Assembly (NCBI RefSeq): GCF_002159665.1
Contig: NZ_NFJC01000014.1
Span: 1 to 64,000, forward strand
Source: Desulfovibrio sp. An276
GTDB taxonomy: Bacteria; Desulfobacterota; Desulfovibrionia; Desulfovibrionales; Desulfovibrionaceae
Length of the DNA stretch: 64,000 bases
Reading direction: 5' to 3'
This document shows, in pieces, positions 1 to 64,000 of this stretch; positions within the stretch are counted from its first letter, which is position 1, and each line of letters begins with the position of its first letter. Position numbers and translations under genes: made by a program. The notes below the pieces were generated by a model. It was not told where the DNA came from. It did not search any database and saw only the letters and a list, made by a program, of their open reading frames with translations.

Positions 1-105
1 ATACTGTGGACCGCTCTGGTAAACTGGAGTGATACAGTATGAAATATAACCTCTTATGGCAAAGTCGAAGTCAGATTGGCTGATTTTTGATTTTGTCAAC
101 ACGAC
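1..105. other. Non-coding left edge with a short inverted repeat
   Basis: I see no gene here. The first 40 bases carry a 7-bp inverted repeat, ATACTGT at 1-7 and ACAGTAT at 34-40, separated by 26 bases. It could be an operator or the arm of a hairpin belonging to something outside the window. Confidence 0.3.
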
Positions 106-1659
106 CTAGGGCGCAAGCGGTGCGACCCTTGTGTCCGCCGGGCCAGTCACGCGCACGCTGTGGAGAAGTTCCCTGTCGGATCCCGGAGCAAGCTCGAATT
201 CCCAGAATAGGGTCTTGTCTTCGCTCTTCGTGTCCGGCCTGCTCGTGACCCTGGCCTCGAAGCCCTCGGTCACTGTCTGGGGAAGCGGGCATTCCACACG
301 CACGAGCACGGGCTTTTCGCGCTCGTTGCGCACATTGTACTGCCACTCCCAGTCCCAGACCTTCTTCTGGCTGATAAAGCCTTCCTTGCCGCTGCGCCTG
401 GGCTCTGCCTTTGCCTCAAGACGCACTCGTGCGTCCTTGCCAAAGGAGAGGAAGAGCTTGCCCTCCGTCGGGGCAAAGTGATCCCTGGAGGCTATGGCGC
501 CCTCAAGGGAGAGGACCATGGGGCCCTGGGGCCAGATTTTTTCCTGGCCTTCCAGAACGTGCTCCGCGCACAGATAGACGCCTGTGTCGTGGCTCTGGGG
601 CCTTGCTATCCACTTGAGGGGCTCGTCCCAGGTACGCTCGGCAAGAAGGAGTCTGCTTGTTCCTTGAGAAAGGCCCTTCAAAAGGGGCGTCCATTGCACA
701 CTGCTCCCTGTGGTGTCGAGGAGAGCCGCCTCGTTGTCCATTTTTGCCATGGACATGGCCTTTGCCATGCGTGGGGCAGGCGAGCCAAGGGCTACGGGCC
801 CATCGCCTATGATCCAGGGCCGCAGGGGCGGCAGGGTGGAAAGGTCTCCGCCCTGGGCCACAAGGTGAAGTTCCACGTTTGGCCAGTCAAAGCCCGCAGG
901 CTGGGTTACCTCGGCCTCAAGGCGCACATGTATGGCTCCCTTGCCATTGTCGCCTGGCGTCACGTCCACAAGGTAGAGGGGCTGCCAGCGCACGTCGGGC
1001 AGGGTGTAGGCATAGGTGAGGGTGACCCTCTCCCTTGCCTCAAGTCCCGCAAGGCGCAGGCGCACAAGCTTCCAGGAGGTTTGCTCCTTTCCCGTGACCT
1101 TCTTGTCCCCGTCAAGGGCCTTCAGGCTGGCCCTGGCTTTGGCAAGCTCAAGGCAGAGGCCCTGAAGGTTGTCTTCCTTGCCACTTGCCTTTTTGATCAG
1201 TGTCTCGAGATAGAGGATCCTGGCGGAAAGCTCTGTCCTTTGGGCCATTGTCCTTTTGGCAAGCTCGCCCTGAAAGCCAAGCGAAGCACCCGTAACAATA
1301 CTCTCGTGCCTGTCGGCCACCTTGCCCTTGCTTGCGCCAACAACCAGATCCCTTGCCGAGCCGGGCAAAAGGATGCTCGCCATTCCGTCTTTCACCGTGA
1401 CCTCCTCGCTTGCGAGCAGGGAGGCGCCAGAGAAGGTGACAAGAACCTTTTCCGGAGCCCTCGGAACAGGAAGTTCGCTTGCGTCCGCGAAGCGCACGCC
1501 CATGAGGAAGACGGCAAGGACCAGGATGGCCGTCCAGAGGATCTGCCAGAGGACCTGAAGCAGACTGTCCGCGCCGCCCTCTTCGCGTGTGAGGGGCAGG
1601 CGCAGCCTGCGCGCAATGTCCAGCCCCTGGCTGCGAGTGTTTTCTGCTGTGTTTGTCAC
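106..1659 (-). CDS. DUF4139 (MuiA-like) membrane-anchored protein
   Basis: This is a 517-residue protein. The GTG start was chosen because an AGGAG lies 7 bases upstream and the protein then begins with a short cytoplasmic tail followed by one hydrophobic segment (about residues 34-55), which is either a signal anchor or an uncleaved signal peptide. A central charged, coiled-coil-prone stretch (about 115-190) precedes a beta-rich C-terminal half of the DUF4139 type, with the family-typical run around WQPLYLVDV. Members are called mucoidy inhibitor A-like, but their molecular function is unknown. An ATG-initiated longer form is possible but would add a long non-conserved N-terminus. The gene stands alone. 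Confidence 0.7.
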   Translation of the reverse strand: MTNTAENTRSQGLDIARRLRLPLTREEGGADSLLQVLWQILWTAILVLAVFLMGVRFADASELPVPRAPEKVLVTFSGASLLASEEVTVKDGMASILLPGSARDLVVGASKGKVADRHESIVTGASLGFQGELAKRTMAQRTELSARILYLETLIKKASGKEDNLQGLCLELAKARASLKALDGDKKVTGKEQTSWKLVRLRLAGLEARERVTLTYAYTLPDVRWQPLYLVDVTPGDNGKGAIHVRLEAEVTQPAGFDWPNVELHLVAQGGDLSTLPPLRPWIIGDGPVALGSPAPRMAKAMSMAKMDNEAALLDTTGSSVQWTPLLKGLSQGTSRLLLAERTWDEPLKWIARPQSHDTGVYLCAEHVLEGQEKIWPQGPMVLSLEGAIASRDHFAPTEGKLFLSFGKDARVRLEAKAEPRRSGKEGFISQKKVWDWEWQYNVRNEREKPVLVRVECPLPQTVTEGFEARVTSRPDTKSEDKTLFWEFELAPGSDRELLHSVRVTGPADTRVAPLAP

Positions 1660-2247
1660 TGTGTGGTCTCCTGCAGATGGTAGTGAAATTTGTACGGAGT
1701 CTTTCCGTATGGAGCTTTCCCGTACAGAGTACTGAAAAAGCAAGTTTCGTGCCAAAGAGGCAAGACCCCAAGGCTCTGGGCAATTGGGGCAGAATGAGCC
1801 TTGCGCAAAAGCCCAGCGCGGCAATGGGAGGCAAGATGCACGAAAAAGGCGAGAGGAAAGGTTTCGCATCTGGCACATCGGCACAATTTGGCAAAGCTTT
1901 AGCCTATGGCTGTGTACAAATTTTTTGCAGGTGCACATTTTCTGGACAGGAAGTTTGCGGGATGTCCCTTGTGCCGTCCTCAAACCTTGCACACTGCCGG
2001 AAGAAGCCGGGCAGAAAGGATGCCGGAGAGGATGGGTTACTGTCCTTCAGGGGACCCCTGGCCCCAAAAAAATTTGCCCATGGAAAAGATTTTTTTGGCC
2101 CTTGGAAAGCGTTCTGTTTTCAGCGTGCTGCATCTGTCAAGACCCTTGGGAAAGGTTTTTCAAAATTTGTCAGAGGGGCTCGCACCATGCGGGAAAGTCG
2201 CCACTTTTTTTTGTTCGTGAACTTGCGTGCAAGGCTTTTTGGGCAAG
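1660..2247. other. Intergenic region between divergent genes, possible operator cluster
   Basis: No convincing gene is present; open frames here lack ribosome binding sites and look like shadows. Just upstream of the DUF4139 gene are alternating half-sites GTACGG (1692-1697), TCCGTA (1704-1709) and CCGTAC (1720-1725), forming nested inverted repeats that could bind a repressor or fold in the mRNA leader. Confidence 0.35.
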
Positions 2248-2275
2248 TTGACAGACCCGAACTTTACGGTAATAT
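2248..2275 (+). promoter_or_regulatory. Sigma-70 type promoter for the NrdD-like gene
   Basis: TTGACA at 2248-2253, a 16-base spacer and TAATAT at 2270-2275. This is the best vegetative promoter I noticed in the window. It predicts a start near 2282 and a leader of about 215 bases before the small NrdD-like gene. Confidence 0.6.
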
Positions 2276-2281
2276 CGGCTC

Positions 2282-2498
2282 CCGTGAGGTCGGAAAATGC
2301 CTTGCGGGGCCCAACGGGACCCGTTGAACAAAACCGCCTCAAAGGTGTCCCAATGGACACGACAAGGGCCCATGGGCCCGGTTTCAAGTCAGTAACAAAA
2401 GGTCCCTTTCCCGCGCGGCACCCCGCGCGACAGTCTGGAGCTTTCCGGATTTGGGGAAGGCAGGTTTTTGTTTTCAAATAGTGAGGAGCGTGTTTTCT
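2282..2498 (+). other. Structured 5' leader, candidate regulatory RNA
   Basis: Between the promoter and the NrdD-like gene are several strong hairpins in a row: AACGG-GAC-CCGTT, GTGTCC-CAAT-GGACAC, a GGGCCC palindrome, and CGCGCGG with its complement CCGCGCG around a 4-base loop. None is followed by a T run, so they are not obvious terminators. I could not match the arrangement to a known riboswitch class, 6S RNA, tmRNA, SRP RNA or RNase P RNA. Confidence 0.35.
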
Positions 2499-2672
2499 AT
2501 GTTGATGGACAGCAAATCCGCGGTAACGGCAGCCCAGCACTCTGCAAAAAGCATTGGCGCAGGGGTCAAGTTCGAGCGTATCCGTCGTATCACAGGCTAT
2601 CTTGTGGGTACCCTCGATCGCTTCAACAATGCCAAGCGCGCAGAGGAAAGGGATCGCGTCAAGCACGCCTAG
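2499..2672 (+). CDS. Small NrdD-like protein (anaerobic RNR C-terminal-like)
   Basis: A 57-residue protein; a GAGGAG ends 10 bases before the ATG at 2499, with a second in-frame ATG two codons later. Its C-terminal half (RIRRITGYLVGTLDRFNNAK followed by an acidic and basic tail) resembles the short proteins of sulfate reducers annotated as anaerobic ribonucleoside-triphosphate reductase, related to the C-terminal end of NrdD. It has no cysteines and no glycyl-radical loop, so it cannot be a reductase on its own. It has its own promoter, a long structured leader and a strong terminator, so it is a deliberate monocistronic gene and not a fragment left behind. Whether it modulates NrdD or does something else is unknown. 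Confidence 0.6.
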   Translation: MLMDSKSAVTAAQHSAKSIGAGVKFERIRRITGYLVGTLDRFNNAKRAEERDRVKHA

Positions 2673-2696
2673 TCCCTCATCCCGCACGAAAGCATG

Positions 2697-2731
2697 AAAA
2701 AGGGTCTGACGTTTGCCGGACCCTTTTTTTT
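2697..2731 (+). terminator. Rho-independent terminator
   Basis: AAAAAGGGTC pairs with GACCCTTTTT across a 12-base loop and runs into eight T residues, closing the NrdD-like transcript. Confidence 0.85.
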
Positions 2732-2893
2732 GTGCCCTCCTGCTACCCCAAAGGGGCATGGAATTTCTTCTTTCAGCCCTTGGGAAAATGCCTGTTTCTT
2801 CCTGTTCCCGAGCAAAACAGGCCGCAACAAGACTGTATCCTGTCTCTCTTGTCTGGAACCTTTTCGGCAAAACTTCTTTTTTTGACGTTTTTG

Positions 2894-2921
2894 TTGCGGA
2901 AAAATACCCCCGAAATATAAT
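2894..2921 (+). promoter_or_regulatory. Sigma-70 type promoter for the secreted-protein gene
   Basis: TTGCGG at 2894-2899, 16 bases, then a perfect TATAAT at 2916-2921. It lies in an otherwise empty stretch of about 320 bases and predicts a leader of about 120 bases before the gene at 3051. Confidence 0.5.
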
Positions 2922-3050
2922 CTTTGAACATGCAAAGTGCAGGCAAGGTAGAGCGTGAAGCTACGGGACGATCCTTGACAGGGGGCAGGGTCTTTTTGTA
3001 GGTCAGTCGCGATATGCCGCAATCCCGGCATCCCCCTTCAGGTATTTTCC

Positions 3051-3833
3051 ATGCATTTTTCGCGTACACATACAGCCTGCGCCTGCGTTTCGCGTGCGTA
3101 TGCCCTGATCCTCCTTGTGCTTGTGCTTGGCGCAGCTCCTGTCCAGGGCGCAGGACCAGAGTCTGGCCCTGCCTCTCAACCCCTGTCCGTTTTGAATCTT
3201 CTCCAGCCCATCCCTGTGGAGGTGAACGAGGCAGTGGCACAGGCAGCGCTCAACGATCCCCTCTACATGGAGGGTCAGAGCGCCATGCCCATGGAGGAGA
3301 TGGCAGGCGTGTGGTCCAGGGCCTTTGCGCGCACAGGCTACGACTACAACGCGAGCCTCTTCCAGGCCCTGCAGGGCGCCGGCAACGAGGCCTACCTCAT
3401 GCTGGTAGACTCTGGCGGCCTTTCCTACGTTATCCCTGTCCTCAACGCCATCAAGGCTGGCAAGCAGGACTACATGGCGGCCAGGGGCTGGGTAAGCACG
3501 GAAACAGCGGAGCAGGTGCAGCTCTTTGGCAGGGCCATTGGACTTTTGGACTGCCCGGGGCAGAAGGGTGACGGCAAGGGATCGGCAGGCGCAAGCGACA
3601 TGAGCGATCTCGGCCGCTATTGCGGCAGGGTGAACACCTTTTCCTCCCAGGGCGAGAACGTGACCCAGGTGTGGATCGACAGCCTCGAGGGCAGCTACAC
3701 AGGCGAGTTTTTCTTTGATTCCAGCGAGGAAAGCTGCCTTTCCCTCATGCGGGAAGACGAGAAGCTGTGCTTCGACTATCTGGGCTCCGAAGGCGGCATG
3801 CACTGGATGGCCGGCTGTTCGGCGGACAGGTAA
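3051..3833 (+). CDS. Secreted protein of unknown function
   Basis: 260 residues. The N-terminus has a basic start and a hydrophobic core (about residues 17-33) ending in an AQG-like cleavage region, a standard Sec signal peptide. The mature part is acidic and has several cysteines towards the C-terminus (around LLDCPG, YCG, ESC, LCF and AGC), suggesting disulfides in the periplasm. I recognise no family. The start has an AGG-containing site 5-9 bases upstream. The next gene begins 40 bases after the stop, so the two may be co-transcribed. Confidence 0.6.
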   Translation: MHFSRTHTACACVSRAYALILLVLVLGAAPVQGAGPESGPASQPLSVLNLLQPIPVEVNEAVAQAALNDPLYMEGQSAMPMEEMAGVWSRAFARTGYDYNASLFQALQGAGNEAYLMLVDSGGLSYVIPVLNAIKAGKQDYMAARGWVSTETAEQVQLFGRAIGLLDCPGQKGDGKGSAGASDMSDLGRYCGRVNTFSSQGENVTQVWIDSLEGSYTGEFFFDSSEESCLSLMREDEKLCFDYLGSEGGMHWMAGCSADR

Positions 3834-3873
3834 CCCATTCAACACTTTCAAGGGCATCAGGGACAACAGATAT

Positions 3874-4974
3874 ATGGTGGAACGCGACTACGAGGGCTTT
3901 GACCCAAGGGAAGCCTCGGGCGAGGAAGATCTCAGCGAAGAGCAGGTGAAGGCCAAGCAGATCCTTGAGCAGCGCATAGCCATGCTCGAAAAGGACGGCA
4001 TAAAGCTCGCCACGGTGGATGAGGCAGACAGATGCATCGACGTCTGCAGGGCGGCTCTTGTGCAAAACGGCATGGCCCTGCAGTTTGTGCCAGAAGGCAT
4101 GCGCGACATGTATCTGTGCCAGAAGGCCCTGCGCACCACAGGCCTTGCCCTGCAGTTTGTGCCGGACTCATTGCGTTCAAAGGCAGTGTGCATGCTTGCC
4201 CTGCGCCACGATGGCCTTGCCCTGCAGTATGTGCCAAGCCAGACGCGCGACAGGGACGTGTGCCGCACTGCAGTGACCCAGAACTCCCTTGCCCTGCAGT
4301 TTGTGCCAGAGGAGCTTGTGGACGAAGAGCTGTGCACCCATGCCATGCGTGTGGATGGCAGGGCCTTGGAATTTGTGCCCATGAATTTGCGCACGCCCAT
4401 GATGTGCTTCGAGGCCTGCAGGACCAATGGCATGGCCCTGGAATTTGTGCCGGACGAGCTTCGCACGGACCTTGTGCGCGTGCGCGGCCTTTTCAGCGCT
4501 GGCGCCACGGTAAGCCGCATGACGAAAATAGTCTGCCTCACTCCTCCGGACTGGGAGGAGATGAGCAAGGCAAAGCCCAGGGACGAGTGGGGCAAGTTCG
4601 AACGCTGGAGCTTCGATGCCCCGGAGGAGTTTCCCTGCCCGGAAAGGTTCGCTCCGTCCGCGGACGAGGTGCATGCCTTTTTGAAAAATCTTGCCCTGGA
4701 ATTCGCGCAAAAGGCTGAGGTTGCGGATTTCGAGCAGAGGGCCGAAGAGGCAAAGTCCGGCAACGGCTTCTGGCTCGATGTCCTTGAAGAAGAATCCCGG
4801 GATGAAGAGGCTGCGGAAGGCGGGGAAAAGCCCCGGCGCAAAACAAGTATCTACGGGCCATCGCTCGCTCTCTTGTGCAAGATGGAGCTCGACGCCCACG
4901 GCATTCCAGAGCACAGTGGTGCCTTTGCTGCTGCCACAAAGCTCATGGACTGGGCAGCCGGCTGGCACGAATAG
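3874..4974 (+). CDS. DUF4116-type tandem repeat protein
   Basis: 366 residues starting at the ATG after an AGGGAC. The first half (about residues 40-205) consists of six or so consecutive units of about 24 residues with the pattern CxxAxxxNGxALQFVPexxR, the DUF4116 repeat. Each unit has a cysteine near its beginning and a valine-proline turn. Such repeats probably form stacked helices for protein binding, but no function is established. The C-terminal half is acidic and unrecognised. There is no signal peptide, so it is probably cytosolic. Confidence 0.65.
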   Translation: MVERDYEGFDPREASGEEDLSEEQVKAKQILEQRIAMLEKDGIKLATVDEADRCIDVCRAALVQNGMALQFVPEGMRDMYLCQKALRTTGLALQFVPDSLRSKAVCMLALRHDGLALQYVPSQTRDRDVCRTAVTQNSLALQFVPEELVDEELCTHAMRVDGRALEFVPMNLRTPMMCFEACRTNGMALEFVPDELRTDLVRVRGLFSAGATVSRMTKIVCLTPPDWEEMSKAKPRDEWGKFERWSFDAPEEFPCPERFAPSADEVHAFLKNLALEFAQKAEVADFEQRAEEAKSGNGFWLDVLEEESRDEEAAEGGEKPRRKTSIYGPSLALLCKMELDAHGIPEHSGAFAAATKLMDWAAGWHE

Positions 4975-4992
4975 TTTCTGCAAAAAAATGGA

Positions 4993-5019
4993 AAAGCCCC
5001 TCCCTGACGGAGGGGCTTT
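4993..5019. terminator. Bidirectional terminator
   Basis: A perfect 11-bp stem, AAAGCCCCTCC with GGAGGGGCTTT, around a 5-base loop. It lies between convergent genes and can serve both. Confidence 0.8.
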
Positions 5020-5040
5020 CAATAGTGTGAGAAAAAGGCG

Positions 5041-5952
5041 CTATTCTGCAGCAGTCCTTGTCTTTTCCGCTGAACGGTCTATTTCCGGGAAGGTGTAGCC
5101 TTCCTCAAGGACAGGCGGAACGGGCTTTCCCTCGTCCTTGGCCTTCTGCCTGGCCTCCCAGTAGTGCAGGGTGTGGGAAATGGCCTCGTAGATGGCCCTG
5201 TTTTCCGCATGGCCCGAGCCTTCCACGTGCACTGGCGGGAAGAAGCGGAAGAGCACGTCGCTTTCCGGGCGAATCTTGCCCAGTTCCTTGATCTTTTTGC
5301 CAGTGCCCCAGGCGTCGGTCTTGAGTGCCAGGGGCACCACCGGAACACCTGCCTTGCGGGCCAGCTTGACGCCGATGGTGTTGAAGTGTTTGGCGTCAAT
5401 GTGCATGGTCCTGGTGGATTGCGGGAAGACGATGATGGAGATGCCCTTCTTGAGGCGTTCCGTTCCCTCGCGCAAGATGGTTGTCAGATCCTCGCGGGGA
5501 TTGACCCTGTCCACCACCACGGGATCGCGCGAGCGCATCACATGGCCAAAGAAGGGCATGGTGGTGAGGCTGCGTTTCACGATGAAGGTGACAGGGAAGC
5601 GGGGGCGCAGGATGCAGGGCAGAAGGTAGGTCTCAAGTGTGCTCATGTGGTTTGCCACAATGACAAAGGGCCCCTCGGCCTCATTGAAGGCCTCAAGGCC
5701 GGATACGCGCACACTGATGCCCGTGCGCTCCACGTCTTCCAGGATCCAGGCGCTGGCGTAGCACCAGGCGGCATCGTCGCACTTGCCCTTGGCTGCCCTT
5801 GAGGTGAGCCAGTGGGTGGTGCCAAGGAAGATGCGGGTGTAGAAGCTCAGCGAGGGAAAGATCCTGGTCAGAAGGCAGGGCACCTGCATGGGCGAGGTGT
5901 AGCTGTCCCTCGGGAAGCGGTTCAAGAGTGTGTCCGGAACAAAGGTTTCCAT
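5041..5952 (-). CDS. PlsC-family lysophospholipid acyltransferase
   Basis: 303 residues; predicted to move acyl groups onto lysophosphatidate or a related acceptor at the inner membrane face. The acyltransferase core is recognised by NHMSTLE (the HX4D motif, here with E in place of D) and FPQSTRT (the FPEGTRS motif, here with Q and S), plus VPVVPLAL further on. The two substitutions are in otherwise well conserved motifs, so substrate or activity may differ from canonical PlsC. The ATG start has only a weak ribosome binding site (AAGAGA). Confidence 0.75.
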   Translation of the reverse strand: METFVPDTLLNRFPRDSYTSPMQVPCLLTRIFPSLSFYTRIFLGTTHWLTSRAAKGKCDDAAWCYASAWILEDVERTGISVRVSGLEAFNEAEGPFVIVANHMSTLETYLLPCILRPRFPVTFIVKRSLTTMPFFGHVMRSRDPVVVDRVNPREDLTTILREGTERLKKGISIIVFPQSTRTMHIDAKHFNTIGVKLARKAGVPVVPLALKTDAWGTGKKIKELGKIRPESDVLFRFFPPVHVEGSGHAENRAIYEAISHTLHYWEARQKAKDEGKPVPPVLEEGYTFPEIDRSAEKTRTAAE

Positions 5953-6029
5953 ATATTGTCTCTTGTTCTTGTTGGGTTTTGTCCCCTTGAGGGACTTTTT
6001 TCACTTTCCGGCTATCCGGAAAAAGGCTT

Positions 6030-7295
6030 TTAGCGGGGGCCGCGCGCGTTTTTTCTGCTGCGCCAGAAGGCTGCAAGGCGCGGTTCCTCGCCGTTTTCCT
6101 TCGGCCTGTAGAAGCTTTCCATGCCAACACCCTCGGGCAGGTAGCGCTGCTTCACCCATCCGTCGCGGAAATTGTGCGGATACTGGTAGTTGCGGCCGTA
6201 CCCCCACTCCCTTTGCAGCGCAGTCACGGGATTGCGCAGATCCAGGGGCACGGGAAGGATGCCCTGTTCGCGCACAAGTTTCTGGGCGCTCAAATAGGCC
6301 GCGTAGGAGGAATTGCTCTTGCGCGCCAGGGCAAGGTAGGTCACGGTCTCTGCCAGGGGAATAAAGCCCTCGGGCATGCCCACAAATTCCACTGCCTGCT
6401 GGCAGGCTACGGCCAGGGGCAGGGCCTGGGGATCCGCAAGGCCCACGTCCTCGGAAGCGGAAAGAATAAGGCGCCTGCAGATGAAGCGGGGATCTTCCCC
6501 GCCTTCGAGCAGGCAGGCCAGATAGTAGATGGCCGCGTCCGGGTCAGAGCCCCTGATGGATTTGATGAGCGCAGAGGCGAGCTCGTAGTGGCTGTCGCCT
6601 GCCTTGTCGTGACGGGTGATAACGTCCGGAAGGACGGATTTGACCTTTTGGGGATCGTCCTTCTCGCCAGGGAGCGAGGCCACGTATTCGACAAGGTTCA
6701 AAAGTGTCCTTGCGTCGCCGTGGGCGAGATCGCAGAGCATGGAGAGCACGTCCTCATTTAAGGAACAGCCCATCTGGCTTGCCCCGCGCCGTGCCAGTTC
6801 CAGCATTTCCGGAAGGTCCAGGGGGCGCAGGCGCAGTACGCTCAGGCGCGAGAGAAGCTGCCTTGTGACCGAGAAGGAGGGATTTTCCGTGGTCGTGGCC
6901 AAAAGTGTCAGGGAGCCGTCTTCAAGAAGAGGCAAAAAGAAGTCCTGCTGGGCCTTGGTGAACCTGTGCAGTTCGTCCAGGATGAGAATGTCCACGCCTT
7001 CGCCAAGGATGCGCCTGAGCTGCGTGATTCCTGCCTCGGGAGCAGACACGCGCCTGTAGGCCCTGCCCGTGGATTTGGCAAGCAAAAGGGCTATGGTGGA
7101 CTTTCCACAGCCTGGAGGCCCGAAGAAGAGCAGGCTTGGCAGGTTTTTTACCCCCAAAAGGGCGTGTATGCGCGTCTCAAGATGGGTCTGGCCCAGAAAA
7201 AGGTCCATGTTGTCCGGACGCAGCCGCTCTGGCAGGGGAACCCTGTCCTCCTTGGGGGAGGCGCTTGAAAGAAGGGAATTTTCCTGTGTCATCAT
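6030..7295 (-). CDS. rarA: Replication-associated recombination protein A (AAA+ ATPase)
   Basis: About 421 residues, the normal RarA/MgsA length. It acts at stalled or gapped replication forks. Visible: Walker A GPPGCGKST (about residues 59-67), Walker B ILILDELH, sensor region LLATTTENPSF, and the C-terminal tetramerisation region with SEDVGLADP and RYLPEGV. Two consecutive ATGs (7295 and 7292) are possible starts; neither has a strong ribosome binding site. The upstream extension of the frame runs into remnants of an Rpn-family gene and is not part of the protein. Confidence 0.9.
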   Translation of the reverse strand: MMTQENSLLSSASPKEDRVPLPERLRPDNMDLFLGQTHLETRIHALLGVKNLPSLLFFGPPGCGKSTIALLLAKSTGRAYRRVSAPEAGITQLRRILGEGVDILILDELHRFTKAQQDFFLPLLEDGSLTLLATTTENPSFSVTRQLLSRLSVLRLRPLDLPEMLELARRGASQMGCSLNEDVLSMLCDLAHGDARTLLNLVEYVASLPGEKDDPQKVKSVLPDVITRHDKAGDSHYELASALIKSIRGSDPDAAIYYLACLLEGGEDPRFICRRLILSASEDVGLADPQALPLAVACQQAVEFVGMPEGFIPLAETVTYLALARKSNSSYAAYLSAQKLVREQGILPVPLDLRNPVTALQREWGYGRNYQYPHNFRDGWVKQRYLPEGVGMESFYRPKENGEEPRLAAFWRSRKNARGPR

Positions 7296-7610
7296 GAAAT
7301 TGAGGCGCGGATACCCCAGAGGGCTGGCCCTCGGGGAAAAGGACGCCTTCCTCCTTGGAACTGGCAAAATCCGGGAAGGGGCGCACGGGGTGTGCGCTCG
7401 AAACAGGGGCCTTTTAGGCCTTGCAAGCGCAAAGTATGTCATGGAATGCAGACATTTAGCACAGACAGGGGGCATGTGCAAATTTCCTGTTTGCGCCACC
7501 AACGCAAGTTCCGCGCGACCTTTTGCATGTTTGGCTATTGGTGCTGTGGGGCTCTTTGGGAAGGTCCTGAGGGGGCTTTGGAAGGTGGGAGGATTGAGGA
7601 AGGGCTTATT

Positions 7611-7808
7611 TTCGCTTTCGGAAAGGCCTGTGCATTGCTCGATCTGTTCCATGGGAACGCCTTGGGAGAGCATGAAGCACACAACCTGTGCTATTCTTTT
7701 GCTTTCTCCCTTTATCAATTCTTCAGTTTTGGTCTCTTCCTCTTAGGATTTTCCATAGTCCTGATTGACGCTTCTTTTTCTGAATCCAACATTGCAAGCT
7801 CCTCTATT
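7611..7808 (-). pseudogene. C-terminal remnant of an Rpn-family nuclease/transposase
   Basis: Two short frames read into each other: one encodes IEELAMLDSEKEAS, the next, after a frameshift near 7745, EELIKGESKRIAQ through QGVPMEQIEQCTGLSESE. The latter is the typical C-terminal tail of Rpn (PD-(D/E)XK, PF12784-like) proteins, a helix followed by a small helix-turn-helix-like end. The rest of the gene is missing. It lies directly beside the longer broken copy, suggesting a decayed tandem pair. Confidence 0.55.
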
Positions 7809-7862
7809 CAGTACGGTATCTCACAAGAGACACCGGTACATGAAAAGATTGTCAGCAAAAGG

Positions 7863-8735
7863 CTATTTTTTTAGAGCTTCAATCTCGCTTACAGAAAGTC
7901 CTGTATATTTTTGGATTAGTTGTATGGGAGCATTGTCAGACAGCATAGCACGGGCAATGTTCTCTTTTTCCTCGGTTTTGCCTTTGGCTCTGCCCTTATC
8001 TTCAGCAGCTTCGAGTTCGGTCACCCGTTTTGCAATGGCTTTTTCCCTTTGCCAATAGTCGCGCATCTGATCAGGATTGGCAATGAATCTCTTTTCAGCC
8101 TCCAATGCGGCATGAATATTGGGCTCCAACATGGCATACTCCTCAATTTCTGCGGTATTCTTGGTTTGCAAAAAAAGCCATCCATCGCTCAAGTGTGCTA
8201 TTTGCCTTTCTTTTCAGTGCATTCCATTTGGGAATCTCGATAAAGAAAAGCTTCATTTCTCCGTTGAATGGTTTTCCTGTTGCAGAAACTATGACCTGAG
8301 CATCGTTTATATAAAGAGGACTTTCGGGAATAAAGTTGAAGTTCATGATTTCGATAATATAGGTTGGATGAAGTTTTATATAATCCTCTCCCCTGCGTAT
8401 TTCACGGCTATACAGTTTCGCCCAATAGCACATGATGCGCTTGTCCAAATGATCTTGGCTTTGGGCTTGTACCTCTATATTGAGTACTATACCGTCGGAC
8501 GTTTTGGCGCGCAAGTCGAGCCGGACTTCCTTGCCGTCGTAATGATCTGGAGTTAGTTCACGATCTTCAATTCCAGATCGCATATCTTCTTGCCTCCGTC
8601 AGGATAGAGGACTGCGTTGACGAAACCTATCAGGATGTCCTTGTGCCCTGGACTGCCAAAAACGTACTTGAAATGGACGTCGTTCGTGCGATTGAGTTTC
8701 TCAATCATGGGCTCTGTCTTTGAGGACTCGCTCAT
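7863..8735 (-). pseudogene. Rpn-family recombination-promoting nuclease/putative transposase, two frameshifts
   Basis: Three frames together give a full-length protein of about 290 residues. Part one (from 8735, AAGGAG upstream) has the usual N-terminus with NDVHFKYVFGSPGHKDILIGF. After a shift near 8560 part two carries the PD-(D/E)XK core (EVRLDLRAK, then NIEVQAQ) and the typical YWAKLYSREI. A second shift falls in a run of seven T residues (8169-8175 as A on the plus strand), giving part three with the end TGLSVSEIEAL. With six T residues the frame would be restored. The region is richer in A+T than its neighbours, consistent with horizontal origin. Sequencing error, phase variation and true decay cannot be told apart here. 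Confidence 0.75.
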
Positions 8736-9208
8736 TTTGAGGATCTCCTTGGGTGATTGCTCACTCCGTGTCTTCGATTGTGGTTGCAAAACACTTTAAC
8801 GGCAAAGCCTGAAGAAAAGCTCACATTTTTCCAGCATGACACAACAGTTACCCAGTACAAATGCTGGAAAATATGAAATTATGCGACCTTTTTCTCCTTC
8901 TGGTGGGGGAGCCCTGTTGCCGCACAACTATTTTCAGCACTACTATGTCCCAGATGCGTTCCCAAGATCAACACTTTTTTCTGAAAAGCAAACAGAAGCT
9001 TGATCCCGCAGATGAAAAACATCAGGGTTAGAGAAATATCCGGGTTTTCTTATAGCACATCGCTTTGTCAAGACTTCCAACACGTTGGCAATTGCGATAG
9101 TATTGCCCTGCCTTTCCTGTGTGGAAGGTGTCCGGCGTTTTCCGGGCAAAATTCAAGGAGGCGGCGCTGTCTCTCAAAGCCCCATGGGCTCTCGCGCCAG
9201 TATTTGTG
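8736..9208. other. Intergenic region upstream of moeA
   Basis: No gene seen. It contains an 11-bp perfect inverted repeat (listed separately) and a shorter one, GGCAAT and ATTGCC, around 9090-9110. An AAGGAGG near 9155 has no standard start codon at the right distance in the moeA frame. Confidence 0.4.
8827..8871. repeat. 11-bp perfect inverted repeat
   Basis: TTTTCCAGCAT at 8827-8837 and ATGCTGGAAAA at 8861-8871, 23 bases apart. It may be an operator for one of the flanking genes, a cruciform or a leftover of the mobile element beside it. Confidence 0.5.
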
Positions 9209-10468
9209 ATGAAGCCTTTTCTCAAATTGCAATCCCTGCCCGAAGTCCTTTCCCTGCTCGCGGGCTTTTCTGGGAAGGATGAGGCGGAAGAAGTGCCCCT
9301 GGACGAAAGCCTCGGGCGCTATCTTGCGGAGGACCTTGTTTCCGACCAGGATGTTCCGGGCTTTTGCCGCTCGACAGTGGACGGCTTTGCCGTGCGTGCG
9401 CAGGATGTCTTTGGCGCAGGGGAGAGCCAGCCGGCCCTGCTCGAGCTTGCAGAGTCCTGCCGCATGGGCGTGCGCGTTACCCAGAGCCTTGAGCCCGGGC
9501 AGGCAGCGCCCATCCTGACTGGCGGCATGCTGCCCAAGGGCAGCGACGCTGTGGTCATGCTGGAATACTCCCGTCCTGCGGGAAACGACCTCATTGAGCT
9601 TACCCGCTCTGTCGCTCCTGGGGACAACGTTCTTGCACGGGACGAGGATGTGGCAGAGGGCATGCTCTGCCTCAAGAAGGGCTTGCGCATACGTCCGCAG
9701 GACGTGGGCCTTCTGGCAGCCCTTGGCAGGACGCGGGTTCCTGTAGCCAGACGTCCCAGGGTAGCCATCATCTCCACCGGGGACGAGGTTGTGCCCTGTG
9801 ACACGACACCAGCTCCGGGACAAATCCGCGACGTGAATTCGCACAGCATTGCAGCACTGTGCCGCGAGGAGGGGGCAGAGGTCGAATTTGCTGGCATTTT
9901 GCGCGACGACGAGGGTGCTTTGCGCGACAGGGTGGATGCTCTTTGCCGCGACTTTGACGTGGTCCTTGTGTCCGGGGGCTCGTCAGCCGGCATGCGCGAC
10001 CACACGCTCGACGCCTTCTGCCAGGGAGAGGAGAGCGAGCTTTTGTGCCACGGCGTGGCCCTGAGCCCCGGCAAGCCCTTCATATTGGCCAGGCGCGGCA
10101 GGGTATGCCTCATGGGCCTTCCGGGGCACGTGACAAGCGCCCTTGTGTGCGCTCGCTGCTTTGTGCGTCCCCTCTTGCGCAGACTGCAGGGTGGCGACGC
10201 AAATGTCTTGCAAGGCTTTGTGCTCGCAAGGCTTTCGCGTCCCATTGCCTCTGCGCAGGGGCGCAGGGACTACATCCGGGTGACACTTGAGCCCATGGAA
10301 AGGGAAGGTGTTTGCGACAGGGTGGAAGTTTCCTTCCTTGCTGTTCCGGTCACGGCACCTTCGGGCTGCATCTCGTCCCTGACAAGAGCCGACGGGCTTG
10401 TGGTCTGCCCGGAACAAAGCGAGGGGCTCTACGAAGGCGAGCTTATAGAAGTGGAACTTTTGCGATAG
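9209..10468 (+). CDS. moeA: Molybdopterin molybdenumtransferase MoeA
   Basis: 419 residues. Inserts molybdate (or tungstate) into adenylylated molybdopterin. Visible: STVDGFAVRA (domain III start), ILTGGMLPKGSDAVVMLE, the MogA-like domain with ISTGDEV and VLVSGGSSAG, and LPGHVTSALV, then the C-terminal beta domain. The ATG at 9209 matches the start of homology (MKPFLKLQSLPE) but has no clear ribosome binding site; a GTG lies one codon upstream. It is 12 bases ahead of a second MoeA-type gene and belongs to the tungsten cofactor locus. Confidence 0.9.
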   Translation: MKPFLKLQSLPEVLSLLAGFSGKDEAEEVPLDESLGRYLAEDLVSDQDVPGFCRSTVDGFAVRAQDVFGAGESQPALLELAESCRMGVRVTQSLEPGQAAPILTGGMLPKGSDAVVMLEYSRPAGNDLIELTRSVAPGDNVLARDEDVAEGMLCLKKGLRIRPQDVGLLAALGRTRVPVARRPRVAIISTGDEVVPCDTTPAPGQIRDVNSHSIAALCREEGAEVEFAGILRDDEGALRDRVDALCRDFDVVLVSGGSSAGMRDHTLDAFCQGEESELLCHGVALSPGKPFILARRGRVCLMGLPGHVTSALVCARCFVRPLLRRLQGGDANVLQGFVLARLSRPIASAQGRRDYIRVTLEPMEREGVCDRVEVSFLAVPVTAPSGCISSLTRADGLVVCPEQSEGLYEGELIEVELLR

Positions 10469-10480
10469 CGGGGGAACACA

Positions 10481-12502
10481 ATGGCAACCAATACAAACGC
10501 AAGTGATGCTGGACAGGATATCGCGCGCCATCTTGAAAAGGGCATGAAGCGCAACACCTATCTGGAGCTGAAACCGGTAGGCGAGGCAAGGGATCTGTGG
10601 TTTTCTGCCATAGAAAAGAGCGGCTTTGCCCTGGGAGAGGAAGAGGTGGCGTTGCCTCATGCCAGGGGCAGGGTCACCTCGCACATCGTGCAGGCAAACC
10701 TTTCCTCTCCGCCCTTCCACGCGGCTGCCATGGACGGCATTGCAGTGCGGGCAGAGGAGACCTTTGGGGCAAGTGCCATGCACCCCCTGGACCTTGAAGT
10801 AGGACGGCAGGCCTTCTGGATAAACACAGGGCAAAGGCTTCCCTCTGGCTGCAATGCCGTCATCATGATCGAAAACCTTGTGGCAGCACCTTCGGGAAAG
10901 AGTGTGCGCATAGAGCGCGCTGCCTTTCCCTGGCAGCACGTCCGCAAGCTTGGCGAGGATATGGTGAGCTCCGAAATCCTGCTTGCTCCAGGAACGCGCA
11001 TAGGCCCCTACGAGATGGGCGCTCTGGCTGCGGCTAGGGTTCTGACTGTCCCTGTCTGCAAAAAGCCTGTGGTTGCCATCATCCCCAGCGGTTCGGAAAT
11101 CGTGCCCCTCATGCAGGCAAGCGAAGACGCCCTTATCGAGGGCAAGTGCTGGCCTGAGTTCAATTCGCTGATCTTCGCCTCTCTGGTGGAGGAGGCAGGG
11201 GCTACGGCCATTGTACGGGACATTGTGCCGGACGATCCCGATATCATACAGGCAGCGGTGCGGGCCGCGCTTGAAGACGGAGCGGACATAGTCCTTCTGA
11301 ACGCTGGCTCTTCTGCCGGAAGCAGGGACTACACCTCGCACGTTATAGCTTCCCTTGGCGAGGTCTTTGTGCACGGCGTGGCTGTCATGCCCGGAAAGCC
11401 TGCAGTCCTTGGCCTTGTGGACGGGCACCCTGTCCTTGGAGCTCCGGGCTACCCCGTGTCAGCGACCATTGTGGTTGAGGAATTCCTCTTGCCGCTTTTG
11501 GCAAGGCTGCAGCACACGCTTGCCCCCTCCCGCCCCGAGGCCACGGCAAGGCTCTGCCAGGCCCTGCCCTCAAGGCCCGGCATGGAGGAGCGCATCCGCG
11601 TGAAGCTGGGGGATGTGGACGGAACCCTCATGGCTGTGCCACTTGCGCGAGGAGCCGGAACCGTGACCTCTCTTAGCCGCGCGGACGGTATGCTGACCAT
11701 CCCTGCTGCCAGCGAGGGTCTGGATGCCGGATCCGTGGTCAATGTCTCTCTTTTGCGCTCAAGGGAAAGGATACGCTCTGCCCTGCTTGCCATTGGCAGC
11801 CACGACAACACCCTGGATCTTCTGGACAGCCTTGTGCGCAGGCGCACATCCCTTGGCTGCAGCCTCACCTCGGTGCACGTGGGCTCCCTGGGAGGATTGC
11901 GCGCAATAGAGCAGGGCCAGTGCCACCTTGCTGGCTCCCATCTGCTCAACATGGAAGACGGGGTCTACAACCGCAAGGCAATACAGGACAATCTGAGCGT
12001 CCCGGTGGTCCTCTTGCGCCTTGTGGATCGCGTGCAGGGCTTTATGGTGAAGCCCGGAAATCCCCTGAAAATACGCAGCATACAGGACCTTGTGCGCGAG
12101 GACATCACCTTCATCAACCGCCAGCGCGGCAGTGGCACAAGGGTTTTGCTGGACTGCCTTTTGAAGAAGAAAGGTCTGAAGCCACAGGCCATCAAAGGCT
12201 ACACGGCCGAGGAATTCACCCACATGAACGTGGCTGCGGCAGTGCTTTCCGGCAGGGCTGATGTGGGCCTTGGAGTGCTTGCCTCGGCAAGGGCCCTGGG
12301 CCTTGACTTCATACCCGTGGGCGTCGAGGAGTATGACCTTGTCATTCCCAAGAGGTTTTGGGACGACGAGAGGATGCAGGCGCTTCTCGCAACCATCAGA
12401 TCTGCCGAATTCAAAAAACAGGTGGAAGACATGGGCGGCTACGGCGTCGAAAAGACTGGCGAGATAGTCTGGGAGTACGAGGGCCGCGACAGGGTCGCGT
12501 AA
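10481..12502 (+). CDS. moeA: MoeA fused to a periplasmic-binding-protein-like domain
   Basis: 673 residues in two parts. Residues 1-425 are MoeA-like (MDGIAVRAEETFG, RLPSGCNAVIMIENL, IPSGSEIVP, NAGSSAGSRD, GAPGYPVSATIVVEEF). Residues about 435-673 form a PBP-like domain (PF12727 type) with GSHDNTLDLLD, GSLGGLRAIEQGQCHLAGSH and FINRQRGSGTRVLLD, otherwise found in molybdate regulators and cofactor enzymes. The fused domain may bind an oxyanion or a cofactor precursor to choose the metal; that is inference. It directly follows the shorter MoeA, so two paralogues are made together, as in many organisms that use both tungsten and molybdenum. Confidence 0.88.
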   Translation: MATNTNASDAGQDIARHLEKGMKRNTYLELKPVGEARDLWFSAIEKSGFALGEEEVALPHARGRVTSHIVQANLSSPPFHAAAMDGIAVRAEETFGASAMHPLDLEVGRQAFWINTGQRLPSGCNAVIMIENLVAAPSGKSVRIERAAFPWQHVRKLGEDMVSSEILLAPGTRIGPYEMGALAAARVLTVPVCKKPVVAIIPSGSEIVPLMQASEDALIEGKCWPEFNSLIFASLVEEAGATAIVRDIVPDDPDIIQAAVRAALEDGADIVLLNAGSSAGSRDYTSHVIASLGEVFVHGVAVMPGKPAVLGLVDGHPVLGAPGYPVSATIVVEEFLLPLLARLQHTLAPSRPEATARLCQALPSRPGMEERIRVKLGDVDGTLMAVPLARGAGTVTSLSRADGMLTIPAASEGLDAGSVVNVSLLRSRERIRSALLAIGSHDNTLDLLDSLVRRRTSLGCSLTSVHVGSLGGLRAIEQGQCHLAGSHLLNMEDGVYNRKAIQDNLSVPVVLLRLVDRVQGFMVKPGNPLKIRSIQDLVREDITFINRQRGSGTRVLLDCLLKKKGLKPQAIKGYTAEEFTHMNVAAAVLSGRADVGLGVLASARALGLDFIPVGVEEYDLVIPKRFWDDERMQALLATIRSAEFKKQVEDMGGYGVEKTGEIVWEYEGRDRVA

Positions 12503-12507
12503 AGGCA

Positions 12508-12553
12508 AAAAGGGCCGGGGTGGAGCTCAATGTAGCCCAATCCCCGACCCTTT
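12508..12553. terminator. Bidirectional terminator
   Basis: AAAGGGCCGGGG pairs with CCCCGACCCTTT (one mismatch) between the convergent moeA and ThiF-like genes. Confidence 0.65.
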
Positions 12554-12574
12554 CGTACAAGAACCCTGCGACCA

Positions 12575-13450
12575 TTATGCGCCGAAATCGAAGGCGTCCA
12601 TGGCAAGCTCCCCAAAGTCCTGGTGGTAGAGCTTTCCTGCTTGCTGGTCATCTGTTTGTTCCCCGAAAAGAACCCTGAGCCCCAGGGAGACCATCATGCA
12701 GGCTGTTCCCGCCACAGCCAGAACGGAAACAGGCTGCCTTTTGGGCTTTTGGGGAAGCTCCTCGCCATAGAGCCTTGCAAGGCCGCATTCTCCCCTTGTG
12801 GCAAAGGCAAAGCCTTCCTGATGGCTCACGCCTCCGTGCACAAAGGGGATATTGGCAGCAGCACAGGCCCTTTCCAAAAGTGCCTTGGTCTGGATGTCGT
12901 CCAGACAGTCGAACACGATGTCCGCGTTCTCAAGAAAATCCGGGATGGTCCTCTCATCCAATGCAAGGGACAGTCTGCGCACCCTGGCGTATTCCGCGAT
13001 GTCGGACACGGCCAGCTCAAGGGTCGTTGTCTTGCGCCAGCCTATGCTTTTTTCCGTACAAAAGGCCTGGCGGTTCAGATTGCTTTCGGAAAACTCGTCG
13101 CAGTCGCACAGGGTGAAATGGCACACGCCAAGGCGCGCCAAAAGTTCGGTCACACGACCGCCAAGGCCTCCAAGGCCGGCAATGGCGACACGTGCCTGCA
13201 AGAGGCGCTGCATCTGCTCTTTGGAATACACATCGCAGTTTTGCCTGAAGCGTTCGGGCCAGACATTGATGTCCAAAAGTGCTGCCATGGCATCCGGCAC
13301 GCGCACACCCTCCCTGCGGGCCCAGTTGGCAATGAAGGTATTCTCGACAAAGAGCGGCGTATCTGTCTCCACATCAAGGCTTCCGTCTTTCCATTTCCAG
13401 GGAAAGTTCGAGACAAGAAAATTACAAAAATCCTGACGTGTGAAATTCAT
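12575..13450 (-). CDS. ThiF/MoeB-family adenylyltransferase of the AOR locus
   Basis: 291 residues. Expected to adenylate the C-terminal Gly-Gly of the adjacent MoaD-like carrier so that it can receive sulfur for the pterin dithiolene. Visible: nucleotide-binding GLGGLGGRVTELLARLG, the adjoining acidic CDCDEFSESNLNRQ (arginine finger region) and DCLDDIQTKALLE. The N-terminal 85 residues are an extension not found in plain MoeB. I see no CxxC zinc pairs, unlike E. coli MoeB. GGAGA precedes the ATG. The gene lies behind aor and the MoaD-like gene in one minus-strand unit. Confidence 0.85.
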   Translation of the reverse strand: MNFTRQDFCNFLVSNFPWKWKDGSLDVETDTPLFVENTFIANWARREGVRVPDAMAALLDINVWPERFRQNCDVYSKEQMQRLLQARVAIAGLGGLGGRVTELLARLGVCHFTLCDCDEFSESNLNRQAFCTEKSIGWRKTTTLELAVSDIAEYARVRRLSLALDERTIPDFLENADIVFDCLDDIQTKALLERACAAANIPFVHGGVSHQEGFAFATRGECGLARLYGEELPQKPKRQPVSVLAVAGTACMMVSLGLRVLFGEQTDDQQAGKLYHQDFGELAMDAFDFGA

Positions 13451-13488
13451 GAATGTCTCCGAAAAGCCGAAAAATGGGATGGTAGCCC

Positions 13489-13731
13489 CTAGCCCCCGCC
13501 CACAGCCGGAAAGAGTGCCAGGCGATCGTTGTCGTGAAGCTCGGCATCCAGGGTGTTCTGGCGGGAATTTACCATGATTATCTTGATTTCCTTTTCGGGG
13601 ATGTTCAGCCTCTCGGCCACCTGGGCGACAGTACATTTTTCCGGAACATCGGTCAGAACTATGCCCTGGGCCGGATTGTAGTCCGGAACAAGGTCCCTCA
13701 AGGTCGTGCTCAGCTTGACAAGTACGCGCAT
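13489..13731 (-). CDS. MoaD/ThiS-like sulfur carrier
   Basis: 80 residues, beta-grasp fold size, ending in VGGG, so the reactive Gly-Gly end is present with one additional glycine. The start at MRVLVKLSTTLRD has AGGAAGG 5 bases upstream. Its place between aor and the ThiF-like gene suggests a carrier used for the tungstopterin of AOR; a general MoaD role is also possible. The C-terminal AVGGG is one residue longer than the usual GG end. Confidence 0.85.
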   Translation of the reverse strand: MRVLVKLSTTLRDLVPDYNPAQGIVLTDVPEKCTVAQVAERLNIPEKEIKIIMVNSRQNTLDAELHDNDRLALFPAVGGG

Positions 13732-13761
13732 AATGCCTTCCTGGTAGAAAATGTACGAAAA

Positions 13762-13791
13762 GTCCCGGCCAGCCGCTAGACTGGCCGGGAC
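13762..13791 (-). terminator. Intercistronic hairpin/attenuator behind aor
   Basis: A perfect 11-bp stem, GTCCCGGCCAG with CTGGCCGGGAC, followed on the minus strand by only four T residues. It sits between aor and the MoaD-like gene and probably reduces read-through or stabilises the aor mRNA, so that far more enzyme than cofactor protein is made. Confidence 0.6.
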
Positions 13792-13828
13792 TGGCTCTAT
13801 GCACAATACGGATTTGCCCGCATTGCGT

Positions 13829-15604
13829 CTACTTCTTTCCTTCCAGTTCCTTCACCTCGTCACGCCAGTTGAAGACCGTGGCGAGTTCCTTGTTGGTGAA
13901 ATCGAAGGTTGTGTTGTGCGGGGCAACGGGCTCGTCCGTGAAGAAGTCCGGCAGACGGTCCTGGCCAATGCCAATGCCGGCCCTGCGGTTGAAGTCGATT
14001 TCGGTTGTGAGGATGCGCTGGCCCAGAGTCACCACATCGTCCCCTGTCATCTTCCAGCCGAACTTGGCGTTCAGCATGTCCACGATGGCAGGCAATGCGT
14101 CCGGAACGTCCAGGATGGCAAAGGCTGTAAAGAGGCACAGACCCACGGAGTCCACTGAAGCTGTGGCAACCTGGAGGTTGCGGGAAAGCTCGATCTGGCC
14201 TTCCTTTTTCAAGGGATCCACGTGGCCGCCACTGTTCAGGATGTTGGCCGTGACAGAGTAGCCAGCCGTATGGTCTGCACCCATGGGGGTGGTGGCATAG
14301 GTGACGCCAACGCCCTTGACTGCACGCGGATCGTAGGCAGGAAGGCTCTGGCCCTTGACGCAGGGCACGCGGCGCACGCCAAAGACCCTGCCCGTTGTGG
14401 CTGTACCACAGCCAAGCACGCGGCCAAGAGGGGTGCCCTCGCTTATCTGGGCAACGGCGTCGAGAGCAGCGTCCGCGTCCCCGTAGGGGATGCCGCCGCC
14501 AGCCATGGCAACGCCCACTGCCACACCCACGTCGATGGTGTCCACGCCAAAGTCGTCGCACATGTAGTCAAAGCGGGAGACCTTGTCGAGATCGCTTATG
14601 CCGCTGTGCGGGCCAAAGCACCAGAGCGTCTCGTATTCGGGCCACTTGCTCTGGAACTTGCCCTTCTTGTCCGGGAGAATGCCGCTGCAGCGGATGAGGC
14701 AGCCGCTCATGCAGCCGTGGGCAACAGAGCCTTCGCCTCCGCGCTCCTTGGTGATCTTGTTCAGGGTCTCGCCAGAGAGGTTTTCGTGCTCCGCAAACTG
14801 GCCCACAGTGAAGTTCTTGGTGGGGAGGCCGCCAGCCTCATGCAATATGTTCACAAGGACAGCCGTGCCGTACTGGGCAAGGCCTGTGCCACAAATGGGG
14901 TGCTCTGTCAGGGCCTTGGCAAAGCGCTTGGAGGCATCGCGGAAGGCCTGGGCGTCGACAAGGGGTGCTGCCTTTCCGCCTTCGGGGTTCACGATGATGG
15001 CTTTGAGGCCCTTGGAGCCCATGATGGCGCCGACACCGCCGCGGCCAGCGTGGCGCATGGGGCGAAGTTCCCTGTCCGTGCAGGCAATGCTAGCTGCCGT
15101 AAGCTTGAATTCGCCTGCCCTGCCGATGGTGATGTAGCTGCACTTGTCGCCGTAGTGCTCAACCAGCTTTTCCACAGCAGCGAAGTTGTTGAGGCCTGTG
15201 ACAGTGGAGGGCACAAGGCGCGCGTAGTCAAGGCCAAGCTCAAGTTGCCACCACTCGCCCTCGGGGGCGATGTTTTCCACGATGATGGCCAAAATACCCA
15301 GTTTCGCTATGTGTCCGCCGGGCTGTCCGCCTGCGTTGCTCTCCTTGATGCCGCCGGTAAGGGGGCTTTTGCAGCCAACGGAAATCCTGTTGGAATTGGG
15401 GCTGTTGGTTGCGCCAAGAAGGCCTGGGGCAAAGACAAGCTTGTTGTGGGGTCCAAGGGGCGTGCAGGTGGGATCGACTTCCCTTGCGACAATGGTCGAG
15501 GTCAGAGCCCTGCCTCCAAGGCCCATGTATTCCTGGGGAACAGGCTCGAAGGTACAGGTCTTGGCCGCCATGTCGACGCGCAGTATACGAAACTCGAAGG
15601 ACAT
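13829..15604 (-). CDS. aor: Tungsten-containing aldehyde:ferredoxin oxidoreductase
   Basis: 591 residues, normal length. Oxidises aldehydes to acids with ferredoxin as electron acceptor, using a bis-pterin tungsten centre and one [4Fe-4S] cluster. Visible: N-terminal RILRVDM and GLGGRALTS, GRGGVGAIMGSKGLKAI (pterin loop), the cluster ligands in CMSGCLIRC, DDFGVDTIDVG, and GYSVTANILNSGG. A last cluster cysteine is expected in the C-terminal GLCLF. GGGAG precedes the ATG. Upstream lie candidate regulator sites with GTACGCC. Acetaldehyde, as released by the acetoin dehydrogenase encoded about 30 kb away, would be a plausible substrate (inference). Confidence 0.93.
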   Translation of the reverse strand: MSFEFRILRVDMAAKTCTFEPVPQEYMGLGGRALTSTIVAREVDPTCTPLGPHNKLVFAPGLLGATNSPNSNRISVGCKSPLTGGIKESNAGGQPGGHIAKLGILAIIVENIAPEGEWWQLELGLDYARLVPSTVTGLNNFAAVEKLVEHYGDKCSYITIGRAGEFKLTAASIACTDRELRPMRHAGRGGVGAIMGSKGLKAIIVNPEGGKAAPLVDAQAFRDASKRFAKALTEHPICGTGLAQYGTAVLVNILHEAGGLPTKNFTVGQFAEHENLSGETLNKITKERGGEGSVAHGCMSGCLIRCSGILPDKKGKFQSKWPEYETLWCFGPHSGISDLDKVSRFDYMCDDFGVDTIDVGVAVGVAMAGGGIPYGDADAALDAVAQISEGTPLGRVLGCGTATTGRVFGVRRVPCVKGQSLPAYDPRAVKGVGVTYATTPMGADHTAGYSVTANILNSGGHVDPLKKEGQIELSRNLQVATASVDSVGLCLFTAFAILDVPDALPAIVDMLNAKFGWKMTGDDVVTLGQRILTTEIDFNRRAGIGIGQDRLPDFFTDEPVAPHNTTFDFTNKELATVFNWRDEVKELEGKK

Positions 15605-15679
15605 ATGAGACTCCCGGTTGTGTAAGGATAATGAGAAGGGTCCGGCAGACGGGACGAGAGCCTTTCCCATGGAACCCTT

Positions 15680-15718
15680 GTACGCCCATTTGGACAGGCG
15701 TGTACACTTTTTGCAAAA
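15680..15718 (-). promoter_or_regulatory. Candidate regulator sites upstream of aor
   Basis: GTACGCC at 15680-15686 faces GGCGTGTAC at 15697-15705, an imperfect inverted repeat; next to it is the palindrome TTTTGCAAAA (15709-15718). The GTACGCC half-site also occurs as a perfect palindrome upstream of tupA, which makes a shared tungsten-responsive regulator likely. I have no binding data. Confidence 0.4.
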
Positions 15719-15779
15719 GCAGTCACGCTTTTTCCCCATCCTCCCCCTGTCATCGGGGCAAAGCGGGCATTTTGTCTCT

Positions 15780-16760
15780 CTAGCCCTCAATCTCCACGCT
15801 TGCGGCCGCAAAGTGCAGCCACACCCTTCGTCCCTCGTAGAGATCGGACGGGCAGATGTTTCCCCATTCGAGTGCGACCGTGAGGGTGGCGCCGCAGGCA
15901 AGGTGGGCTGTGGCAAAGCCCTCCACTGCGTCTGCGTGCAGGCCGGTCAGGGTGGCTTCAAGCGTGTTTGCCTGGCTTGTCTGGCAGGGAGAGAGGGCAA
16001 GCGCCATGGCGTTTGGCGGAATACGGAAGGTGACCACCTGCCTGTGGCTTCCGAGATCAAGGTCCTGCAGCCTGTCCAGGCTGGCTTGCGCACGGATGAG
16101 TGTGTTCCCGAAGCAGGCTATCTCTATTTCCGCACGGCGCAGCCCCATTTTCGCACCAGTGGCTATGCCCACAAAGATGTTGTCCTTGGCATCCCTGCCT
16201 GCCCTGGCCTTGCTGAGGATGTAGTCGGCAAGCTCGCCTCCGGCAAAGTTCAGAAAGAAGGCTGCGGCAGGACCAGGCTGTCCCAGGTATTTTTGCACCA
16301 TGGAGAGCGGAACGCGCAAGGAAAGAAGCTCCAAGGCCCGTGCATAGCGCAGGGCGCGGGGCGCTGCCCTTGAGGGGTCAAGGGAGCAGGTTTCGGCCAC
16401 AAGGTAGAACTTTCTGCGCACAAAGCCCTCGTCGAGGCTTAGGAAACCTGCATTTTCCGCCTCGGGCAGGGAGAGAATCCTGCGAAAGTGGTGCATGCAG
16501 CCCAGGGGCAGCATGATCTCTCTGGCGTTGTCGCCTGGAACTGACAGAAGACCGCTCTCGAGGTCCAGGAGGGCTCGGGCGTGCATGCCAAGGACTTCCT
16601 TAAGGCGCAATCCGCCGTAGCGTACAAAAAGAAAGACAAGGTGCAGCCTTGCCCGCACGATTCTTCTGGCAGGGGTTGAAACGCCCTTTTCCCATGCTTC
16701 CCAGGCCAGGGTGAGGCTGGCAAGCTCTTCGGGCGCAAGGGTCTGTCTTGTTTTTGGCAT
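15780..16760 (-). CDS. tunR: TunR-type tungstate-responsive regulator
   Basis: 326 residues. The N-terminal 170 residues resemble XerC/XerD recombinases (RYGGLRLKEVLGM and a later ALRYARALELLSLRVPLSMVQKYLGQ-like segment) but without the usual catalytic set, so they should only bind DNA. The C-terminal half has two TOBE/molbindin repeats (SKARAGRDAKDNIFVGIATG and LHADAVEGFATAHLACG regions) that bind molybdate or tungstate. This architecture is that of TunR in sulfate-reducing deltaproteobacteria. It lies between aor and tupCBA, fitting control of tungsten uptake or use. The ATG has AAGAGA upstream. Confidence 0.85.
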   Translation of the reverse strand: MPKTRQTLAPEELASLTLAWEAWEKGVSTPARRIVRARLHLVFLFVRYGGLRLKEVLGMHARALLDLESGLLSVPGDNAREIMLPLGCMHHFRRILSLPEAENAGFLSLDEGFVRRKFYLVAETCSLDPSRAAPRALRYARALELLSLRVPLSMVQKYLGQPGPAAAFFLNFAGGELADYILSKARAGRDAKDNIFVGIATGAKMGLRRAEIEIACFGNTLIRAQASLDRLQDLDLGSHRQVVTFRIPPNAMALALSPCQTSQANTLEATLTGLHADAVEGFATAHLACGATLTVALEWGNICPSDLYEGRRVWLHFAAASVEIEG

Positions 16761-16853
16761 GGCTGTCTCTTTGTCGGGAATTTTTCTGGAAATGCGGATT
16801 TCGCCCTGTGTAGCCGTAAGAAAGGGGATTTGGCAAGATTGTGCGCAAGGCTT

Positions 16854-17480
16854 TTAGCCTTGCTCTTCTAGCACCACCTCGCGGGCGTCGAGGGAGTCGA
16901 AAAGAGCCCTGTCGTGCGTGGCACAAAGGATGGTTACGCCCCTTTCGAGGCAGGCCTTCACGGAGGCATAGATGATTTTTTCGCTTGCCGCATCCACGTG
17001 GGCCGTAGGCTCGTCCAAAAGCAAAACCCTTGGGGCAATGGCAAGCCTTGCTGCCAGGGCCACGCGCTGGCGCTCGCCTCCGGAAAGCATGCTCTGGGTT
17101 CGCGAAGCATAGGTCATGGGATCGGCAAAGCCAGCTTCATGCATGGCTTTTTCGTAGCACTTTTCAAGATTTTTCGTGTCCCCGCGCAAGCGAAGGCCCA
17201 GGGTGACGTTTTGGAAGACGGAGCATTTCAGAAGATAGGGGTCCTGAAGGAGCAGGGTTACCTCGCGGCGCGGATTGGACGAGTTTCCATGGTAGACCAG
17301 TTTGCCGAAATCCGGTTTTTCCAGAAAGGCCAGTATGCGAAGGAGGGTTGATTTGCCGCTGCCGTTGCGTCCTGTCAGGGCCACGCACTCCCCCTCTTCC
17401 ACCCTAAGTTCTGGCAAGTTCAGGGCGGGTACGCCATTGTAGCTCCTGGCAAGATTCCAGGCCTCGATGATTGCGCTCAT
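16854..17480 (-). CDS. tupC: Tungstate ABC transporter ATP-binding protein
   Basis: 208 residues, a small ABC ATPase: Walker A GRNGSGKST, signature LSGGERQRVALAARL, Walker B VLLLDEPTAHVD, and the H-loop in CATHDRALF. It couples ATP hydrolysis to tungstate import with the permease. Its ATG overlaps the stop of the permease gene by four bases, so the two are translationally coupled. Confidence 0.9.
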   Translation of the reverse strand: MSAIIEAWNLARSYNGVPALNLPELRVEEGECVALTGRNGSGKSTLLRILAFLEKPDFGKLVYHGNSSNPRREVTLLLQDPYLLKCSVFQNVTLGLRLRGDTKNLEKCYEKAMHEAGFADPMTYASRTQSMLSGGERQRVALAARLAIAPRVLLLDEPTAHVDAASEKIIYASVKACLERGVTILCATHDRALFDSLDAREVVLEEQG

Positions 17481-18175
17481 GCTCTTCTCCCCCTGTATTT
17501 GAGCCAGGTCAAAAGCAGATTCACGACAAAGGCTATGAGCAAAAGCACGAGGCCCAGGGCAATGCCTTGAGCGAATTCGCCCTTGCTCGTTTCCAGGGAG
17601 ATGGCTGTGGTCATGGTCCTTGTGGAATAGCGGATATTGCCGCCAAGCATCATGGCAACACCCACTTCCGTGACCACGCGGCCAAAGGCCTGCACGCAGA
17701 CCATGCCCAGATCGTAGCGTACCTCGCTTAATGTGAGCAGGGCAGTTTGCATTCTTCCTGCACCAAGGGTCAAAAGGGTCTGCCTGCAGCGTGCATCGAG
17801 GTTTTCCACAGCCTGTGCGGTCCAGGAGACGATGATGGGCAGCGCCAGTATGGTCTGGCCTATGACCATGCCGGGCAGGGTGAACAAAAGGCCATATTCT
17901 CCCAAAGGCCCGCGTGCAGTGATGAAGACGTAGACCAACAGGCCAATGAGAACTGTGGGAAAGGCCAAAAGCGTGTCCGAGACAAGGCGTATGGCTCTTT
18001 TGCCAGGAAAGTTTGCATAGCCCAGCACAAAGCCCAGGGGAAGGCCAAGAAGGGCTGCAACAAAAAGCGCCCAGCTTGTGGACACAAGCGTTGCCTCTAT
18101 GGCCGACACGGTTGCGTCGTCCATGTGCACAAGAAGGCTTGCTGCCTGACTCATTCCCTCGGAAAAGTATCCCAT
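17477..18175 (-). CDS. tupB: Tungstate ABC transporter permease
   Basis: 232 residues with five or so membrane segments and the EAA-type loop around VCVQAFGRVVTEVGVAMMLGG. Assignment to TupB rests on homology to oxyanion permeases plus its position between TupC and TupA. AGGGGA lies upstream of the ATG; an internal ATG seven codons later is an alternative. Confidence 0.88.
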   Translation of the reverse strand: MGYFSEGMSQAASLLVHMDDATVSAIEATLVSTSWALFVAALLGLPLGFVLGYANFPGKRAIRLVSDTLLAFPTVLIGLLVYVFITARGPLGEYGLLFTLPGMVIGQTILALPIIVSWTAQAVENLDARCRQTLLTLGAGRMQTALLTLSEVRYDLGMVCVQAFGRVVTEVGVAMMLGGNIRYSTRTMTTAISLETSKGEFAQGIALGLVLLLIAFVVNLLLTWLKYRGRRA

Positions 18176-18223
18176 CTGTCCCCTGTCCCCTGTCCCTGAC
18201 GCTTGTTCCTGCTGTTACGGATA

Positions 18224-18257
18224 GGGCGGGCCCGCAAAAAGTCTCGCAGACCCGCCC
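18224..18257 (-). terminator. Intercistronic hairpin between tupA and tupB
   Basis: GGGCGGG and CCCGCCC form a 7-bp stem without a T run. It probably sets the ratio of binding protein to permease, a common arrangement in ABC operons. Confidence 0.45.
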
Positions 18258-18288
18258 GCAGTATCGTGTTTATTCGGTGTGCCCGGGG

Positions 18289-19110
18289 TTACTTCCCTGC
18301 GTTGGGGAAGAAGAGCTGCTTGCCCTCAAGCGTGTATTCGCTGATGCGCTTCTGGGTTTTGGGGCTCACCCACCAGTCCTCGAACTTCTTTGCCAGATCC
18401 TTCTTCACCTTCGGGCACATGGCGGGATTGGTGGTCATGACGCTGTACTGATTGAAGAGGGCCTTGTCGCCTTCAACCACAATGGCGAGCGCATTGTTCT
18501 TGCCCTGCTTGGCAGCAAACTTGATCCAGGTTGCGCGGTCGGTCAGGGTGTAGCCGTTCTTTTCTGCGGCAATGTTCAGGGTAGCCATCATGCCCTGGCC
18601 AGCGGAGATGTAGAAGGATTCCTTGTCGGGAGAGAGGTTGTTGGCCTTCCACAGCTTCTTTTCGGCGTTGTGGGTGCCGGACTTGTCACCGCGGCTGACA
18701 AAGACTGCCTTCGCATCGTAGATGGCCTTGAGTGCCTCGCTTGTGGTCTTGCCCTTCACCTTTGCGGGATCCTTCTTGGGTCCGACAATCACGAAGTCGT
18801 TGTACATGACTTGGCGGCGATCAATGCCGTAGCCGTCTGCCACGAACTTCTTTTCCACTGCAGGGGCGTGCACAAGCAAAACGTCCGCGTCGCAGTTTTT
18901 GGCAATCTCAAGGGCCTTGCCTGTGCCAACAGCGACCCACTTGAGCTCAATGCCGGTGTCCTTGCGGAAATCGGGTTCCAGAAATTCCAGCAGTCCGGAA
19001 TCCTGGGTGCTGGTGGTGGTTGCCATCATGAGGGTGTCTGCAGCCTGGCAGGGCAGGGCAAAGGCTACGGCGCAGGCAGCGCCAAGAAGGGTTTTGGAAA
19101 CAGGGTTCAT
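18289..19110 (-). CDS. tupA: Tungstate-binding periplasmic protein
   Basis: 273 residues. A Sec signal peptide (residues 1-23, cleavage after CQA) is followed by the anion-binding TTTSTQDSGLL, the mark of TupA proteins. Further conserved parts are VHAPAVEKKF, NDFVIVGP and SRGDKSGTH. AGAGG lies upstream of the ATG. First gene of the tupA-tupB-tupC unit; a perfect palindrome is found 33 bases upstream of the start codon. Confidence 0.92.
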   Translation of the reverse strand: MNPVSKTLLGAACAVAFALPCQAADTLMMATTTSTQDSGLLEFLEPDFRKDTGIELKWVAVGTGKALEIAKNCDADVLLVHAPAVEKKFVADGYGIDRRQVMYNDFVIVGPKKDPAKVKGKTTSEALKAIYDAKAVFVSRGDKSGTHNAEKKLWKANNLSPDKESFYISAGQGMMATLNIAAEKNGYTLTDRATWIKFAAKQGKNNALAIVVEGDKALFNQYSVMTTNPAMCPKVKKDLAKKFEDWWVSPKTQKRISEYTLEGKQLFFPNAGK

Positions 19111-19142
19111 CTTGAAATTTCCTCTGAAAGTTTTTTGGGTTT

Positions 19143-19161
19143 GGCGTACTACTGGTACGCC
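19143..19161 (-). promoter_or_regulatory. Palindromic operator candidate upstream of tupA
   Basis: GGCGTAC-TACTG-GTACGCC, a perfect 7-bp inverted repeat with a 5-base spacer, in the tupA leader/promoter region. The half-site recurs upstream of aor. Likely a tungsten-responsive repressor site (TunR or a TaoR-like protein). Confidence 0.5.
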
Positions 19162-19302
19162 ACGGATCCTTGAAAGAGTATGAGCGCGTACCATACCGGA
19201 TATTCGCTCAATTTGGAGGTGTCACACATGAAGTTGTACAAATCTATACCGCTTTTACTCAAAATCGTGACCAACTTCAATGCCAAAGCCCGAAGCAGGG
19301 CG

Positions 19303-19362
19303 CAAAAAGGGGACTTTCCCCGGACCCGGCTTGTGTGAAGCCGCCGCCTTGGGAAAAGTCCC
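19303..19362 (-). terminator. Branched terminator behind the aminotransferase gene
   Basis: On the minus strand GGGACTTTTCCC pairs with GGGGAAAGTCCC across a loop that itself holds the hairpin CGGCTT-AAGCCG, and the structure ends in CCCCTTTTT. Confidence 0.6.
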
Positions 19363-19389
19363 GTGCCGGACTGAAAAAAAAGCGTCTTT

Positions 19390-20607
19390 TTAGCGCTTTG
19401 AGTAGTCGTAGAGGAATCTGCCGAGCTTTTCCACAGCTTCCTGCAAAACTGCCACAGGGGGCAGATAGACTATGCGGAAGTGATCGTGCTTTGGCCAGTT
19501 GAAGCCTGTGCCTGGCACAAAGAGGATGCGGGTTTCTCTTAAGCAGTCCAGGGCGAACTCCGTGTCGTTGGTGATACGGTAGCGTTCTGTGTCAATCTTG
19601 GGGAAGATGTAGAAGGCAGCCCTTGGCTTTACTGCCGAGATGCCGGGAAGGCTGTTCAGTGCACCGTAGATGTAGTTGCGCTGTTCGTAGATGCGTCCGC
19701 CGGGAACAATGTATTCGTTGACGCTCTGATAGCCGCCGAGCGCTGTCTGAATGATGGACTGGCCTGGCACATTGGAGCACAGGCGCATGTTGGAGAGCAT
19801 GTTGATGCCCGCAATGTAGTCCTTGGCAAGGTTCTTGTTGCCGCTAAGTATCATCCAGCCTACGCGGAAACCGCAGACCATGTGCGACTTTGAAAGGCCG
19901 CTGAAGGTCACGCAGAAGAGATCCGGGGCCAGGGAGGCAATGGATGTGTGTTTTTCCCCGTCCATGACCAGACGGTCGTAGATCTCGTCCGAGAAGATGA
20001 TGAGCTCGTGGCGACGGGCTATCTCCACTATGCGCTCCAGTATATCCAGCGGGTACAGGGCGCCTGTGGGGTTGTTGGGATTGATGATGACAAGGGCCTT
20101 GGTCTTGTCCGTGATCTTGCTTTCCATGTCCTCAAGATCCGGGTACCAGTCCGACTCCTCGTCACAGATGTAGTGCACAGCCTTGCCGCCGGCCAGGGTG
20201 GCACAGGCTGTCCACAAGGGATAGTCCGGAGCGGGAATGAGGATTTCGTCGCCGTTGTTGAGCAGCGCGTGCATGGCAAGCTGGATGAGCTCGCTTGCGC
20301 CATTGCCAGTGTAGATGTCCTTCATGCCCACATTGGGGATGCCCTTGATCTGGGCGTATTGCATGATGGCCTTTCTGGCGTTGAAAATGCCGCGGGATTC
20401 CGAGTAGCCCTGCGAATTCACGATTGCGTCGCGCATGTCGAAGATGACTTCCTCGGGAGCGGAGAAACCGAAGGGGGCAGGGTTGCCTATGTTCAGTTTC
20501 AGAATCTTCATGCCTTGCTCTTCCATGCGGGCCGCTTCGTCAACGACCGGGCCGCGCACGTCGTAGAGCACATGATCGAGCTTGCTGGATTTGCCAAACG
20601 TCCTCAT
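19390..20607 (-). CDS. AlaA-type pyridoxal-phosphate aminotransferase
   Basis: 405 residues, fold type I class I/II aminotransferase. Residues in order: NIGNPAPFGF (substrate loop), YTGNGASELI, INPNNPTGA, SDEIYDRL (PLP-binding Asp and Tyr), SGLSKSHMVCGFRVGW with the Schiff-base lysine, and the C-terminal arginine in HFRIVYLPP. The closest well-known family is the glutamate-pyruvate aminotransferase AlaA. It stands alone; ATG at 20607. Confidence 0.85.
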   Translation of the reverse strand: MRTFGKSSKLDHVLYDVRGPVVDEAARMEEQGMKILKLNIGNPAPFGFSAPEEVIFDMRDAIVNSQGYSESRGIFNARKAIMQYAQIKGIPNVGMKDIYTGNGASELIQLAMHALLNNGDEILIPAPDYPLWTACATLAGGKAVHYICDEESDWYPDLEDMESKITDKTKALVIINPNNPTGALYPLDILERIVEIARRHELIIFSDEIYDRLVMDGEKHTSIASLAPDLFCVTFSGLSKSHMVCGFRVGWMILSGNKNLAKDYIAGINMLSNMRLCSNVPGQSIIQTALGGYQSVNEYIVPGGRIYEQRNYIYGALNSLPGISAVKPRAAFYIFPKIDTERYRITNDTEFALDCLRETRILFVPGTGFNWPKHDHFRIVYLPPVAVLQEAVEKLGRFLYDYSKR

Positions 20608-20871
20608 TTTCCTTCAGCGTCCTGGCAGGGCGCCGTCTCCTGATATTGGTTGAGGTTGAAAGAAAAACAAGAAGGTCCGGGGGACATATGGTCCGCACGA
20701 ACGTATCTTCCTGTCCATATATTCTGTTGTATTGGCCCGAACAGGCGCAGGTGTCAAGGATGTGAAAAGACAGCACATGCGTGCAAGACCTGTTTTGTGC
20801 ATCTTTCCCCTGTGAACGAATGGGGCATGAATCAGGATTTGGAAGCCGGACAATGGGGACTGTGTCAGGAG

Positions 20872-20914
20872 TTTTGCAAAAGGCGTGACATTTTTGGGCA
20901 AGTTTTTTGCAAAA
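20872..20914 (+). promoter_or_regulatory. Twin TTTTGCAAAA palindromes
   Basis: The 10-base palindrome TTTTGCAAAA occurs at 20872-20881 and 20905-20914, 33 bases centre to centre (about three helical turns), upstream of the aldo/keto reductase gene. The spacing suits two bound dimers on one face of the helix. The 430-base gap between the divergent genes holds nothing else I recognise. Confidence 0.4.
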
Positions 20915-21037
20915 TACCTTGTGTCGCGTACAAGGGCCCTGTGCTATGAAAAAAGGCAGGATATGCCCGCAGCCCTGTCCGCAGTCTTGCGCTTGGCAGG
21001 AGCGGCAAAACGCAACCAAGGATACAGGAGCCAGCCC

Positions 21038-22321
21038 ATGGAAAGACGTCATTTTCTGAAAACCACGCTTGCGGCCGCTGCAGCTGCACCCCTTTTGCCC
21101 TCCCTTGCCGAAGGCACGGAGGCAAAGTCCCTTCTTCCTGACCAGTCCAAATTGGGCATCCTGAACTACAAGTCTACCATGCGCTATCGTCCCATGGGGC
21201 AGACCGGAGTCATGGTGTCGGCCCTGGGCTTTGGCATGCTCCGTTTGCAGATGAAGGACGGCAAGGTAGACTTTGGGCTCAGCACGGACATCGTGCGCAG
21301 GGCCATCGAGGGCGGCGTGAACTATGTGGACACTGGCCGCGTCTATCTGGGCGGCCAGTCCGAGCAGGCCGTGGCAAAGGCCCTTGCTGGAGGCTGGCGT
21401 GACAGGGTGTATGTGACCTCCAAGATGCCCTGGTGGCAGATGCAAAGTCCGGACGATTTCATGAAGTTCTTTGACGAATCCCGCAGGACCATCAACACGG
21501 ACGTCATCGATTTCTACCACATCCACATGATCATGCATCGCGCCTGGGACAAGTACGTGAAGCCCTGGAAGCTCATAGACAAGATGATGAAGCTCAAGAG
21601 CGATGGCAAGATTCGCTTCATGGGCTTCAGCTTTCACGACAATCTGCAGCTCTTTAAACAGGTGGTGGACGCTGCTCCCTGGGACTTCTGTCTTCTGCAG
21701 CACAACTATCTGGACTATGAGTACGAGACAGGCATTCTTGGACCCAAGTATGCGGCAACCAAGGGCATGGGTGTCGCCATCATGAAGCCGGTGCGCACAG
21801 GACTTCTGGGCAATCTCCCGAAAAACATGCGTGACGCCCTGGCCTCCTCCGGGATCAGAAAGGACGATGCCGAGTGGGCCCTGGACTATCTGTGGGACAT
21901 TCCGGAAGTAAGCGTAACAGTGAGCGGCATGAACAGCGTGGCAGACGTGGAGAAAAACCTCGCCTACGCAGCCAAGGCGGCTCCCGGCATGCTCACACCC
22001 AAGGAACGCGAGGCCATAGGCCGTGCGAGAGCTGCCTTCAACAACATTCCCGGACACGTGAACTGCGTTGGCTGCTACCAGTGCATCCCCTGTCCGGAAA
22101 ACGTCGCCATTGGCTACATCTTCGCCTACGTCTACAACAATTACCTGGCCCATCAGGACAAGAAGAGGGCCCTTGCGGACTACACGCTCGCAATGTCGCC
22201 CATCCAGCGCGGGGATCCGGCCTCGTCCTGTACCAATTGCGGACAGTGCCTGCCCAAATGTCCCATGCATGTGGACATCCCGGGCTCTCTTGCAAAGGTG
22301 AAGGAAGCCTTTGGCAAGTAG
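21038..22321 (+). CDS. Tat-exported aldo/keto reductase with ferredoxin domain
   Basis: 427 residues. The N-terminus has a twin-arginine signal (ERRHFLK, then an alanine-rich hydrophobic run), so the folded protein is predicted to be exported with its cofactors. An aldo/keto reductase TIM barrel follows (RPMGQTGVMVSALGFGMLRL, then VNYVDTGRVYLGGQSE and the HIHMI region). The C-terminal domain has a four-cysteine set CVGCYQCIPC and a second, CTNCGQCLPKC, as in ferredoxin-type AKRs. CAGGAG lies upstream of the ATG at 21038. The substrate is unknown. Confidence 0.85.
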   Translation: MERRHFLKTTLAAAAAAPLLPSLAEGTEAKSLLPDQSKLGILNYKSTMRYRPMGQTGVMVSALGFGMLRLQMKDGKVDFGLSTDIVRRAIEGGVNYVDTGRVYLGGQSEQAVAKALAGGWRDRVYVTSKMPWWQMQSPDDFMKFFDESRRTINTDVIDFYHIHMIMHRAWDKYVKPWKLIDKMMKLKSDGKIRFMGFSFHDNLQLFKQVVDAAPWDFCLLQHNYLDYEYETGILGPKYAATKGMGVAIMKPVRTGLLGNLPKNMRDALASSGIRKDDAEWALDYLWDIPEVSVTVSGMNSVADVEKNLAYAAKAAPGMLTPKEREAIGRARAAFNNIPGHVNCVGCYQCIPCPENVAIGYIFAYVYNNYLAHQDKKRALADYTLAMSPIQRGDPASSCTNCGQCLPKCPMHVDIPGSLAKVKEAFGK

Positions 22322-22351
22322 CGTAACGTATCGGAGACAATTGCAAACTTT

Positions 22352-22388
22352 GGGGCGCTGTCCTTTTTGGGGCACAGCCCCTTTTTTT
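22352..22388 (+). terminator. Rho-independent terminator
   Basis: GGGGC and the following TGT pair with ACA and GCCCC; seven T residues follow. It ends the aldo/keto reductase transcript. Confidence 0.7.
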
Positions 22389-22534
22389 GCGTCCGGAAAA
22401 TGGGACAGGTGGCAGGGGACAAAAAAATCCGGCGAACGGGATGAGCGCTCGCCGGAGCATGCAAAAAAACGGGCTTGCCGGGCTACAAGAAGGAGGTCGA
22501 CGATTTGCGGGCAAGGACGTTTTTCGCAGGCCTG

Positions 22535-22771
22535 CTATTTTGCAGAAGCTTCGGGTTCGATGAGATCATAGCTGTAGCCACCCTTGGGATCGCGATAGAA
22601 TTTGGCAACACCGGGACTCTTGAAGTGTTCGCCAAAGACCGGAACGCCGTCCGCATTGTCGACAATGCGCACGATTTTCATGGAGCCGACGGTATAGGTG
22701 GAGATGTCTGCGGCCAAGGCAGGTGAAGCAAGGGAGAGGGCCAGCAGGGCTGCGCAAAGAGTGGTTTTCAT
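22535..22771 (-). CDS. Small secreted protein of unknown function
   Basis: 78 residues with a clear Sec signal peptide (MKTTLCAALLALSLASPALA), leaving a mature part of about 58 residues without cysteines. The start has AGGAACTCCC upstream; the longer frame is rejected because it would bury the signal peptide. No family recognised. The mature sequence has an YTVGSMKIVRIVDN stretch that looks like a beta hairpin. Confidence 0.6.
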   Translation of the reverse strand: MKTTLCAALLALSLASPALAADISTYTVGSMKIVRIVDNADGVPVFGEHFKSPGVAKFYRDPKGGYSYDLIEPEASAK

Positions 22772-23184
22772 GGGAGTTCCTCGCCTGATTGGAGAAAAGA
22801 AGTTATGGAATGTAAAAAAAAAGACCAACTAGTCGTAATATATTCGAGGGGGGGGAGGAGCTGTGTCTAGAAGGGGTTTGTCGGGAAAGAGTGTGGGGCG
22901 AGAGAAGCTGGAAAGCAAATGGAAATTGTGGCAGGCATTGCGGCATACTTGGGCGTATAACAGCCAGTTTGTCAAGTTTTGCTTCAGTCGTAACTTGTTG
23001 ACACAAAAGATGAATCCTGGATAGAGAACACAGTAAACTCTGGATCCGGAGATTGAGTAACACCAAGCAGTCCGCAGAAACCTGCATGGGAAAACTCTGG
23101 ATTCAGAGGGATGGCGCGCATACCAACACATACAAGTGTCATCCGTTCTCCATCCATCACCCACATCTTTCCCAAAGCCAGCAA
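22772..23184. other. Intergenic region, no gene seen
   Basis: Rich in short repeats: AAACTCTGGAT occurs twice, near 23033 and 23090. Frames in this stretch lack start signals. It may be the remains of a lost gene. Confidence 0.3.
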
Positions 23185-23212
23185 AAAGGGGAGGCCGTAC
23201 GGTCTCCCCTTT
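23185..23212 (-). terminator. Terminator of the RND operon
   Basis: AAAGGGGAG and CTCCCCTTT form the stem (one mismatch further in), followed on the minus strand by a run of T residues. Confidence 0.75.
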
Positions 23213-23253
23213 CAGGTTTTGCGGGCTCATTCGCCCATCAGTCTCTTATGTCT

Positions 23254-26200
23254 CTAGCCCTGGGTCCCTGGCTCTTCCACAGCTTCCTGCGGCTTGTCCT
23301 TGGACCTTTTCCGGATCCCGCGGTCACTCTTGCCGCTTATGCGTTCGGTTATGCGGTTGATGACCACGAAGAACACAGGAATGAAGAGAACGCCCACGGC
23401 AGTGGCAAGGAACGTTCCGCCCACAATACCGGTACCAATGGCGTGCTGGCTGTTTGCGCCAGCGCCGGTGCTTACGGTGAGGGGCATGACGCCAAGCAAA
23501 AAGGCCATGGAGGTCATGACGATGGGCCTCAGGCGCATGGTGGCAGCCTCAACAGCCGCGTCCACAAGGCTCTTGCCGCTCTCGTACAAGGTCTTTGCAA
23601 ATTCCACGATGAGGATGGCGTTCTTGGCAGACAGGCCGATAACAGCCAAAATGCCCACCTGGAAGTAGATGTCGTTGTGCAGGCCGCGCAGGGTGCTGAG
23701 CCCCATGGCGCCGAGCACGCCGATGGGCACAACCAGGATGACCGCAAAGGGTATGGTCCAGCTTTCGTAGAGGGCCGCAAGACAGAGGAAGACGACCAGG
23801 ATGGAGAGGGCGTAGAGGGGGCCTGTCTGCGATCCCGAACGCTTTTCCTCGAAGCTTAGGCCAGACCACTCCATGCCTATGCCGTGGGGGAGCTCGTTTT
23901 CGACAATGCGCTCGATTTCCGCCATGGCCTCGCCCGAGCTTACGCTTTCGCCTGCGCTCACCTCGATGGCTGTGGAGGGCACGCCGTTGAAGCGCTCAAG
24001 CTGTGCAGGACCATAGGTCCAGTTCACGGTTGCGAAGGCGTCCAAGGGGACCATGCCGCCTTCCTCGTTTCTGAAATACCAGAAGCGCAGATCGTCCGGG
24101 TTCATGCGATAGGGTGTATCGCCCTGCACGTAGACACGCTTGACTCTGCCCCTGTCCACGAAGTCGTTTACATAGGTGCCGCCCCAGGCAGTGGAAAGGT
24201 CCGCGTTGATGCTGTCTGGGCTTAAGTGGAACACGCCTGCCTTGAGGTCGTCTATGTCCACGCGCACCTGGGGGATATCGTCCAGGGAGGTTGTGCGCGG
24301 GTTGAAGAACATGGGGTTCATGCGCATCATGTCGAGCAAATCTTCCCTGGCCGTGATGAGGGCATCGTGCCCAAGGCCCCCTTGGTCCTGCAGCTGCATG
24401 ACAAGGCCCGAGGCGTTGCCAAGGCCGCGGATCTGCGGAGGCTCACTGAAGGCAATGCGGCCTACGGTAAAGTTCGCAAAATGCGCCCTTGCCCTGCGCA
24501 CTATGGCGTTGGCGCTCTGATCAGCACCCCTTCTCTGATCCCAGTGTTTCAGGGAAACATAGCCGTTTGCGACGTTTTGGCCACGGCTTGCGTTGGGGCC
24601 CATGCCGAGCATGATGCCAACGCCCTCAATGAGGTCAGCCTCGTTGTTCTTGAAGTACTCCTCCACCTCCCTGGCAGCCTCAAGAGTCACTTGACGTGTG
24701 GTTCCGGGGGGCATGAAGATATTGAAGTTCACGATGCCCTGGTCCTCGATGGGAAGGAAGGAGGTGGGCATTTCGCGCACGGCAACCACTGCGCCCACAG
24801 CCAGAAGGGCGTAGACCGCCATGACCTTGACGGGATGGGCTATGAGCTTGCGCACAAGCTTTCCGTAGCCACTGGTGCCAGTGTCCACCAGTCTGTTGAA
24901 GGGCGTGAAGAGATTCTTTTTGGAGGGATTCACGTCCCGCTGCTTCAGAAGATGCTTGCACAGAGGGGGTGTAATGGTGATGGCCACAAAGACCGAGAGG
25001 GTCATGGCCGAGACAATGGTCAGGGTGAACTGCCTGTAGATGGCGCCGGGAATGCCGCCAAAGAAGGACATGGGCACAAAGACCGCGGACAAAACTGCCG
25101 CAACGCCCACAAGGGCCCAGGTGATTTGGTCCATGGACTTCTTGATGGCCTCTGCCGGGGGCAGGCCCTCCATGTGCATGATGCGTTCCGTGTTCTCCAC
25201 AACCACGATGGCGTCGTCGACCAGAAGACCAATGGCAAGCACAAGGCCGAACATGCTCAAGGTATTGATGGAGCCACCGGATGCCGCGATGACAGCCACT
25301 GTGCCCAAAAGAACGATGGGCACTGCCAGGGTGGGGATAAGCGTTGCCCGCCAGTTCTGCAGGAAGAGGAACATGATGGCGGCAACGAGCACGATGGCCT
25401 CAATGAGGGTGTGCACGATACTGTTGATGGAGGCCAGGATGAAGGGCACGCTGTCCAGGGTGATGTGATAGGTGATGCCTGGGGGGAAGAACTGGCGCAT
25501 GCGGTCCATGAAGGCATCGACCCTTTTGCCTGCGTCGACTGCGTTGGCGCCTTCTGCCAGCTGGATGCCCACGGTCACTGCGGGCATGCCGCGAAAGCGC
25601 GAGGTGACCGTATAGGAGCGCACGCCCATGTCCACGCGCGCGACGTCACGCACGCGCACAGCGGATCCGTCCGGATTGACGCGCACTATGACGTTCTTGA
25701 ACTGCTCTATGTCCTGCAGTTTGGTTCTGGAGAGCAGGGTTACGTTAAGCTCCTGGGTTTCCGTGTTGGGAAGGCCGCCCACCTGACCCACGGAAATCTG
25801 GTTGTTCTGGTTGCGCACTGCAGCCACGACGTCGCTTGGGGTAAGCGAAAACGAGCGCAGCTGGTTCGGGTTGAGCCAGATGCGCATGGCATAGTCCGAG
25901 CCGAAGAGGGTGGCTTCGCCCACGCCGTCAATACGGTTCAGGGGGTCCAGAAGGACCGAGGAGACAAAGTCGCCAATGTCCTCGACTGCTGTCCTTCCTG
26001 TCTCGTCGTAGAAGCTCATGTAGCGCAGGAAGGACTCCGAGACCTTGCGCACGCGTATGCCCTGGTTTTTCACGTCTTCGGGTAGCCTCGGCATGGCAAG
26101 ATCGAGGTTGTTCTGCACCTGCATCATGGCCACGTCCGGATCCGTGCCCGTATCGAAGGTCATGCGCAAAAAGGCCCTGCCTTCGGACGAGGAGGAGGTG

Positions 26201-26442
26201 GACATGTAGAGCAGGTTGTCGAGGCCTGTCATGTTCTGCTCAATGATCTGGGCCACGCTGTCCTGCATGGTCTGGGCAGAGGAGCCCGCGTATTCCACTG
26301 TCATGGAAATGGTGGGCGGGGCCATGGGCGGGAACTGTTCCACAGGCAAAAACCTGTAGGAAAGCCCGCCTGCGAGCATGATGAGCGCTGCTATGACCGA
26401 GGCAAAGACCGGCCTCTCGATAAAGAAGCGGGAAATGGACAT
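23254..26442 (-). CDS. RND efflux pump, AcrB/MexB (HAE1) family
   Basis: 1062 residues, full length. Proton-driven export of hydrophobic compounds across the envelope as a trimer. Visible: N-terminal MSISRFFIERPVFASVIAA (first helix), VDDAIVVVENTERIM with the paired aspartates of helix 4, the ERFNGVPSTAIEV porter region, and KNAILIVEFAK in the C-terminal membrane half, plus the two large periplasmic parts. It starts four bases after the stop of the adaptor gene. No TolC-type outer-membrane gene lies nearby, so the pump must borrow one. Confidence 0.95.
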   Translation of the reverse strand: MSISRFFIERPVFASVIAALIMLAGGLSYRFLPVEQFPPMAPPTISMTVEYAGSSAQTMQDSVAQIIEQNMTGLDNLLYMSTSSSSEGRAFLRMTFDTGTDPDVAMMQVQNNLDLAMPRLPEDVKNQGIRVRKVSESFLRYMSFYDETGRTAVEDIGDFVSSVLLDPLNRIDGVGEATLFGSDYAMRIWLNPNQLRSFSLTPSDVVAAVRNQNNQISVGQVGGLPNTETQELNVTLLSRTKLQDIEQFKNVIVRVNPDGSAVRVRDVARVDMGVRSYTVTSRFRGMPAVTVGIQLAEGANAVDAGKRVDAFMDRMRQFFPPGITYHITLDSVPFILASINSIVHTLIEAIVLVAAIMFLFLQNWRATLIPTLAVPIVLLGTVAVIAASGGSINTLSMFGLVLAIGLLVDDAIVVVENTERIMHMEGLPPAEAIKKSMDQITWALVGVAAVLSAVFVPMSFFGGIPGAIYRQFTLTIVSAMTLSVFVAITITPPLCKHLLKQRDVNPSKKNLFTPFNRLVDTGTSGYGKLVRKLIAHPVKVMAVYALLAVGAVVAVREMPTSFLPIEDQGIVNFNIFMPPGTTRQVTLEAAREVEEYFKNNEADLIEGVGIMLGMGPNASRGQNVANGYVSLKHWDQRRGADQSANAIVRRARAHFANFTVGRIAFSEPPQIRGLGNASGLVMQLQDQGGLGHDALITAREDLLDMMRMNPMFFNPRTTSLDDIPQVRVDIDDLKAGVFHLSPDSINADLSTAWGGTYVNDFVDRGRVKRVYVQGDTPYRMNPDDLRFWYFRNEEGGMVPLDAFATVNWTYGPAQLERFNGVPSTAIEVSAGESVSSGEAMAEIERIVENELPHGIGMEWSGLSFEEKRSGSQTGPLYALSILVVFLCLAALYESWTIPFAVILVVPIGVLGAMGLSTLRGLHNDIYFQVGILAVIGLSAKNAILIVEFAKTLYESGKSLVDAAVEAATMRLRPIVMTSMAFLLGVMPLTVSTGAGANSQHAIGTGIVGGTFLATAVGVLFIPVFFVVINRITERISGKSDRGIRKRSKDKPQEAVEEPGTQG

Positions 26443-26445
26443 GGC

Positions 26446-27624
26446 CTAGTCCCTCGACTTTCCGTAGGTGTCCACGGTGAGCACATTGGTCTGGTTCACG
26501 GGCATGCCGGGGCGCATGTTCTGTATGCCCTCAAGCAGGACAAGCTCGCCTTCCTTCAAACCCTCGTTCACCATGAGGAAGCGTCCGACCATGTCTCCGC
26601 CAACAATGGGGCGAAATTCGGCCTTGCCGTTTGCGAGAACAAAGACAGAGGCATTGCCCTTGGGATCGCGGCGCACAGCGCGCTGGGGAACGAGCAGGGC
26701 TCCCATCTTGACGCCCTGGCTGATGCTGGCCTTCACGTACATGCCAGGCAAAAGCACAAAGTCCGGATTCTTGAACACGGAGCGCAAAAGCACGGATCCC
26801 GTGCTCTCGTCCACAGTGATGTCCGCAAACTTGAGCTCGCCCTTTAAGGGATAGGTCCTGCCGTTTTCCAGGGTGAGGGTCACTTCGGTGGAGGTGTCGT
26901 CCCCTGGGCGGACCAGATTTCCTGCAGCGTAGCGGTCACGCAGGACAAGCAGCGCAAAGGAGGACTGTGTCATGTCCACGTAGACGGGATCGAGCTGCTG
27001 GATGACAGCGAGTTCGTCTGCCTGGTTGGCTGTGACAAGCGCACCCTGGGTCACATTGGACTTTCCTATGCGGCCCGTGATGGGGGCAAGAACGTCCGTG
27101 TAGCGCAGGTGAATCTCGGCTGTTTTCAGGGAAGCCTTTGCGACTTCGAGGTTGGCCTTGGCCTGGAGGTACTCGGCCCTTGCGTCCTCGTAGGCCTGCT
27201 GGCTCACTGCCTGGCTGCGCAGAAGGGCAATGCGGCGGTCAAGGCGCAGCTTCGCTGCGTGGAGGGTGGCATCTGCGCTTGCGACAGCTGCCTTTGCGCT
27301 TTCCACTTCTGCGTCGTAGGTGTCCGGATCGATCTTGTACAGGGACTGGCCCGCCTTCACAAGGGAGCCCTCCGTGAAGAGCTGTTCCTGCAGGATGCCG
27401 CTCACCTGGGGGCGAACCTCTGCCTTGCGGAAGGCAGAAACGCGGCCGGAAAGCTCGGCTGTAAGGGGAATGTCCCTGGCCTCGATTTTGAAGACGGCAG
27501 AGTCGCGCACGCGCTGTTCACGTGTGGACTTGCCGTCATTGCATGCGGTCAGAATACAGGAAAGGGCGAGAAAAAGAGTCAGAAGGACAAGCGTCCCATG
27601 GTGAGGAAAGATTCTTGCTTGCAT
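26446..27624 (-). CDS. RND periplasmic adaptor lipoprotein
   Basis: 392 residues. The N-terminus is a lipoprotein signal ending in the lipobox LTAC. The parts follow in the usual adaptor order: barrel-sandwich half (RPQVSGILQEQLFTEGSLVKAGQ), alpha-helical hairpin (about 120-185), second lipoyl half (APITGRIGKSNVTQGALV), beta-barrel and membrane-proximal domain. It bridges the RND pump and an outer-membrane channel. The start was placed at the ATG before the signal peptide; the ribosome binding site is weak. Confidence 0.9.
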   Translation of the reverse strand: MQARIFPHHGTLVLLTLFLALSCILTACNDGKSTREQRVRDSAVFKIEARDIPLTAELSGRVSAFRKAEVRPQVSGILQEQLFTEGSLVKAGQSLYKIDPDTYDAEVESAKAAVASADATLHAAKLRLDRRIALLRSQAVSQQAYEDARAEYLQAKANLEVAKASLKTAEIHLRYTDVLAPITGRIGKSNVTQGALVTANQADELAVIQQLDPVYVDMTQSSFALLVLRDRYAAGNLVRPGDDTSTEVTLTLENGRTYPLKGELKFADITVDESTGSVLLRSVFKNPDFVLLPGMYVKASISQGVKMGALLVPQRAVRRDPKGNASVFVLANGKAEFRPIVGGDMVGRFLMVNEGLKEGELVLLEGIQNMRPGMPVNQTNVLTVDTYGKSRD

Positions 27625-28061
27625 GGCGATTGACTTGGGTTGCGAAAGACGGGACAGGAGGGCTGGCTTTTGGCAGTCAGCGCGTGAAAGAAGCGCTTTT
27701 TTTGCGCCCCCTTTGTACGTCCTCGCCTGGGGGGAAAAGCAGCACAAAGAGCAATGCACGGTAGAATGTTTTCTGCATGGCAAAATTCTACGCAAGGTGG
27801 GAAAAAGAGACAAGAAAGGTTTTTTGTCCGGCAAGGTCTTCCCCAAAGCTTGCGCCTTTGGGGGAATTTTGGGAAAAGCGGGGCGGTATACCTTGAGAAT
27901 TTCCTGTTTTTTTTCAAGGGAAAGCCTCTTGGGACAAGGCATGCGGGCAGCAGGGAAGCTTTTGGGGACTGGAGAGTCTGCGAAAAAAGCGAAAAAAACA
28001 GGCAAGAAAGTGCCACAATCAGGCAGATTCTGGACTTTTTTGGGGGTGCGAGGCTTTGAGT
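27625..28061. other. Intergenic region upstream of the efflux operon
   Basis: No gene seen. It holds a 7-bp inverted repeat GTAGAAT (27761-27767) and ATTCTAC (27785-27791), a possible repressor operator for the pump, and a hairpin CCCCAAAG/CTTTGGGG at 27841-27863. No regulator gene is adjacent. Confidence 0.4.
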
Positions 28062-29963
28062 CTAGCCCTTGCGCCCTGGTCTTCCGGATTTTCTGGGGCT
28101 TGCCTTCTCCCTGACCCTTGCACCTGTCTCTGTCTCGCCAGTGGTTCGTTCCCGACCGTAGACTTCTTCCGCGCGTCTGCGAAAGGTTGCGGGATCGATG
28201 TAGGCGTGCTGCGTGGTCCTGCAGAACTGGGCTATGTGGCGGCAGTTCAGCCAATCGCCTAGTCCAAGGTACTGCCCGACAAGGCTTGCCAGTGTCTTGT
28301 GCATCACACAGCCATAGGCACTCCCGAACTGGAGCCCAATGTAGGCAAGGGCAGCCAGATCGCCAGTGTGGCCTGCCTTCATGATGATCTCGGACAAAAT
28401 CTTCGCTGGAGTCTCCATGACGAAGTGCCCCTTGTCCTTCAGTTCGTTTCGGTAGGCCTTGTCCGCATCCGGGCTGTCCAGCATGGCTATCTGGCAGGCT
28501 ACGGCTGCCTGGGCCAGCATATCGTCGTAGTCGCCCAGGGTGTGCAGCCTTGAGAGGAGATTGTCCAGAACGTGCCTTGGCGTGCGCCCATCCATGGTGC
28601 GCTCAAGCTCAATCAGGGTGTGCAAAGTCCAGCAGCGCAGGCTGTGGAGCTGTCTGCCATGGGCAAGCCAGTGGCTTGCCCTGGCACTATCCCTGTTGTA
28701 GCCGTACAGGCCAAAGTGGTTGATTGCTGCCAGGGTGTCGCAGGCAGGCACAAAGCCCTCGTTTGCCAGAGCCTCAAGCCTTCTCAAGGTCGATCCTGTC
28801 GGGCGGGGAACGGGCTTTTTGCGCGCGTGGGCGAGAATGGTGCCCATGACGTTCATGAACACGGCTTCCGGGGTACGCATACAGGGATCGTTGAAGCCAT
28901 TCGTCTCTTCCTGGCCCCCACCGTCGCGCATACCCTCGTAGAGGTAGCGCGCGTAGAGGCTCGGGTCCCCCAGACGCGCGGCCGTCTGTATGAGGCGAAT
29001 GAAGGTCACGTGATCCTTGTCGTCGGGCAGGACTTTCAGGAAATACTCGGCCAGTCCCACATGGGAGGCAGCGTGCATCTGGCTGCAGCCGTACTCAAGG
29101 ATACGCCTTGCCTCGTCGATCTCCGCGTCCGATTCCGCACAGTCCAAAAGCATGCGCGCATAGGTGCAGCCTGCGTCAAGGCTTCCGGCAAGCCAGGCCT
29201 TGCGGTGCCAGAAAAGGGAGCGATCGATGTTGCGCGGAAGGATGCGCCCTGTCTGGTACTGTTTGGCAAGAAGGCTCATGGCGTCTGTCATGCCCGCGAG
29301 TGCAGCAAGGCGCAGCATCTCGATGGCCGGCTCCAGAAAGTCGTGGGAGAGCTCTTCGGGCAGGACAGTGGTGTAGATGGAGATGAGGATGCGCAGACAT
29401 TCCCAGCTGCGCAGGCGAACACCCTCAAGAAGCTGGACAAGAAGCACGTCCACCTGGTTTCTGGCTGCCCTGAACCTGCCCTCAAGATAGGCCTGGCCCA
29501 GGAGGATTACGGCAAAAATCGAGCCCTTGCGCGCGTAGGAAGCAAGGGTGCGGATTCTTTGCCCGGACTCTTCCAGGGAGCTTTGCAAATCCTTTGTAGT
29601 CCAGCTGCCGACGAGCTGGTACATGGCAGGCCAAAAGTTCCTGTCTGCCAGTTCCTCAAGGGTTTGCGCAGCCCTTGCGTAGCCTGCTCCCCTGGGATCC
29701 CCGTAGTCCCGCACTGCCAGAACGTAGGCCGCGAGCATGGAACCCTTGCCGGCAAGGGCGGAAAGCTCTGCATAGCCCCTTGACCTGTCCTTTTGTCCGA
29801 CAGTCATGGCAAGCAGGATCTCCCTGGCCCTGTCGTCGTCAGGCGTAGCCCAGGACGATTTCAGAAAGTCCGAGATAAGCTGGGACGCCGGGGGGACTCC
29901 GTAGTAGAGCCGTATGGCACCCATGTTGTGGTAGTGTCTCGAGACTTTGCTGGCTTTGGGCAT
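28062..29963 (-). CDS. Sel1/TPR-like repeat protein
   Basis: 633 residues, all helical, with repeated units of 36-40 residues of Sel1 type (for example LAALAGMTDAMSLLAKQYQTG and the WHRKAWLAGSLDAGCTYARML unit). No signal peptide. Such solenoids mediate protein-protein contacts; no partner can be named. AGAGG lies upstream of the ATG; the longer frame overlaps the next gene and was rejected. The last 25 residues are very basic. Confidence 0.7.
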   Translation of the reverse strand: MPKASKVSRHYHNMGAIRLYYGVPPASQLISDFLKSSWATPDDDRAREILLAMTVGQKDRSRGYAELSALAGKGSMLAAYVLAVRDYGDPRGAGYARAAQTLEELADRNFWPAMYQLVGSWTTKDLQSSLEESGQRIRTLASYARKGSIFAVILLGQAYLEGRFRAARNQVDVLLVQLLEGVRLRSWECLRILISIYTTVLPEELSHDFLEPAIEMLRLAALAGMTDAMSLLAKQYQTGRILPRNIDRSLFWHRKAWLAGSLDAGCTYARMLLDCAESDAEIDEARRILEYGCSQMHAASHVGLAEYFLKVLPDDKDHVTFIRLIQTAARLGDPSLYARYLYEGMRDGGGQEETNGFNDPCMRTPEAVFMNVMGTILAHARKKPVPRPTGSTLRRLEALANEGFVPACDTLAAINHFGLYGYNRDSARASHWLAHGRQLHSLRCWTLHTLIELERTMDGRTPRHVLDNLLSRLHTLGDYDDMLAQAAVACQIAMLDSPDADKAYRNELKDKGHFVMETPAKILSEIIMKAGHTGDLAALAYIGLQFGSAYGCVMHKTLASLVGQYLGLGDWLNCRHIAQFCRTTQHAYIDPATFRRRAEEVYGRERTTGETETGARVREKASPRKSGRPGRKG

Positions 29964-30028
29964 GAACGACCTCTGTGGGGAGTGCCGGGGTTTGGAAAAA
30001 TCCTGGTGTCGAAACGCGCGAAAAGGGT

Positions 30029-30334
30029 TTAGTTGCCTGTCTGGTTCTGGGCCTGGCCGCCTGCATGGGCGCAGGAAGAGCCGCAGGAGGAGCAGGGGGA
30101 CATGCCCCTGGCAGCCATGGCCTCTGCGCGCTTCACATTGTTCACAAAGGCCTGGTTGACCGGCCCTACCTTGTAGGGGAAGGGATTTTTCTTCAGGGGG
30201 CTCGGCATGGTAAGAAGGCGCCTTGTGTTTTTGCTCTTGCACTCCGGGCAGCAGGGAAGGTCGTTGTCGTCGTCAAAGAGCAGTTCTTCAAAGTGCTTGC
30301 CGCAGTCTTCGCACTCGAAATCGAAAAGGGGCAT
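30029..30334 (-). CDS. FmdB-family zinc ribbon protein
   Basis: 101 residues. Begins MPLFDFECEDCGKHFEELL with a CxxC, followed by CCPECKSK, the single zinc ribbon of the FmdB family. The C-terminus has CSSCGSSC, a further possible metal site. The function of these small proteins is not established. GAGGG upstream of the ATG. Confidence 0.85.
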   Translation of the reverse strand: MPLFDFECEDCGKHFEELLFDDDNDLPCCPECKSKNTRRLLTMPSPLKKNPFPYKVGPVNQAFVNNVKRAEAMAARGMSPCSSCGSSCAHAGGQAQNQTGN

Positions 30335-30886
30335 GGATATTCCCTCGTTGTAGCGTTGCAGGTTGTGGGACGTTTCCCGCATGGCCCCGGGCTGGCTTGT
30401 TTTGGCCGCCATGCCGGGCTTTGGGAAAACAGGGCATCCGTAAGTTGGTAGAATCAGCCCGACCTGTTAGCACACAAGCCCCTGAAAGGCAAAATGAGCA
30501 AAAAGAGCAATTTCGGCAAGGCTTTGCCAGTGGTGTCCGAACCCTTGCCGATGGGTGCGGCACAAGTCTCCCAGCTCTGCCCCTGCCCACGAATGGCCGG
30601 TTCGGCCCGGAGGAATTGGTCGGGCACAGGCGAAGAGAATTGTTGGGACATGCAGTCTTTTGCGATCATGAACTTTTTTGAGGTGAAAGGCCCTTGCCAT
30701 CCTCAATAGGAAAGCTTTCCCTGGCTCGGGTGTTGACGGACAGTGCTTTTCGTTCCAAGATTGTAACACATGGCTTGCACGGGGTCCCTTGGGCAAAGCC
30801 CCTTTGGGGCGAAGCGCCAACCTTGTCTTGTTGTGCGCAAAGACCCTGTGCGTGGCTAATCCCCATCTATCCATTCAGGAGCGGTT
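30335..30886. other. Intergenic region, no gene seen
   Basis: About 550 bases between divergent genes. Open frames lack start signals and family resemblance. TTGACG near 30733 could be a -35 element for the small acidic-protein gene, but the -10 is poor. Confidence 0.3.
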
Positions 30887-31108
30887 ATGACGAGCGATCA
30901 GCAAGAACAGCTGGCAGAGGCTTTGGATCATCTCGATCAGGCACGGGCCATTTTTTTGGAACTGTCCGAAACCCTCATGGAAAGCAGTGAACGGGATCCC
31001 GAGGACGAGGACGAAGAGGACGCTTTGGCCCTGGCGGATCAGTTTGAGAACACCACTGTGACCATCGAGGAAATCATAGCCTCTTTCGAAGATCTGCGTG
31101 ACAACTGA
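30887..31108 (+). CDS. Small acidic protein of unknown function
   Basis: 73 residues, strongly acidic (a DPEDEDEEDA run in the middle) and predicted fully helical with a coiled-coil-like heptad spacing. GGAGCGG lies a few bases before the ATG. No family recognised. It is followed by two strong hairpins and then the phosphatase gene. Confidence 0.6.
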   Translation: MTSDQQEQLAEALDHLDQARAIFLELSETLMESSERDPEDEDEEDALALADQFENTTVTIEEIIASFEDLRDN

Positions 31109-31116
31109 TCCATGTC

Positions 31117-31193
31117 GGGGGAGAGCCGAAGAGCTCTCCCCCGGGAAGCAGGCGGGATGATTTTTGCGCCAGGGAAGGCGCAAAAGCTCTCCC
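31117..31193 (+). promoter_or_regulatory. Two hairpins with a competing third strand
   Basis: Stem one pairs GGGGGAGAGC (31117-31126) with GCTCTCCCCC (31133-31142). Stem two pairs TTTTGCGCC (31162-31170) with GGCGCAAAA (31177-31185). A second GCTCTCCC at 31186-31193 could replace the 3' strand of stem one. It lies just ahead of the phosphatase gene and could be a terminator/antiterminator pair or plain intercistronic structure. Confidence 0.4.
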
Positions 31194-31224
31194 GGGCAAA
31201 CAGCAACCCTTATCGGAATTTTCC

Positions 31225-31869
31225 ATGCAAGCCCGCTATCCCTATGTCTTTTTCGACCTTGACGGAACCCTGACCGATTCCGCTCCGGGCATCCTCAATT
31301 CCTGCGAGTATGCTCTCTCGCGCCTTGGCATAAGCCGTGCGCGCGAGGACATGTATGCCTTCATAGGCCCGCCGCTGCTCGACACCTTTACGAAGGTGAC
31401 AGGGAGCCCCGACCTTGGACAAAAGGCCCTTGTCCTGTACCGAGAGTACTTTGCGGACAGGGGTATTTTCGAAAACAGCGTCTACCCTGGCATAGGGGAG
31501 CTTTTGCGGGAGCTTGCGGCAGCAGGCTGCAAAAACGTGCTTGCCACGGCAAAGCCCCTAGTTTACGCGCAGCGCATTCTCGAGCATTTTGGCCTTGCCG
31601 GGTATTTTTGCTATATAGGCGGAGCGGATCTGAATGGTCCCGTGCGCACAAAGTACGGTGTCATAGAGCGCGACCTTGCGACTACTGGTGCAAACCCTGC
31701 CTGCGTGCTCATGGTGGGCGACAGGCGCGACGACGTGGACGCAGCGCAAGGGCTTGGGATAGCCACCGCAGCCGCTGGCTGGGGTTATGCCGAGGAAGGC
31801 GAGGTGGATCACGCAGACTTTGTCTGCGCAAAACCGGAAGACGTGTACGCCATAGCCCTTGGACGATAA
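31225..31869 (+). CDS. HAD-family phosphatase, phosphoglycolate-phosphatase-like
   Basis: 214 residues. Motif I FFDLDGTLTDS with the nucleophilic and acid aspartates, motif II near VLATAKP, the conserved lysine before motif III, and motif IV VGDRRDDVDAA. Cap region C1 type. The family acts on phosphoglycolate, nucleotides or pyrophosphate; which one here cannot be told. ATG at 31225; the next gene follows 34 bases after the stop. Confidence 0.85.
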   Translation: MQARYPYVFFDLDGTLTDSAPGILNSCEYALSRLGISRAREDMYAFIGPPLLDTFTKVTGSPDLGQKALVLYREYFADRGIFENSVYPGIGELLRELAAAGCKNVLATAKPLVYAQRILEHFGLAGYFCYIGGADLNGPVRTKYGVIERDLATTGANPACVLMVGDRRDDVDAAQGLGIATAAAGWGYAEEGEVDHADFVCAKPEDVYAIALGR

Positions 31870-31903
31870 GCGGATTTTTTCCGCACAGAAGGAGGGAAGC
31901 CCC

Positions 31904-32236
31904 ATGAAGAAGGTAGGCATTATCCGCTGTCAGCAAACCGAGGACATCTGTCCTGGTACAACGGACTTTCTTACAGTGGCCCAGGGCAAGGGCAGCTTTG
32001 CGAGCCTTGGCGAGGAGTGTGAAATCATGGGCTTTGTGAGCTGCGGGGGCTGCCCTGGCAAGCGCGCAGTTGCCCGCGCCCAGATGCTGGTGTCGCGCGG
32101 GGCAGAGGCCATTGCCCTTGCTTCCTGTATGGGCAAGGGTGCGCCCATAGGCTTCCCCTGTCCGCATTTCGAACAGATCTGCAAGGCCATCCGCGCAAAG
32201 ATAGGCGACGTGCCCCTGCTTGAGCACACGCACTAG
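31904..32236 (+). CDS. CGGC domain protein
   Basis: 110 residues. Contains FVSCGGCPGK, the motif that names the CGGC domain (PF08821), further cysteines near RCQQTEDIC, SCMG and PCPHF, and an N-terminal KKVGIIRC. It probably binds a metal or Fe-S cluster; function unknown. GGAGGG precedes the ATG. Likely transcribed with the phosphatase. Confidence 0.8.
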   Translation: MKKVGIIRCQQTEDICPGTTDFLTVAQGKGSFASLGEECEIMGFVSCGGCPGKRAVARAQMLVSRGAEAIALASCMGKGAPIGFPCPHFEQICKAIRAKIGDVPLLEHTH

Positions 32237-32403
32237 AAGCGCAGCTACCTGTATTTGGGCAATATCAACTGCGTAGTTGAGAAATAGGAGAATTGCAGCA
32301 AGAATACGGTTACTGGCAAAATCTCTTGATATGCAGGATCTGTTTTTCATATAATGGAGTACATATTATGTAAATATCGCTTGATGACCTGCGTAAACAA
32401 ATA

Positions 32404-33978
32404 TTGGCAGGAGAAGACGGAACTCACCAGTTCAAGGAGAATATTACAAATCCGGAATCTCTTGCTGCCGAGATAGTTGCCTTCTCAAATAGTGAAGGCG
32501 GATACATCTATATTGGTATTTCGGATCAGGGTGAAATCAAGGGGCTCAGCCAGACTAATATTCGTAGAATAAATCAACTGATTGCAAATACAGCAATAAA
32601 TAATGTAAAAAACCCAGTTAATGTAAAAACACAGAATGTTGTATTTGAAGACAACAAGGTTATCATTGTTCTGTATGTACCCAAGGGTAACGACAAACCA
32701 TACTTTGACAAGAATGGTATCATCTGGTTCAAGGTAGGTTCTGACAAGCGTCGCATATGTTCCAAGGAGGAACTTCGACGCATATTTCAGGAATCTCATC
32801 AATTTCATGCAGACGAGATGCCAACAAAAGCTGGTCTGGAGAGTCTGGACAAGTTGTTGTTCCGTGATTTTCTGGAAAAAACATACAAATACAAATTCCC
32901 TGATTCACCAGAGGAACAGATTCGCTTACTGAAAAATCTCAATCTGGCGACACAGGACGGGAAGCTGAACCTTGCCTGTGTGCTTATGTTTGCCTTGCAT
33001 CCTGAGCGCATAGTTTCCCAGTTTGGGGTAAAGGCAATACGCTACCCGGGCAATAAAATTCATACAGACCAGTATATTGATAGCGAGGATTTTTCAGGGA
33101 CTATCGAGAAAGTCTATCAGGACTGTTATGCCTTTATCATGCGTAATCTGCATAAAATACAGGATAGTCAAGGCATAAATTCCCCGGGCATTCCGGAAAT
33201 ACATCCTGTTGTTTTGGAAGAAACGCTGGTCAATGCTCTTATACACAGGGATTATCTGATTGACTCGCAGATACGGATTTTCATATACGATGACCGTGTT
33301 GAAATCATCAGCCCAGGGCATTTGCCCAACAACCTGACAACAGAGAAGATAAAAAGCGGGAATGTGGTTTTGCGCAATCCCATTCTGGCTTCCTATGTCG
33401 CAAAGGGAATTCTCCCGTACCACGGCCTTGGAACGGGTATCATAAGATCTCTGGATGCGTGCCCTGATATTATTCTTGATGATGACAGGGACGGGGATCA
33501 TTTTACCGTAATCATTCCGCGAAGAAATGCCGAAAGACTGGCTTCCTTGACCGACTGGGAGAAGGATATTTCTAGAGCGGAGAAACCGGCTTCGATGTCG
33601 GAAGAAAAATTCAGGCTGTCGGAAGAAAGTTCGGAGAAAGGCACCCTAGGTTCGGAGATAGGTTCGGAGAAAGGCGCCCTGGGTTCGGAGATAGGTTCGG
33701 AGAAAGGTGCCCTGGGTTCGGAGGTAGGTTCGGAGAAAGGCACCCTGGGTTCGGAGAAGGGTTCGGAGAAAGGTACCGAAGGTTCGGAGATAGGTATCGG
33801 AAGTTCAGAGAAAATCCTGGAGATCATCCGCAAGGATCCGACATCATCTGCCCGCGATATCGCAAATCAGCTCCAGATTTCCTCTCGTGCAGTCGAAAAA
33901 CACCTTGCCTCTCTTCGCCAAAAAGGAGCCATTTATCGCATAGGCCCCGCCAGAGGAGGCAGTTGGGGGCTTCGCTGA
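32404..33978 (+). CDS. AlbA_2-domain / ATP-binding transcriptional regulator-like protein
   Basis: 524 residues from the TTG at 32404. N-terminal AlbA_2 domain (QFKENI, then AFSNSEGGYIYIGISDQGEI), HATPase_c_4-type region (ALIHRDY, VEIISPGHLP, GLGTGIIR), a linker of five 11-residue repeats, and a C-terminal winged helix (SARDIANQLQISSRAVEKHL). The domain normally starts about ten residues earlier; the frame is open back to 32374, but the only ATG with a ribosome binding site, at 32368, is followed at once by TAA. So translation must start at a rare codon, or the gene was inactivated recently. The gene is much richer in A+T than its neighbours, pointing to horizontal transfer. Confidence 0.75.
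   Translation: MAGEDGTHQFKENITNPESLAAEIVAFSNSEGGYIYIGISDQGEIKGLSQTNIRRINQLIANTAINNVKNPVNVKTQNVVFEDNKVIIVLYVPKGNDKPYFDKNGIIWFKVGSDKRRICSKEELRRIFQESHQFHADEMPTKAGLESLDKLLFRDFLEKTYKYKFPDSPEEQIRLLKNLNLATQDGKLNLACVLMFALHPERIVSQFGVKAIRYPGNKIHTDQYIDSEDFSGTIEKVYQDCYAFIMRNLHKIQDSQGINSPGIPEIHPVVLEETLVNALIHRDYLIDSQIRIFIYDDRVEIISPGHLPNNLTTEKIKSGNVVLRNPILASYVAKGILPYHGLGTGIIRSLDACPDIILDDDRDGDHFTVIIPRRNAERLASLTDWEKDISRAEKPASMSEEKFRLSEESSEKGTLGSEIGSEKGALGSEIGSEKGALGSEVGSEKGTLGSEKGSEKGTEGSEIGIGSSEKILEIIRKDPTSSARDIANQLQISSRAVEKHLASLRQKGAIYRIGPARGGSWGLR
33631..33795 (+). repeat. Five 33-base tandem repeats inside the AlbA-domain gene
   Basis: Five in-frame units coding for SEKGxxGSExG, differing at a few bases. 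A minisatellite of this kind can change copy number by slippage without breaking the frame, altering linker length between the ATPase-like part and the winged helix. Confidence 0.85.
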
Positions 33979-34014
33979 CAAGCTTCAGCCGGAAATCCGG
34001 ACATGGGATACAGA

Positions 34015-34051
34015 AAGGGGACGGTATGGCCATCTGGCCTAACCGTCCCCT
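34015..34051. terminator. Bidirectional terminator
   Basis: AGGGGACGGT pairs with ACCGTCCCCT, with the inner pair TGGCC-GGCC; it separates the convergent AlbA-domain gene and the following minus-strand gene. Confidence 0.7.
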
Positions 34052-34081
34052 GCATTTTTCCCGATTCCGGGGCATGTGTTG

Positions 34082-34477
34082 CTACTGCTTTGTCTTGGAG
34101 TAGATGAGCGATTTGTCTATGCCGTCCAGCATATCGTCGTTCTCCATGGCCTTGTCCATATTGTCCATGTTCTCCAGCACATCCAAAAGCCAGTCCACCA
34201 TTTCTCTGGCCGCTGTCTTGTTCATGTAGATGCGGGTGTGGATGGTGCGCACTATGTTTGTGTTGAGCTCGTCGCCTGCCACAAGCTCGTCCGTAGGCGC
34301 GTGGCCGGACTCGTCCAGGGACATGTCCAGATCGCGGTCATAGTTCTCGCTCTGCGAGAAGAATTCCATCTCGACTGTGTCGGGGCCGGAAACGCCTCCG
34401 TACACGCCATGGGCAACCCTGGGCTGAAGGCCCTTGACCCTGTGGTAGCTCAGGGTGACTTTTTTCAGATTCTGCAT
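34082..34477 (-). CDS. Conserved-looking protein of unknown function
   Basis: 131 residues. Contains VYGGVSGPDTVEMEFFSQSENYDRDLDM and a helical C-terminus rich in Met, Asn and Asp. AAGGA precedes the ATG. No domain recognised; cytosolic by composition. It lies 61 bases behind mltA and is probably in the same transcript. Confidence 0.55.
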   Translation of the reverse strand: MQNLKKVTLSYHRVKGLQPRVAHGVYGGVSGPDTVEMEFFSQSENYDRDLDMSLDESGHAPTDELVAGDELNTNIVRTIHTRIYMNKTAAREMVDWLLDVLENMDNMDKAMENDDMLDGIDKSLIYSKTKQ

Positions 34478-34538
34478 ATGTGTTTCCTTGTTGCTTGTCC
34501 CTGATCCCGGGCTATGCAGTCCGGATTTCTTTGGCTTT

Positions 34539-35678
34539 CTAGCGCTTCAGCAAGAGCCAGGCAGGGCCTGCCGCATCGAGATTGCTGGCAATGTAGTTGG
34601 CCCTGTCTCCAGAGCCACAGTAGATGTCTATGCGGTTGCGCTTGATGGCTCCGCCCGTGTCCTGGGCAAGGCCTATGCCCCGCAGGGGGGCAGTAGTGTA
34701 CGTCTGGTCCGGAACGTTGACACCAAAGGCCACGATGCCGCCCAGGGGCAGAAAGGTTCTGTCCACGGCCAGGGAAATGTAGTCGTCCACTGTCTGGTTT
34801 ATGGCCCCCACAGCGCCCCTCGTGCCAAATCTGAAGAAGACATAGGAGGGGTTGGCAAAGAAGATCTCGTGTATCTTGTCCGGATTGTCCTTGAACCACT
34901 GGCGTTGTTCTAGCACATCCCCGCTGTAGAGCACGTAGCCCTTTTCGCGGATGATGCGCCCCGAGGCCCTGTACTTGTGGCCGTTTTGCCCTGCATAGTT
35001 CAGATAGGCCGTAGTGCCATCATCGAAGATCACCTTTCCGGAACCCTGGATTTGCAGAAAGTACACATCAACGGGATCCGCCCAGGCAAGCTCGAGATTT
35101 CTGCCTGCAAGGACCTGTCTTGGCCCGTCAATGGCCTCGCGGCTGTGGAAACGCCGCCCCCTGCTCCTGATTTTCTTGAGTTCCGGCGGAACTGCGTAGA
35201 TGGCCTGGGTATATTTGCCGGCCTTCTTCCTGCTCGCCATGATGGTAGGCTGGTAGTAGCCCGAATACTTTATGCCTCCGTCCACTTCAACCCAGCGGAA
35301 CTTTTCATTCAGAAGGGAAGGCTCGCTGTCGAGACGAGGCAGGAGCGTTCGCAAAAGCTCAAGGCTTTCCACAAGCTCGCCCCAGGTTACCTTCAGATTC
35401 GGCCTTGCGACCGCAAGGCCATCTACGGGCTTGGACTTTGCGTACGCAATGGACTTTCTGATGGTCGGGGCCATTTCCCTGAAGGAAAGGAGTTCTTGGT
35501 TTTGGGGCTTTAAGTATCTGGCGAAAAAGTCTGGCTTTTCTCCCAGGGCCACGGCAGGCCCGTAGGGCGCAAATCTTGCTACGTCTGTGTCGGACTTTTT
35601 GGCAGAGCAGCCGGCAAGGAGGATGAGGCAAAGAAGGAGAAGGCCGGATATCCGGAATTTTTTTGGAAAATGGGACAA
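34539..35678 (-). CDS. mltA: Membrane-bound lytic murein transglycosylase A
   Basis: 379 residues from a TTG start; no ATG gives an intact signal. Lipoprotein signal with lipobox LAGC at the inner end. MltA domain: GYYQPTIMASR, ADPVDVYFLQIQGSG; C-terminal 3D domain: PLGGIVAFG and LAQDTGGAIKRNRIDIYCG with the catalytic aspartate. It cleaves glycan strands of peptidoglycan at the outer membrane. Confidence 0.9.
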   Translation of the reverse strand: MSHFPKKFRISGLLLLCLILLAGCSAKKSDTDVARFAPYGPAVALGEKPDFFARYLKPQNQELLSFREMAPTIRKSIAYAKSKPVDGLAVARPNLKVTWGELVESLELLRTLLPRLDSEPSLLNEKFRWVEVDGGIKYSGYYQPTIMASRKKAGKYTQAIYAVPPELKKIRSRGRRFHSREAIDGPRQVLAGRNLELAWADPVDVYFLQIQGSGKVIFDDGTTAYLNYAGQNGHKYRASGRIIREKGYVLYSGDVLEQRQWFKDNPDKIHEIFFANPSYVFFRFGTRGAVGAINQTVDDYISLAVDRTFLPLGGIVAFGVNVPDQTYTTAPLRGIGLAQDTGGAIKRNRIDIYCGSGDRANYIASNLDAAGPAWLLLKR

Positions 35679-35817
35679 GGGTTCACCCCGACCGCACTGG
35701 GCATGAGGTTTTGGGCAGGCAAGGGGCTAAAGGCCCATGGCTTGCTTTTCCTTGCGCTTTGTAGCGCTTGGTTTGGGAGAGGGGACCTTTGAAGGATCCC
35801 GAAAGACAACGGATTGC

Positions 35818-35851
35818 AAAAAAGGCCCATGCAGGATGTTCCTGCAGGGCC
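35818..35851 (-). terminator. Terminator behind the tRNA gene
   Basis: GGCCCTGCAGGA pairs with TCCTGCATGGGCC (one bulge) and is followed on the minus strand by six T residues. Confidence 0.8.
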
Positions 35852-35867
35852 TTCTTGGCTGCATTTG

Positions 35868-35944
35868 TGGTGGCCCCGGCGTGAATCGAACACGCGGCCT
35901 ACTGCTTAGGAGGCAGTCGCTCTATCCGACTGAGCTACGAAGCC
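35868..35944 (-). tRNA. tRNA-Arg (anticodon CCT)
   Basis: 77 bases including the encoded CCA end. The acceptor stem GGCTTCG pairs with CGGGGCC (two G-T pairs); D arm with GCTC-GAGC; anticodon stem ACTGC/GCAGT around the loop CTCCTAA; T arm with the GTTCGATTC loop. Anticodon CCT reads AGG. Confidence 0.95.
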
Positions 35945-36047
35945 ATGTGAGGGGAAACTTGTAGCCAATGACCTGCTCTTTGTCAAGGCTTGGCAAATTT
36001 TATGGACATTATATTGTAATGTATTGCAATTACTGGTAAAAATGCGG

Positions 36048-37409
36048 TCATCGCCTGGCCTCGGGGGCGGATGAATTGAGAAAATACCTGTTTTTGCCCA
36101 TTTCCTTTGCCTTGTAGAGGGCCTCGTCTGCCCTTGGGTAGACATCTGCAAAGCCCTCGCCCGGGCAGCACAGGGCAACACCTATGCTGCAGGATATGCC
36201 GTGCACGCCGTGAATCTTCATGCCTGACACCCTGGAGCAGACCTGGTTCGCAAGCTCTTCGATGTCCTTTTGCGGGATGTCCTCGCAGAACACCGAGAAT
36301 TCGTCACCGCCAAGCCTGCCCACAACGCCGCTGTCCTCGAAGACGGATTTCAGGATGTGGGCAACGCCGATAAGCACCTTGTCGCCGTTGGGGTGCCCGT
36401 AGGTGTCGTTGAGGCGCTTGAAGTTGTCTACATCGAGAATGAGCAGATAGGAGGAGCTGGTATTGTCGCTTATGCTTGCGTTCACGTGGCGGATATAGGT
36501 GTTCTTGTTGAGCAAAAGCGTCATCATATCCCGCCTGGACTGGAAGAGCAGGCGCAGAAAGTAGTTGCCAAAGATGATGATGGCTATCTCGACTATGATG
36601 AAGACCGAGACCGTGGTCACCACAAGCTGCATGCCGAGATTGACGAGCTTGTACTCGACTTCCGCCCCCAGGCTTATGCCGTAGTAGTGCAGAAGATTGT
36701 CGGCCCTTCCGTAGAAGTGGTACATGAGGCCGAAGAAGATCAGTGACAGGACAAGGATGAAGGAGATGTTTGCTATGTAGAAGGACTTGTTTCTGATGTG
36801 TCTGTTGGAGTACTTGAGCTCGCTCACCACCTTTGCCATGAAGTCCGTGCGTATGAACTTGTCGAGAAGAAGTATGGCAAGGACGTTGATGGTGTAGTTC
36901 AAAAGGCCGCTTGGGGACACAAGACGCTCAAGGCCATAGAGGAAGGAGATGTTGGTTTTGGGAAAGAAGAGGTCCAGGCACAGGAAGACTATGGAAGAAT
37001 GAAAGAGGTTGACAAAGACTACACCTGCCACGATATAGAGCTTGGGGAGACTGTACCTGCGAATGCAAAGGAAGATAAGGCCAGCCAGAAAGCCAAAGGC
37101 AATGCGCGTGCCTAGACTCAAAATCAGGCTTTCCAGGGGAGCGCCGCTCAAGATGGGGGAGAAGACCTGATCCGCGTAGGCTACGGCCGAGATGGAGGCC
37201 TTCCAGATGCTGGTCAGGCCGAAGACACAGCCCAAGATGGCACCCGCAAGCGGCCCGAGTACGTAGGATCCGAAGATCACCGGAATGGTCATAAAGGTGA
37301 TGGAAATGGGCTCTATGACAATGTAACCGAACGCGGAAAATGCCAGTATCACTTCCACTGCCATGAAGAACAGGAGGATATACAGATAGAGCTGGCGGTC
37401 CTTGATCAT
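36048..37409 (-). CDS. Diguanylate cyclase with an ECF-S-like membrane sensor
   Basis: 453 residues. The N-terminal part has about eight membrane segments; the first five or six (with FGSYVLGPLAGAILGCVFGLTS) look like the substrate-binding S component of an ECF transporter. A GGDEF domain follows (ILDVDNFKRLND, GRLGGDEFSVF), with the canonical signature, so c-di-GMP synthesis is expected. Its inhibitory RxxD site is not evident before the signature. The fusion suggests that binding of a small molecule (vitamin or similar) in the membrane controls c-di-GMP. The start at MIKDRQLYLY was chosen since sequence upstream is not conserved in type; no strong ribosome binding site. Confidence 0.8.
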   Translation of the reverse strand: MIKDRQLYLYILLFFMAVEVILAFSAFGYIVIEPISITFMTIPVIFGSYVLGPLAGAILGCVFGLTSIWKASISAVAYADQVFSPILSGAPLESLILSLGTRIAFGFLAGLIFLCIRRYSLPKLYIVAGVVFVNLFHSSIVFLCLDLFFPKTNISFLYGLERLVSPSGLLNYTINVLAILLLDKFIRTDFMAKVVSELKYSNRHIRNKSFYIANISFILVLSLIFFGLMYHFYGRADNLLHYYGISLGAEVEYKLVNLGMQLVVTTVSVFIIVEIAIIIFGNYFLRLLFQSRRDMMTLLLNKNTYIRHVNASISDNTSSSYLLILDVDNFKRLNDTYGHPNGDKVLIGVAHILKSVFEDSGVVGRLGGDEFSVFCEDIPQKDIEELANQVCSRVSGMKIHGVHGISCSIGVALCCPGEGFADVYPRADEALYKAKEMGKNRYFLNSSAPEARR

Positions 37410-37584
37410 AGTGAAAAGTGCTTGCCTTGACCTTGATGGGGAAAAAGGGAGGCCTGGGAGCGAGATTAGTAAGCTCTTTCCCATTAGAAGACTCTGTAGC
37501 ACAACACTCCCCGGTGGTGTCCAGTCCCCTGACTGAATTTTTTGCCCAAAAGAAAAGGAATGGCGAGAGGATGCGACACGGAAC

Positions 37585-37615
37585 AAAAAAGGCTTCCGGG
37601 AAAGCCGAAAGCCTT
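37585..37615 (-). terminator. Terminator of the porin gene
   Basis: AAAGGCTT and AAGCCTTT form the stem on the minus strand, and a run of T residues follows. Confidence 0.7.
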
Positions 37616-37649
37616 TGTGTTGCATGTTGTGTGCCGGGGCAAGGAAGTG

Positions 37650-39185
37650 TCAGAAGGTGTAGGCAAAGATGAGCTGTGCCTTCCAGCCGTCCTGCTTTGA
37701 GTACGTCTCGCCCCACTTTCCGCCGTGCGATCTCTTCCAGGTGTCCTGGTCTATGAAGTTCACAAGGTAGCCCAGCTCCAGGTTCACCTGCAGATTCTCG
37801 TATATCTGGTAGGCGTTCACAAGGTTGAATTCGAGGATACCGTCGTTGGTGGTGAGATAGTGCTCAAGGTCGCTGATGTTGGGATCGTCCACGCACGAGC
37901 CCCAGCTCCAGGGATGCAGGGCGTACTTTGCCATGGAGGGGGAATTGGTGCCGCCGCGGTACACGGCCCTGAAGGTGTGCTTCAGATCCTCCACAAAGCT
38001 CATGTCCCGTATCTGCAGGCCTATGCCCCAGGTGCCGGCGTAGGAAAGATTGCGGTCGTAGAGGTCCGTAGAGCTCGCCCAGGCAAGGTTTCCGTCCCCA
38101 AGGAAGGAGGTGAAGTTGCCGGCAGAGGAGACTGCTGGCAGGCGCTCGGAACCGTTGCCGGGATTGCCATCGTCGCCTGAAGAGTACCAGCCGAAGATGC
38201 CGGGAACGCCCCAGTCCATCTTGTATTCCACAAGGGCCTTGGCAAGCCAGCCCTCGCGCTTTGTGCTGTAGCGTTCCGTGACGCCGTCGCCGCGCGTGAT
38301 ATTGCCGCGTCCCATGCTTTCAAGGTAGCCGTAGTTGATGTCGAACTCTATGTTCCACGGATCCCAGAGCGTGAGCTTCACAGGCAATCCTGCCCAGAAG
38401 GCAGAGGTGTTGGCGTGCTTGCGATCAAAGGTCTCGCTGTTCCAGCGACCGTTGTCGTGCTCGTAGCCGCTCATGGTGAACCAGCGGCGGGGATTTTCGT
38501 TGTTCCTGAAGGTGTTCTGCCCGATGATTCCGTACATGACCCAGGGCGTTGCCTCGATGCCGTCGAAGGTCAGGGGCACGGCCAGGGAGATGAGATCCAT
38601 GTTGTCGAGATAGCCGTCCCTGTCATTGGAAGAGCCATCCTTGATTGCCGTGTAGTTGTCGTTGTAGGGCCTGGCCCAGAGCAGGGTCACGCCCACGTTT
38701 TCGCTGAAGCGGTAGTTGGCGACCACACCTGCCACGTCATCGTTGTGGATGGCGGATCCGCCTGCCGCGAAGGGCAGGGGCAGGCCCTGCAGGCCCATGC
38801 GTACCTTGAGTTCCGTATTGGGCAGGGCCCAGTCAATATAGGCGCGCTTGAGCTTGATGACATTGGTGCTGTCCGCGCCAAGCGCGCCGCCAGTGGAGGC
38901 CTGGCCCCAGTTGGTGTCGCCTATTTCGAAGAAGACCGTGCCGGACAGGTTTTCCGATGCTACGGCATCAAGCTGCAGGCGCAGGCGCTGGCCTGCGGAG
39001 AAGATGTCCTTGTTGTCGGCCTTCTTTCTTGCTCCTTGTTGGCGTGTGTGGCTGAGCAGGCTGCCTTCCGCAGCATTGAAGCCCATGAGCCACTCGCCGC
39101 TGACCTTGAATTCTATGGCTTGGGCACCGCTGGCAGCAAACAGGGCAAGGCCGGCTGCCAGAAACAGGGTGGCAAGTCTTTTCAT
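37650..39185 (-). CDS. Outer-membrane homotrimeric porin, Desulfovibrio type
   Basis: 511 residues. Sec signal peptide (to GAQA, residue 23), then beta-strand pattern with alternating hydrophobic and polar residues and a terminal phenylalanine (LIFAYTF) as needed for BamA-dependent insertion. The start IEFKVSGEWLMGFN is typical of the Desulfovibrio porins. General diffusion channel. GGGAG lies upstream of the ATG. Confidence 0.88.
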   Translation of the reverse strand: MKRLATLFLAAGLALFAASGAQAIEFKVSGEWLMGFNAAEGSLLSHTRQQGARKKADNKDIFSAGQRLRLQLDAVASENLSGTVFFEIGDTNWGQASTGGALGADSTNVIKLKRAYIDWALPNTELKVRMGLQGLPLPFAAGGSAIHNDDVAGVVANYRFSENVGVTLLWARPYNDNYTAIKDGSSNDRDGYLDNMDLISLAVPLTFDGIEATPWVMYGIIGQNTFRNNENPRRWFTMSGYEHDNGRWNSETFDRKHANTSAFWAGLPVKLTLWDPWNIEFDINYGYLESMGRGNITRGDGVTERYSTKREGWLAKALVEYKMDWGVPGIFGWYSSGDDGNPGNGSERLPAVSSAGNFTSFLGDGNLAWASSTDLYDRNLSYAGTWGIGLQIRDMSFVEDLKHTFRAVYRGGTNSPSMAKYALHPWSWGSCVDDPNISDLEHYLTTNDGILEFNLVNAYQIYENLQVNLELGYLVNFIDQDTWKRSHGGKWGETYSKQDGWKAQLIFAYTF

Positions 39186-39251
39186 GTGTTCTCCCGTGAT
39201 GTTTTGCTTCAACCTGGATTGTTCCGTCCGGGAGTGGAGCGGATAACCTTA

Positions 39252-39444
39252 AGTCAATGCGCGGTTGATACTGTGGGTCCGACAAGGCGGACCCGGGGCA
39301 CAAGACAGGTTTTGTGGGAGAGAATCTGTTTTTGCGGGCGCAAGGCAGGGAAAAACCCGCTTTTTTCCTGCCCCACGTATCTTCTCTTTGTTTTGTGTGG
39401 AGACGTCCTCCCAGGCTTGTTGCCCGAGAGGACGTCCTTTTTTT
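39252..39444 (+). ncRNA. Candidate small RNA divergent from the porin gene
   Basis: On the plus strand a possible promoter (TTGTTC at 39219, 17 bases, GATAAC at 39242) would start an RNA of about 190 bases that contains the hairpin GGGTCCG/CGGACCC (39275-39294), a second A/T-rich hairpin with GGCAGG/CCTGCC, and ends at a strong intrinsic terminator. No protein-coding gene on this strand explains the terminator. Confidence 0.3.
39402..39444 (+). terminator. Plus-strand intrinsic terminator without an upstream gene
   Basis: A 9-bp stem GACGTCCTC/GAGGACGTC (39402-39410 with 39428-39436) followed by CTTTTTTT. The flanking genes are on the minus strand. Confidence 0.7.
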
Positions 39445-39588
39445 GTGCTGGACGCCAAGGCAGGCTTTGGAAAAAAGGACGGGCGTGTCATGCGACAGAT
39501 AGCTGCCTGCCTCAACGCTTTTCGCACAAGTAATTCCCCGGGCCGAACTCTTTGCTCGGCCCTGTTTGCGAGGATATATTGTGGTATA

Positions 39589-40656
39589 TTATGGGTGAAC
39601 AAGGATCTTGATGTTCTCGTCCTTGTTGTTGATGAGCTCAAGGAAGCCCTTGTCCACGATGTCCTCAAGGCCAATGCGGCCGGTGATGAGAGGCTCCGCC
39701 TTGATGGCACCCTTTGCCATGAGGCGGGCAAGACCCTTGAAGTCCTCGATGGTGTAGGCAAGGGATCCCACGACCTTCTTGTCTGTGCCGCTTAAGGAGA
39801 AGAAGTTGAAGGCGCTCGGCTCTTCGAAGATGCCCACGATGATGGCAGTGCCTGTGTTGCGGATGACGTCCACGGCAAGGGGACCTGTGTGCTTGTTGCC
39901 AATGCACTCGAAGGAAACGTCTGCGCCAGAGCCGTTGGTGAGGGCCTTGATGGCAGCCACGGGATCTTCTTCCTTCGGATTGATGACAACGTCTGCTCCG
40001 CACTCCCAGGCCTTGGCTATGCGTGCCCTGGACATTTCAAGGACTATGATTTGTCCTGCACCGGCAGCCTTCGCAGCCATGATGGTACCAAGGCCTATGG
40101 TGCCTGCACCGAGCACGACCACGGTAAGGCCCAGAATGCTTCCAGCCATGCGCACGGCCTTGAAGCCTGTGGCAAGGGGTTCCATGACAGCGCCTGCCTC
40201 ATAGTCCACGCCGTCGGGCAATATGTAGCAGAGCTCTGCGGGCACGTTCACGAGGCTTGCGAAGGCACCGTCGTTGTGCAGGCCCGTGAAGGCCAGCTTT
40301 TCGCAGACATTGTAGCGGCCCTCACGGCAGGGCTGGCAGACGCCGCAGTGCTGACAGGCGTCGGGTGCCACGCGATCGCCCACGCGCACGGAAGTGACTC
40401 CCTCGCCCACTGCCACAACGTCGCCTGTGAACTCATGGCCCAGGATGAGCGAGCCTGCCTTGCCTGTCAGAGGATGCGGAGTGGTGGGGATGAAGATGGG
40501 GCCTGCCAGGTATTCATGCAGGTCAGAGCCGCAGATACCGCACCAGGCGACCTTGATCTGCACCCAGCCCGGCGGGGGCGGAGGGGGAAGGGGAACTGTG
40601 TCGAGACGGACGTCCTTGGGGCCGTGCCATACGGCAGCAAGCATTGTTTCGGCCAT
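39589..40656 (-). CDS. 2,3-butanediol dehydrogenase, MDR family (copy A)
   Basis: 355 residues. Zinc-dependent medium-chain dehydrogenase: catalytic zinc site CGICGSDLHEY and GHEFTGDV, structural zinc site CQHCGVCQPCREGRYNVC, Rossmann loop VLGAGTIGLG. Converts 2,3-butanediol to acetoin (the family also includes sorbitol-type enzymes). The AAGGAGG upstream fixes the start at MAETMLA. Copy B, 78 bases upstream, differs at 16 of 355 positions. Both follow the sigma-54 promoter at 41854. Confidence 0.88.
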   Translation of the reverse strand: MAETMLAAVWHGPKDVRLDTVPLPPPPPPGWVQIKVAWCGICGSDLHEYLAGPIFIPTTPHPLTGKAGSLILGHEFTGDVVAVGEGVTSVRVGDRVAPDACQHCGVCQPCREGRYNVCEKLAFTGLHNDGAFASLVNVPAELCYILPDGVDYEAGAVMEPLATGFKAVRMAGSILGLTVVVLGAGTIGLGTIMAAKAAGAGQIIVLEMSRARIAKAWECGADVVINPKEEDPVAAIKALTNGSGADVSFECIGNKHTGPLAVDVIRNTGTAIIVGIFEEPSAFNFFSLSGTDKKVVGSLAYTIEDFKGLARLMAKGAIKAEPLITGRIGLEDIVDKGFLELINNKDENIKILVHP

Positions 40657-40734
40657 TGCTTCCTCCTTGGGGCAAGAACCTGTATGGAACTTGCCCGGGA
40701 ACCTTGTGGAAAAGGGCAAAACTGGCGAAAGGGG

Positions 40735-41805
40735 CTATTCGGGATGGACCAGGATCTTGATGTTCTCGTCCTTGTTGTTGATGAGCTCAAGGAAGCCCTT
40801 GTCCACGATATCCTTGAGGCCAATGCGGCCGGTGATGAGGGGGTCGGCCTTGATGGCGCCCTTTGCCATAAGGCGGGCAAGGCCCTTGAAGTCCTCGATG
40901 GTGTAGGTGAGAGAACCCACGACCTTCTTGTCCGTGCCGCTTAAGGAGAAGAAGTTGAAGGCGCTCGGTTCCTCGAAGATGCCCACGATGATGGCAGTGC
41001 CTGTGTTGCGGATGACGTCCACGGCAAGGGGGCCTGTGTGCTTGTTGCCAATGCACTCGAAGGAAACGTCTGCGCCAGAGCCGTTGGTGAGAGCCTTGAT
41101 GGCTGCCACGGGATCCTCTTCCTTCGGATTGATGACAACGTCTGCTCCGCACTCTTTTGCCTTGGCTATGCGTGCCCTGGACATTTCGAGAACGATGATC
41201 TGGCCCGCACCGGCAGCCTTCGCAGCCATGATGGTGCCAAGGCCGATTGTGCCTGCGCCGAGCACGACCACGGTGAGGCCCAGAATGCTTCCAGCCATGC
41301 GCACGGCCTTGAAGCCTGTGGCAAGGGGTTCCATGAGTGCCCCTGCCTCGTAGTCCACATCGTCTGGCAAAATGTAGCAGAGCTCGGCAGGCACATTCAC
41401 AAAGCGCGCGAAGGCTCCGTCGTTGTGCAGGCCTGTGAAGGCCAGCTTCTCGCAAACATTGTAGCGGCCCTCGCGACAGGGCTGACAGACGCCGCAGTGT
41501 TGACAGGCGTCGGGCGCCACGCGGTCGCCTACGCGCACGGAGGTGACGCCCTCGCCCACTGCCACAACATCGCCCGTGAACTCGTGGCCCAGGATGACGG
41601 AGCCGGACTTTCCGGTCAGGGGATGCGGGCTTGTGGGAATGAAGATGGGGCCTGCCAGGTATTCATGCAGGTCAGAGCCGCAGATACCGCACCAGGCGAC
41701 CTTGATCTGTACCCAGCCTGGTGGGGGCGGCGGGGGAAGGGGAACCGATTCCACACGGATGTCTTTCGGGGCATGCCATACGGCAGCAAGCATTGTTTCG
41801 GCCAT
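40735..41805 (-). CDS. 2,3-butanediol dehydrogenase, MDR family (copy B)
   Basis: 356 residues, about 95% identical to copy A, with the same zinc sites and Rossmann loop; differences cluster near the N-terminus (HAPKDIRVES versus HGPKDVRLDT). It is the promoter-proximal gene. AGGAGGAAGC precedes the ATG. Product acetoin would enter the divergently transcribed acetoin dehydrogenase operon. Confidence 0.88.
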   Translation of the reverse strand: MAETMLAAVWHAPKDIRVESVPLPPPPPPGWVQIKVAWCGICGSDLHEYLAGPIFIPTSPHPLTGKSGSVILGHEFTGDVVAVGEGVTSVRVGDRVAPDACQHCGVCQPCREGRYNVCEKLAFTGLHNDGAFARFVNVPAELCYILPDDVDYEAGALMEPLATGFKAVRMAGSILGLTVVVLGAGTIGLGTIMAAKAAGAGQIIVLEMSRARIAKAKECGADVVINPKEEDPVAAIKALTNGSGADVSFECIGNKHTGPLAVDVIRNTGTAIIVGIFEEPSAFNFFSLSGTDKKVVGSLTYTIEDFKGLARLMAKGAIKADPLITGRIGLKDIVDKGFLELINNKDENIKILVHPE

Positions 41806-41853
41806 AGCTTCCTCCTGGGGGCGTATTCGATTTGCAAAGGTATGCCCAAGGAA

Positions 41854-41869
41854 TGCACGGAGTATGCCA
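41854..41869 (-). promoter_or_regulatory. Sigma-54 (-24/-12) promoter of the butanediol dehydrogenase genes
   Basis: Read on the minus strand TGGCATACTCCGTGCA: GG and GC with the required 10 bases between them. It lies about 50 bases before the start codon and about 100 bases from paired activator sites. Confidence 0.65.
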
Positions 41870-41944
41870 CACAATGCATTTGCCCTGATTCAATACGAGA
41901 TATTTTTTTCACAAGCATTTTGTCGTATGCAAGACACAGTGTCT

Positions 41945-41993
41945 TGCCCTGTTTTGGAACACGGGAAAAATTGCCGTGTTCACAAAAGGAACA
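41945..41993 (-). promoter_or_regulatory. Paired upstream activator sites (AcoR candidate)
   Basis: TGTTC-N7-GAACA at 41977-41993 and TGCCC-N7-GAACA at 41945-41961, 32 bases centre to centre. The same motif and spacing precede the acetoin operon. Confidence 0.55.
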
Positions 41994-42131
41994 GGAATTT
42001 TCCCAAAGACGTGACTTTGCGGGAAAAATGACTGTGAATACAGGAAAAGACATGGAAAAGAGGCCCGAATCTGTGCCGAAATGGAACAGTTTCGGGCCTC
42101 TTTCTTCCTTTGGAGCCTTTGGCTGGAAATT

Positions 42132-44186
42132 TCAGGAGAGCTGGTATTTGCGCATCTTGGCGTAGAGGGTGTTGCGGCCTATGCCAAGGGCCTTTGCGGC
42201 CTGAAGGATGTTGCCATTGTAGTGCTCGATGGCTGCCATGATGGTGCGCCGTTCCATGTTGTCCAGGGAAAAGTCTTCCACGTCCAGGTTTTTCGCTCTC
42301 TCCCTTGCCGTTTGCTGCTGGCCGCTCACGGCTTTCGGTAGATGCTTGGGCTCGATGCGGGCTCCCATGGACATGTTTACTGCGTACTCGACACTGTGCA
42401 CAAGCTGGCGCACGTTGCCTGGCCAGTCATAGGCCTCAAGACAGGACAGAGCCTCGGAGCTGAAGCCTGCGTAGGGCAGATCGTGCTTTTGCGAGAGCTT
42501 GCGCCCGTAGGCCTTGGCTATGAGTGTGACATCGCCTGCCCGCTCCCTCAAGGGGGGAAGCTCCAGGGTGAGCACGTGTATACGGTAGAAGAGGTCCTCG
42601 CGAAAGGCGCCGGTAGCCACGAGTTCCTCGATATTGCGATTGGTGGCCGTAATGAGGCGGAAATTGGTGCTGATGACCTGGGAGCCGCCCACCCTCGTGA
42701 CAGTGCCCGTTTCCAGGGGACGCAAGAGGTTCACCTGCATGCCCAGGGGCATTTCCGAAATTTCATCAAGAAAGAGGGTGCCGCCGTTGGCTTGCTCGAA
42801 TTTGCCGCTCCTGGTTTTGCCTGCTCCGGTGAAGCTGCCCTTTTCGTGGCCGAAGAGCTCGCTCTGGATGAGATCCTTCGGGAGAGCCCCGCAGTTGACG
42901 GCAACGAAGGGATGGTTGGCTCTTGCGCTTGCCCTGTGCAGGGCTCTGGCAAAAAGCTCCTTGCCGGTGCCTGTTTCCCCAAGAAGCAGTATGGGCGCAG
43001 AGGATTTGCTCATGGCTCTTGCCCGCTCAATGATGTCGAGCATGGCCTTGCTCTGGCAGAGAATTTCCGCGAAGGGATCGTCTTCCTCCGTGTCCGTCCT
43101 GCCAAGGACCCTTGCGATATTTGGCGGGACAAAGATCGAGTTCGCGGGCTTTGTCTCCTGCAGGGTAATGCAGTAGTAGCGACCGTGGCCGGACCCCAGA
43201 AGAGAGCTCGCAAAGGGCGCAAGTTCGGCAAAAAGCTGGGGCCTTGTCCGGCAGACCAGAGCCCTTGGGGCGTTGTTCGCGCAAAGATCAAGGCCTTTCA
43301 TGTCAAAGTAGACGGCTGCGCTTGCCCCGCGCAGATCCTGCCCTGCCCGCAGAAAGCGCGCTGCCAGGGGATTTGCGTAGGTGATTGTTCCCTGTTCGTT
43401 CACAAGGCAGATACCTACCGGCACCGAGCCAAGCAGTATGCGTACCATGTCGCGCGACGCCTCTTCCATGTTGTCTACGGAAGAGGCGAGAAGGAGGCGC
43501 TCCATCTCGCGCGCAGCCATCATGGTCAGCCACAGGGTCTGGCTGTGATCCGAGGTGACGTGTCCGGAAATGTCCACGCAACCCCACAGTCCTCCCAGGG
43601 GGTTGAAAATGGGGGTAGCGGAACAGGACCATGTGTGGTGGCTTATGCAAAAGTGCTCCTCGCCACTGACCCGCCAGGGAAGGTGCGTGTCCAGGGCCAG
43701 GGAAATGGCGTTGGTACCAACGCTTGCCTCGGACCAGACAGCTCCCGGCCCAAAGCGCAGACTGTCCGCCTGCTGCAATATCTTTCTGTTGCCAATGGTG
43801 CGCAAAATGTGTCCCTTGGCGTCCGCCACGGTCATGAGCAGATCCCGCTCCCGGATGGCCTGGTAGATGGTGTGCTCGATGCTGTTGCCAAGGCTCTTCA
43901 AAAGCTCTGCCAGCTCGTCTATCTGTTTCATGGGCACAAAGGCCATGCAGTTGGGCATCCAGGGATCGACGCCCCCGGCAAGGCAGCGCCGCCAGGAATC
44001 CAGAATCGGGGAGGCGGGCAGGGGCGCGCCTTTGTCCCCCGAGACAAAGCGCCGCCAGTCCTCCAGGGAAGGGTGCACGTGCTCTACTGGCTGAAAGGCG
44101 GCAAATCCCTGATCCTGCAGGAGAACAGCATCCTTCTCGTTCTCCCTGATGTGCGAGATATCTCCGTTGTGCTGTAGCTCGTACAT
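42132..44186 (-). CDS. acoR: AcoR-type sigma-54 dependent activator
   Basis: 684 residues. N-terminal GAF-type sensor (about 75-230), PAS-like region (about 285-330), AAA+ domain with Walker A GETGTGKE, the sigma-54 contact loop GSFTGA (usual form GAFTGA), Walker B GGTLFLDEI, then a Fis-type helix-turn-helix (NILQAAKALGIGRNTLYAKM). AGGGA lies upstream of the chosen ATG. It stands between the two units with -24/-12 promoters and should activate both in response to acetoin or a related compound. Confidence 0.9.
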   Translation of the reverse strand: MYELQHNGDISHIRENEKDAVLLQDQGFAAFQPVEHVHPSLEDWRRFVSGDKGAPLPASPILDSWRRCLAGGVDPWMPNCMAFVPMKQIDELAELLKSLGNSIEHTIYQAIRERDLLMTVADAKGHILRTIGNRKILQQADSLRFGPGAVWSEASVGTNAISLALDTHLPWRVSGEEHFCISHHTWSCSATPIFNPLGGLWGCVDISGHVTSDHSQTLWLTMMAAREMERLLLASSVDNMEEASRDMVRILLGSVPVGICLVNEQGTITYANPLAARFLRAGQDLRGASAAVYFDMKGLDLCANNAPRALVCRTRPQLFAELAPFASSLLGSGHGRYYCITLQETKPANSIFVPPNIARVLGRTDTEEDDPFAEILCQSKAMLDIIERARAMSKSSAPILLLGETGTGKELFARALHRASARANHPFVAVNCGALPKDLIQSELFGHEKGSFTGAGKTRSGKFEQANGGTLFLDEISEMPLGMQVNLLRPLETGTVTRVGGSQVISTNFRLITATNRNIEELVATGAFREDLFYRIHVLTLELPPLRERAGDVTLIAKAYGRKLSQKHDLPYAGFSSEALSCLEAYDWPGNVRQLVHSVEYAVNMSMGARIEPKHLPKAVSGQQQTARERAKNLDVEDFSLDNMERRTIMAAIEHYNGNILQAAKALGIGRNTLYAKMRKYQLS

Positions 44187-44402
44187 GAGACTGTTCCCTA
44201 AATAATGCTTGTCCGAAAGCCCAGTGCCTGCCAATTGGACTTTCTGCTGCCCTAAATACCTTCTGATTGTGCTGGCCCAGCAGGCAAGGGGCAAAAGAGT
44301 GTGTCAAAAAAGAACAACAAGGGGCTAGTTCCCGAAGATTCCTTAGCATTATAATACAAAACTGGCACCAATATGCAAGCCAAAATCACAGGAAAGAGGG
44401 GG

Positions 44403-44456
44403 TGTTCGATAATGGAACAGTGGCCCGTTGGGGGGTATTTGCTCGTTTTTGGAACA
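44403..44456 (+). promoter_or_regulatory. Paired upstream activator sites of the acetoin operon
   Basis: TGTTC-N7-GAACA at 44403-44419 and TGCTC-N7-GAACA at 44440-44456, 37 bases centre to centre and 50-100 bases ahead of the -24 element, the normal place for an enhancer-binding protein. Confidence 0.6.
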
Positions 44457-44506
44457 GTGGAAGGGGTAAGGGTAAAAAGAGTGCACAATATCGGTATGTT
44501 GAAAAC

Positions 44507-44522
44507 TGGCATCGATATTGCA
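44507..44522 (+). promoter_or_regulatory. Sigma-54 (-24/-12) promoter of the acetoin operon
   Basis: TGGCATCGATATTGCA, with GG and GC 10 bases apart and the typical TTGCA end. A start around 44533 gives a leader of about 75 bases. Confidence 0.75.
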
Positions 44523-44607
44523 AATGTTAAAGGGCAGATACAGGCACCATGTTTTGTGCATGGATTTCGAGTTTCACAAGGCAACGTCCCAGGGAGGTTT
44601 TGAGTAT

Positions 44608-45840
44608 ATGGCTTTGGATGTCGTGATGCCCAAGTGGGGCCTGACCATGAAAAGCGGCAAAATCGCGCGCTGGCTCGTGGAAGAGGGTGCCCAGATTTCG
44701 GCTGGGATGCCCCTGCTGGAAGTGGAAACGGACAAGATCACCAATGTGGTGGAAGCGCCGGCTGACGGCGTACTTTTGGAAATTGTGGAAGCGGCAGGAA
44801 GCACAGTCCCGGTCATGGAGGTCATAGCCCGCATAGGCGAGGCCGGCGAGACTTGTGCGAAGGCCGAGCCCAAACACGAGGCTGCCAACGAGGCGAAGGC
44901 CGGGGCGGACGCTGCTCCAGCCGCTGCGCCAAAGCCTGCGAAGGCTGCCCGCGAGGTCAGGGCCATGCCGGCGGCAAGACGCCTTGCCAGGGAGCTTGGC
45001 GTTGATCTCACCCTTGTGAAGGGTACGGGCAAGGACGGCATTGTCATGGAAAGGGACGTGGCCGCCCAGGCCGAGAGCGCGAAGGCCGAGGCTAGTGCTC
45101 CCAAGGCTGCTCCGGCTCCTGCTGCACAGGCTTCCCAGGAGACACCTGCGGACTACGATCTTGTGCCCATGGAAGGCATACGCAAGATCATAGCCGACAA
45201 CATGCACGCTTCCCTCATGAACGCTGCCCAGCTCAGCGTCTTTGTGGAATGCGACGTGACCGACATGGTGGCCATGCGCGAGGAGGCACTCGCAAGGCAC
45301 GCCGGCGAGGAAGGCTATCGTCTCTCCTACAATGACATCATAGCCTATGCTGTCTGCCGCGCCCTGAAGCTGCACCCCATCATGAACTCCACCCTGGTGG
45401 AGGACGGCATTCACGTGCACCATCACGTAAACCTCGGCATCGCGGTTTCCGTGGACAACGGCCTCATCGTTCCCAACGTGAAGCAGGCGGACACCTACAG
45501 CCTTGAACAGCTCAAGACAAAAGTGCGCGACGTCTCGGCAAGGGCTCGCAAGGGCGGCCTTTCCATGGACGAGATCAGTGGCGGTACCTTCACCATCTCC
45601 AATGTGAGCATGCTTGGCGTAGACGGCTTCACCCCGGTTTTGAATCCTCCGGAAACGGCCATTCTCGGTGTCGGCCGCGTGCAGGACAAGCCCCATGTCC
45701 ACAACGGGACCATCTGCGTGCGCAAGCTCATGACCCTCTCCCTGACCTTCAACCATATGGTCACTGACGGAGGTCCTGCCATGAACTTCCTGCGCTGCCT
45801 TGCCGACATGCTGGAAAGACCAATGCTCATGCTGGCCTGA
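44608..45840 (+). CDS. acoC: Dihydrolipoamide acetyltransferase (E2) of acetoin dehydrogenase
   Basis: 410 residues. Lipoyl domain 1-80 with the modified lysine in ETDKIT (K43), an Ala/Pro/Lys linker, subunit-binding domain about 117-153 (MPAARRLARELGVDL), and the catalytic acetyltransferase domain 185-410 with the active-site HMVTDGG (H383, D387). It takes the two-carbon unit from acetoin to CoA. AGGGAGG fixes the ATG at 44608. First gene of the operon; a second, degenerate E2 follows later in it. Confidence 0.9.
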   Translation: MALDVVMPKWGLTMKSGKIARWLVEEGAQISAGMPLLEVETDKITNVVEAPADGVLLEIVEAAGSTVPVMEVIARIGEAGETCAKAEPKHEAANEAKAGADAAPAAAPKPAKAAREVRAMPAARRLARELGVDLTLVKGTGKDGIVMERDVAAQAESAKAEASAPKAAPAPAAQASQETPADYDLVPMEGIRKIIADNMHASLMNAAQLSVFVECDVTDMVAMREEALARHAGEEGYRLSYNDIIAYAVCRALKLHPIMNSTLVEDGIHVHHHVNLGIAVSVDNGLIVPNVKQADTYSLEQLKTKVRDVSARARKGGLSMDEISGGTFTISNVSMLGVDGFTPVLNPPETAILGVGRVQDKPHVHNGTICVRKLMTLSLTFNHMVTDGGPAMNFLRCLADMLERPMLMLA

Positions 45841-45855
45841 TGCAAGGACAACCCC

Positions 45856-46230
45856 ATGAAAAGACGCTTTATCATCGAGCTTGGCAGCGGGGCGGACCTG
45901 CACGGTGCGGATATGACCAAGGCCGCAGCAAGGGCCGTGCGTGACGCTGTTTCCCATGCCTGCCTGTGCGGGCTTGTGGACATTCTCGGCCGCACCTCCT
46001 TCGAGGGCATATATGTCCACGCCGAAGTACGCATACCCGAACCGGACGAGGTGGATGTGGAAAAACTCAAGGCCCTTATCCCCATCGGGGAAAAGGAAAT
46101 AGTGGTGGCAAAGGGCGGCATGCGCGTGCCTGGCCTTGAGGTGGCCTGCTTTGCCAAGGGCTCAAGCGACATAGTCATGGCCTGCGCTGCCCTCACAGTC
46201 TATGTGGAAGACAAGCCCGAACAGGCCTGA
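45856..46230 (+). CDS. Lin0512-family protein
   Basis: 124 residues, resembling the small Lin0512 family (PF09585), which has no known function. Features: KRRFIIELGSGADLHG, ACLCGLVDILGR, and KGGMRVPGLEVACFAKG. It begins 15 bases after the E2 gene and is embedded in the acetoin operon, so an accessory role in the complex or its cofactor is likely. Confidence 0.75.
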   Translation: MKRRFIIELGSGADLHGADMTKAAARAVRDAVSHACLCGLVDILGRTSFEGIYVHAEVRIPEPDEVDVEKLKALIPIGEKEIVVAKGGMRVPGLEVACFAKGSSDIVMACAALTVYVEDKPEQA

Positions 46231-46329
46231 AGCAACTGTTCCCCGAATTCCCAAAATCCGGAATTTCACCGGTGTCATACCATTTGAGCGAGCGATCGCT
46301 GACCTCTGGATCAATGAGAGGAGACGACC

Positions 46330-47292
46330 ATGATGCAGACTGACAAGACAGTCCTTCTGGATATGTTCCGCACCATGAACAAGATTCGCTTCTTCGAAAG
46401 CGAAGTGCAGAAATTCTTTGCTGCCGGCCAGATTCCCGGCTTCGTGCACCTGTACCTCGGCGAGGAGGCTGTGGCCACAGGCGTGTGCGCAGCCCTGAAC
46501 GCCTCGGACATGATCACCAGCACCCACCGCGGCCACGGGCACTGTCTGGCCAAGGGCGGCGATCTCAATCTCATGATGGCGGAAATCTTCGGACGCCTGG
46601 ACGGCTACTGCAAGGGCAAGGGCGGTTCCATGCACATTGCCGACTTCAACATCGGCATCCTTGGCGCCAACGGCATTGTCGGCGGTGGTGGCCCCCTCTC
46701 CGTGGGCGCAGCCCTAAGCTGCCAGTACAAGGGCAGCAAGGACGTGGCAGTGTGCTTCTTCGGCGACGGCGCCTCCAACCAGGGTACCACCCAGGAATCC
46801 CTGAACCTCGCCTCTGCCTGGAAACTCCCGCTGATCTTTGTGAACGAAAACAACGGCTACGCCATCTCGCTTGCCCAGCGCAAGGCCATGGCCATCACCG
46901 ACATCGCGGACAGGGCGGCAGCCTACGACATGCCCGGTGTTGTGGTGGACGGCAACGACGTGCTCGCTGTCTACGAGGCTGCCCTGCAGGCCGTGGATCG
47001 TGCCCGCAACGGCCTTGGACCCTCGCTCATCGAATGCAAGACCTACAGATGGCGCGGCCACTTCGAGGGCGACGCCTGCGTTTACCGTTCCGAGGAAGAG
47101 CTGGCCGAATGGAAGGCCAAGGATCCCATTCCCCGTTTTGCCAGGCAGCTTGTGGAGGCCGAGGTGGCCACCCAGGAGGAACTCGACGCCATCACAAGCG
47201 AGGTGGCCGAGGCCGTGGCAGCAGCCGTGCGCTTTGCAGAGGCGAGCCCCGTTCCTTCCGAAGAGAACCTTCTGGAAGACGTGTACGCCTAG
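46330..47292 (+). CDS. acoA: Acetoin dehydrogenase E1 alpha subunit
   Basis: 320 residues. Thiamine-diphosphate motif GDGASNQGTTQESLNLA and NENNGYAIS; HRGHGHCLAKGGD and KGGSMHIAD as in AcoA and PdhA. With E1 beta it cleaves acetoin to acetaldehyde and an acetyl group passed to lipoamide. Two consecutive ATGs; GAGGAG precedes them. Pyruvate or branched-chain E1 is an alternative, but the AcoX/AcoR/butanediol dehydrogenase context favours acetoin. Confidence 0.9.
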   Translation: MMQTDKTVLLDMFRTMNKIRFFESEVQKFFAAGQIPGFVHLYLGEEAVATGVCAALNASDMITSTHRGHGHCLAKGGDLNLMMAEIFGRLDGYCKGKGGSMHIADFNIGILGANGIVGGGGPLSVGAALSCQYKGSKDVAVCFFGDGASNQGTTQESLNLASAWKLPLIFVNENNGYAISLAQRKAMAITDIADRAAAYDMPGVVVDGNDVLAVYEAALQAVDRARNGLGPSLIECKTYRWRGHFEGDACVYRSEEELAEWKAKDPIPRFARQLVEAEVATQEELDAITSEVAEAVAAAVRFAEASPVPSEENLLEDVYA

Positions 47293-47370
47293 GGGCGCTT
47301 CAGACTCGGGCATACGACGGACATCAGACAAAAATTTTCCTGAAACAACAGGGACGAAACGGAGAATTCT

Positions 47371-48342
47371 ATGGCTCGCAAGACATACCTGCAGGCATTG
47401 AACGACGCCATGCGTCAGGAAATGGAGCGTGATCCCAATGTCTTCATCCTCGGTGAAGACGTAGGCAAATTTGGCGGCTGCTTTGGCGTTACCCAGGGGC
47501 TTTATGATCAGTTTGGCGAAAGGCGCGTGCGTGACACCCCCATCAGCGAAAGCGCCATCATGGGCGCTGCAGCGGGTGCTGCCGCGGCAGGCTTGAGGCC
47601 CATTGCCGAACTCATGTTCGTGGACTTCATCGGCGTCGCCATGGACCAGCTGTTCAACCAGGCGGCCAAGATGCGTTTCATGTTCGGCGGCAAGGCCAAG
47701 GTGCCCATGGTGCTGCGCATGCCCCAGGGCGCTGGCGTGGGCGCCGCGGCCCAGCACTCCCAGTGCCTTGAGGCCTGGTTCATGCATATTCCCGGCATCA
47801 AGGTCTGCATCCCCGCGACTCCGGCAGACGCGAAGGGCCTTTTGGTGAGTGCCATCCGCGACGACAACCCCGTGGTCTTCCTTGAGCACAAGCTCCTCTA
47901 CGGCATCGAGGGCGAGGTGGACGATGATCTCTACGAGATCCCCATTGGCAAGGGCAAGGTTGTGCGCGAGGGCAGCGACGTGACCATCGTGGCAACGGCC
48001 CTCATGGTGCACAGGGCCCTTGAGGCAGCGGAAATCCTCGCCAAGGACGGCATCAGCGTGGAAGTCGTGGATCCGCGCTCCCTGGTGCCCCTGGACAAGG
48101 ACTGCATCCTCGACTCCGTGCGCAAGACCCACGCCCTGGTTGTCGTGCACGAGGCAGTGAAGAACGCCGGTGCGGGCGCCGAAATCGCAGCCATGGTGGC
48201 AGAGGAAGCCATCGAGTACCTGGACGCACCCATTGTGCGCATAGGCGCCCCCTTCTGTCCTGTTCCCTTCAGCCCCACGCTTGAGCAGGCCTACATGCCC
48301 TCGGTGGAAAAGATCGTGCAGGCTGTGCGCGAGCAGCGCTAG
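47371..48342 (+). CDS. acoB: Acetoin dehydrogenase E1 beta subunit
   Basis: 323 residues. Transketolase pyrimidine-binding domain (LGEDVGKFGG, RVRDTPISESAIMG, FVDFIGVAMDQ) and C-terminal domain (EVVDPRSLVPLD). Pairs with E1 alpha. GGAGAATTCT lies before the ATG. A long hairpin follows the stop. Confidence 0.92.
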   Translation: MARKTYLQALNDAMRQEMERDPNVFILGEDVGKFGGCFGVTQGLYDQFGERRVRDTPISESAIMGAAAGAAAAGLRPIAELMFVDFIGVAMDQLFNQAAKMRFMFGGKAKVPMVLRMPQGAGVGAAAQHSQCLEAWFMHIPGIKVCIPATPADAKGLLVSAIRDDNPVVFLEHKLLYGIEGEVDDDLYEIPIGKGKVVREGSDVTIVATALMVHRALEAAEILAKDGISVEVVDPRSLVPLDKDCILDSVRKTHALVVVHEAVKNAGAGAEIAAMVAEEAIEYLDAPIVRIGAPFCPVPFSPTLEQAYMPSVEKIVQAVREQR

Positions 48343-48393
48343 GAGGCGAGGCTCGGGACGAGCCAGCCAGAGGCAGACAGGAACACAAAGGCA

Positions 48394-48443
48394 GGCCGGA
48401 TATTCTTCCTGCCCCCTTTGAGGGGCTGGAAGAATATCCGGCC
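48394..48443 (+). promoter_or_regulatory. Long intercistronic hairpin
   Basis: A perfect 16-bp stem (48394-48409 with 48428-48443), extended beyond one T-T mismatch by GCCCC/GGGGC. No T run, so more likely an mRNA stabiliser or processing site than a terminator. It separates the catalytic genes from acoX. Confidence 0.7.
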
Positions 48444-48457
48444 AGGGAAAGCGACGC

Positions 48458-49447
48458 ATGAAAGTTGGACTTATCGCCAATCCGGCTTCGGGAAAGGACA
48501 TCAGACGCATAGTCGCCCACGGCAGCGTCTTCGACAACCAGGAAAAGGTCCGCATGGTGCGCCGCATTCTGGCAGGCCTGAAGGAAGCAGGCATTGAGGA
48601 AGTGCTCTACATGCCGGATTCCTACGCCATCGTGGAAAGGGCCCTGACAGACTTGCCCGAAGCCCGGCGCCCGGCAAGCATTGCCCCCCTGGTCTACTGG
48701 CAGCACAACAATCAGGAAGACACTGTGAACGCTGCAAGGATGCTCGAAGAGGCTGGAGCAGGCCTCATGATCGTCCTTGGCGGGGACGGGACAGCCAGGG
48801 CAGCCTGCAAGGGCAGCCGCAAGCTCCCCATCCTGGCGCTTTCCACAGGGACCAACAATGTCTTTCCGGTCATGACCGAAGCCACCATGGCCGGCCTTGC
48901 GGCAGGTGTTCTCGCAAGCGGCGCCATCCCCATGGAGGCCGGCTGCCTTGAGGCGGACATCCTGGAAATCGTTGTGAACGGAGAGTGCGTGGACATGGCC
49001 CTGGTGGACGTGGCTGTCGCGCGCGAGGCCTTTGTGGCTTCAAGGGCTGTCTGGGATGCGGGAAGGCTGACTGCTCTCTTCCTTGCCCGCTGCAAGGCGG
49101 ACAGCATAGGACTTTCGGCCATTGGCGGCCAGCTTTGCCACTGTCCTCCCTCGTCCGGCACAGGCCTGGCTCTTCAACTGGACAGCAGCTCCGAGCGCAA
49201 GGTGCGCGCTGCCATTGCCCCGGGTCTTTTTGTGGAGGCGGGCATAGTCTCGCAGCAAACCATGACCAGGGGAACAAGCTTTCCCGTGCAACAGCCTGCT
49301 GTCCTCGCCCTGGACGGCGAGCGCGAAGTTGTCCTGCGCAAGAAGGACGAGGCCTATGTACGCCTGGCCCAGCGCGGCGTGCAGGTGGTGGATGTGGCAA
49401 GAACCCTTGAGGAGGCCAGGAGAAAGCGCGTCTTTGTGCGCGGCTGA
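48458..49447 (+). CDS. acoX: AcoX, NAD-kinase-like acetoin catabolism protein
   Basis: 329 residues. ATP-NAD kinase fold: NPASGKD (8-14), GGDGT (108-112) and STGTNN (129-134). AcoX accompanies acetoin dehydrogenase genes in many bacteria, but its reaction is not established and it is not always required. It follows the long hairpin. Confidence 0.88.
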   Translation: MKVGLIANPASGKDIRRIVAHGSVFDNQEKVRMVRRILAGLKEAGIEEVLYMPDSYAIVERALTDLPEARRPASIAPLVYWQHNNQEDTVNAARMLEEAGAGLMIVLGGDGTARAACKGSRKLPILALSTGTNNVFPVMTEATMAGLAAGVLASGAIPMEAGCLEADILEIVVNGECVDMALVDVAVAREAFVASRAVWDAGRLTALFLARCKADSIGLSAIGGQLCHCPPSSGTGLALQLDSSSERKVRAAIAPGLFVEAGIVSQQTMTRGTSFPVQQPAVLALDGEREVVLRKKDEAYVRLAQRGVQVVDVARTLEEARRKRVFVRG

Positions 49448-49490
49448 CAGGGGATATGCAGGCAGCATGCAGACCACTCAGGAGATCACC

Positions 49491-49796
49491 ATGAAACTCA
49501 AGGCAGGATTTCTCTTTCTGACAGCGACCGAGAGCGGCGACGACGGCCCGACCTGGGTCAAAACCCGGGGCGTGGACCTTCTGGTCATCCCGGTGAACAC
49601 CTATTCCGAGGCCGTGGAAAAGGCCAGATGGGCAGTTGAGGAAGAGGGCTGCGCGGCCCTGGAGCTTTGCGGAGGCTTCGGCAACGAGGGCGCAGCCCGC
49701 ATAGCCCGCTGCGTGTCCGTTCCCGTGGGAACAGTGCGCTTTGACGTGCACCCGGGGCTTGGCAACGCGAGCGGCGACACAATGTTCGACAAATAG
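49491..49796 (+). CDS. DUF6506-like small protein
   Basis: 101 residues. The N-terminus MKLKAGFLFL looks like a beta strand, not a signal peptide. Later GCAALELCGGFGNEGAARIA and a histidine in FDVHPGLGN. AGGAGATCACC precedes the ATG. Similar small proteins occur beside SDR enzymes; function unknown. Confidence 0.65.
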   Translation: MKLKAGFLFLTATESGDDGPTWVKTRGVDLLVIPVNTYSEAVEKARWAVEEEGCAALELCGGFGNEGAARIARCVSVPVGTVRFDVHPGLGNASGDTMFDK

Positions 49797-49813
49797 CCAG
49801 ACAAATTTTCTGC

Positions 49814-49838
49814 AAACATACAGCATGTCTGTATGTTT
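49814..49838 (+). promoter_or_regulatory. Perfect 10-bp palindrome ahead of the SDR gene
   Basis: AAACATACAG-CATGT-CTGTATGTTT. A+T-rich and symmetric like a TetR-type operator; an mRNA hairpin is the alternative. Confidence 0.5.
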
Positions 49839-49879
49839 CAAATGATCACCACACCCCCAACGACACGGAGGATATCCCC

Positions 49880-50659
49880 ATGAAAATTCAGGGAAAGGTA
49901 GCACTGGTGACCGGTTCTGCACAAGGAATAGGCAGGGGCATTGCCCTGCGTTTGGCCGAGGACGGCGCGGACATCTGCCTTGTGGACCAGAAGGCAGACA
50001 AGCTGTCCAGGGTGGCCGCCGAGATTGAGGCCCGCGGTCGCAAGGCTACGACCGTTGTCGCGGACGTGACCGATCGCGCGCAGGTCTTTGCTGCCGTTGA
50101 CCACGCGGAAAAGACTCTGGGTGGCTTCGACATCATGGTCAACAACGCAGGCATAGCCCAGGTGGAAGCCCTGTGTGATGTGACAAAGGAGCAGCTCGAC
50201 CGCATCTTCGCCATCAATGTCTACGGCGTGCTCTGGGGCATTCAGGCAGCAGCTGCCAAGTTCAAGGCTCGCAACCAGCGCGGCAAGATCATCAACGCCT
50301 CTTCCATAGCCGGTCACGACTCCTACGCCATGATCGGCGTCTATTCCGCAACCAAGTTCGCGGTGCGTGCCCTGACCCAGGCAGCGGCCAAGGAGCTGGC
50401 CTCTGCCGGCATCAATGTCAACGCCTACTGCCCGGGCGTTGTGGGCACGGACATGTGGCTTGAGATCGATGCAGGCTTTGCAAAGATCACGGGCGCAGCT
50501 CCCGGTGCAACCTACAAGCAGTACTGCGAGGGCATAGCCCTTGGCAGGGCCGAGACTCCGGAAGACGTGGCCTGCCTTGTCTCCTATCTCGCAAGCCCGG
50601 ATTCCGACTACATGACAGGACAGGCCGTGCTCATCGACGGCGGCATGGTCTACCGCTAG
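49880..50659 (+). CDS. SDR acetoin/diacetyl reductase (meso-butanediol dehydrogenase type)
   Basis: 259 residues. NAD site TGSAQGIGRG, NNAG, catalytic Ser in ASSIAG, YxxxK in YSATKFAV, and the C-terminal DGGMVY. Best fits the BudC/acetoin reductase family, interconverting diacetyl, acetoin and butanediol. GGAGG precedes the ATG. Confidence 0.88.
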   Translation: MKIQGKVALVTGSAQGIGRGIALRLAEDGADICLVDQKADKLSRVAAEIEARGRKATTVVADVTDRAQVFAAVDHAEKTLGGFDIMVNNAGIAQVEALCDVTKEQLDRIFAINVYGVLWGIQAAAAKFKARNQRGKIINASSIAGHDSYAMIGVYSATKFAVRALTQAAAKELASAGINVNAYCPGVVGTDMWLEIDAGFAKITGAAPGATYKQYCEGIALGRAETPEDVACLVSYLASPDSDYMTGQAVLIDGGMVYR

Positions 50660-50680
50660 AAAATACAGAAATTGTGCCCC

Positions 50681-50700
50681 AAATCCCGGCTTCGGGATTT
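50681..50700 (+). promoter_or_regulatory. Intercistronic hairpin
   Basis: AAATCCCG-GCTT-CGGGATTT, a perfect 8-bp stem with a tetraloop between the SDR and the second E2 gene. Confidence 0.55.
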
Positions 50701-50791
50701 GAGGTTCGGGGCCTGGCCGCCGTGCAGGCCGGGCCCATGCGAAAGGTCTTTCAGGCCAGGGCCCTGGCCCGGACAGAGAAGGGAGAACAAC

Positions 50792-52066
50792 GTGAGTACA
50801 GAACTGACCATGCCCAAGCTGGGTCTGACCATGAAGACCGGCAAGGTGGCGCGCTGGCTTGTGGCCGAGGGTGCAAGCGTCCATCAGGGCGACGAGATTT
50901 TTGAAGTCGAGACGGACAAGATCACCAACAAGATAGAATGTCCCGCAGACGGCGTGCTTTTGCAGATCCTTGTCCCCCAGGGCGAGGTTGTGGAAGTGGG
51001 CACGGTCCTTGGCCTGCTCGGCGAGGCTGGCGAGGCCGTGGCGACAAAGCCTGCCACTGCAGCCCCCGAGGCTCAAGCGGAAGCTGCCCCTGATGCGGCA
51101 GCGCCTGCAGCCCAGGCCCCTGTCAAGGCAGCCGGCTCCTACATCCTGGCTACCCCCAGGGCCAAGGCTCTTGCCCGCTTCCTTGAGATGGACCTTTGCT
51201 TTGTCACGCCTACGGGAAGGAATGGCCGCATCCGTGAAGCAGACGTTCTGGCCCGCCAGGACGTGCTTTCCAGGATTGCCATCACCCCCCTGGCCCGGGT
51301 GCTCGCTTCCCAGGCAGGCCTTGACATCTGCACCCTGACAGGGACTGGCGAGGGCGGAAAGATCGTGAAGGCGGACGTCGAGCGCGCGCTGAATCCCGAG
51401 GCTGCTGCAGCTGCCGAGGCCGCCCAGCCCGAAGCCGCAGCGGAAGAGAGCGTTCGTGCCATGGTTCTCGAAGAGGGCGGTGGAAGCTTTGCCCGCGAAC
51501 TTTCCGCAACCCTGGACATGACAGCCTGTCTGGCACTTTTGGCAGATCTCAAGCGCCTTGGCGCCTTGTACAAGAAGAGGGCCGATGTTCTTGGCATAGA
51601 CATCGTTGTGGCCCTGGCCGTGGCGCGGACCCTTGCCAACCATCCCGCTCTGAACGCTGTCTACGCAAACGGGGAGCTCAAGACCTCGAAGAAGGTCGAT
51701 CTTCTGCTGCGCGCAGGCGCTGCAGATACGGGCTTTGTTCTCGGCAATGCGGCAGCCCTTGGCATCCTGGCCCTTGCGGATGCGAAGAAGGCCCAAAGTC
51801 AGGGCTCGTCGACCTGCGCCTTCACATCCTTTGCTGCAACACGGATCGAGCGCGCAACGCCTTCACTTGTGGCCGGACAGGCAGCTGGCCTCACACTGGG
51901 CTCAGTGCACGATGCCGTGTGCGTTCTTGAAGGAGCGCCGGTTGTGCGCAAGTGCGCGGAGCTTGTCCTTTCCTACGACGCACGTCTCGTGAGCGAGGAG
52001 GCTGCCTGCGCCTTCATGGACGAGCTTGTGAGCGCCGCAGAAAGCCCCCTGCAGCTCGTTTTTTAG
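50792..52066 (+). CDS. Catalytically degenerate E2-like protein with two subunit-binding domains
   Basis: 424 residues from a GTG with GGGAGAA upstream. Lipoyl domain 1-80 with the usual lysine (ETDKIT, K43); two E3-binding-type domains, about 118-155 (ATPRAKALARFLEMD) and 163-200 (ITPLARVLASQAGLD); then an acyltransferase-like domain. Where E2 enzymes have HxxxDG, this one reads YDARLVSEEA: histidine to alanine, and the aspartate-glycine is gone. It should therefore be unable to transfer acyl groups, but could carry lipoyl groups and bind two E3 or E1 molecules, like the E3-binding protein of eukaryotic pyruvate dehydrogenase. It directly precedes the E3 gene. Confidence 0.85.
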   Translation: MSTELTMPKLGLTMKTGKVARWLVAEGASVHQGDEIFEVETDKITNKIECPADGVLLQILVPQGEVVEVGTVLGLLGEAGEAVATKPATAAPEAQAEAAPDAAAPAAQAPVKAAGSYILATPRAKALARFLEMDLCFVTPTGRNGRIREADVLARQDVLSRIAITPLARVLASQAGLDICTLTGTGEGGKIVKADVERALNPEAAAAAEAAQPEAAAEESVRAMVLEEGGGSFARELSATLDMTACLALLADLKRLGALYKKRADVLGIDIVVALAVARTLANHPALNAVYANGELKTSKKVDLLLRAGAADTGFVLGNAAALGILALADAKKAQSQGSSTCAFTSFAATRIERATPSLVAGQAAGLTLGSVHDAVCVLEGAPVVRKCAELVLSYDARLVSEEAACAFMDELVSAAESPLQLVF

Positions 52067-52178
52067 GGAATATTTCGCAACCATTTGCAGTTACCTGACA
52101 TGTCCAGGCAAATCTGCCGGCCGGACACGCCCAAACAACCCCCAGGCGTCGGCCTTTCAGATGAGGAGATAGGGATCA

Positions 52179-53542
52179 TGTATGATGTCATAGTTCTTGG
52201 TGGTGGACCCGGAGGGTACGCGGCTGCCATTCGTGCGGCCCAGTTGAAGGGAAAGGTCGTCCTGGTGGAAGAGGCTGCCATGGGCGGAACCTGTGTGTTG
52301 CGCGGCTGCATTCCGAGCAAGATATGGCTCAGGGCCGCATCGTTGCTTGAGCAGGCGAAGAAGGCCGGTGATTTCGGGCTGAACCTGGAAATCGGCAGCT
52401 TTGACTGCAAGGCAGTGGTCGCCCGCAAGGAAGGTGTTTCCAACGAAATCGCCATGGGCATGTCCGCACTTTTAGCCAACAACGCCATCGAGGTGGTGAT
52501 GGGCAGGGGCGTGGTAGAGTCCGCCCACAGGGTAGTGGTGAACGGCAAGGTCCTCGAGGGCAAAAACATCATCATCGCTACCGGAAGCCGCCTTGCGCCC
52601 TGCACTGTGCCTGGCGCGGAAGCCCTTGTCATGACCTCGGACGAGCTCCTTGGAGCCACAGAGCTTCCAAAGTCCGTCCTTGTGACCGATCCTGGCCCCA
52701 TAGGCGTGGAATGCGCCATGCTCCTCGGCATGCTTGGCTGCGAGGTCACGTACGCCCTGCCAGGGGCGCGCATCCTGCCCGAAGAGGATCAGGACAGCGC
52801 CCAGCGCCTGGCAGCAGCCTTGCGCGAGCGCGGCGTGAAGATCATGGCCCGCTGCAAGCTTGAGCGCGTGGAAAACGGGGAATGCGTGCTTTGCGGCAAG
52901 AAGAAGGAAGAGCGCGTCACAGTCGAGAAGGTGCTCTGGTCCTTGCGCGAGCCCGTCTCCACGGGCTTCGGCCTTGAGGATCTGGGCGTTTCCCTCAACG
53001 AGGATGGCGGCATACAGGTTGACGCGCACTGCCGGACCAATGTTTCCGGCATCTACGCCATAGGCGACTGCACTGGCGGCTGGATGCTCAGCCACGTGGC
53101 CTCGGCCATGGCCATCTGCGCTGCCGAAAACGCCATGGGCACGCCTTCGACCTACAAGTCGGAGCTTGTTTCCCGCGCCATCTGGGGCATTGTGCAGATG
53201 GGCAGCGTGGGCCTTTCCGAAGAGCAGGCCGAACGTCAGGGCCGCGAGGTGGAAGTGGGCTCCTTCCCCTATGCCATCAACGGCTACGCCATGCTGCGCG
53301 GCGAGGTGGACGGAGCCGTCAAGGTCGTGGCGGACGCAAAGACCGGCGAAATCCTCGGCGTGCACATTGTGGGCAGTCAGGCCTCGGAGCTTGTGGGCGA
53401 GGCTGTCCTTGCCATGCAGCTCGAGTGCACAGTGCATGAGTTCGCCAAGGGCTTCAGAGTCCATCCTGCCTTCTGCGAGACCGTGGTGGACGCCTTCCGC
53501 GACGCGGAAAGCTGGGCCTTGTATCTGCCAAGACGCGGCTAG
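52179..53542 (+). CDS. acoL: Dihydrolipoyl dehydrogenase-like protein (E3)
   Basis: 454 residues. FAD site VLGGGPGGYAAA, redox disulfide GGTCVLRGC (C39, C44), ATGSRL, second FAD motif GIYAIGDCTGG, and the C-terminal HPAFCE with the catalytic His/Glu spacing kept. The NAD domain is unusual: the loop GGGxIG is DPGPIG (171-176), and the acidic residue that normally binds the NAD ribose at the end of the next strand is replaced (YALPGA). It may bind NAD poorly or pass electrons elsewhere. Start at MYDVIVLG. Confidence 0.85.
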
Positions 53543-53583
53543 AAAAGAACCTCCTTGGAACCTCCATACCTCCATGTGAATGT

Positions 53584-53611
53584 GCGCGCCTGCCGTGTCT
53601 GGCAGGCGCGC
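53584..53611 (+). promoter_or_regulatory. Intercistronic hairpin before the LipB-LipA gene
   Basis: Perfect 11-bp G+C-rich stem GCGCGCCTGCC with GGCAGGCGCGC, loop GTGTCT, without T run. Confidence 0.6.
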
Positions 53612-53639
53612 GACAGATATTCCCTGCAAGGAGAAGGCC

Positions 53640-55181
53640 ATGACTGCCCAGGGACACGAACCACGAGCGAGCCAGGCTCGGACAGACGCATATCCTCTCC
53701 AGATTCTGGAGCTCGGGCGCATCTCCTACGCCAATGCCTGGCAGTTTCAGAAGCTGCGCCACGACTCTGTGCTGGAAGGCATTGTGCCGGATACGCTTTT
53801 GCTTCTTGAGCACGATCCCGTGATCACCATGGGCCGTGGGGGCTTGCCCGAACACATCTATGTGACCGGGGAAATCCTGGCAAAAAAGGGCATAGAGCTC
53901 TTCTGGGTTGAACGCGGCGGCATGGCCACCTACCACGGGCCTGGCCAGCTTGTGGCCTATCCCATACTGCATCTGCGCGACAGGGATCTGCACGCCTACA
54001 TGGAGCGCCTTTTGGACGTGCTCGAAGCAACGGTAGAGCATTTTGGCGTCAAGGCAGAACGCTCCGTGCACGGGCCTGGTCTTTGGGTGAACGGGGCAAA
54101 GGTGGCAAGCATTGGCATGGCTGTGCGCAAGTGGGTGAGCTACCATGGTATTGCCCTCAACGTCTCTCTCGACCTTTCCCCCTTTTCCCTCATCTCTCCT
54201 TGCGGAAATCCCACCGAGCGCATGACCTCACTGGAAAGGGAATGCGGCAAAAAGATTGATCTTTCTGACGTGCAGAAGGTCTTTGTGGACAATTTTTTGC
54301 GCGTCTTTGGCTATTACCAAAAGCCCGATGTGGGCGAGGGACACCCGTCCTGGCTTGTGCGGCACCTGCCTTCCGAGAAGGAGGTGCGCCCTGTGGAGCA
54401 TCTTGTGAGCGGTCTTGGCCTGCACACGGTTTGCCAGGAGGCACATTGCCCGAACAGGCACGAATGCTTTGCCAGGGGAACCTCCACCTTTTTGGTTATG
54501 GGCGACATCTGCACTCGCGCCTGTCGCTACTGCGCAGTGACAAAGGGGCACCCAAAGCCCCTGGATCCCGAGGAGCCCTCAAGGGTGGCCGAGGCTGTGG
54601 CGCGCCTTGGGCTCTCCACAGCAGTCATTACCTCGGTGACCAGGGACGATGTGCCGGACGGCGGCGCCGGGCACTTTGCGGCCATTGTGCGGGCCATACG
54701 GGAAAAGTCCCCCCAAACGCACATCGAGCTTCTGGTTCCGGATTTTCAGGGCAAGCAGGAGAGCATAGAGCGCGTGTGTGCAGCAAGCCCCGACATGTTC
54801 AACCACAATATAGAGGCAGTGCGCAGGATCTTCGCGCAAGTGCGCCCGCGTGCGGACTACGACCTCTCGCTTCGTGTCCTGCAAAAGGCAGCGAGCCTTG
54901 GCCTGCGCGTCAAATCGGGCCTCATGCTTGGCCTTGGCGAGACCTGGGAGGAGATAGCAGGAACCCTGCGCGACCTCTACGATCACGGCTGCCGCTATCT
55001 GACTCTTGGGCAGTACCTTGCTCCCTCAAGCCACCATGTGCCCATGCGCCGCTACCTTGCTCCGGACGAATTCGTTCACTGGAAAAATGTGGCCATGGAC
55101 ATGGGCTTTTTGGACGTTGCTTCCGGTCCCCTTGTGCGCAGCTCCTACAGGGCCTCGGCTATGCTTGAAAGGGCCCTGTGA
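53640..55181 (+). CDS. lipB-lipA: LipB-LipA fusion: octanoyltransferase and lipoyl synthase
   Basis: 513 residues in one frame. Residues 15-225 are LipB: RGGMATYHGPGQLVAYPI, lysine 154 in NGAKVASIGM, catalytic C188 in SPCG. Residues 240-513 are LipA: auxiliary cluster C265-x4-C270-x5-C276, radical SAM cluster CTRACRYC (C291, C295, C298), and C-terminal RSSYRA. The enzyme moves octanoate from carrier protein to the lipoyl domain and inserts two sulfurs in place. AAGGAG precedes the ATG. There is no stop or frameshift between the halves. Its place at the end of the acetoin operon recalls acoS of Pelobacter. Confidence 0.92.
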   Translation: MTAQGHEPRASQARTDAYPLQILELGRISYANAWQFQKLRHDSVLEGIVPDTLLLLEHDPVITMGRGGLPEHIYVTGEILAKKGIELFWVERGGMATYHGPGQLVAYPILHLRDRDLHAYMERLLDVLEATVEHFGVKAERSVHGPGLWVNGAKVASIGMAVRKWVSYHGIALNVSLDLSPFSLISPCGNPTERMTSLERECGKKIDLSDVQKVFVDNFLRVFGYYQKPDVGEGHPSWLVRHLPSEKEVRPVEHLVSGLGLHTVCQEAHCPNRHECFARGTSTFLVMGDICTRACRYCAVTKGHPKPLDPEEPSRVAEAVARLGLSTAVITSVTRDDVPDGGAGHFAAIVRAIREKSPQTHIELLVPDFQGKQESIERVCAASPDMFNHNIEAVRRIFAQVRPRADYDLSLRVLQKAASLGLRVKSGLMLGLGETWEEIAGTLRDLYDHGCRYLTLGQYLAPSSHHVPMRRYLAPDEFVHWKNVAMDMGFLDVASGPLVRSSYRASAMLERAL

Positions 55182-55272
55182 CACGCTTTCGAGAGTTCAC
55201 AAAACTACGCAAAACCAGGGAGGGACAGTCCGGCTAATGGTGTCACCATATGCCACAGGCTGTCGAAATCAT

Positions 55273-56949
55273 ATGAGAAAGCAGAGAAATCCCGTCTTCG
55301 GCAAGGCCACTGTGACAGCCATGACCGCCCTTTGTCTGGTCGTTCTGTTTTTTTCCTGCACGGCTTATGCAGGAACGTCCTGGATTATGGACGATGCGGG
55401 CTTTGCAAAATCCGCGCATGCGGATCTTGGCTGCGCCTCCTGTCACGAGGACATAGACCCTGCCGAACACCCTGCCATGGACGGGGTGTTCAAGGAGCAA
55501 AGCTCGGCCTACAGGCTTGAAGCCTGTCTTTCCTGTCATCCGGACGTGGAAGAGGAAAAGGCCGAGGGATTGCACGCCGGAAAGCCCATCCCCAAGGGTG
55601 CGGATATGGCAAATTGCGTTTCCTGCCACAATCCCCACCTTGTGGGCAGCACAAAGGCCGACAGGGAAGCAGCAGAGCTTTCCGAAGAGAGCAGGGCCTG
55701 TCTTTCCTGCCACGCAAAAAGCGCTGTGGAAGAAAAGACAAGACCTGTCCTGTGTATTTCGTGCCATGACACAGGAAGCATTGCCACCCACAAGAGCGTT
55801 TCCTGTCTCTCCTGCCACGTGGGAGCAGCCGCCTACCCGCACAGCATGGAAAAGGTAAACTGCCTCTCCTGCCATGTGCGCCACACGGAAAGCGAGATAC
55901 ACGATGCCCACACAAGGGTCGAGTGCGCGAGCTGCCACTCGGCAGGTGTGAGCCCTGTGGCTTCCAGGGGTGTTGTGGGCTTTGCCGTCACCGATTCCGA
56001 GCTTGTGCACAAGTTTGATCTGCCCGCGGGAACAGCGTCCTGCGCCCGCTGCCACACAGAGGCAGTCCCGGCAGGCGGAAAGACCATAGCCGCGGACAGC
56101 ATCCTGCCACCGAAGGGTGCCCTGTGTGCTGCCTGCCACGCAGCCACCCTGACTTTGCCCGACACCCCCTCGCGGATTGGTTTTGGCGTCCTTGTCGCGG
56201 GCTTTGCGGGTCTTCTGATCCTCTGGTGCTCTTCTGCGGGCCTTGGCGGTAGGCGCTCGCAAAGTACTGAGGCTGCTTCCATCCACGCGCCCGCGGGACA
56301 CGCAGGGCACGGGCCCAGAGGCGCAAGGCTTTTTGCCTCTGTCCTTTGTGACATCTTCCTGCAGGCCAGGCTCTGGCGCGAGTCGAAGGTTCGCTGGCTC
56401 ATCCATGCCCTCATCTTCTTCCCCTTTGTCATACGCGCATGCCTTGGTCTTGCCGCAAGCCTGGGAGCCTGGCTTGCTCCCAAGTCCGCCTGGCCCTGGG
56501 ATCTTCTTGCCAAGGATTGGCCTGCCACAGCCCTTGTGAACGATGTGTGCGGCGTGCTGCTTCTCGTTGGCCTTGCCCTTGCCATTGCACGGCACTGTCT
56601 TGAAAAGCCCGCGCATTCCGGCATCGCCAACATGCCGAAGAGTGACCTTTTTGTGCTCATCCTGCTCTTCGTGCTCACTGTAAGCGGCTTTGTCCTGGAA
56701 GGAGCACGCATTGCCCTCGACACCCTGGCCCTGGGTGCCACGGACACAGGCCTTGCCTTTGCAGGAGCGATTTTCGCAGAGCTCTTCCTGCCCCTTGGCG
56801 CGGACGGCATAGCCGGGATCTACGGAACCCTCTGGTACATCCACGCCATTGCCACTGCAGCGACAGTCGCCTGCATACCCTTTACCCGCCTGCGCCACAT
56901 CTTCACTGCTCCCCTGGTTATCATCGTCCAGGCCCTGCGCAGACACTAG
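55273..56949 (+). CDS. Decahaem cytochrome c fused to a cytochrome b-type membrane domain
   Basis: 558 residues. Signal peptide 1-33 (to TAYA), then a periplasmic domain with ten CxxCH haem sites in about 270 residues. A membrane part follows with about five helices: one after the last haem (VLVAGFAGLLIL), then a NarI/DsrM/HdrE-like group with histidines in WLIHAL, IARH and WYIHAI placed to hold b haems. It should exchange electrons between the quinone pool and periplasmic or cytosolic partners. The start at MRKQRNPVFG gives a proper signal; an ATG 12 codons earlier has a better but distant AGGGAGG. Confidence 0.85.
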   Translation: MRKQRNPVFGKATVTAMTALCLVVLFFSCTAYAGTSWIMDDAGFAKSAHADLGCASCHEDIDPAEHPAMDGVFKEQSSAYRLEACLSCHPDVEEEKAEGLHAGKPIPKGADMANCVSCHNPHLVGSTKADREAAELSEESRACLSCHAKSAVEEKTRPVLCISCHDTGSIATHKSVSCLSCHVGAAAYPHSMEKVNCLSCHVRHTESEIHDAHTRVECASCHSAGVSPVASRGVVGFAVTDSELVHKFDLPAGTASCARCHTEAVPAGGKTIAADSILPPKGALCAACHAATLTLPDTPSRIGFGVLVAGFAGLLILWCSSAGLGGRRSQSTEAASIHAPAGHAGHGPRGARLFASVLCDIFLQARLWRESKVRWLIHALIFFPFVIRACLGLAASLGAWLAPKSAWPWDLLAKDWPATALVNDVCGVLLLVGLALAIARHCLEKPAHSGIANMPKSDLFVLILLFVLTVSGFVLEGARIALDTLALGATDTGLAFAGAIFAELFLPLGADGIAGIYGTLWYIHAIATAATVACIPFTRLRHIFTAPLVIIVQALRRH

Positions 56950-57025
56950 GTTCACTTTTCCGGCAGGCCGTCTGGTCCTGCCGGACCCCTGACCCACAAT
57001 CATAATCTCAAGGAGAGATAGTGCC

Positions 57026-57451
57026 ATGGAAATCCTCGGCTACAACATGCCCGAAGACCTGTATTACGACGAACACCACTTCTGGTTCCGCAAGGAAGGC
57101 GACGAACTTGTGGTTGGCATGAACGATTTTGCCATCAAGCTGGCAGGTCAGATCGTCTTTGTACAGCTGCCCTACGAGGGCAAGGCCGTGAGTGCCGGCA
57201 AGAAGTTTGCCAAGGTCGAGTCCGGCAAATGGCTCGGCACAGTGTACAGCCCTGTTGACGGCGAGATAAGCGCTGTCAACGAGGACCTGGAAGAGGATCC
57301 CGAACTCATCAACAGGGACTGCTACGGTCAGGGTTGGATGTACCGCATAAAGGCCGACGACATGTCGCCCCTGGAGGGCCTCAAGCACGGCGGCCGCGAG
57401 GTGCTGGAACCCTGGCTGCAGGAGGACATAGCCAAGTTTGCAAAGGATTAG
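57026..57451 (+). CDS. GcvH-like lipoyl carrier protein
   Basis: 141 residues, H-protein size and fold. The lipoylation site is KVESGKWLG (lysine about residue 68) within the hairpin, followed by VYSPVDGEI and GWMYRI as in GcvH. No glycine cleavage genes P or T lie in the window. Its neighbours (decahaem/b cytochrome, HdrD-like protein, own ligase and synthase genes) point to a redox carrier such as LbpA of sulfur-metabolising bacteria. AAGGAG precedes the ATG; only 3 bases separate it from the next gene. Confidence 0.85.
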   Translation: MEILGYNMPEDLYYDEHHFWFRKEGDELVVGMNDFAIKLAGQIVFVQLPYEGKAVSAGKKFAKVESGKWLGTVYSPVDGEISAVNEDLEEDPELINRDCYGQGWMYRIKADDMSPLEGLKHGGREVLEPWLQEDIAKFAKD

Positions 57452-57454
57452 CCT

Positions 57455-58690
57455 ATGCGTGCATCAGCCTTCAGTTTCTCTCAGCGTCTGGCCCTGGATG
57501 CCTGCACGCACTGCGGCCAGTGCCTGAACGTCTGTCCCGCAGTGGCCGCGGCAGGGGACGCCGAACTCTCCGCCCAGGTACGCCTGGCCCGCCTGAAGGG
57601 CCTTTTGCGGGATCGCAACGCCTTTTTCCAGAATCTCATGGAGTCCTTCGGCATTGTGCCCGGGCACAATACCCCCTCGCTCCAGGAGTACGGAACGTCG
57701 GTCTTTCGCTGCTCGCTTTGCGGAGACTGCCAGGAAATCTGCCCCCTGGGCCTGCCCCTGAAGGATCTGTGGCTTGATGTCCGCAGGGAACTGGCCGCCA
57801 GCGGTCATGCCCCGGCAAAGACGAAGGCCATCAGGGCCAACCTCGAGGGCAGTCACAATGTCTTTGACGAGGACAACGACGAGCGGGCGGACTGGATCGA
57901 CAACATGAGAAAGGCCCCGCGCAACCTTGTGCGCAAGAAGGCGGACATCGTCTACTTCACGGGTTGCGTGGGCGCCTACTTCCCCCTGGCCCAGAAGATC
58001 CCCATGGCGTTAGTGCAGATCCTGACAAGCGCAAAGGCGGACTTTACCATCATGGGCGCAGACGAGTGGTGCTGCGGCTTTCCCCTGCTTGGTTCTGGCC
58101 AGCCCGATGCCCTTGCCTCCATCATTGCCCACAACGTGGCCGAAGTGAAGCGCCGCGAAGCCTCGAAGGTCGTCTTCACCTGCCCCTCCTGCCTGCAGAT
58201 CTGGAAGGAGGTCTATCCTCGCTACGCGGATCTCGAAGGCATTGAGCTTGTGCATGCAAGCGAGCTTGTGGCAGGCCTTGTTCGCGACAGAGCCGTAGAG
58301 TTTGCGGCAAAGTCCCCGGACGCGGAAGAGCTTGTCGTAACCTACCATGACCCCTGCGATCTGGGTCGGGGAAGCCGTGTCTTCGAGGAGCCCAGGGAAA
58401 TACTGCGCGCTCTGCCCAATGTCAGGCTTGTGGAAATGGCCCATCACGGCAGGCACAGCCTCTGCTGCGGCGGTGGCGGCAACCTCGAGATGATCGATCC
58501 TGCCCTTTCCACTGCCATGGCAAGGCGCAAGGTCGAGGAGGCACAGGCCACCGGAGCCTCGACCATCGTGACTACCTGCCAGCAGTGCGTGCGCACCATG
58601 ACAACCTACGTGCGCCGCAACAAGCTTTCCCTGGAAGTTCTTGATCTCACACAGCTTGTGGCAAAATGCCTGGCAAAGGCCACAGGCTAG
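57455..58690 (+). CDS. HdrD/DsrK-like Fe-S disulfide reductase subunit
   Basis: 411 residues. Two [4Fe-4S] sites, CTHCGQCLNVCP (17-28) and CSLCGDCQEICP (about 86-97), and two CCG domains: WCCGFP with CPSC, and LCCGGGGN with CQQC. CCG domains hold the special cluster that splits disulfides in heterodisulfide reductase. No membrane segment. The likely partner is the decahaem/cytochrome b protein, the likely substrate the lipoyl disulfide of the carrier encoded directly before it. Confidence 0.88.
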   Translation: MRASAFSFSQRLALDACTHCGQCLNVCPAVAAAGDAELSAQVRLARLKGLLRDRNAFFQNLMESFGIVPGHNTPSLQEYGTSVFRCSLCGDCQEICPLGLPLKDLWLDVRRELAASGHAPAKTKAIRANLEGSHNVFDEDNDERADWIDNMRKAPRNLVRKKADIVYFTGCVGAYFPLAQKIPMALVQILTSAKADFTIMGADEWCCGFPLLGSGQPDALASIIAHNVAEVKRREASKVVFTCPSCLQIWKEVYPRYADLEGIELVHASELVAGLVRDRAVEFAAKSPDAEELVVTYHDPCDLGRGSRVFEEPREILRALPNVRLVEMAHHGRHSLCCGGGGNLEMIDPALSTAMARRKVEEAQATGASTIVTTCQQCVRTMTTYVRRNKLSLEVLDLTQLVAKCLAKATG

Positions 58691-58758
58691 GTTCTGCGCT
58701 CCCGGGCAAGGCCTTTGACCCTTGCCCGGGAGCCTTGTGCACGATTTTGGAGGCTCAC

Positions 58759-60342
58759 ATGAGGACAAGATGGCGCCTTTTGGACCTGCCGCCCATGAGC
58801 GCGGCCGAAAACATGGCCCTGGACGAGGTGCTTGTCGAGCTGCGAGGCAGGGGACATGGCACCAATACCCTGCGCTTTTTGCGCTTTCGCCCGGCAACGG
58901 TCCTTTTGGGCTTTCATCAGTCCGTGCAGGAGGAAGTGCGGGAAAGCTACTGTGCATCCCACGGCATAGACATAAACAGGCGCATCACTGGCGGGGGCGG
59001 GCTTCTTTTCGACGAGAGCCAGCTTGGCTGGGAAATCATCTGCGACAAGGCCTTTTTCGGCGTGACAGTGCCCAATACGGAGCTTTTCAAGGTCTTGTGC
59101 AAGCCCACCATAGCTGCCCTGAAAACCCTTGGCGTTGAGGCAAACTTTCGCCCTCGCAACGACATCGAGGTGAACGGCAGAAAGATCTCCGGCACTGGCG
59201 GCACGGATTCGGACGCGGCCTTCCTCTTCCAGGGGACACTGCTCATGGACTTTGACGTGGAGACCATGCTCAAATGCCTGCGCATTCCCGTGGAAAAGCT
59301 CAAGGACAAGGAAATAGCCTCGGTGCGCCAGCGCGTGACCTGTCTTGCCTGGGAGCTTGGAGCCCCTCCGGATTGCGAAAGGGTGAAGGCAGCCCTTGTG
59401 GAGGCCTTTGCCGAGGCTTTGGACGCGGACTTTGTGGCACAGGGTTTGACTGCAGAGGAAGAGGACCTTCTGGCAAAGAAGCTTCCCTACTTCCAGTCCA
59501 GGGAATGGATCGACATGGTGCGGCCAGCCCGCTCGCGCACAGAGGTTGTGCAGGCAGCAAAAAAGTCTCCCTACGGCCTTGTGCGCGTCACCCTGCAGGT
59601 AGACATGGTGCGCAATGTCGTAAAGGACATCTTCATCACAGGCGACTTTCTCTCCTTCCCCGGCCGTGCGCTCTACGATCTCGAAAGTGTCCTGCGCGGC
59701 AAGAAGCTTGTGCGCGAAGAGCTTGTGCGCCTTGTGGACAATTTTTTTGCCGAAGGAAACATCTGCATTCCGGACATGGGGCCAGGGGATATTGCCACCC
59801 CCCTGACCATGGCCCTTGCCAAGGTGGACATAGCAAGAGCAGGCATTCCCTTAGAGTTGTGCAATCGCATAAACACTACCTGCGCCTCCTTTGCCGAGGT
59901 GCTCGACCTTGGCATAGACGCCCTGCTTTTGCCCTATTGCGCGAAGGACCCTTCCTGCGATTTGCGCCACGAGGACTATTGTGTGGCTTGCGGCAAGTGT
60001 TCGGTGGGAGATGCCTGGAGCCTTGGAAATTCCCGAAATCTGCAGATGGTGTGCATCACCAATTTCGAGCATTTGCACGAAGAGCTTGTGCGCCTGAAGG
60101 CCCGCGGCTGCAGGGCCTTTGTGGGCTGCTGCTGCCAGCAGTTCTTTGTGAAGCACGCGGAGGATTTTGCTGCCATTGGTCTTCCGGGCATCCTGGTGGA
60201 TATCGAGGACACCACCTGCTACGAGCTTGGCGAGGAAAACGCTGCCTACAAGGGGCGCTTTGCCAGACAGACCAGCGTGAACATGGAGCTTTTGTCCGCC
60301 ATATTCGAAGCCGCGGACAGGGCAGGGGGAGGAAGATCATGA
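58759..60342 (+). CDS. Lipoate-protein ligase fused to DUF116
   Basis: 527 residues. Residues 1-250: LplA/LipM-type ligase (NMALDE, RRITGGGGLLFDE, NDIEVNGRKISGTGG with the adenylate-binding K142). About 270-350: ligase C-terminal accessory domain. About 360-527: DUF116, with cysteine groups CAKDPSC, CVACGKC and CCCQQ that could hold Fe-S clusters. GGAGG precedes the ATG. Linked through a 4-base overlap to the flavoprotein gene. It should attach octanoate or lipoate to the GcvH-like carrier; the DUF116 part may deliver electrons or sulfur (inference). Confidence 0.85.
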   Translation: MRTRWRLLDLPPMSAAENMALDEVLVELRGRGHGTNTLRFLRFRPATVLLGFHQSVQEEVRESYCASHGIDINRRITGGGGLLFDESQLGWEIICDKAFFGVTVPNTELFKVLCKPTIAALKTLGVEANFRPRNDIEVNGRKISGTGGTDSDAAFLFQGTLLMDFDVETMLKCLRIPVEKLKDKEIASVRQRVTCLAWELGAPPDCERVKAALVEAFAEALDADFVAQGLTAEEEDLLAKKLPYFQSREWIDMVRPARSRTEVVQAAKKSPYGLVRVTLQVDMVRNVVKDIFITGDFLSFPGRALYDLESVLRGKKLVREELVRLVDNFFAEGNICIPDMGPGDIATPLTMALAKVDIARAGIPLELCNRINTTCASFAEVLDLGIDALLLPYCAKDPSCDLRHEDYCVACGKCSVGDAWSLGNSRNLQMVCITNFEHLHEELVRLKARGCRAFVGCCCQQFFVKHAEDFAAIGLPGILVDIEDTTCYELGEENAAYKGRFARQTSVNMELLSAIFEAADRAGGGRS

Positions 60343-61415
60343 AAAAGGCAAGACGCTGCAGTATCCTTGTCTGCGGAGCCGGCCCTGCCGGCTCCTCGGC
60401 AGCCCTTGCCGCAGCCAGGGCTGGAGCCGGAGTCCTTGTGCTGGAAAGGCGGCGCCTTGTGGGTGTGCCGGTGCGCTGTGCGGAGTACATCCCGGCCCCC
60501 CTTGCCGGAAGCGTGCCCGGAGGAAAGGGCTACATTGTCCAGAAGACCACATCCATGCGTGCCTTTTTGCATGGCGAGTGCATCCAGAACATTGCTGCTC
60601 CGGGCTGCGTCATCCGTCGTGATCTCTTTGATCAGGCTCTTGCCAGGGCTGCTCAGGAAGCAGGTGCCCGTGTTTTGACAGGGCAAAACCTCCTTGGCCT
60701 TGAGGACGCGGAAGGCGGAAGAATCCTTGTGCACGCCGAGGCCGCGGACGGCACGAAATGGGACATTCTAGCAGACATTGTCATAGGCGCGGACGGTCCG
60801 AAGTCCAGGGTTGGCGCCCATGTGAACGGTACAAACTGGCAGATGATTCCGGCCCTGCAGGTGACACTGCCTCTTGTCACACCCCTGGATCACACGCGCG
60901 TCTACTTCGACGAGAGGCTTTGTGCAGGCTACGCCTGGCTCTTTCCCAAGGGCGATGTCGCAAACGTGGGTCTTGGTGCTGTCCCGAACGCCGACAGAGG
61001 TACGCTTGCGAAGGATCTCAAGGCCTTTGTGGAAGCCATGATCAGGGAGGAACTTGTCACAAAGGGCGGGCGCCCTACCTGTACGGGCGGTTGGATTCCC
61101 GTTCAGGAGCGCCCATGCGTGCGGGGAAACATCCTTTTGGCAGGGGACGCTGCCGGGCACACGCATCCCATTACCGGGGCAGGCATAGCCCAGGCAGTGC
61201 AGGCAGGGGAAATGGCTGGCCGCTGGGCAGCCAGGGCTCTTGGAGAAGGCAATATGGGGCTTGTGAACAGCTACGCAGAGGAGTGGCAAGACTACTATGG
61301 CGCTGTCCTCTCCCACGCGCGCAAGCGCCGCCTTGCCTGGGAAGCCCACAGGGGCTCCCTTGATGGTGCCATCCGTTCCTTCTGGATCGGCTACAGGGAA
61401 TACTATGCGGCCTGA
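60339..61415 (+). CDS. Geranylgeranyl-reductase-family flavoprotein (LipT-like)
   Basis: 358 residues. FAD motifs CGAGPAGSSAA, DIVIGADGPKSRVG and LLAGDAAGHTHPITGAG. The family includes lipid reductases, but the place between the ligase and two radical SAM genes matches the flavoprotein LipT that accompanies LipS1/LipS2 lipoyl synthases, where it may provide electrons. Start overlaps the previous stop; GGAGG upstream. The stop lies inside the next gene (11 bases overlap). Confidence 0.8.
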   Translation: MKKARRCSILVCGAGPAGSSAALAAARAGAGVLVLERRRLVGVPVRCAEYIPAPLAGSVPGGKGYIVQKTTSMRAFLHGECIQNIAAPGCVIRRDLFDQALARAAQEAGARVLTGQNLLGLEDAEGGRILVHAEAADGTKWDILADIVIGADGPKSRVGAHVNGTNWQMIPALQVTLPLVTPLDHTRVYFDERLCAGYAWLFPKGDVANVGLGAVPNADRGTLAKDLKAFVEAMIREELVTKGGRPTCTGGWIPVQERPCVRGNILLAGDAAGHTHPITGAGIAQAVQAGEMAGRWAARALGEGNMGLVNSYAEEWQDYYGAVLSHARKRRLAWEAHRGSLDGAIRSFWIGYREYYAA

Positions 61416-62448
61416 GCTTTCTTCGGATGTGTGCGCTATCCCGGACGGGCTTCTCGACCCCTGCCTGCGCCTTTCAAAAGAAGAGAGAGCGCGTCTGGCA
61501 GGCTTGCGGGAAGCCTCGTGGCAGCGCCACGGAAAGGTTCTTTCCTGCTATCTCCCAGGCATGTATGTGCGCGACGGGGTACGGGGAAAGTATCCGGCAC
61601 TTTCGCTCACGGGAACACGCTGCGACCAGCACTGCGCCCACTGTGAGGGAAAGCTTCTGCTCTCCATGCCGGATGTCTCAACGCCGGAGCGTCTTTGGAA
61701 GCAGTGCCAGGCCCAAGCCTCCCGGGGAGCATTGGGCATCCTCCTGAGCGGAGGGTGCGACGGCCTTGGGCGGCTTCCCTGGGAAGAATTCCTGCCTGTT
61801 ATTGCCCGCGTGCGAGAAGAGCTTGATCTCCATGTGAGCGTGCACTCGGGCCTAATCACAAAAGAAATTGCCAGGGGTCTTGCCTGCGCCGGTGTCGAGC
61901 AGGTGCTCCTTGACGTTATTGGCTCCCCCGCGACCTACAGGGAAGTGTACGGCCTTGAGAACGGGCCCATGGCTCTTTATGAAAGCCTTGAGGTCATAAT
62001 CCAGGCTGGGTTGTCCCTTGTGCCGCACATCGTGGCAGGCCTTCATTTCGGGTGCCTTGTGGGCGAGTACGAGGCCCTGAGGATTGTAAAGGGCTTTATG
62101 CCGGAAGTTTTGGTAGTTGTCGTGCTCATGAATCTCAAGGGCACGCGCATGGCTCATGTCACTCCTCCGGGAGCGGGGGAGCTCAAGGACTTTTTTGCAA
62201 GGGCGCGGGAAGAGCTGCCAGACACAATATTAAGCCTTGGCTGCGCGAGATCCAGGCGAGATTCGACATCCCTGGAGCAGCTTGCTCTTTTGGCAGGCTT
62301 CAATCGCATGGCCCTTCCTTCGGACGAGACTCTGGAACTTGCGCGGGCAATGGGCGTGCGCTGTTCCTTTCAGGCAACATGCTGTTCTGTTGCGCCTACC
62401 TTGCGTGGGGGCTGGCAGCGCGAGCCCTTTTCGCCATTTGAGAGGTGA
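61405..62448 (+). CDS. Radical SAM protein, LipS1/LipS2-type lipoyl synthase candidate
   Basis: 347 residues. Radical SAM cluster CDQHCAHC (CX3CX2C) preceded by YPALSLTGTR; GGCDGLG, and several C-terminal cysteines (LGCARS, FQATCCS). Lipoyl synthase activity of such radical SAM pairs was shown for Thermococcus kodakarensis. Which of the two is the first-acting enzyme cannot be read from the sequence. Overlaps the flavoprotein gene and is followed after 2 bases by the second radical SAM gene. Confidence 0.8.
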   Translation: MRPELSSDVCAIPDGLLDPCLRLSKEERARLAGLREASWQRHGKVLSCYLPGMYVRDGVRGKYPALSLTGTRCDQHCAHCEGKLLLSMPDVSTPERLWKQCQAQASRGALGILLSGGCDGLGRLPWEEFLPVIARVREELDLHVSVHSGLITKEIARGLACAGVEQVLLDVIGSPATYREVYGLENGPMALYESLEVIIQAGLSLVPHIVAGLHFGCLVGEYEALRIVKGFMPEVLVVVVLMNLKGTRMAHVTPPGAGELKDFFARAREELPDTILSLGCARSRRDSTSLEQLALLAGFNRMALPSDETLELARAMGVRCSFQATCCSVAPTLRGGWQREPFSPFER

Positions 62449-62450
62449 GT

Positions 62451-63551
62451 ATGACTAGTTTGCCCCCTGTTTCGGAAACTGCCCGCAAGGGTCTGGAGAA
62501 GACCGCAAAATTGAACGATGCGGAAAGCCCTTCTGCAGTGCGCATGAGCCTTGCGGCAGCCATGACCCTGGATTTCGCTCCCGGGCGTTTCTACCGTGAC
62601 GCCTGTCTCTACTGCATCAATCTGCTCTTGTCCTACAAGTCTGGCTGTGCAGGACGCTGCGCCTACTGCGGACTCTCCCCAAAGCGCGAGAGCGGAAAGA
62701 GCTTTATCCGTGTCAGCTGGCCAGCCTGCGCTCTGGAAGACGTCGTTTCCGCCATTGCGGAAAAAAGGCAAAGGGTAAAGCGCGTGTGTATCTCCATGCT
62801 CACCAACAGGCGCGCCCTGGCGGACACAGTGGCTATCACCCGCGCTGTGCGCGAGGCAGTGGACGTCCCTGTTTCGGTACTGGTTGCCCCTACCATTGTG
62901 GGCGTCAAAGACCTTCTGGCCTTCAGGGACGCTGGCGTGGACAAGATAGGTGTCGCCATCGATCTGGCTACGGAGGAGCTTTTCGACCGCTATCGCGGAA
63001 GCGGGGTGCGCGGCCCGCACAAGTGGCAGCGCTACTGGGACTGCCTTGGCGAAAGCCTGGAAATCTTCGGGCAGGGCATGGCAGGATCCCACTTCATGGT
63101 AGGCATGGGGGAGACTGAGCAGGAAATGGCAGGCGCCATGCAGCGCGTGCGCGACATGGGCGGCTTCACGCATCTTTTTTCCTTCTTTCCGGAAAGCGGT
63201 TCCCTTCTGGCTGAAAGACCTGCTCCGCCCCTGGATCAGTATCGCCGCATACAGCTTGCGCGCTGGATCATAGACAACGATTTGGGCAGGGCAGAAGCCT
63301 TCAAGTATTCGGCAAAAGGAAAGATCCTGGGATACGGAATTTCCGACGATGTGGTGAACGCCTGCCTTGAGAGTGGCGAGGCCTTCCGCACCAGCGGCTG
63401 CACTGGCCGCGACGGCGAAGTGGCCTGCAATAGGCCCTACGCCAACTGGCGGCCTGGGCCCGGCATTCGCAACTATCCCTTCGCTCCCAACGAGACGGAT
63501 AGGCGGCATATCAGGCTGCAGCTTGGCCTTGAGAAGTTCGCACGCACATGA
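62451..63551 (+). CDS. Radical SAM protein, biotin-synthase-like LipS1/LipS2 partner
   Basis: 366 residues from the ATG at 62451 (a GTG six bases earlier is possible). Cluster CAGRCAYC preceded by YCINLLLSYKSG, with further cysteines at FYRDACLYC and in the C-terminal TSGCTGRDGEVAC. The general plan is that of biotin synthase/LipS proteins: TIM barrel plus auxiliary cluster ligands. Last gene of the run; a strong terminator follows. Confidence 0.8.
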   Translation: MTSLPPVSETARKGLEKTAKLNDAESPSAVRMSLAAAMTLDFAPGRFYRDACLYCINLLLSYKSGCAGRCAYCGLSPKRESGKSFIRVSWPACALEDVVSAIAEKRQRVKRVCISMLTNRRALADTVAITRAVREAVDVPVSVLVAPTIVGVKDLLAFRDAGVDKIGVAIDLATEELFDRYRGSGVRGPHKWQRYWDCLGESLEIFGQGMAGSHFMVGMGETEQEMAGAMQRVRDMGGFTHLFSFFPESGSLLAERPAPPLDQYRRIQLARWIIDNDLGRAEAFKYSAKGKILGYGISDDVVNACLESGEAFRTSGCTGRDGEVACNRPYANWRPGPGIRNYPFAPNETDRRHIRLQLGLEKFART

Positions 63552-63577
63552 GAAACACCTTTGCAAAACACTGTACT

Positions 63578-63612
63578 GCTGCCGGAATGTCCTGCATTTC
63601 GGCAGCTTTTTT
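63578..63612 (+). terminator. Terminator of the lipoyl/redox operon
   Basis: GCTGCCG pairs with CGGCAGC, with additional pairing inside the loop, followed by six T residues. Confidence 0.85.
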
Positions 63613-63640
63613 CTGCCCCGCGAGCAGGAAGGGCACATGA

Positions 63641-63674
63641 AAAAAGGCCCCCTGGGCGAACCATGGAGGCCTTT
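63641..63674 (-). terminator. Terminator of the right-edge gene
   Basis: On the minus strand AAAGGCC pairs with GGCCTTT and runs into TTTTTT. Confidence 0.6.
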
Positions 63675-63697
63675 GTGGAGGGTTGATGTTTTAGGCG

Positions 63698-64000
63698 TTA
63701 CGCTCTTTGAGACTCGCACATGTCATTGAGCTCGCCCTGCAGGACCATGACGATGGTGTAGCGGTTGATGATCTCGCGCGTGCACTGCAGAATGCTTAAG
63801 TAGAGCTCGCTGCTTCTCAGGGAGAGGTGTTCGCTGTCTATGAGGCGCAGAAGCTCAAGCTGGTAGTGGTTGATCTTCTGGATCTCCTCGTTGGCAAGGG
63901 CAGGCAGTTCCTTTCTGGCAGTCTCGCCACACACGGCAAGGCTGGAAAGGTGGTTGTGGAGACTGGAGACGATGTCCAGCATCTTCTCAAGGTTCTCGCG
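63698..64000 (-). CDS. C-terminal part of an all-helical protein, cut by the window edge
   Basis: About 100 residues are visible, reading out of the window without a stop (RENLEKMLDIVSSLHNHL and on), so the true start is outside. The sequence is helical with regularly spaced Leu and Glu, reminiscent of the PhoU-like tail of Na/Pi cotransporters. I cannot confirm this. Confidence 0.5.
   Translation of the reverse strand, partial: RENLEKMLDIVSSLHNHLSSLAVCGETARKELPALANEEIQKINHYQLELLRLIDSEHLSLRSSELYLSILQCTREIINRYTIVMVLQGELNDMCESQRA

Follow-up and report, generated by a model that had tools for sequence, protein, structure and literature searches.

Genome analysis of Desulfovibrio sp. An276 showed, at the end of an acetoin/2,3-butanediol gene cluster, a seven-gene unit that looks like an unrecognised route by which the respiratory chain would receive electrons from a dehydrogenase. 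The unit encodes a distinct lipoyl carrier (GcvHl) tied to an HdrD-like protein (HdrDl) and a membrane cytochrome (Cyt), beside a lipoate assembly set of the LipS1/LipS2 type, a combination already reported in the initial annotation and borne out here. The chances are about even that HdrDl and Cyt oxidise dihydrolipoyl-GcvHl, lipoate playing an Etf-like role and acetoin dehydrogenase serving as the donor in this organism. The earlier guess of a sulfate reducer holds in the form of a sulfate/sulfite reducer, because dsrA is present in the genome.

Gene content of the cluster

Within the window, i.e., the whole analysed stretch of 64,000 nucleotides, the genes Cyt–GcvHl–HdrDl–ligase–LipT–LipS1–LipS2 were recovered on the plus strand exactly where first annotated (Table 1), with intergenic gaps of at most 76 bases or else short overlaps. 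The unit had been regarded as self-contained, which is not the case: it is the end of a cluster starting at about 42100, and related modules elsewhere sit beside a GlcD-type lactate dehydrogenase. With its partner thus differing between acetoin dehydrogenase in this genome and the GlcD type in others, the unit looks like an exchangeable output module.

Table 1. Genes of the acetoin/2,3-butanediol cluster and the adjoining seven-gene unit
Feature	Position	Strand	Evidence
Sigma-54 activator	42132..44294	-	divergent from aco cluster; AcoR place, name by position only
E2a dihydrolipoyl acyltransferase	44518..45840	+	PF00198 255 bits, PF00364, PF02817
E1 alpha, 2-oxo acid/acetoin-type dehydrogenase, AcoA-like	46330..47292	+	PF00676 307 bits
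E1 beta, AcoB-like	47371..48342	+	NF006667 408 bits, cut-off 321 exceeded
AcoX-like, NAD-kinase fold	48458..49447	+	PF01513 49 bits; named by fold and position
BudC-like acetoin reductase / 2,3-butanediol dehydrogenase	49880..50659	+	TIGR02415 357 bits, above cut-off
E2x, second E2	50792..52066	+	lipoyl domain, E3-binding domains; start picked by eye
E3 dihydrolipoyl dehydrogenase	52178..53542	+	TIGR01350 411 bits, cut-off 408.8 exceeded
LipB-LipA fusion, octanoyltransferase and lipoyl synthase	53640..55181	+	TIGR00510 356, TIGR00214 145 bits, both above cut-off
Cyt, decahaem c domain and NarI-like b-type membrane domain	55273..56949	+	10 CXXCH; PF02665
GcvHl, lipoyl carrier	57026..57451	+	PF01597 130 bits; K68 in ESGKWLG
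HdrDl	57455..58690	+	two Fer4 sites, two complete CCG sites
Lipoate-protein ligase (LplA catalytic and C-terminal domains) joined to DUF116	58759..60342	+	PF21948, PF10437 (below cut-off), PF01976
LipT-like FAD oxidoreductase	60339..61415	+	TIGR02032 197 bits, cut-off 158.8 exceeded
LipS1-like radical SAM protein	61405..62448	+	NF053742 195.5 bits, cut-off 230
LipS2-like radical SAM protein	62445..63551	+	NF053743 207.5 bits, cut-off 270

The upstream part comprises genes for a sigma-54 regulator (best NCBIfam match DhaR, 366 bits, cut-off 551), E1α/β, AcoX, BudC, two E2, E3 and the LipB-LipA fusion, so that the acetoin-type set of E1alpha/beta, E2, E3, AcoX, sigma-54 activator and 2,3-butanediol dehydrogenase is complete; acoX is a typical member of acetoin clusters according to PMC3543383. 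E2a has a full catalytic domain with the core motif NHMVTDG, E2x carries DARLVSE in place of DHRxxDG, and the CxxxxC motif of E3 is intact. E1 alpha reached 366 bits on TIGR03182, under the cut-off of 393.85, and the profile models and solved structures matched by E1 are those of pyruvate and branched-chain enzymes. Acetoin is the predicted substrate of the E1/E2 complex.

The lipoyl carrier

GcvHl exceeds the cut-offs of the gcvH models TIGR00527 (117.8, cut-off 115.85) and NF002270 (134.9, cut-off 117), which fail to separate it from GcvH; the true GcvH of the same genome scores higher, 167.4, on TIGR00527. For the GcvH-related models NF045810 (56.2 vs. 150 bits) and TIGR03077 (50.6 vs. 144 bits), GcvHl is below the cut-offs. 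In the aligned count, the lipoyl lysine lies in GKW in 69 of the 70 HdrD-linked sequences and in ESVKA in all 22 gcvT/P-linked GcvH, exact duplicates and four fragments shorter than 95 aa (L019, L020, L024, L071) being left out; the GcvH of this genome is counted twice (L001, L048), and the 22 entries represent 21 genes.

The initial annotation had named, as the case against it, a carrier grouping inside glycine-cleavage GcvH, gcvP/gcvT elsewhere lacking their own H protein, and an unconserved gene order; the opposite was found on all these points. The genome contains gcvT-gcvH-gcvPA-gcvPB on contig C45, all four above NCBIfam cut-offs, and no gcvT/P match of at least 80 bits was found up to 10 kb from HdrDl in any of 79 loci, many of which span less than this distance. 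In the tree the carrier falls outside the gcvT/P-linked GcvH, with the HdrD-linked sequences on one side of a branch supported at 100/98 (52 of 78 sequences), or at 100/100 after addition of Thermus and E. coli GcvH (47 of 72); a quick tree without the motif columns keeps the branch at 98 SH-aLRT. HdrD-linked carriers on this branch come from at least four phyla. Canonical glycine-cleavage GcvH is ruled out by gene context, motif and tree.

LbpA proteins possess two conserved cysteines, near the N- and C-terminus, some archaea excepted (PMC6067878). GcvHl contains a single cysteine, C99 of 141 aa, and a cysteine within the first 20 aa was found in 2 of the 70 HdrD-linked sequences. The shdr gene set was not found in the cluster, where one HdrD-like gene is present. 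LbpA membership is rejected on the basis of the cysteines and the gene context within the cluster. By the features tested, GcvHl is probably neither GcvH nor LbpA.

HdrDl and Cyt

The two CCG sites of HdrDl are formed by C171/206/207/243/246 and C301/337/338/375/378, and all 18 cysteines are present in 84 of 89 other HdrD-like proteins. HdrDl scores far below the cut-offs for DsrK (91 vs. 400), TmcB (80.7 vs. 735) and HmcF (52.1 vs. 750 bits). Its predicted structure (pLDDT 89.9) matched EtfD best among solved folds (E 9e-22, TM 0.81 by query), with HdrB chains from rank 3. A fused GcvHl-HdrDl chain was predicted with pTM 0.80, which weakly points to a possible preferred placement of the two proteins.

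Cyt has a hydrophobic N-terminus, ten CXXCH motifs and a NarI-like membrane domain, and its decahaem domain is probably periplasmic. His378, His524 and His542 are kept in 38/38, 39/39 and 39/39 sequences having a residue there (39 sequences, the window's included). The search against solved structures gave two weak c-type matches and nothing else. The c-haem domain is reduced or absent in part of the relatives, and periplasmic transfer is therefore not general. The NarI-like domain, together with the EtfD-like fold of HdrDl, suggests that the pair may be coupled to quinone.

Lipoate assembly genes

For the LipS1-like and LipS2-like proteins, the best NCBIfam matches are LipS1 and LipS2, with the profiles covered end to end and scores under the cut-offs; the flavoprotein belongs to the geranylgeranyl-reductase family, and its name LipT comes from its place beside LipS1/S2. 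A plasmid search with LipS2 yielded 115 records, in all of which coverage of the query stayed below 80%, and 17 of the 20 matches listed of the 115 are annotated as MSMEG_0568-type radical SAM. GcvHl and LipS1 occur together in 49 of 395 genomes, with 8.2 expected by a chance test that ignores relatedness, and in 27 genera, with 3.8 expected. LipS1/S2 were found within the locus in 7 of 12 E1 loci vs. 1 of 13 GlcD loci. PMC10332631 reports sHdr in only 42% of bacteria with LipS1/S2.

Conservation of the unit and its partners

Conservation of the gene order and HdrDl-GcvHl adjacency, both put forward earlier for counting in relatives, were confirmed. The ten-gene stretch E2 to LipS2 is complete in 8/8 long loci of relatives (L047, L050-L056), an association exceeding chance; the short contig L046 contains all seven genes from Cyt to LipS2. 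HdrDl and GcvHl lie within 2.5 kb in 42 of 44 loci and, by whole-genome coordinates, within 700 bp in 30 of 36; with GcvHl as the starting point, 25 of the 29 loci examined have an HdrD-type gene no more than 1.5 kb away. The upstream partner is an acetoin-type E1 in 12 of the 44 loci and a GlcD-type lactate dehydrogenase in 13, four of the latter with a LarA-type racemase; both in the same locus were found in none of the 44.

Among more distant HdrD-like loci, GcvHl is nearby in just 16 of 35, and just 30 of 74 GcvHl places adjoin one of the 36 best HdrDl. Of 395 genomes sampled across the phylum, 57 encode a close relative of GcvHl. GcvHl is absent from 11 of 25 AcoX-bearing genomes, one of them in the same genus; acetoin oxidation can therefore do without the module.

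Comparison with known systems

EtfD has a NarI-like membrane part and moves electrons from Etf to menaquinone. The EtfD of Mycobacterium smegmatis (9ojn), the best solved fold, is also the best PDB sequence match of HdrDl, and its Fer4 and CCG module with a NarI-like b cytochrome, a single chain of 1042 aa, is here split over the separate HdrDl and Cyt. In the alignment the first CCG site reads CT in EtfD and CC in HdrDl, which retains both sites; the carrier is Etf there and a lipoyl protein here, and no EtfAB partner was found among the window genes scanned. HdrDE/HdrB share the two complete CCG sites, and HdrB structures match HdrDl, but their substrate is CoM-S-S-CoB, whereas a protein-bound lipoyl disulfide would be the substrate here.

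The sHdr-LbpA systems likewise combine a GcvH-like lipoyl protein, CCG proteins and assembly genes of the ligase-LipT-LipS1-LipS2 type; unlike them, the present cluster contains neither the sHdr gene set nor the conserved LbpA cysteines in GcvHl, and the carrier is linked to carbon dehydrogenases and to a membrane cytochrome, in a genome with dsrA. The four gene kinds of the sLpl(AB)-LipT-LipS1-LipS2 pathway, as given in PMC10332631, are shared and contiguous, but the ligase is here fused to DUF116, and LipS1 and LipS2 are under NCBIfam cut-offs. For LarG of Pelobacter carbinolicus, which is GcvH-like, a role as disulfide electron carrier together with dihydrolipoamide dehydrogenase was proposed; it differs, by description rather than by sequence, in its association with the Act complex and with reverse transport, and the term 'heterodisulfide' does not occur in the text of that paper (PMC3543383). 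In the Ehe clusters of Culexarchaeia, GcvH was suggested to carry the disulfide partner of HdrB, in an archaeal hydrogenase complex, the distinction again being one of description, not sequence (PMC9723716).

Proposed electron route and alternative explanations

The observed base comprises gene content, conserved gene order, the intact motifs of the cysteines and of the lipoyl lysine, kinship of fold, LipS1 co-occurrence and donor alternation; from it we infer lipoylation, cluster binding, electron partners, direction, the division of labour between the two lipoate systems and the quinone acceptor. GcvHl would be a soluble two-electron carrier: a cytoplasmic dehydrogenase system would reduce its lipoyl disulfide, and the membrane HdrDl-Cyt complex would oxidise it again. 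Here E1 and E2 of acetoin dehydrogenase would yield acetyl-CoA and dihydrolipoyl-E2, and electrons would pass to lipoyl-GcvHl via E3 or straight from E2/E2x. HdrDl would oxidise dihydrolipoyl-GcvHl at two non-cubane [4Fe-4S] sites; the b haem(s) of Cyt would then receive the electrons from the [4Fe-4S] clusters of HdrDl and pass them on to menaquinone, to the decahaem domain in the periplasm, or to both. HdrDl-Cyt would thus act as EtfD (Etf:menaquinone oxidoreductase) does, with a lipoyl protein replacing Etf. The ligase-DUF116 protein, LipT and LipS1/S2 would lipoylate GcvHl, and LipB-LipA the E2 proteins.

This route is favoured by the acetoin cluster directly upstream, the conserved order, the adjacency, the donor alternation, the LipS1 co-occurrence, the EtfD-like fold, the retained cysteines of the HdrD-like proteins and, weakly, the prediction for the fused chain. 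Redox potentials are about -190 mV for lactate and -290 mV for lipoamide; transfer from lactate to lipoamide would be uphill unless the pool is very oxidised, which counts against the route in lactate loci. Also counted against it are the capacity of E3 with NAD+ to regenerate lipoyl-E2 by itself, the rarity of LipS1/S2 in GlcD loci, the incomplete HdrDl/GcvHl pairing, the AcoX-bearing genomes that lack GcvHl and the reduction or loss of the c-haem domain in part of the relatives.

The reverse direction, with electrons from menaquinol or periplasmic cytochromes passing through Cyt and HdrDl to lipoyl-GcvHl and E3 making NADH, is unlikely. The parts, including E3 in the cluster, are compatible with such reverse electron transport, which was proposed for LarG, encoded near a dihydrolipoamide dehydrogenase gene (PMC3543383), but the links to donors of a catabolic kind, namely acetoin E1/E2 and GlcD (4 of 13 GlcD loci having the racemase), suggest electron input, and E3 was not found in the four Bacillota loci, two of them short. 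It is decidedly improbable that GcvHl is an LbpA-like sulfur carrier whose dihydrolipoate binds persulfide or sulfane sulfur, HdrDl being a small counterpart of sHdr: the CCG protein does adjoin the GcvH-like protein, and the lipoate assembly genes are of the type known from shdr-lbpA clusters (PMC6067878, PMC10332631), but the HdrD-like gene is single, no sulfurtransferase family was found among the window genes scanned, both LbpA cysteines are absent, and the recurring neighbours are carbon dehydrogenases. The sulfur pathway left open by the initial annotation received no positive support in this analysis.

GcvHl might instead merely hand lipoyl groups to E2, HdrDl belonging to an unrelated respiratory complex. 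The lipoylation genes do cluster together, LipL performs such a transfer in Bacillus, and GcvH-to-E2 transfer is described in PMC10332631; this reading is nevertheless very improbable, as a LipB-LipA fusion is already in the cluster and GcvHl-HdrDl also occur in the 13 GlcD loci without detected E1. It is hardly credible that GcvHl is just an extra H protein for glycine cleavage and HdrDl/Cyt a Tmc-, Hmc- or DsrMK-type complex that came to lie there by chance. The scores of GcvHl above the gcvH cut-offs agree with this, as does the name glycine cleavage H borne by the named relatives among the matches listed, but the lack of gcvT/P near the 79 loci, its own branch and motif, the higher score of the true GcvH and the low DsrK, TmcB and HmcF scores speak against it.

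Significance of the lipoyl carrier family

The established role of lipoate is that of a swinging arm bound to enzymes; its part in sulfur oxidation has been known since 2018. Pairing of Hdr-type proteins with a lipoyl carrier is already known (LbpA-sHdr) or proposed (LarG, Culexarchaeia). No description of the GKW carrier family and its dehydrogenase couplings was found among the papers listed in searches of the open-licence PMC literature, and a term look-up in PMC5701242, PMC2702500, PMC3949148 and PMC7547702 gave nothing on the gene set. With a probability somewhat short of even, the widespread, undescribed family with the GKW motif represents a further soluble respiratory carrier beside Etf and DsrC, with interchangeable donors, an EtfD-like exit and its own LipS1/LipS2. 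This reading is testable, since cultured hosts such as Desulfosporosinus fructosivorans (locus L129) exist and the sequence signature is short. If it is true, many proteins labelled glycine cleavage H would have to be renamed, LipS1/S2 would gain a function in bacteria that lack sHdr, and a mobile, protein-borne lipoyl group carrying electrons into respiration would be an added branch of the energy metabolism of many anaerobes, sulfate reducers among them.

Gene cluster and its extent

Coordinates and family profiles place the seven genes of the module, encoding the decahaem c/b cytochrome Cyt, the GcvH-like lipoyl carrier GcvHl, the HdrD-like CCG protein HdrDl, a ligase-DUF116 protein, LipT, LipS1 and LipS2, where the initial annotation had them, with the same identities. 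That annotation described the module as self-contained and missed the genes upstream, whereas the module directly continues a run of aco-type genes. On the same strand lie genes for a LipB-LipA fusion, E3, a second E2, a BudC-like acetoin reductase, AcoX, E1 beta, E1 alpha and the first E2 (E2a); beyond E2a, the other strand encodes a divergently oriented sigma-54 activator and two zinc alcohol dehydrogenases. From its gene content the run is read as a putative acetoin/2,3-butanediol cluster, E1 profiles by themselves not separating acetoin from pyruvate as the substrate. The ten genes from E2 to LipS2 are complete in all eight long loci fetched around HdrDl of relatives (L047, L050-L056), and the short contig L046 carries the seven genes from Cyt onward. 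An HdrDl orthologue (E <= 1e-70) was found in 13 of 247 genomes of the order. The module is real, conserved and widely spread.

Coordinates of the module, of genes in the window and of related genes in other contigs
Feature	Location	Positions	Description
Module	window (+)	55273-63551	Cyt to LipS2
Ligase-DUF116	window	58759-60342	lipoate-protein ligase with fused C-terminal DUF116, a cysteine-bearing domain of unknown function
Second E2	window	50792-52066	lipoyl and E3-binding domains
Schlafen AlbA_2 protein	window	32404-33978	RecG-like C-terminal domain
LUD-domain, Fer4, two-CCG protein	L048 (own genome, contig C45)	8920-11079	L-lactate oxidation type, directly after glycine-cleavage genes
Paired GcvH-like stretches	genome G026, contig C3	81275-82630	in 313-336 aa open frames
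Paired GcvH-like stretches	genome G031, contig C21	38406-39723	in 313-336 aa open frames

Ten CXXCH motifs and a hydrophobic N-terminus occur in Cyt, along with a NarI-like membrane domain. Three histidines of this domain are kept (38/38, 39/39 and 39/39 rows with a residue, among 39 rows spanning the region), which fits the presence of one or more b haems.

GcvH-like carriers as a putative separate family

The initial annotation named as a refuting outcome, among others, that gcvP/gcvT elsewhere lack an H protein of their own; genes gcvT, gcvH, gcvPA and gcvPB, each over the NCBIfam cut-off, stand together on contig C45 of the same genome, and therefore this system already has its own H protein. 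In a 96-row alignment, the lipoyl lysine lies in GKW in 69 of 70 HdrD-linked carriers (63 in the form ESGKW[L/V]G; the sole exception, L124, has EAGKYIG), and in ESVKA in all 22 gcvT/P-linked GcvH rows (21 genes); the four rows whose gene context is unclear all lack GKW. ESGKW is present in all of the best 120 of 7092 protein-collection matches.

In a 78-row tree, 52 HdrD-linked rows form one side of a branch supported at 100/98, and the gcvT/P group has 88/79, LbpA, the lipoyl carrier of sHdr sulfur oxidation, not being among the rows. The HdrD-linked rows represent Thermodesulfobacteriota, Bacillota, Chloroflexota and Actinomycetota, plus records labelled Myxococcota or Pseudomonadota by the tool and entitled ‘Deltaproteobacteria’ or ‘Proteobacteria’. 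In a second tree, from which six rows on long branches, a further HdrD-linked row and a duplicate were dropped and to which two outside GcvH were added, 47 HdrD-linked rows keep 100/100, again with LbpA absent. In a quick tree built without the motif columns, the HdrD-linked branch has 98 SH-aLRT, and the gcvT/P rows are no longer a single group. By their sequences, the GcvHl carriers are a putative family of their own.

Other GcvH-like proteins were also observed. Same-genus loci L006, L007, L010 and L031 contain a further one beside dihydrolipoyl dehydrogenase (with a ligase in L031), with motif ES[VLM]K[AS]V, its own tree branch and no gcvT/P in the 1.5-kb flanks. The open frames of G026 and G031, from another family of the order, possibly encode GcvH domains fused to something.

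HdrD-like protein and its association with the carrier

HdrDl possesses eight cysteines in its Fer4 sites and five in each of its two CCG sites. The same complement is present in 84 of 89 other HdrD-like proteins, of both types, from the fetched loci; the remaining five lack one end of the protein or the last cysteines. The top match of the predicted HdrDl model (pLDDT 89.9, pTM 0.88) is M. smegmatis EtfD (Etf:menaquinone oxidoreductase), followed by a LutA-LutB model, with HdrB structures ranking third and below. At the first CCG site of the printed alignment EtfD has CT but HdrDl has CC, and HdrDl therefore looks fitter for disulfide chemistry. A fused GcvHl-HdrDl chain of 554 residues gave pTM 0.80, a value that the short linker may bias, against a rough estimate of ~0.7 for an unplaced carrier; the model thus offers weak support for placement of GcvHl on HdrDl.

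A scan with the HdrDl alignment gave 150 candidates, of which the best 79 loci were kept, the 44 closest being counted apart from the other 35. In the adjacency count suggested by the initial annotation, GcvHl lies within 2.5 kb of HdrDl in 42 of the 44, in 41 of those within 300 bp; in L065 it is farther upstream in the same gene run, and in L087 it was not found. Cyt is within 6 kb in 40/44, and a lipoate-assembly gene is present in 33/44, many loci ending at contig ends. Among the other 35, GcvHl is near in 16. By coordinates across 395 genomes of the phylum, 30 of the 36 best-matching HdrDl places have GcvHl within 700 bp. The other six comprise one pair ~2 kb apart, four pairs split over contigs and one genome where GcvHl has no match. 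Of the 74 GcvHl places, only 30 adjoin one of these 36. From the GcvHl side, in 29 new loci (best matches, one per genome), GKW is present in all and an HdrD-type gene lies within 1.5 kb in 25, one only as an edge fragment.

LbpA is a lipoyl protein precedent (PMC6067878); PMC3543383 proposes LarG, the GcvH-like protein of Pelobacter carbinolicus, as a disulfide electron carrier and also treats the acetoin cluster, and PMC9723716 suggests a pairing of GcvH with HdrB. Because of these precedents (see also PMC10332631), the notion of a lipoyl protein plus an Hdr-type protein is not new. Searches of open-licence PMC literature found no description of the GKW family, the EtfD-like partner or attachment to acetoin or lactate dehydrogenases; term look-ups in PMC5701242, PMC2702500, PMC3949148 and PMC7547702 gave nothing on the module.

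Lipoate assembly

The radical SAM genes are LipS1-like, then LipS2-like, both scoring under curated cut-offs. Among the 395 genomes, 57 contain GcvHl (E <= 1e-34), 57 contain LipS1 (E <= 1e-30) and 49 contain both, vs 8.2 expected; by genus, the counts are 30, 31 and 27 vs 3.8 expected. According to PMC10332631, LipB serves every known lipoate pathway except sHdr, and the two neighbouring lipoate systems fit this statement. LipB-LipA would serve E2, and LipS1/S2 would serve GcvHl. Matches to the ligase-DUF116 protein cover both parts in Desulfovibrio relatives; as a guess, DUF116 could supply LipS1/S2 with Fe-S or sulfur.

Alternating putative dehydrogenase partners

Of the 44 closest loci, 12 contain acetoin-type E1, 13 contain a GlcD-type FAD dehydrogenase (lactate dehydrogenase type) and none contains both. 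Of the 19 with neither, five show AcoX or LipB-LipA, while in 14 the sequence upstream is shorter than 5.5 kb. This gene content suggests that the input side of the module is exchangeable. In addition to HdrDl, a second HdrD-type gene is present in 13/13 GlcD loci. A LarA-type racemase occurs in six of the 44, four being GlcD loci. LipS1/S2 are present in 7/12 E1 loci vs 1/13 GlcD loci; therefore, where GlcD is the neighbour, the lipoate set usually lies elsewhere or is different. AcoX occurs in 25 of the 395 genomes, 14 with GcvHl and 11 without, one of the latter from the same genus; the module is therefore optional for acetoin use.

In four Bacillota loci (L115, L117, L120, L129), E2 and LipB- or LipA-type genes are joined to HdrDl and an FAD protein with only 23-28% identity to GlcD; E1 is present in two, AcoX in three and two GcvHl copies in three, while E3 was not found in these loci. 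In Actinomycetota bins L125, L126 and L133, the order GlcD-HdrDl-GcvHl continues with a RACo/AcsV-like corrinoid activator, hinting at a connection with corrinoid methyl transfer. A small DUF6506 protein (~100 aa) recurs in acetoin-type loci L080, L083 and L115; by blastp, another protein of its cluster is in L077.

Proposed electron route

Redox potentials are about -290 mV for lipoamide, -75 mV for menaquinone and -190 mV for lactate. The lactate step onto the carrier is thus uphill under standard conditions; it requires the carrier pool to be very oxidised, or else a different role for GcvHl in GlcD loci, and is the weakest point of the proposal. The second E2 has the core DHRxxDG changed to DARLVSE, the DAR change being common to its closest relatives (L050/L058, L051/L059, L060); the motif is intact in L047, L052-L055, L063, L064 and L097. 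The changed protein may be an E3-binding, lipoyl-bearing scaffold. Electrons of acetoin oxidation would pass to dihydrolipoyl-E2 and, through E3 or directly, to lipoyl-GcvHl; HdrDl and Cyt would re-oxidise dihydrolipoyl-GcvHl toward menaquinone, a downhill transfer by these potentials, or toward periplasmic cytochromes.
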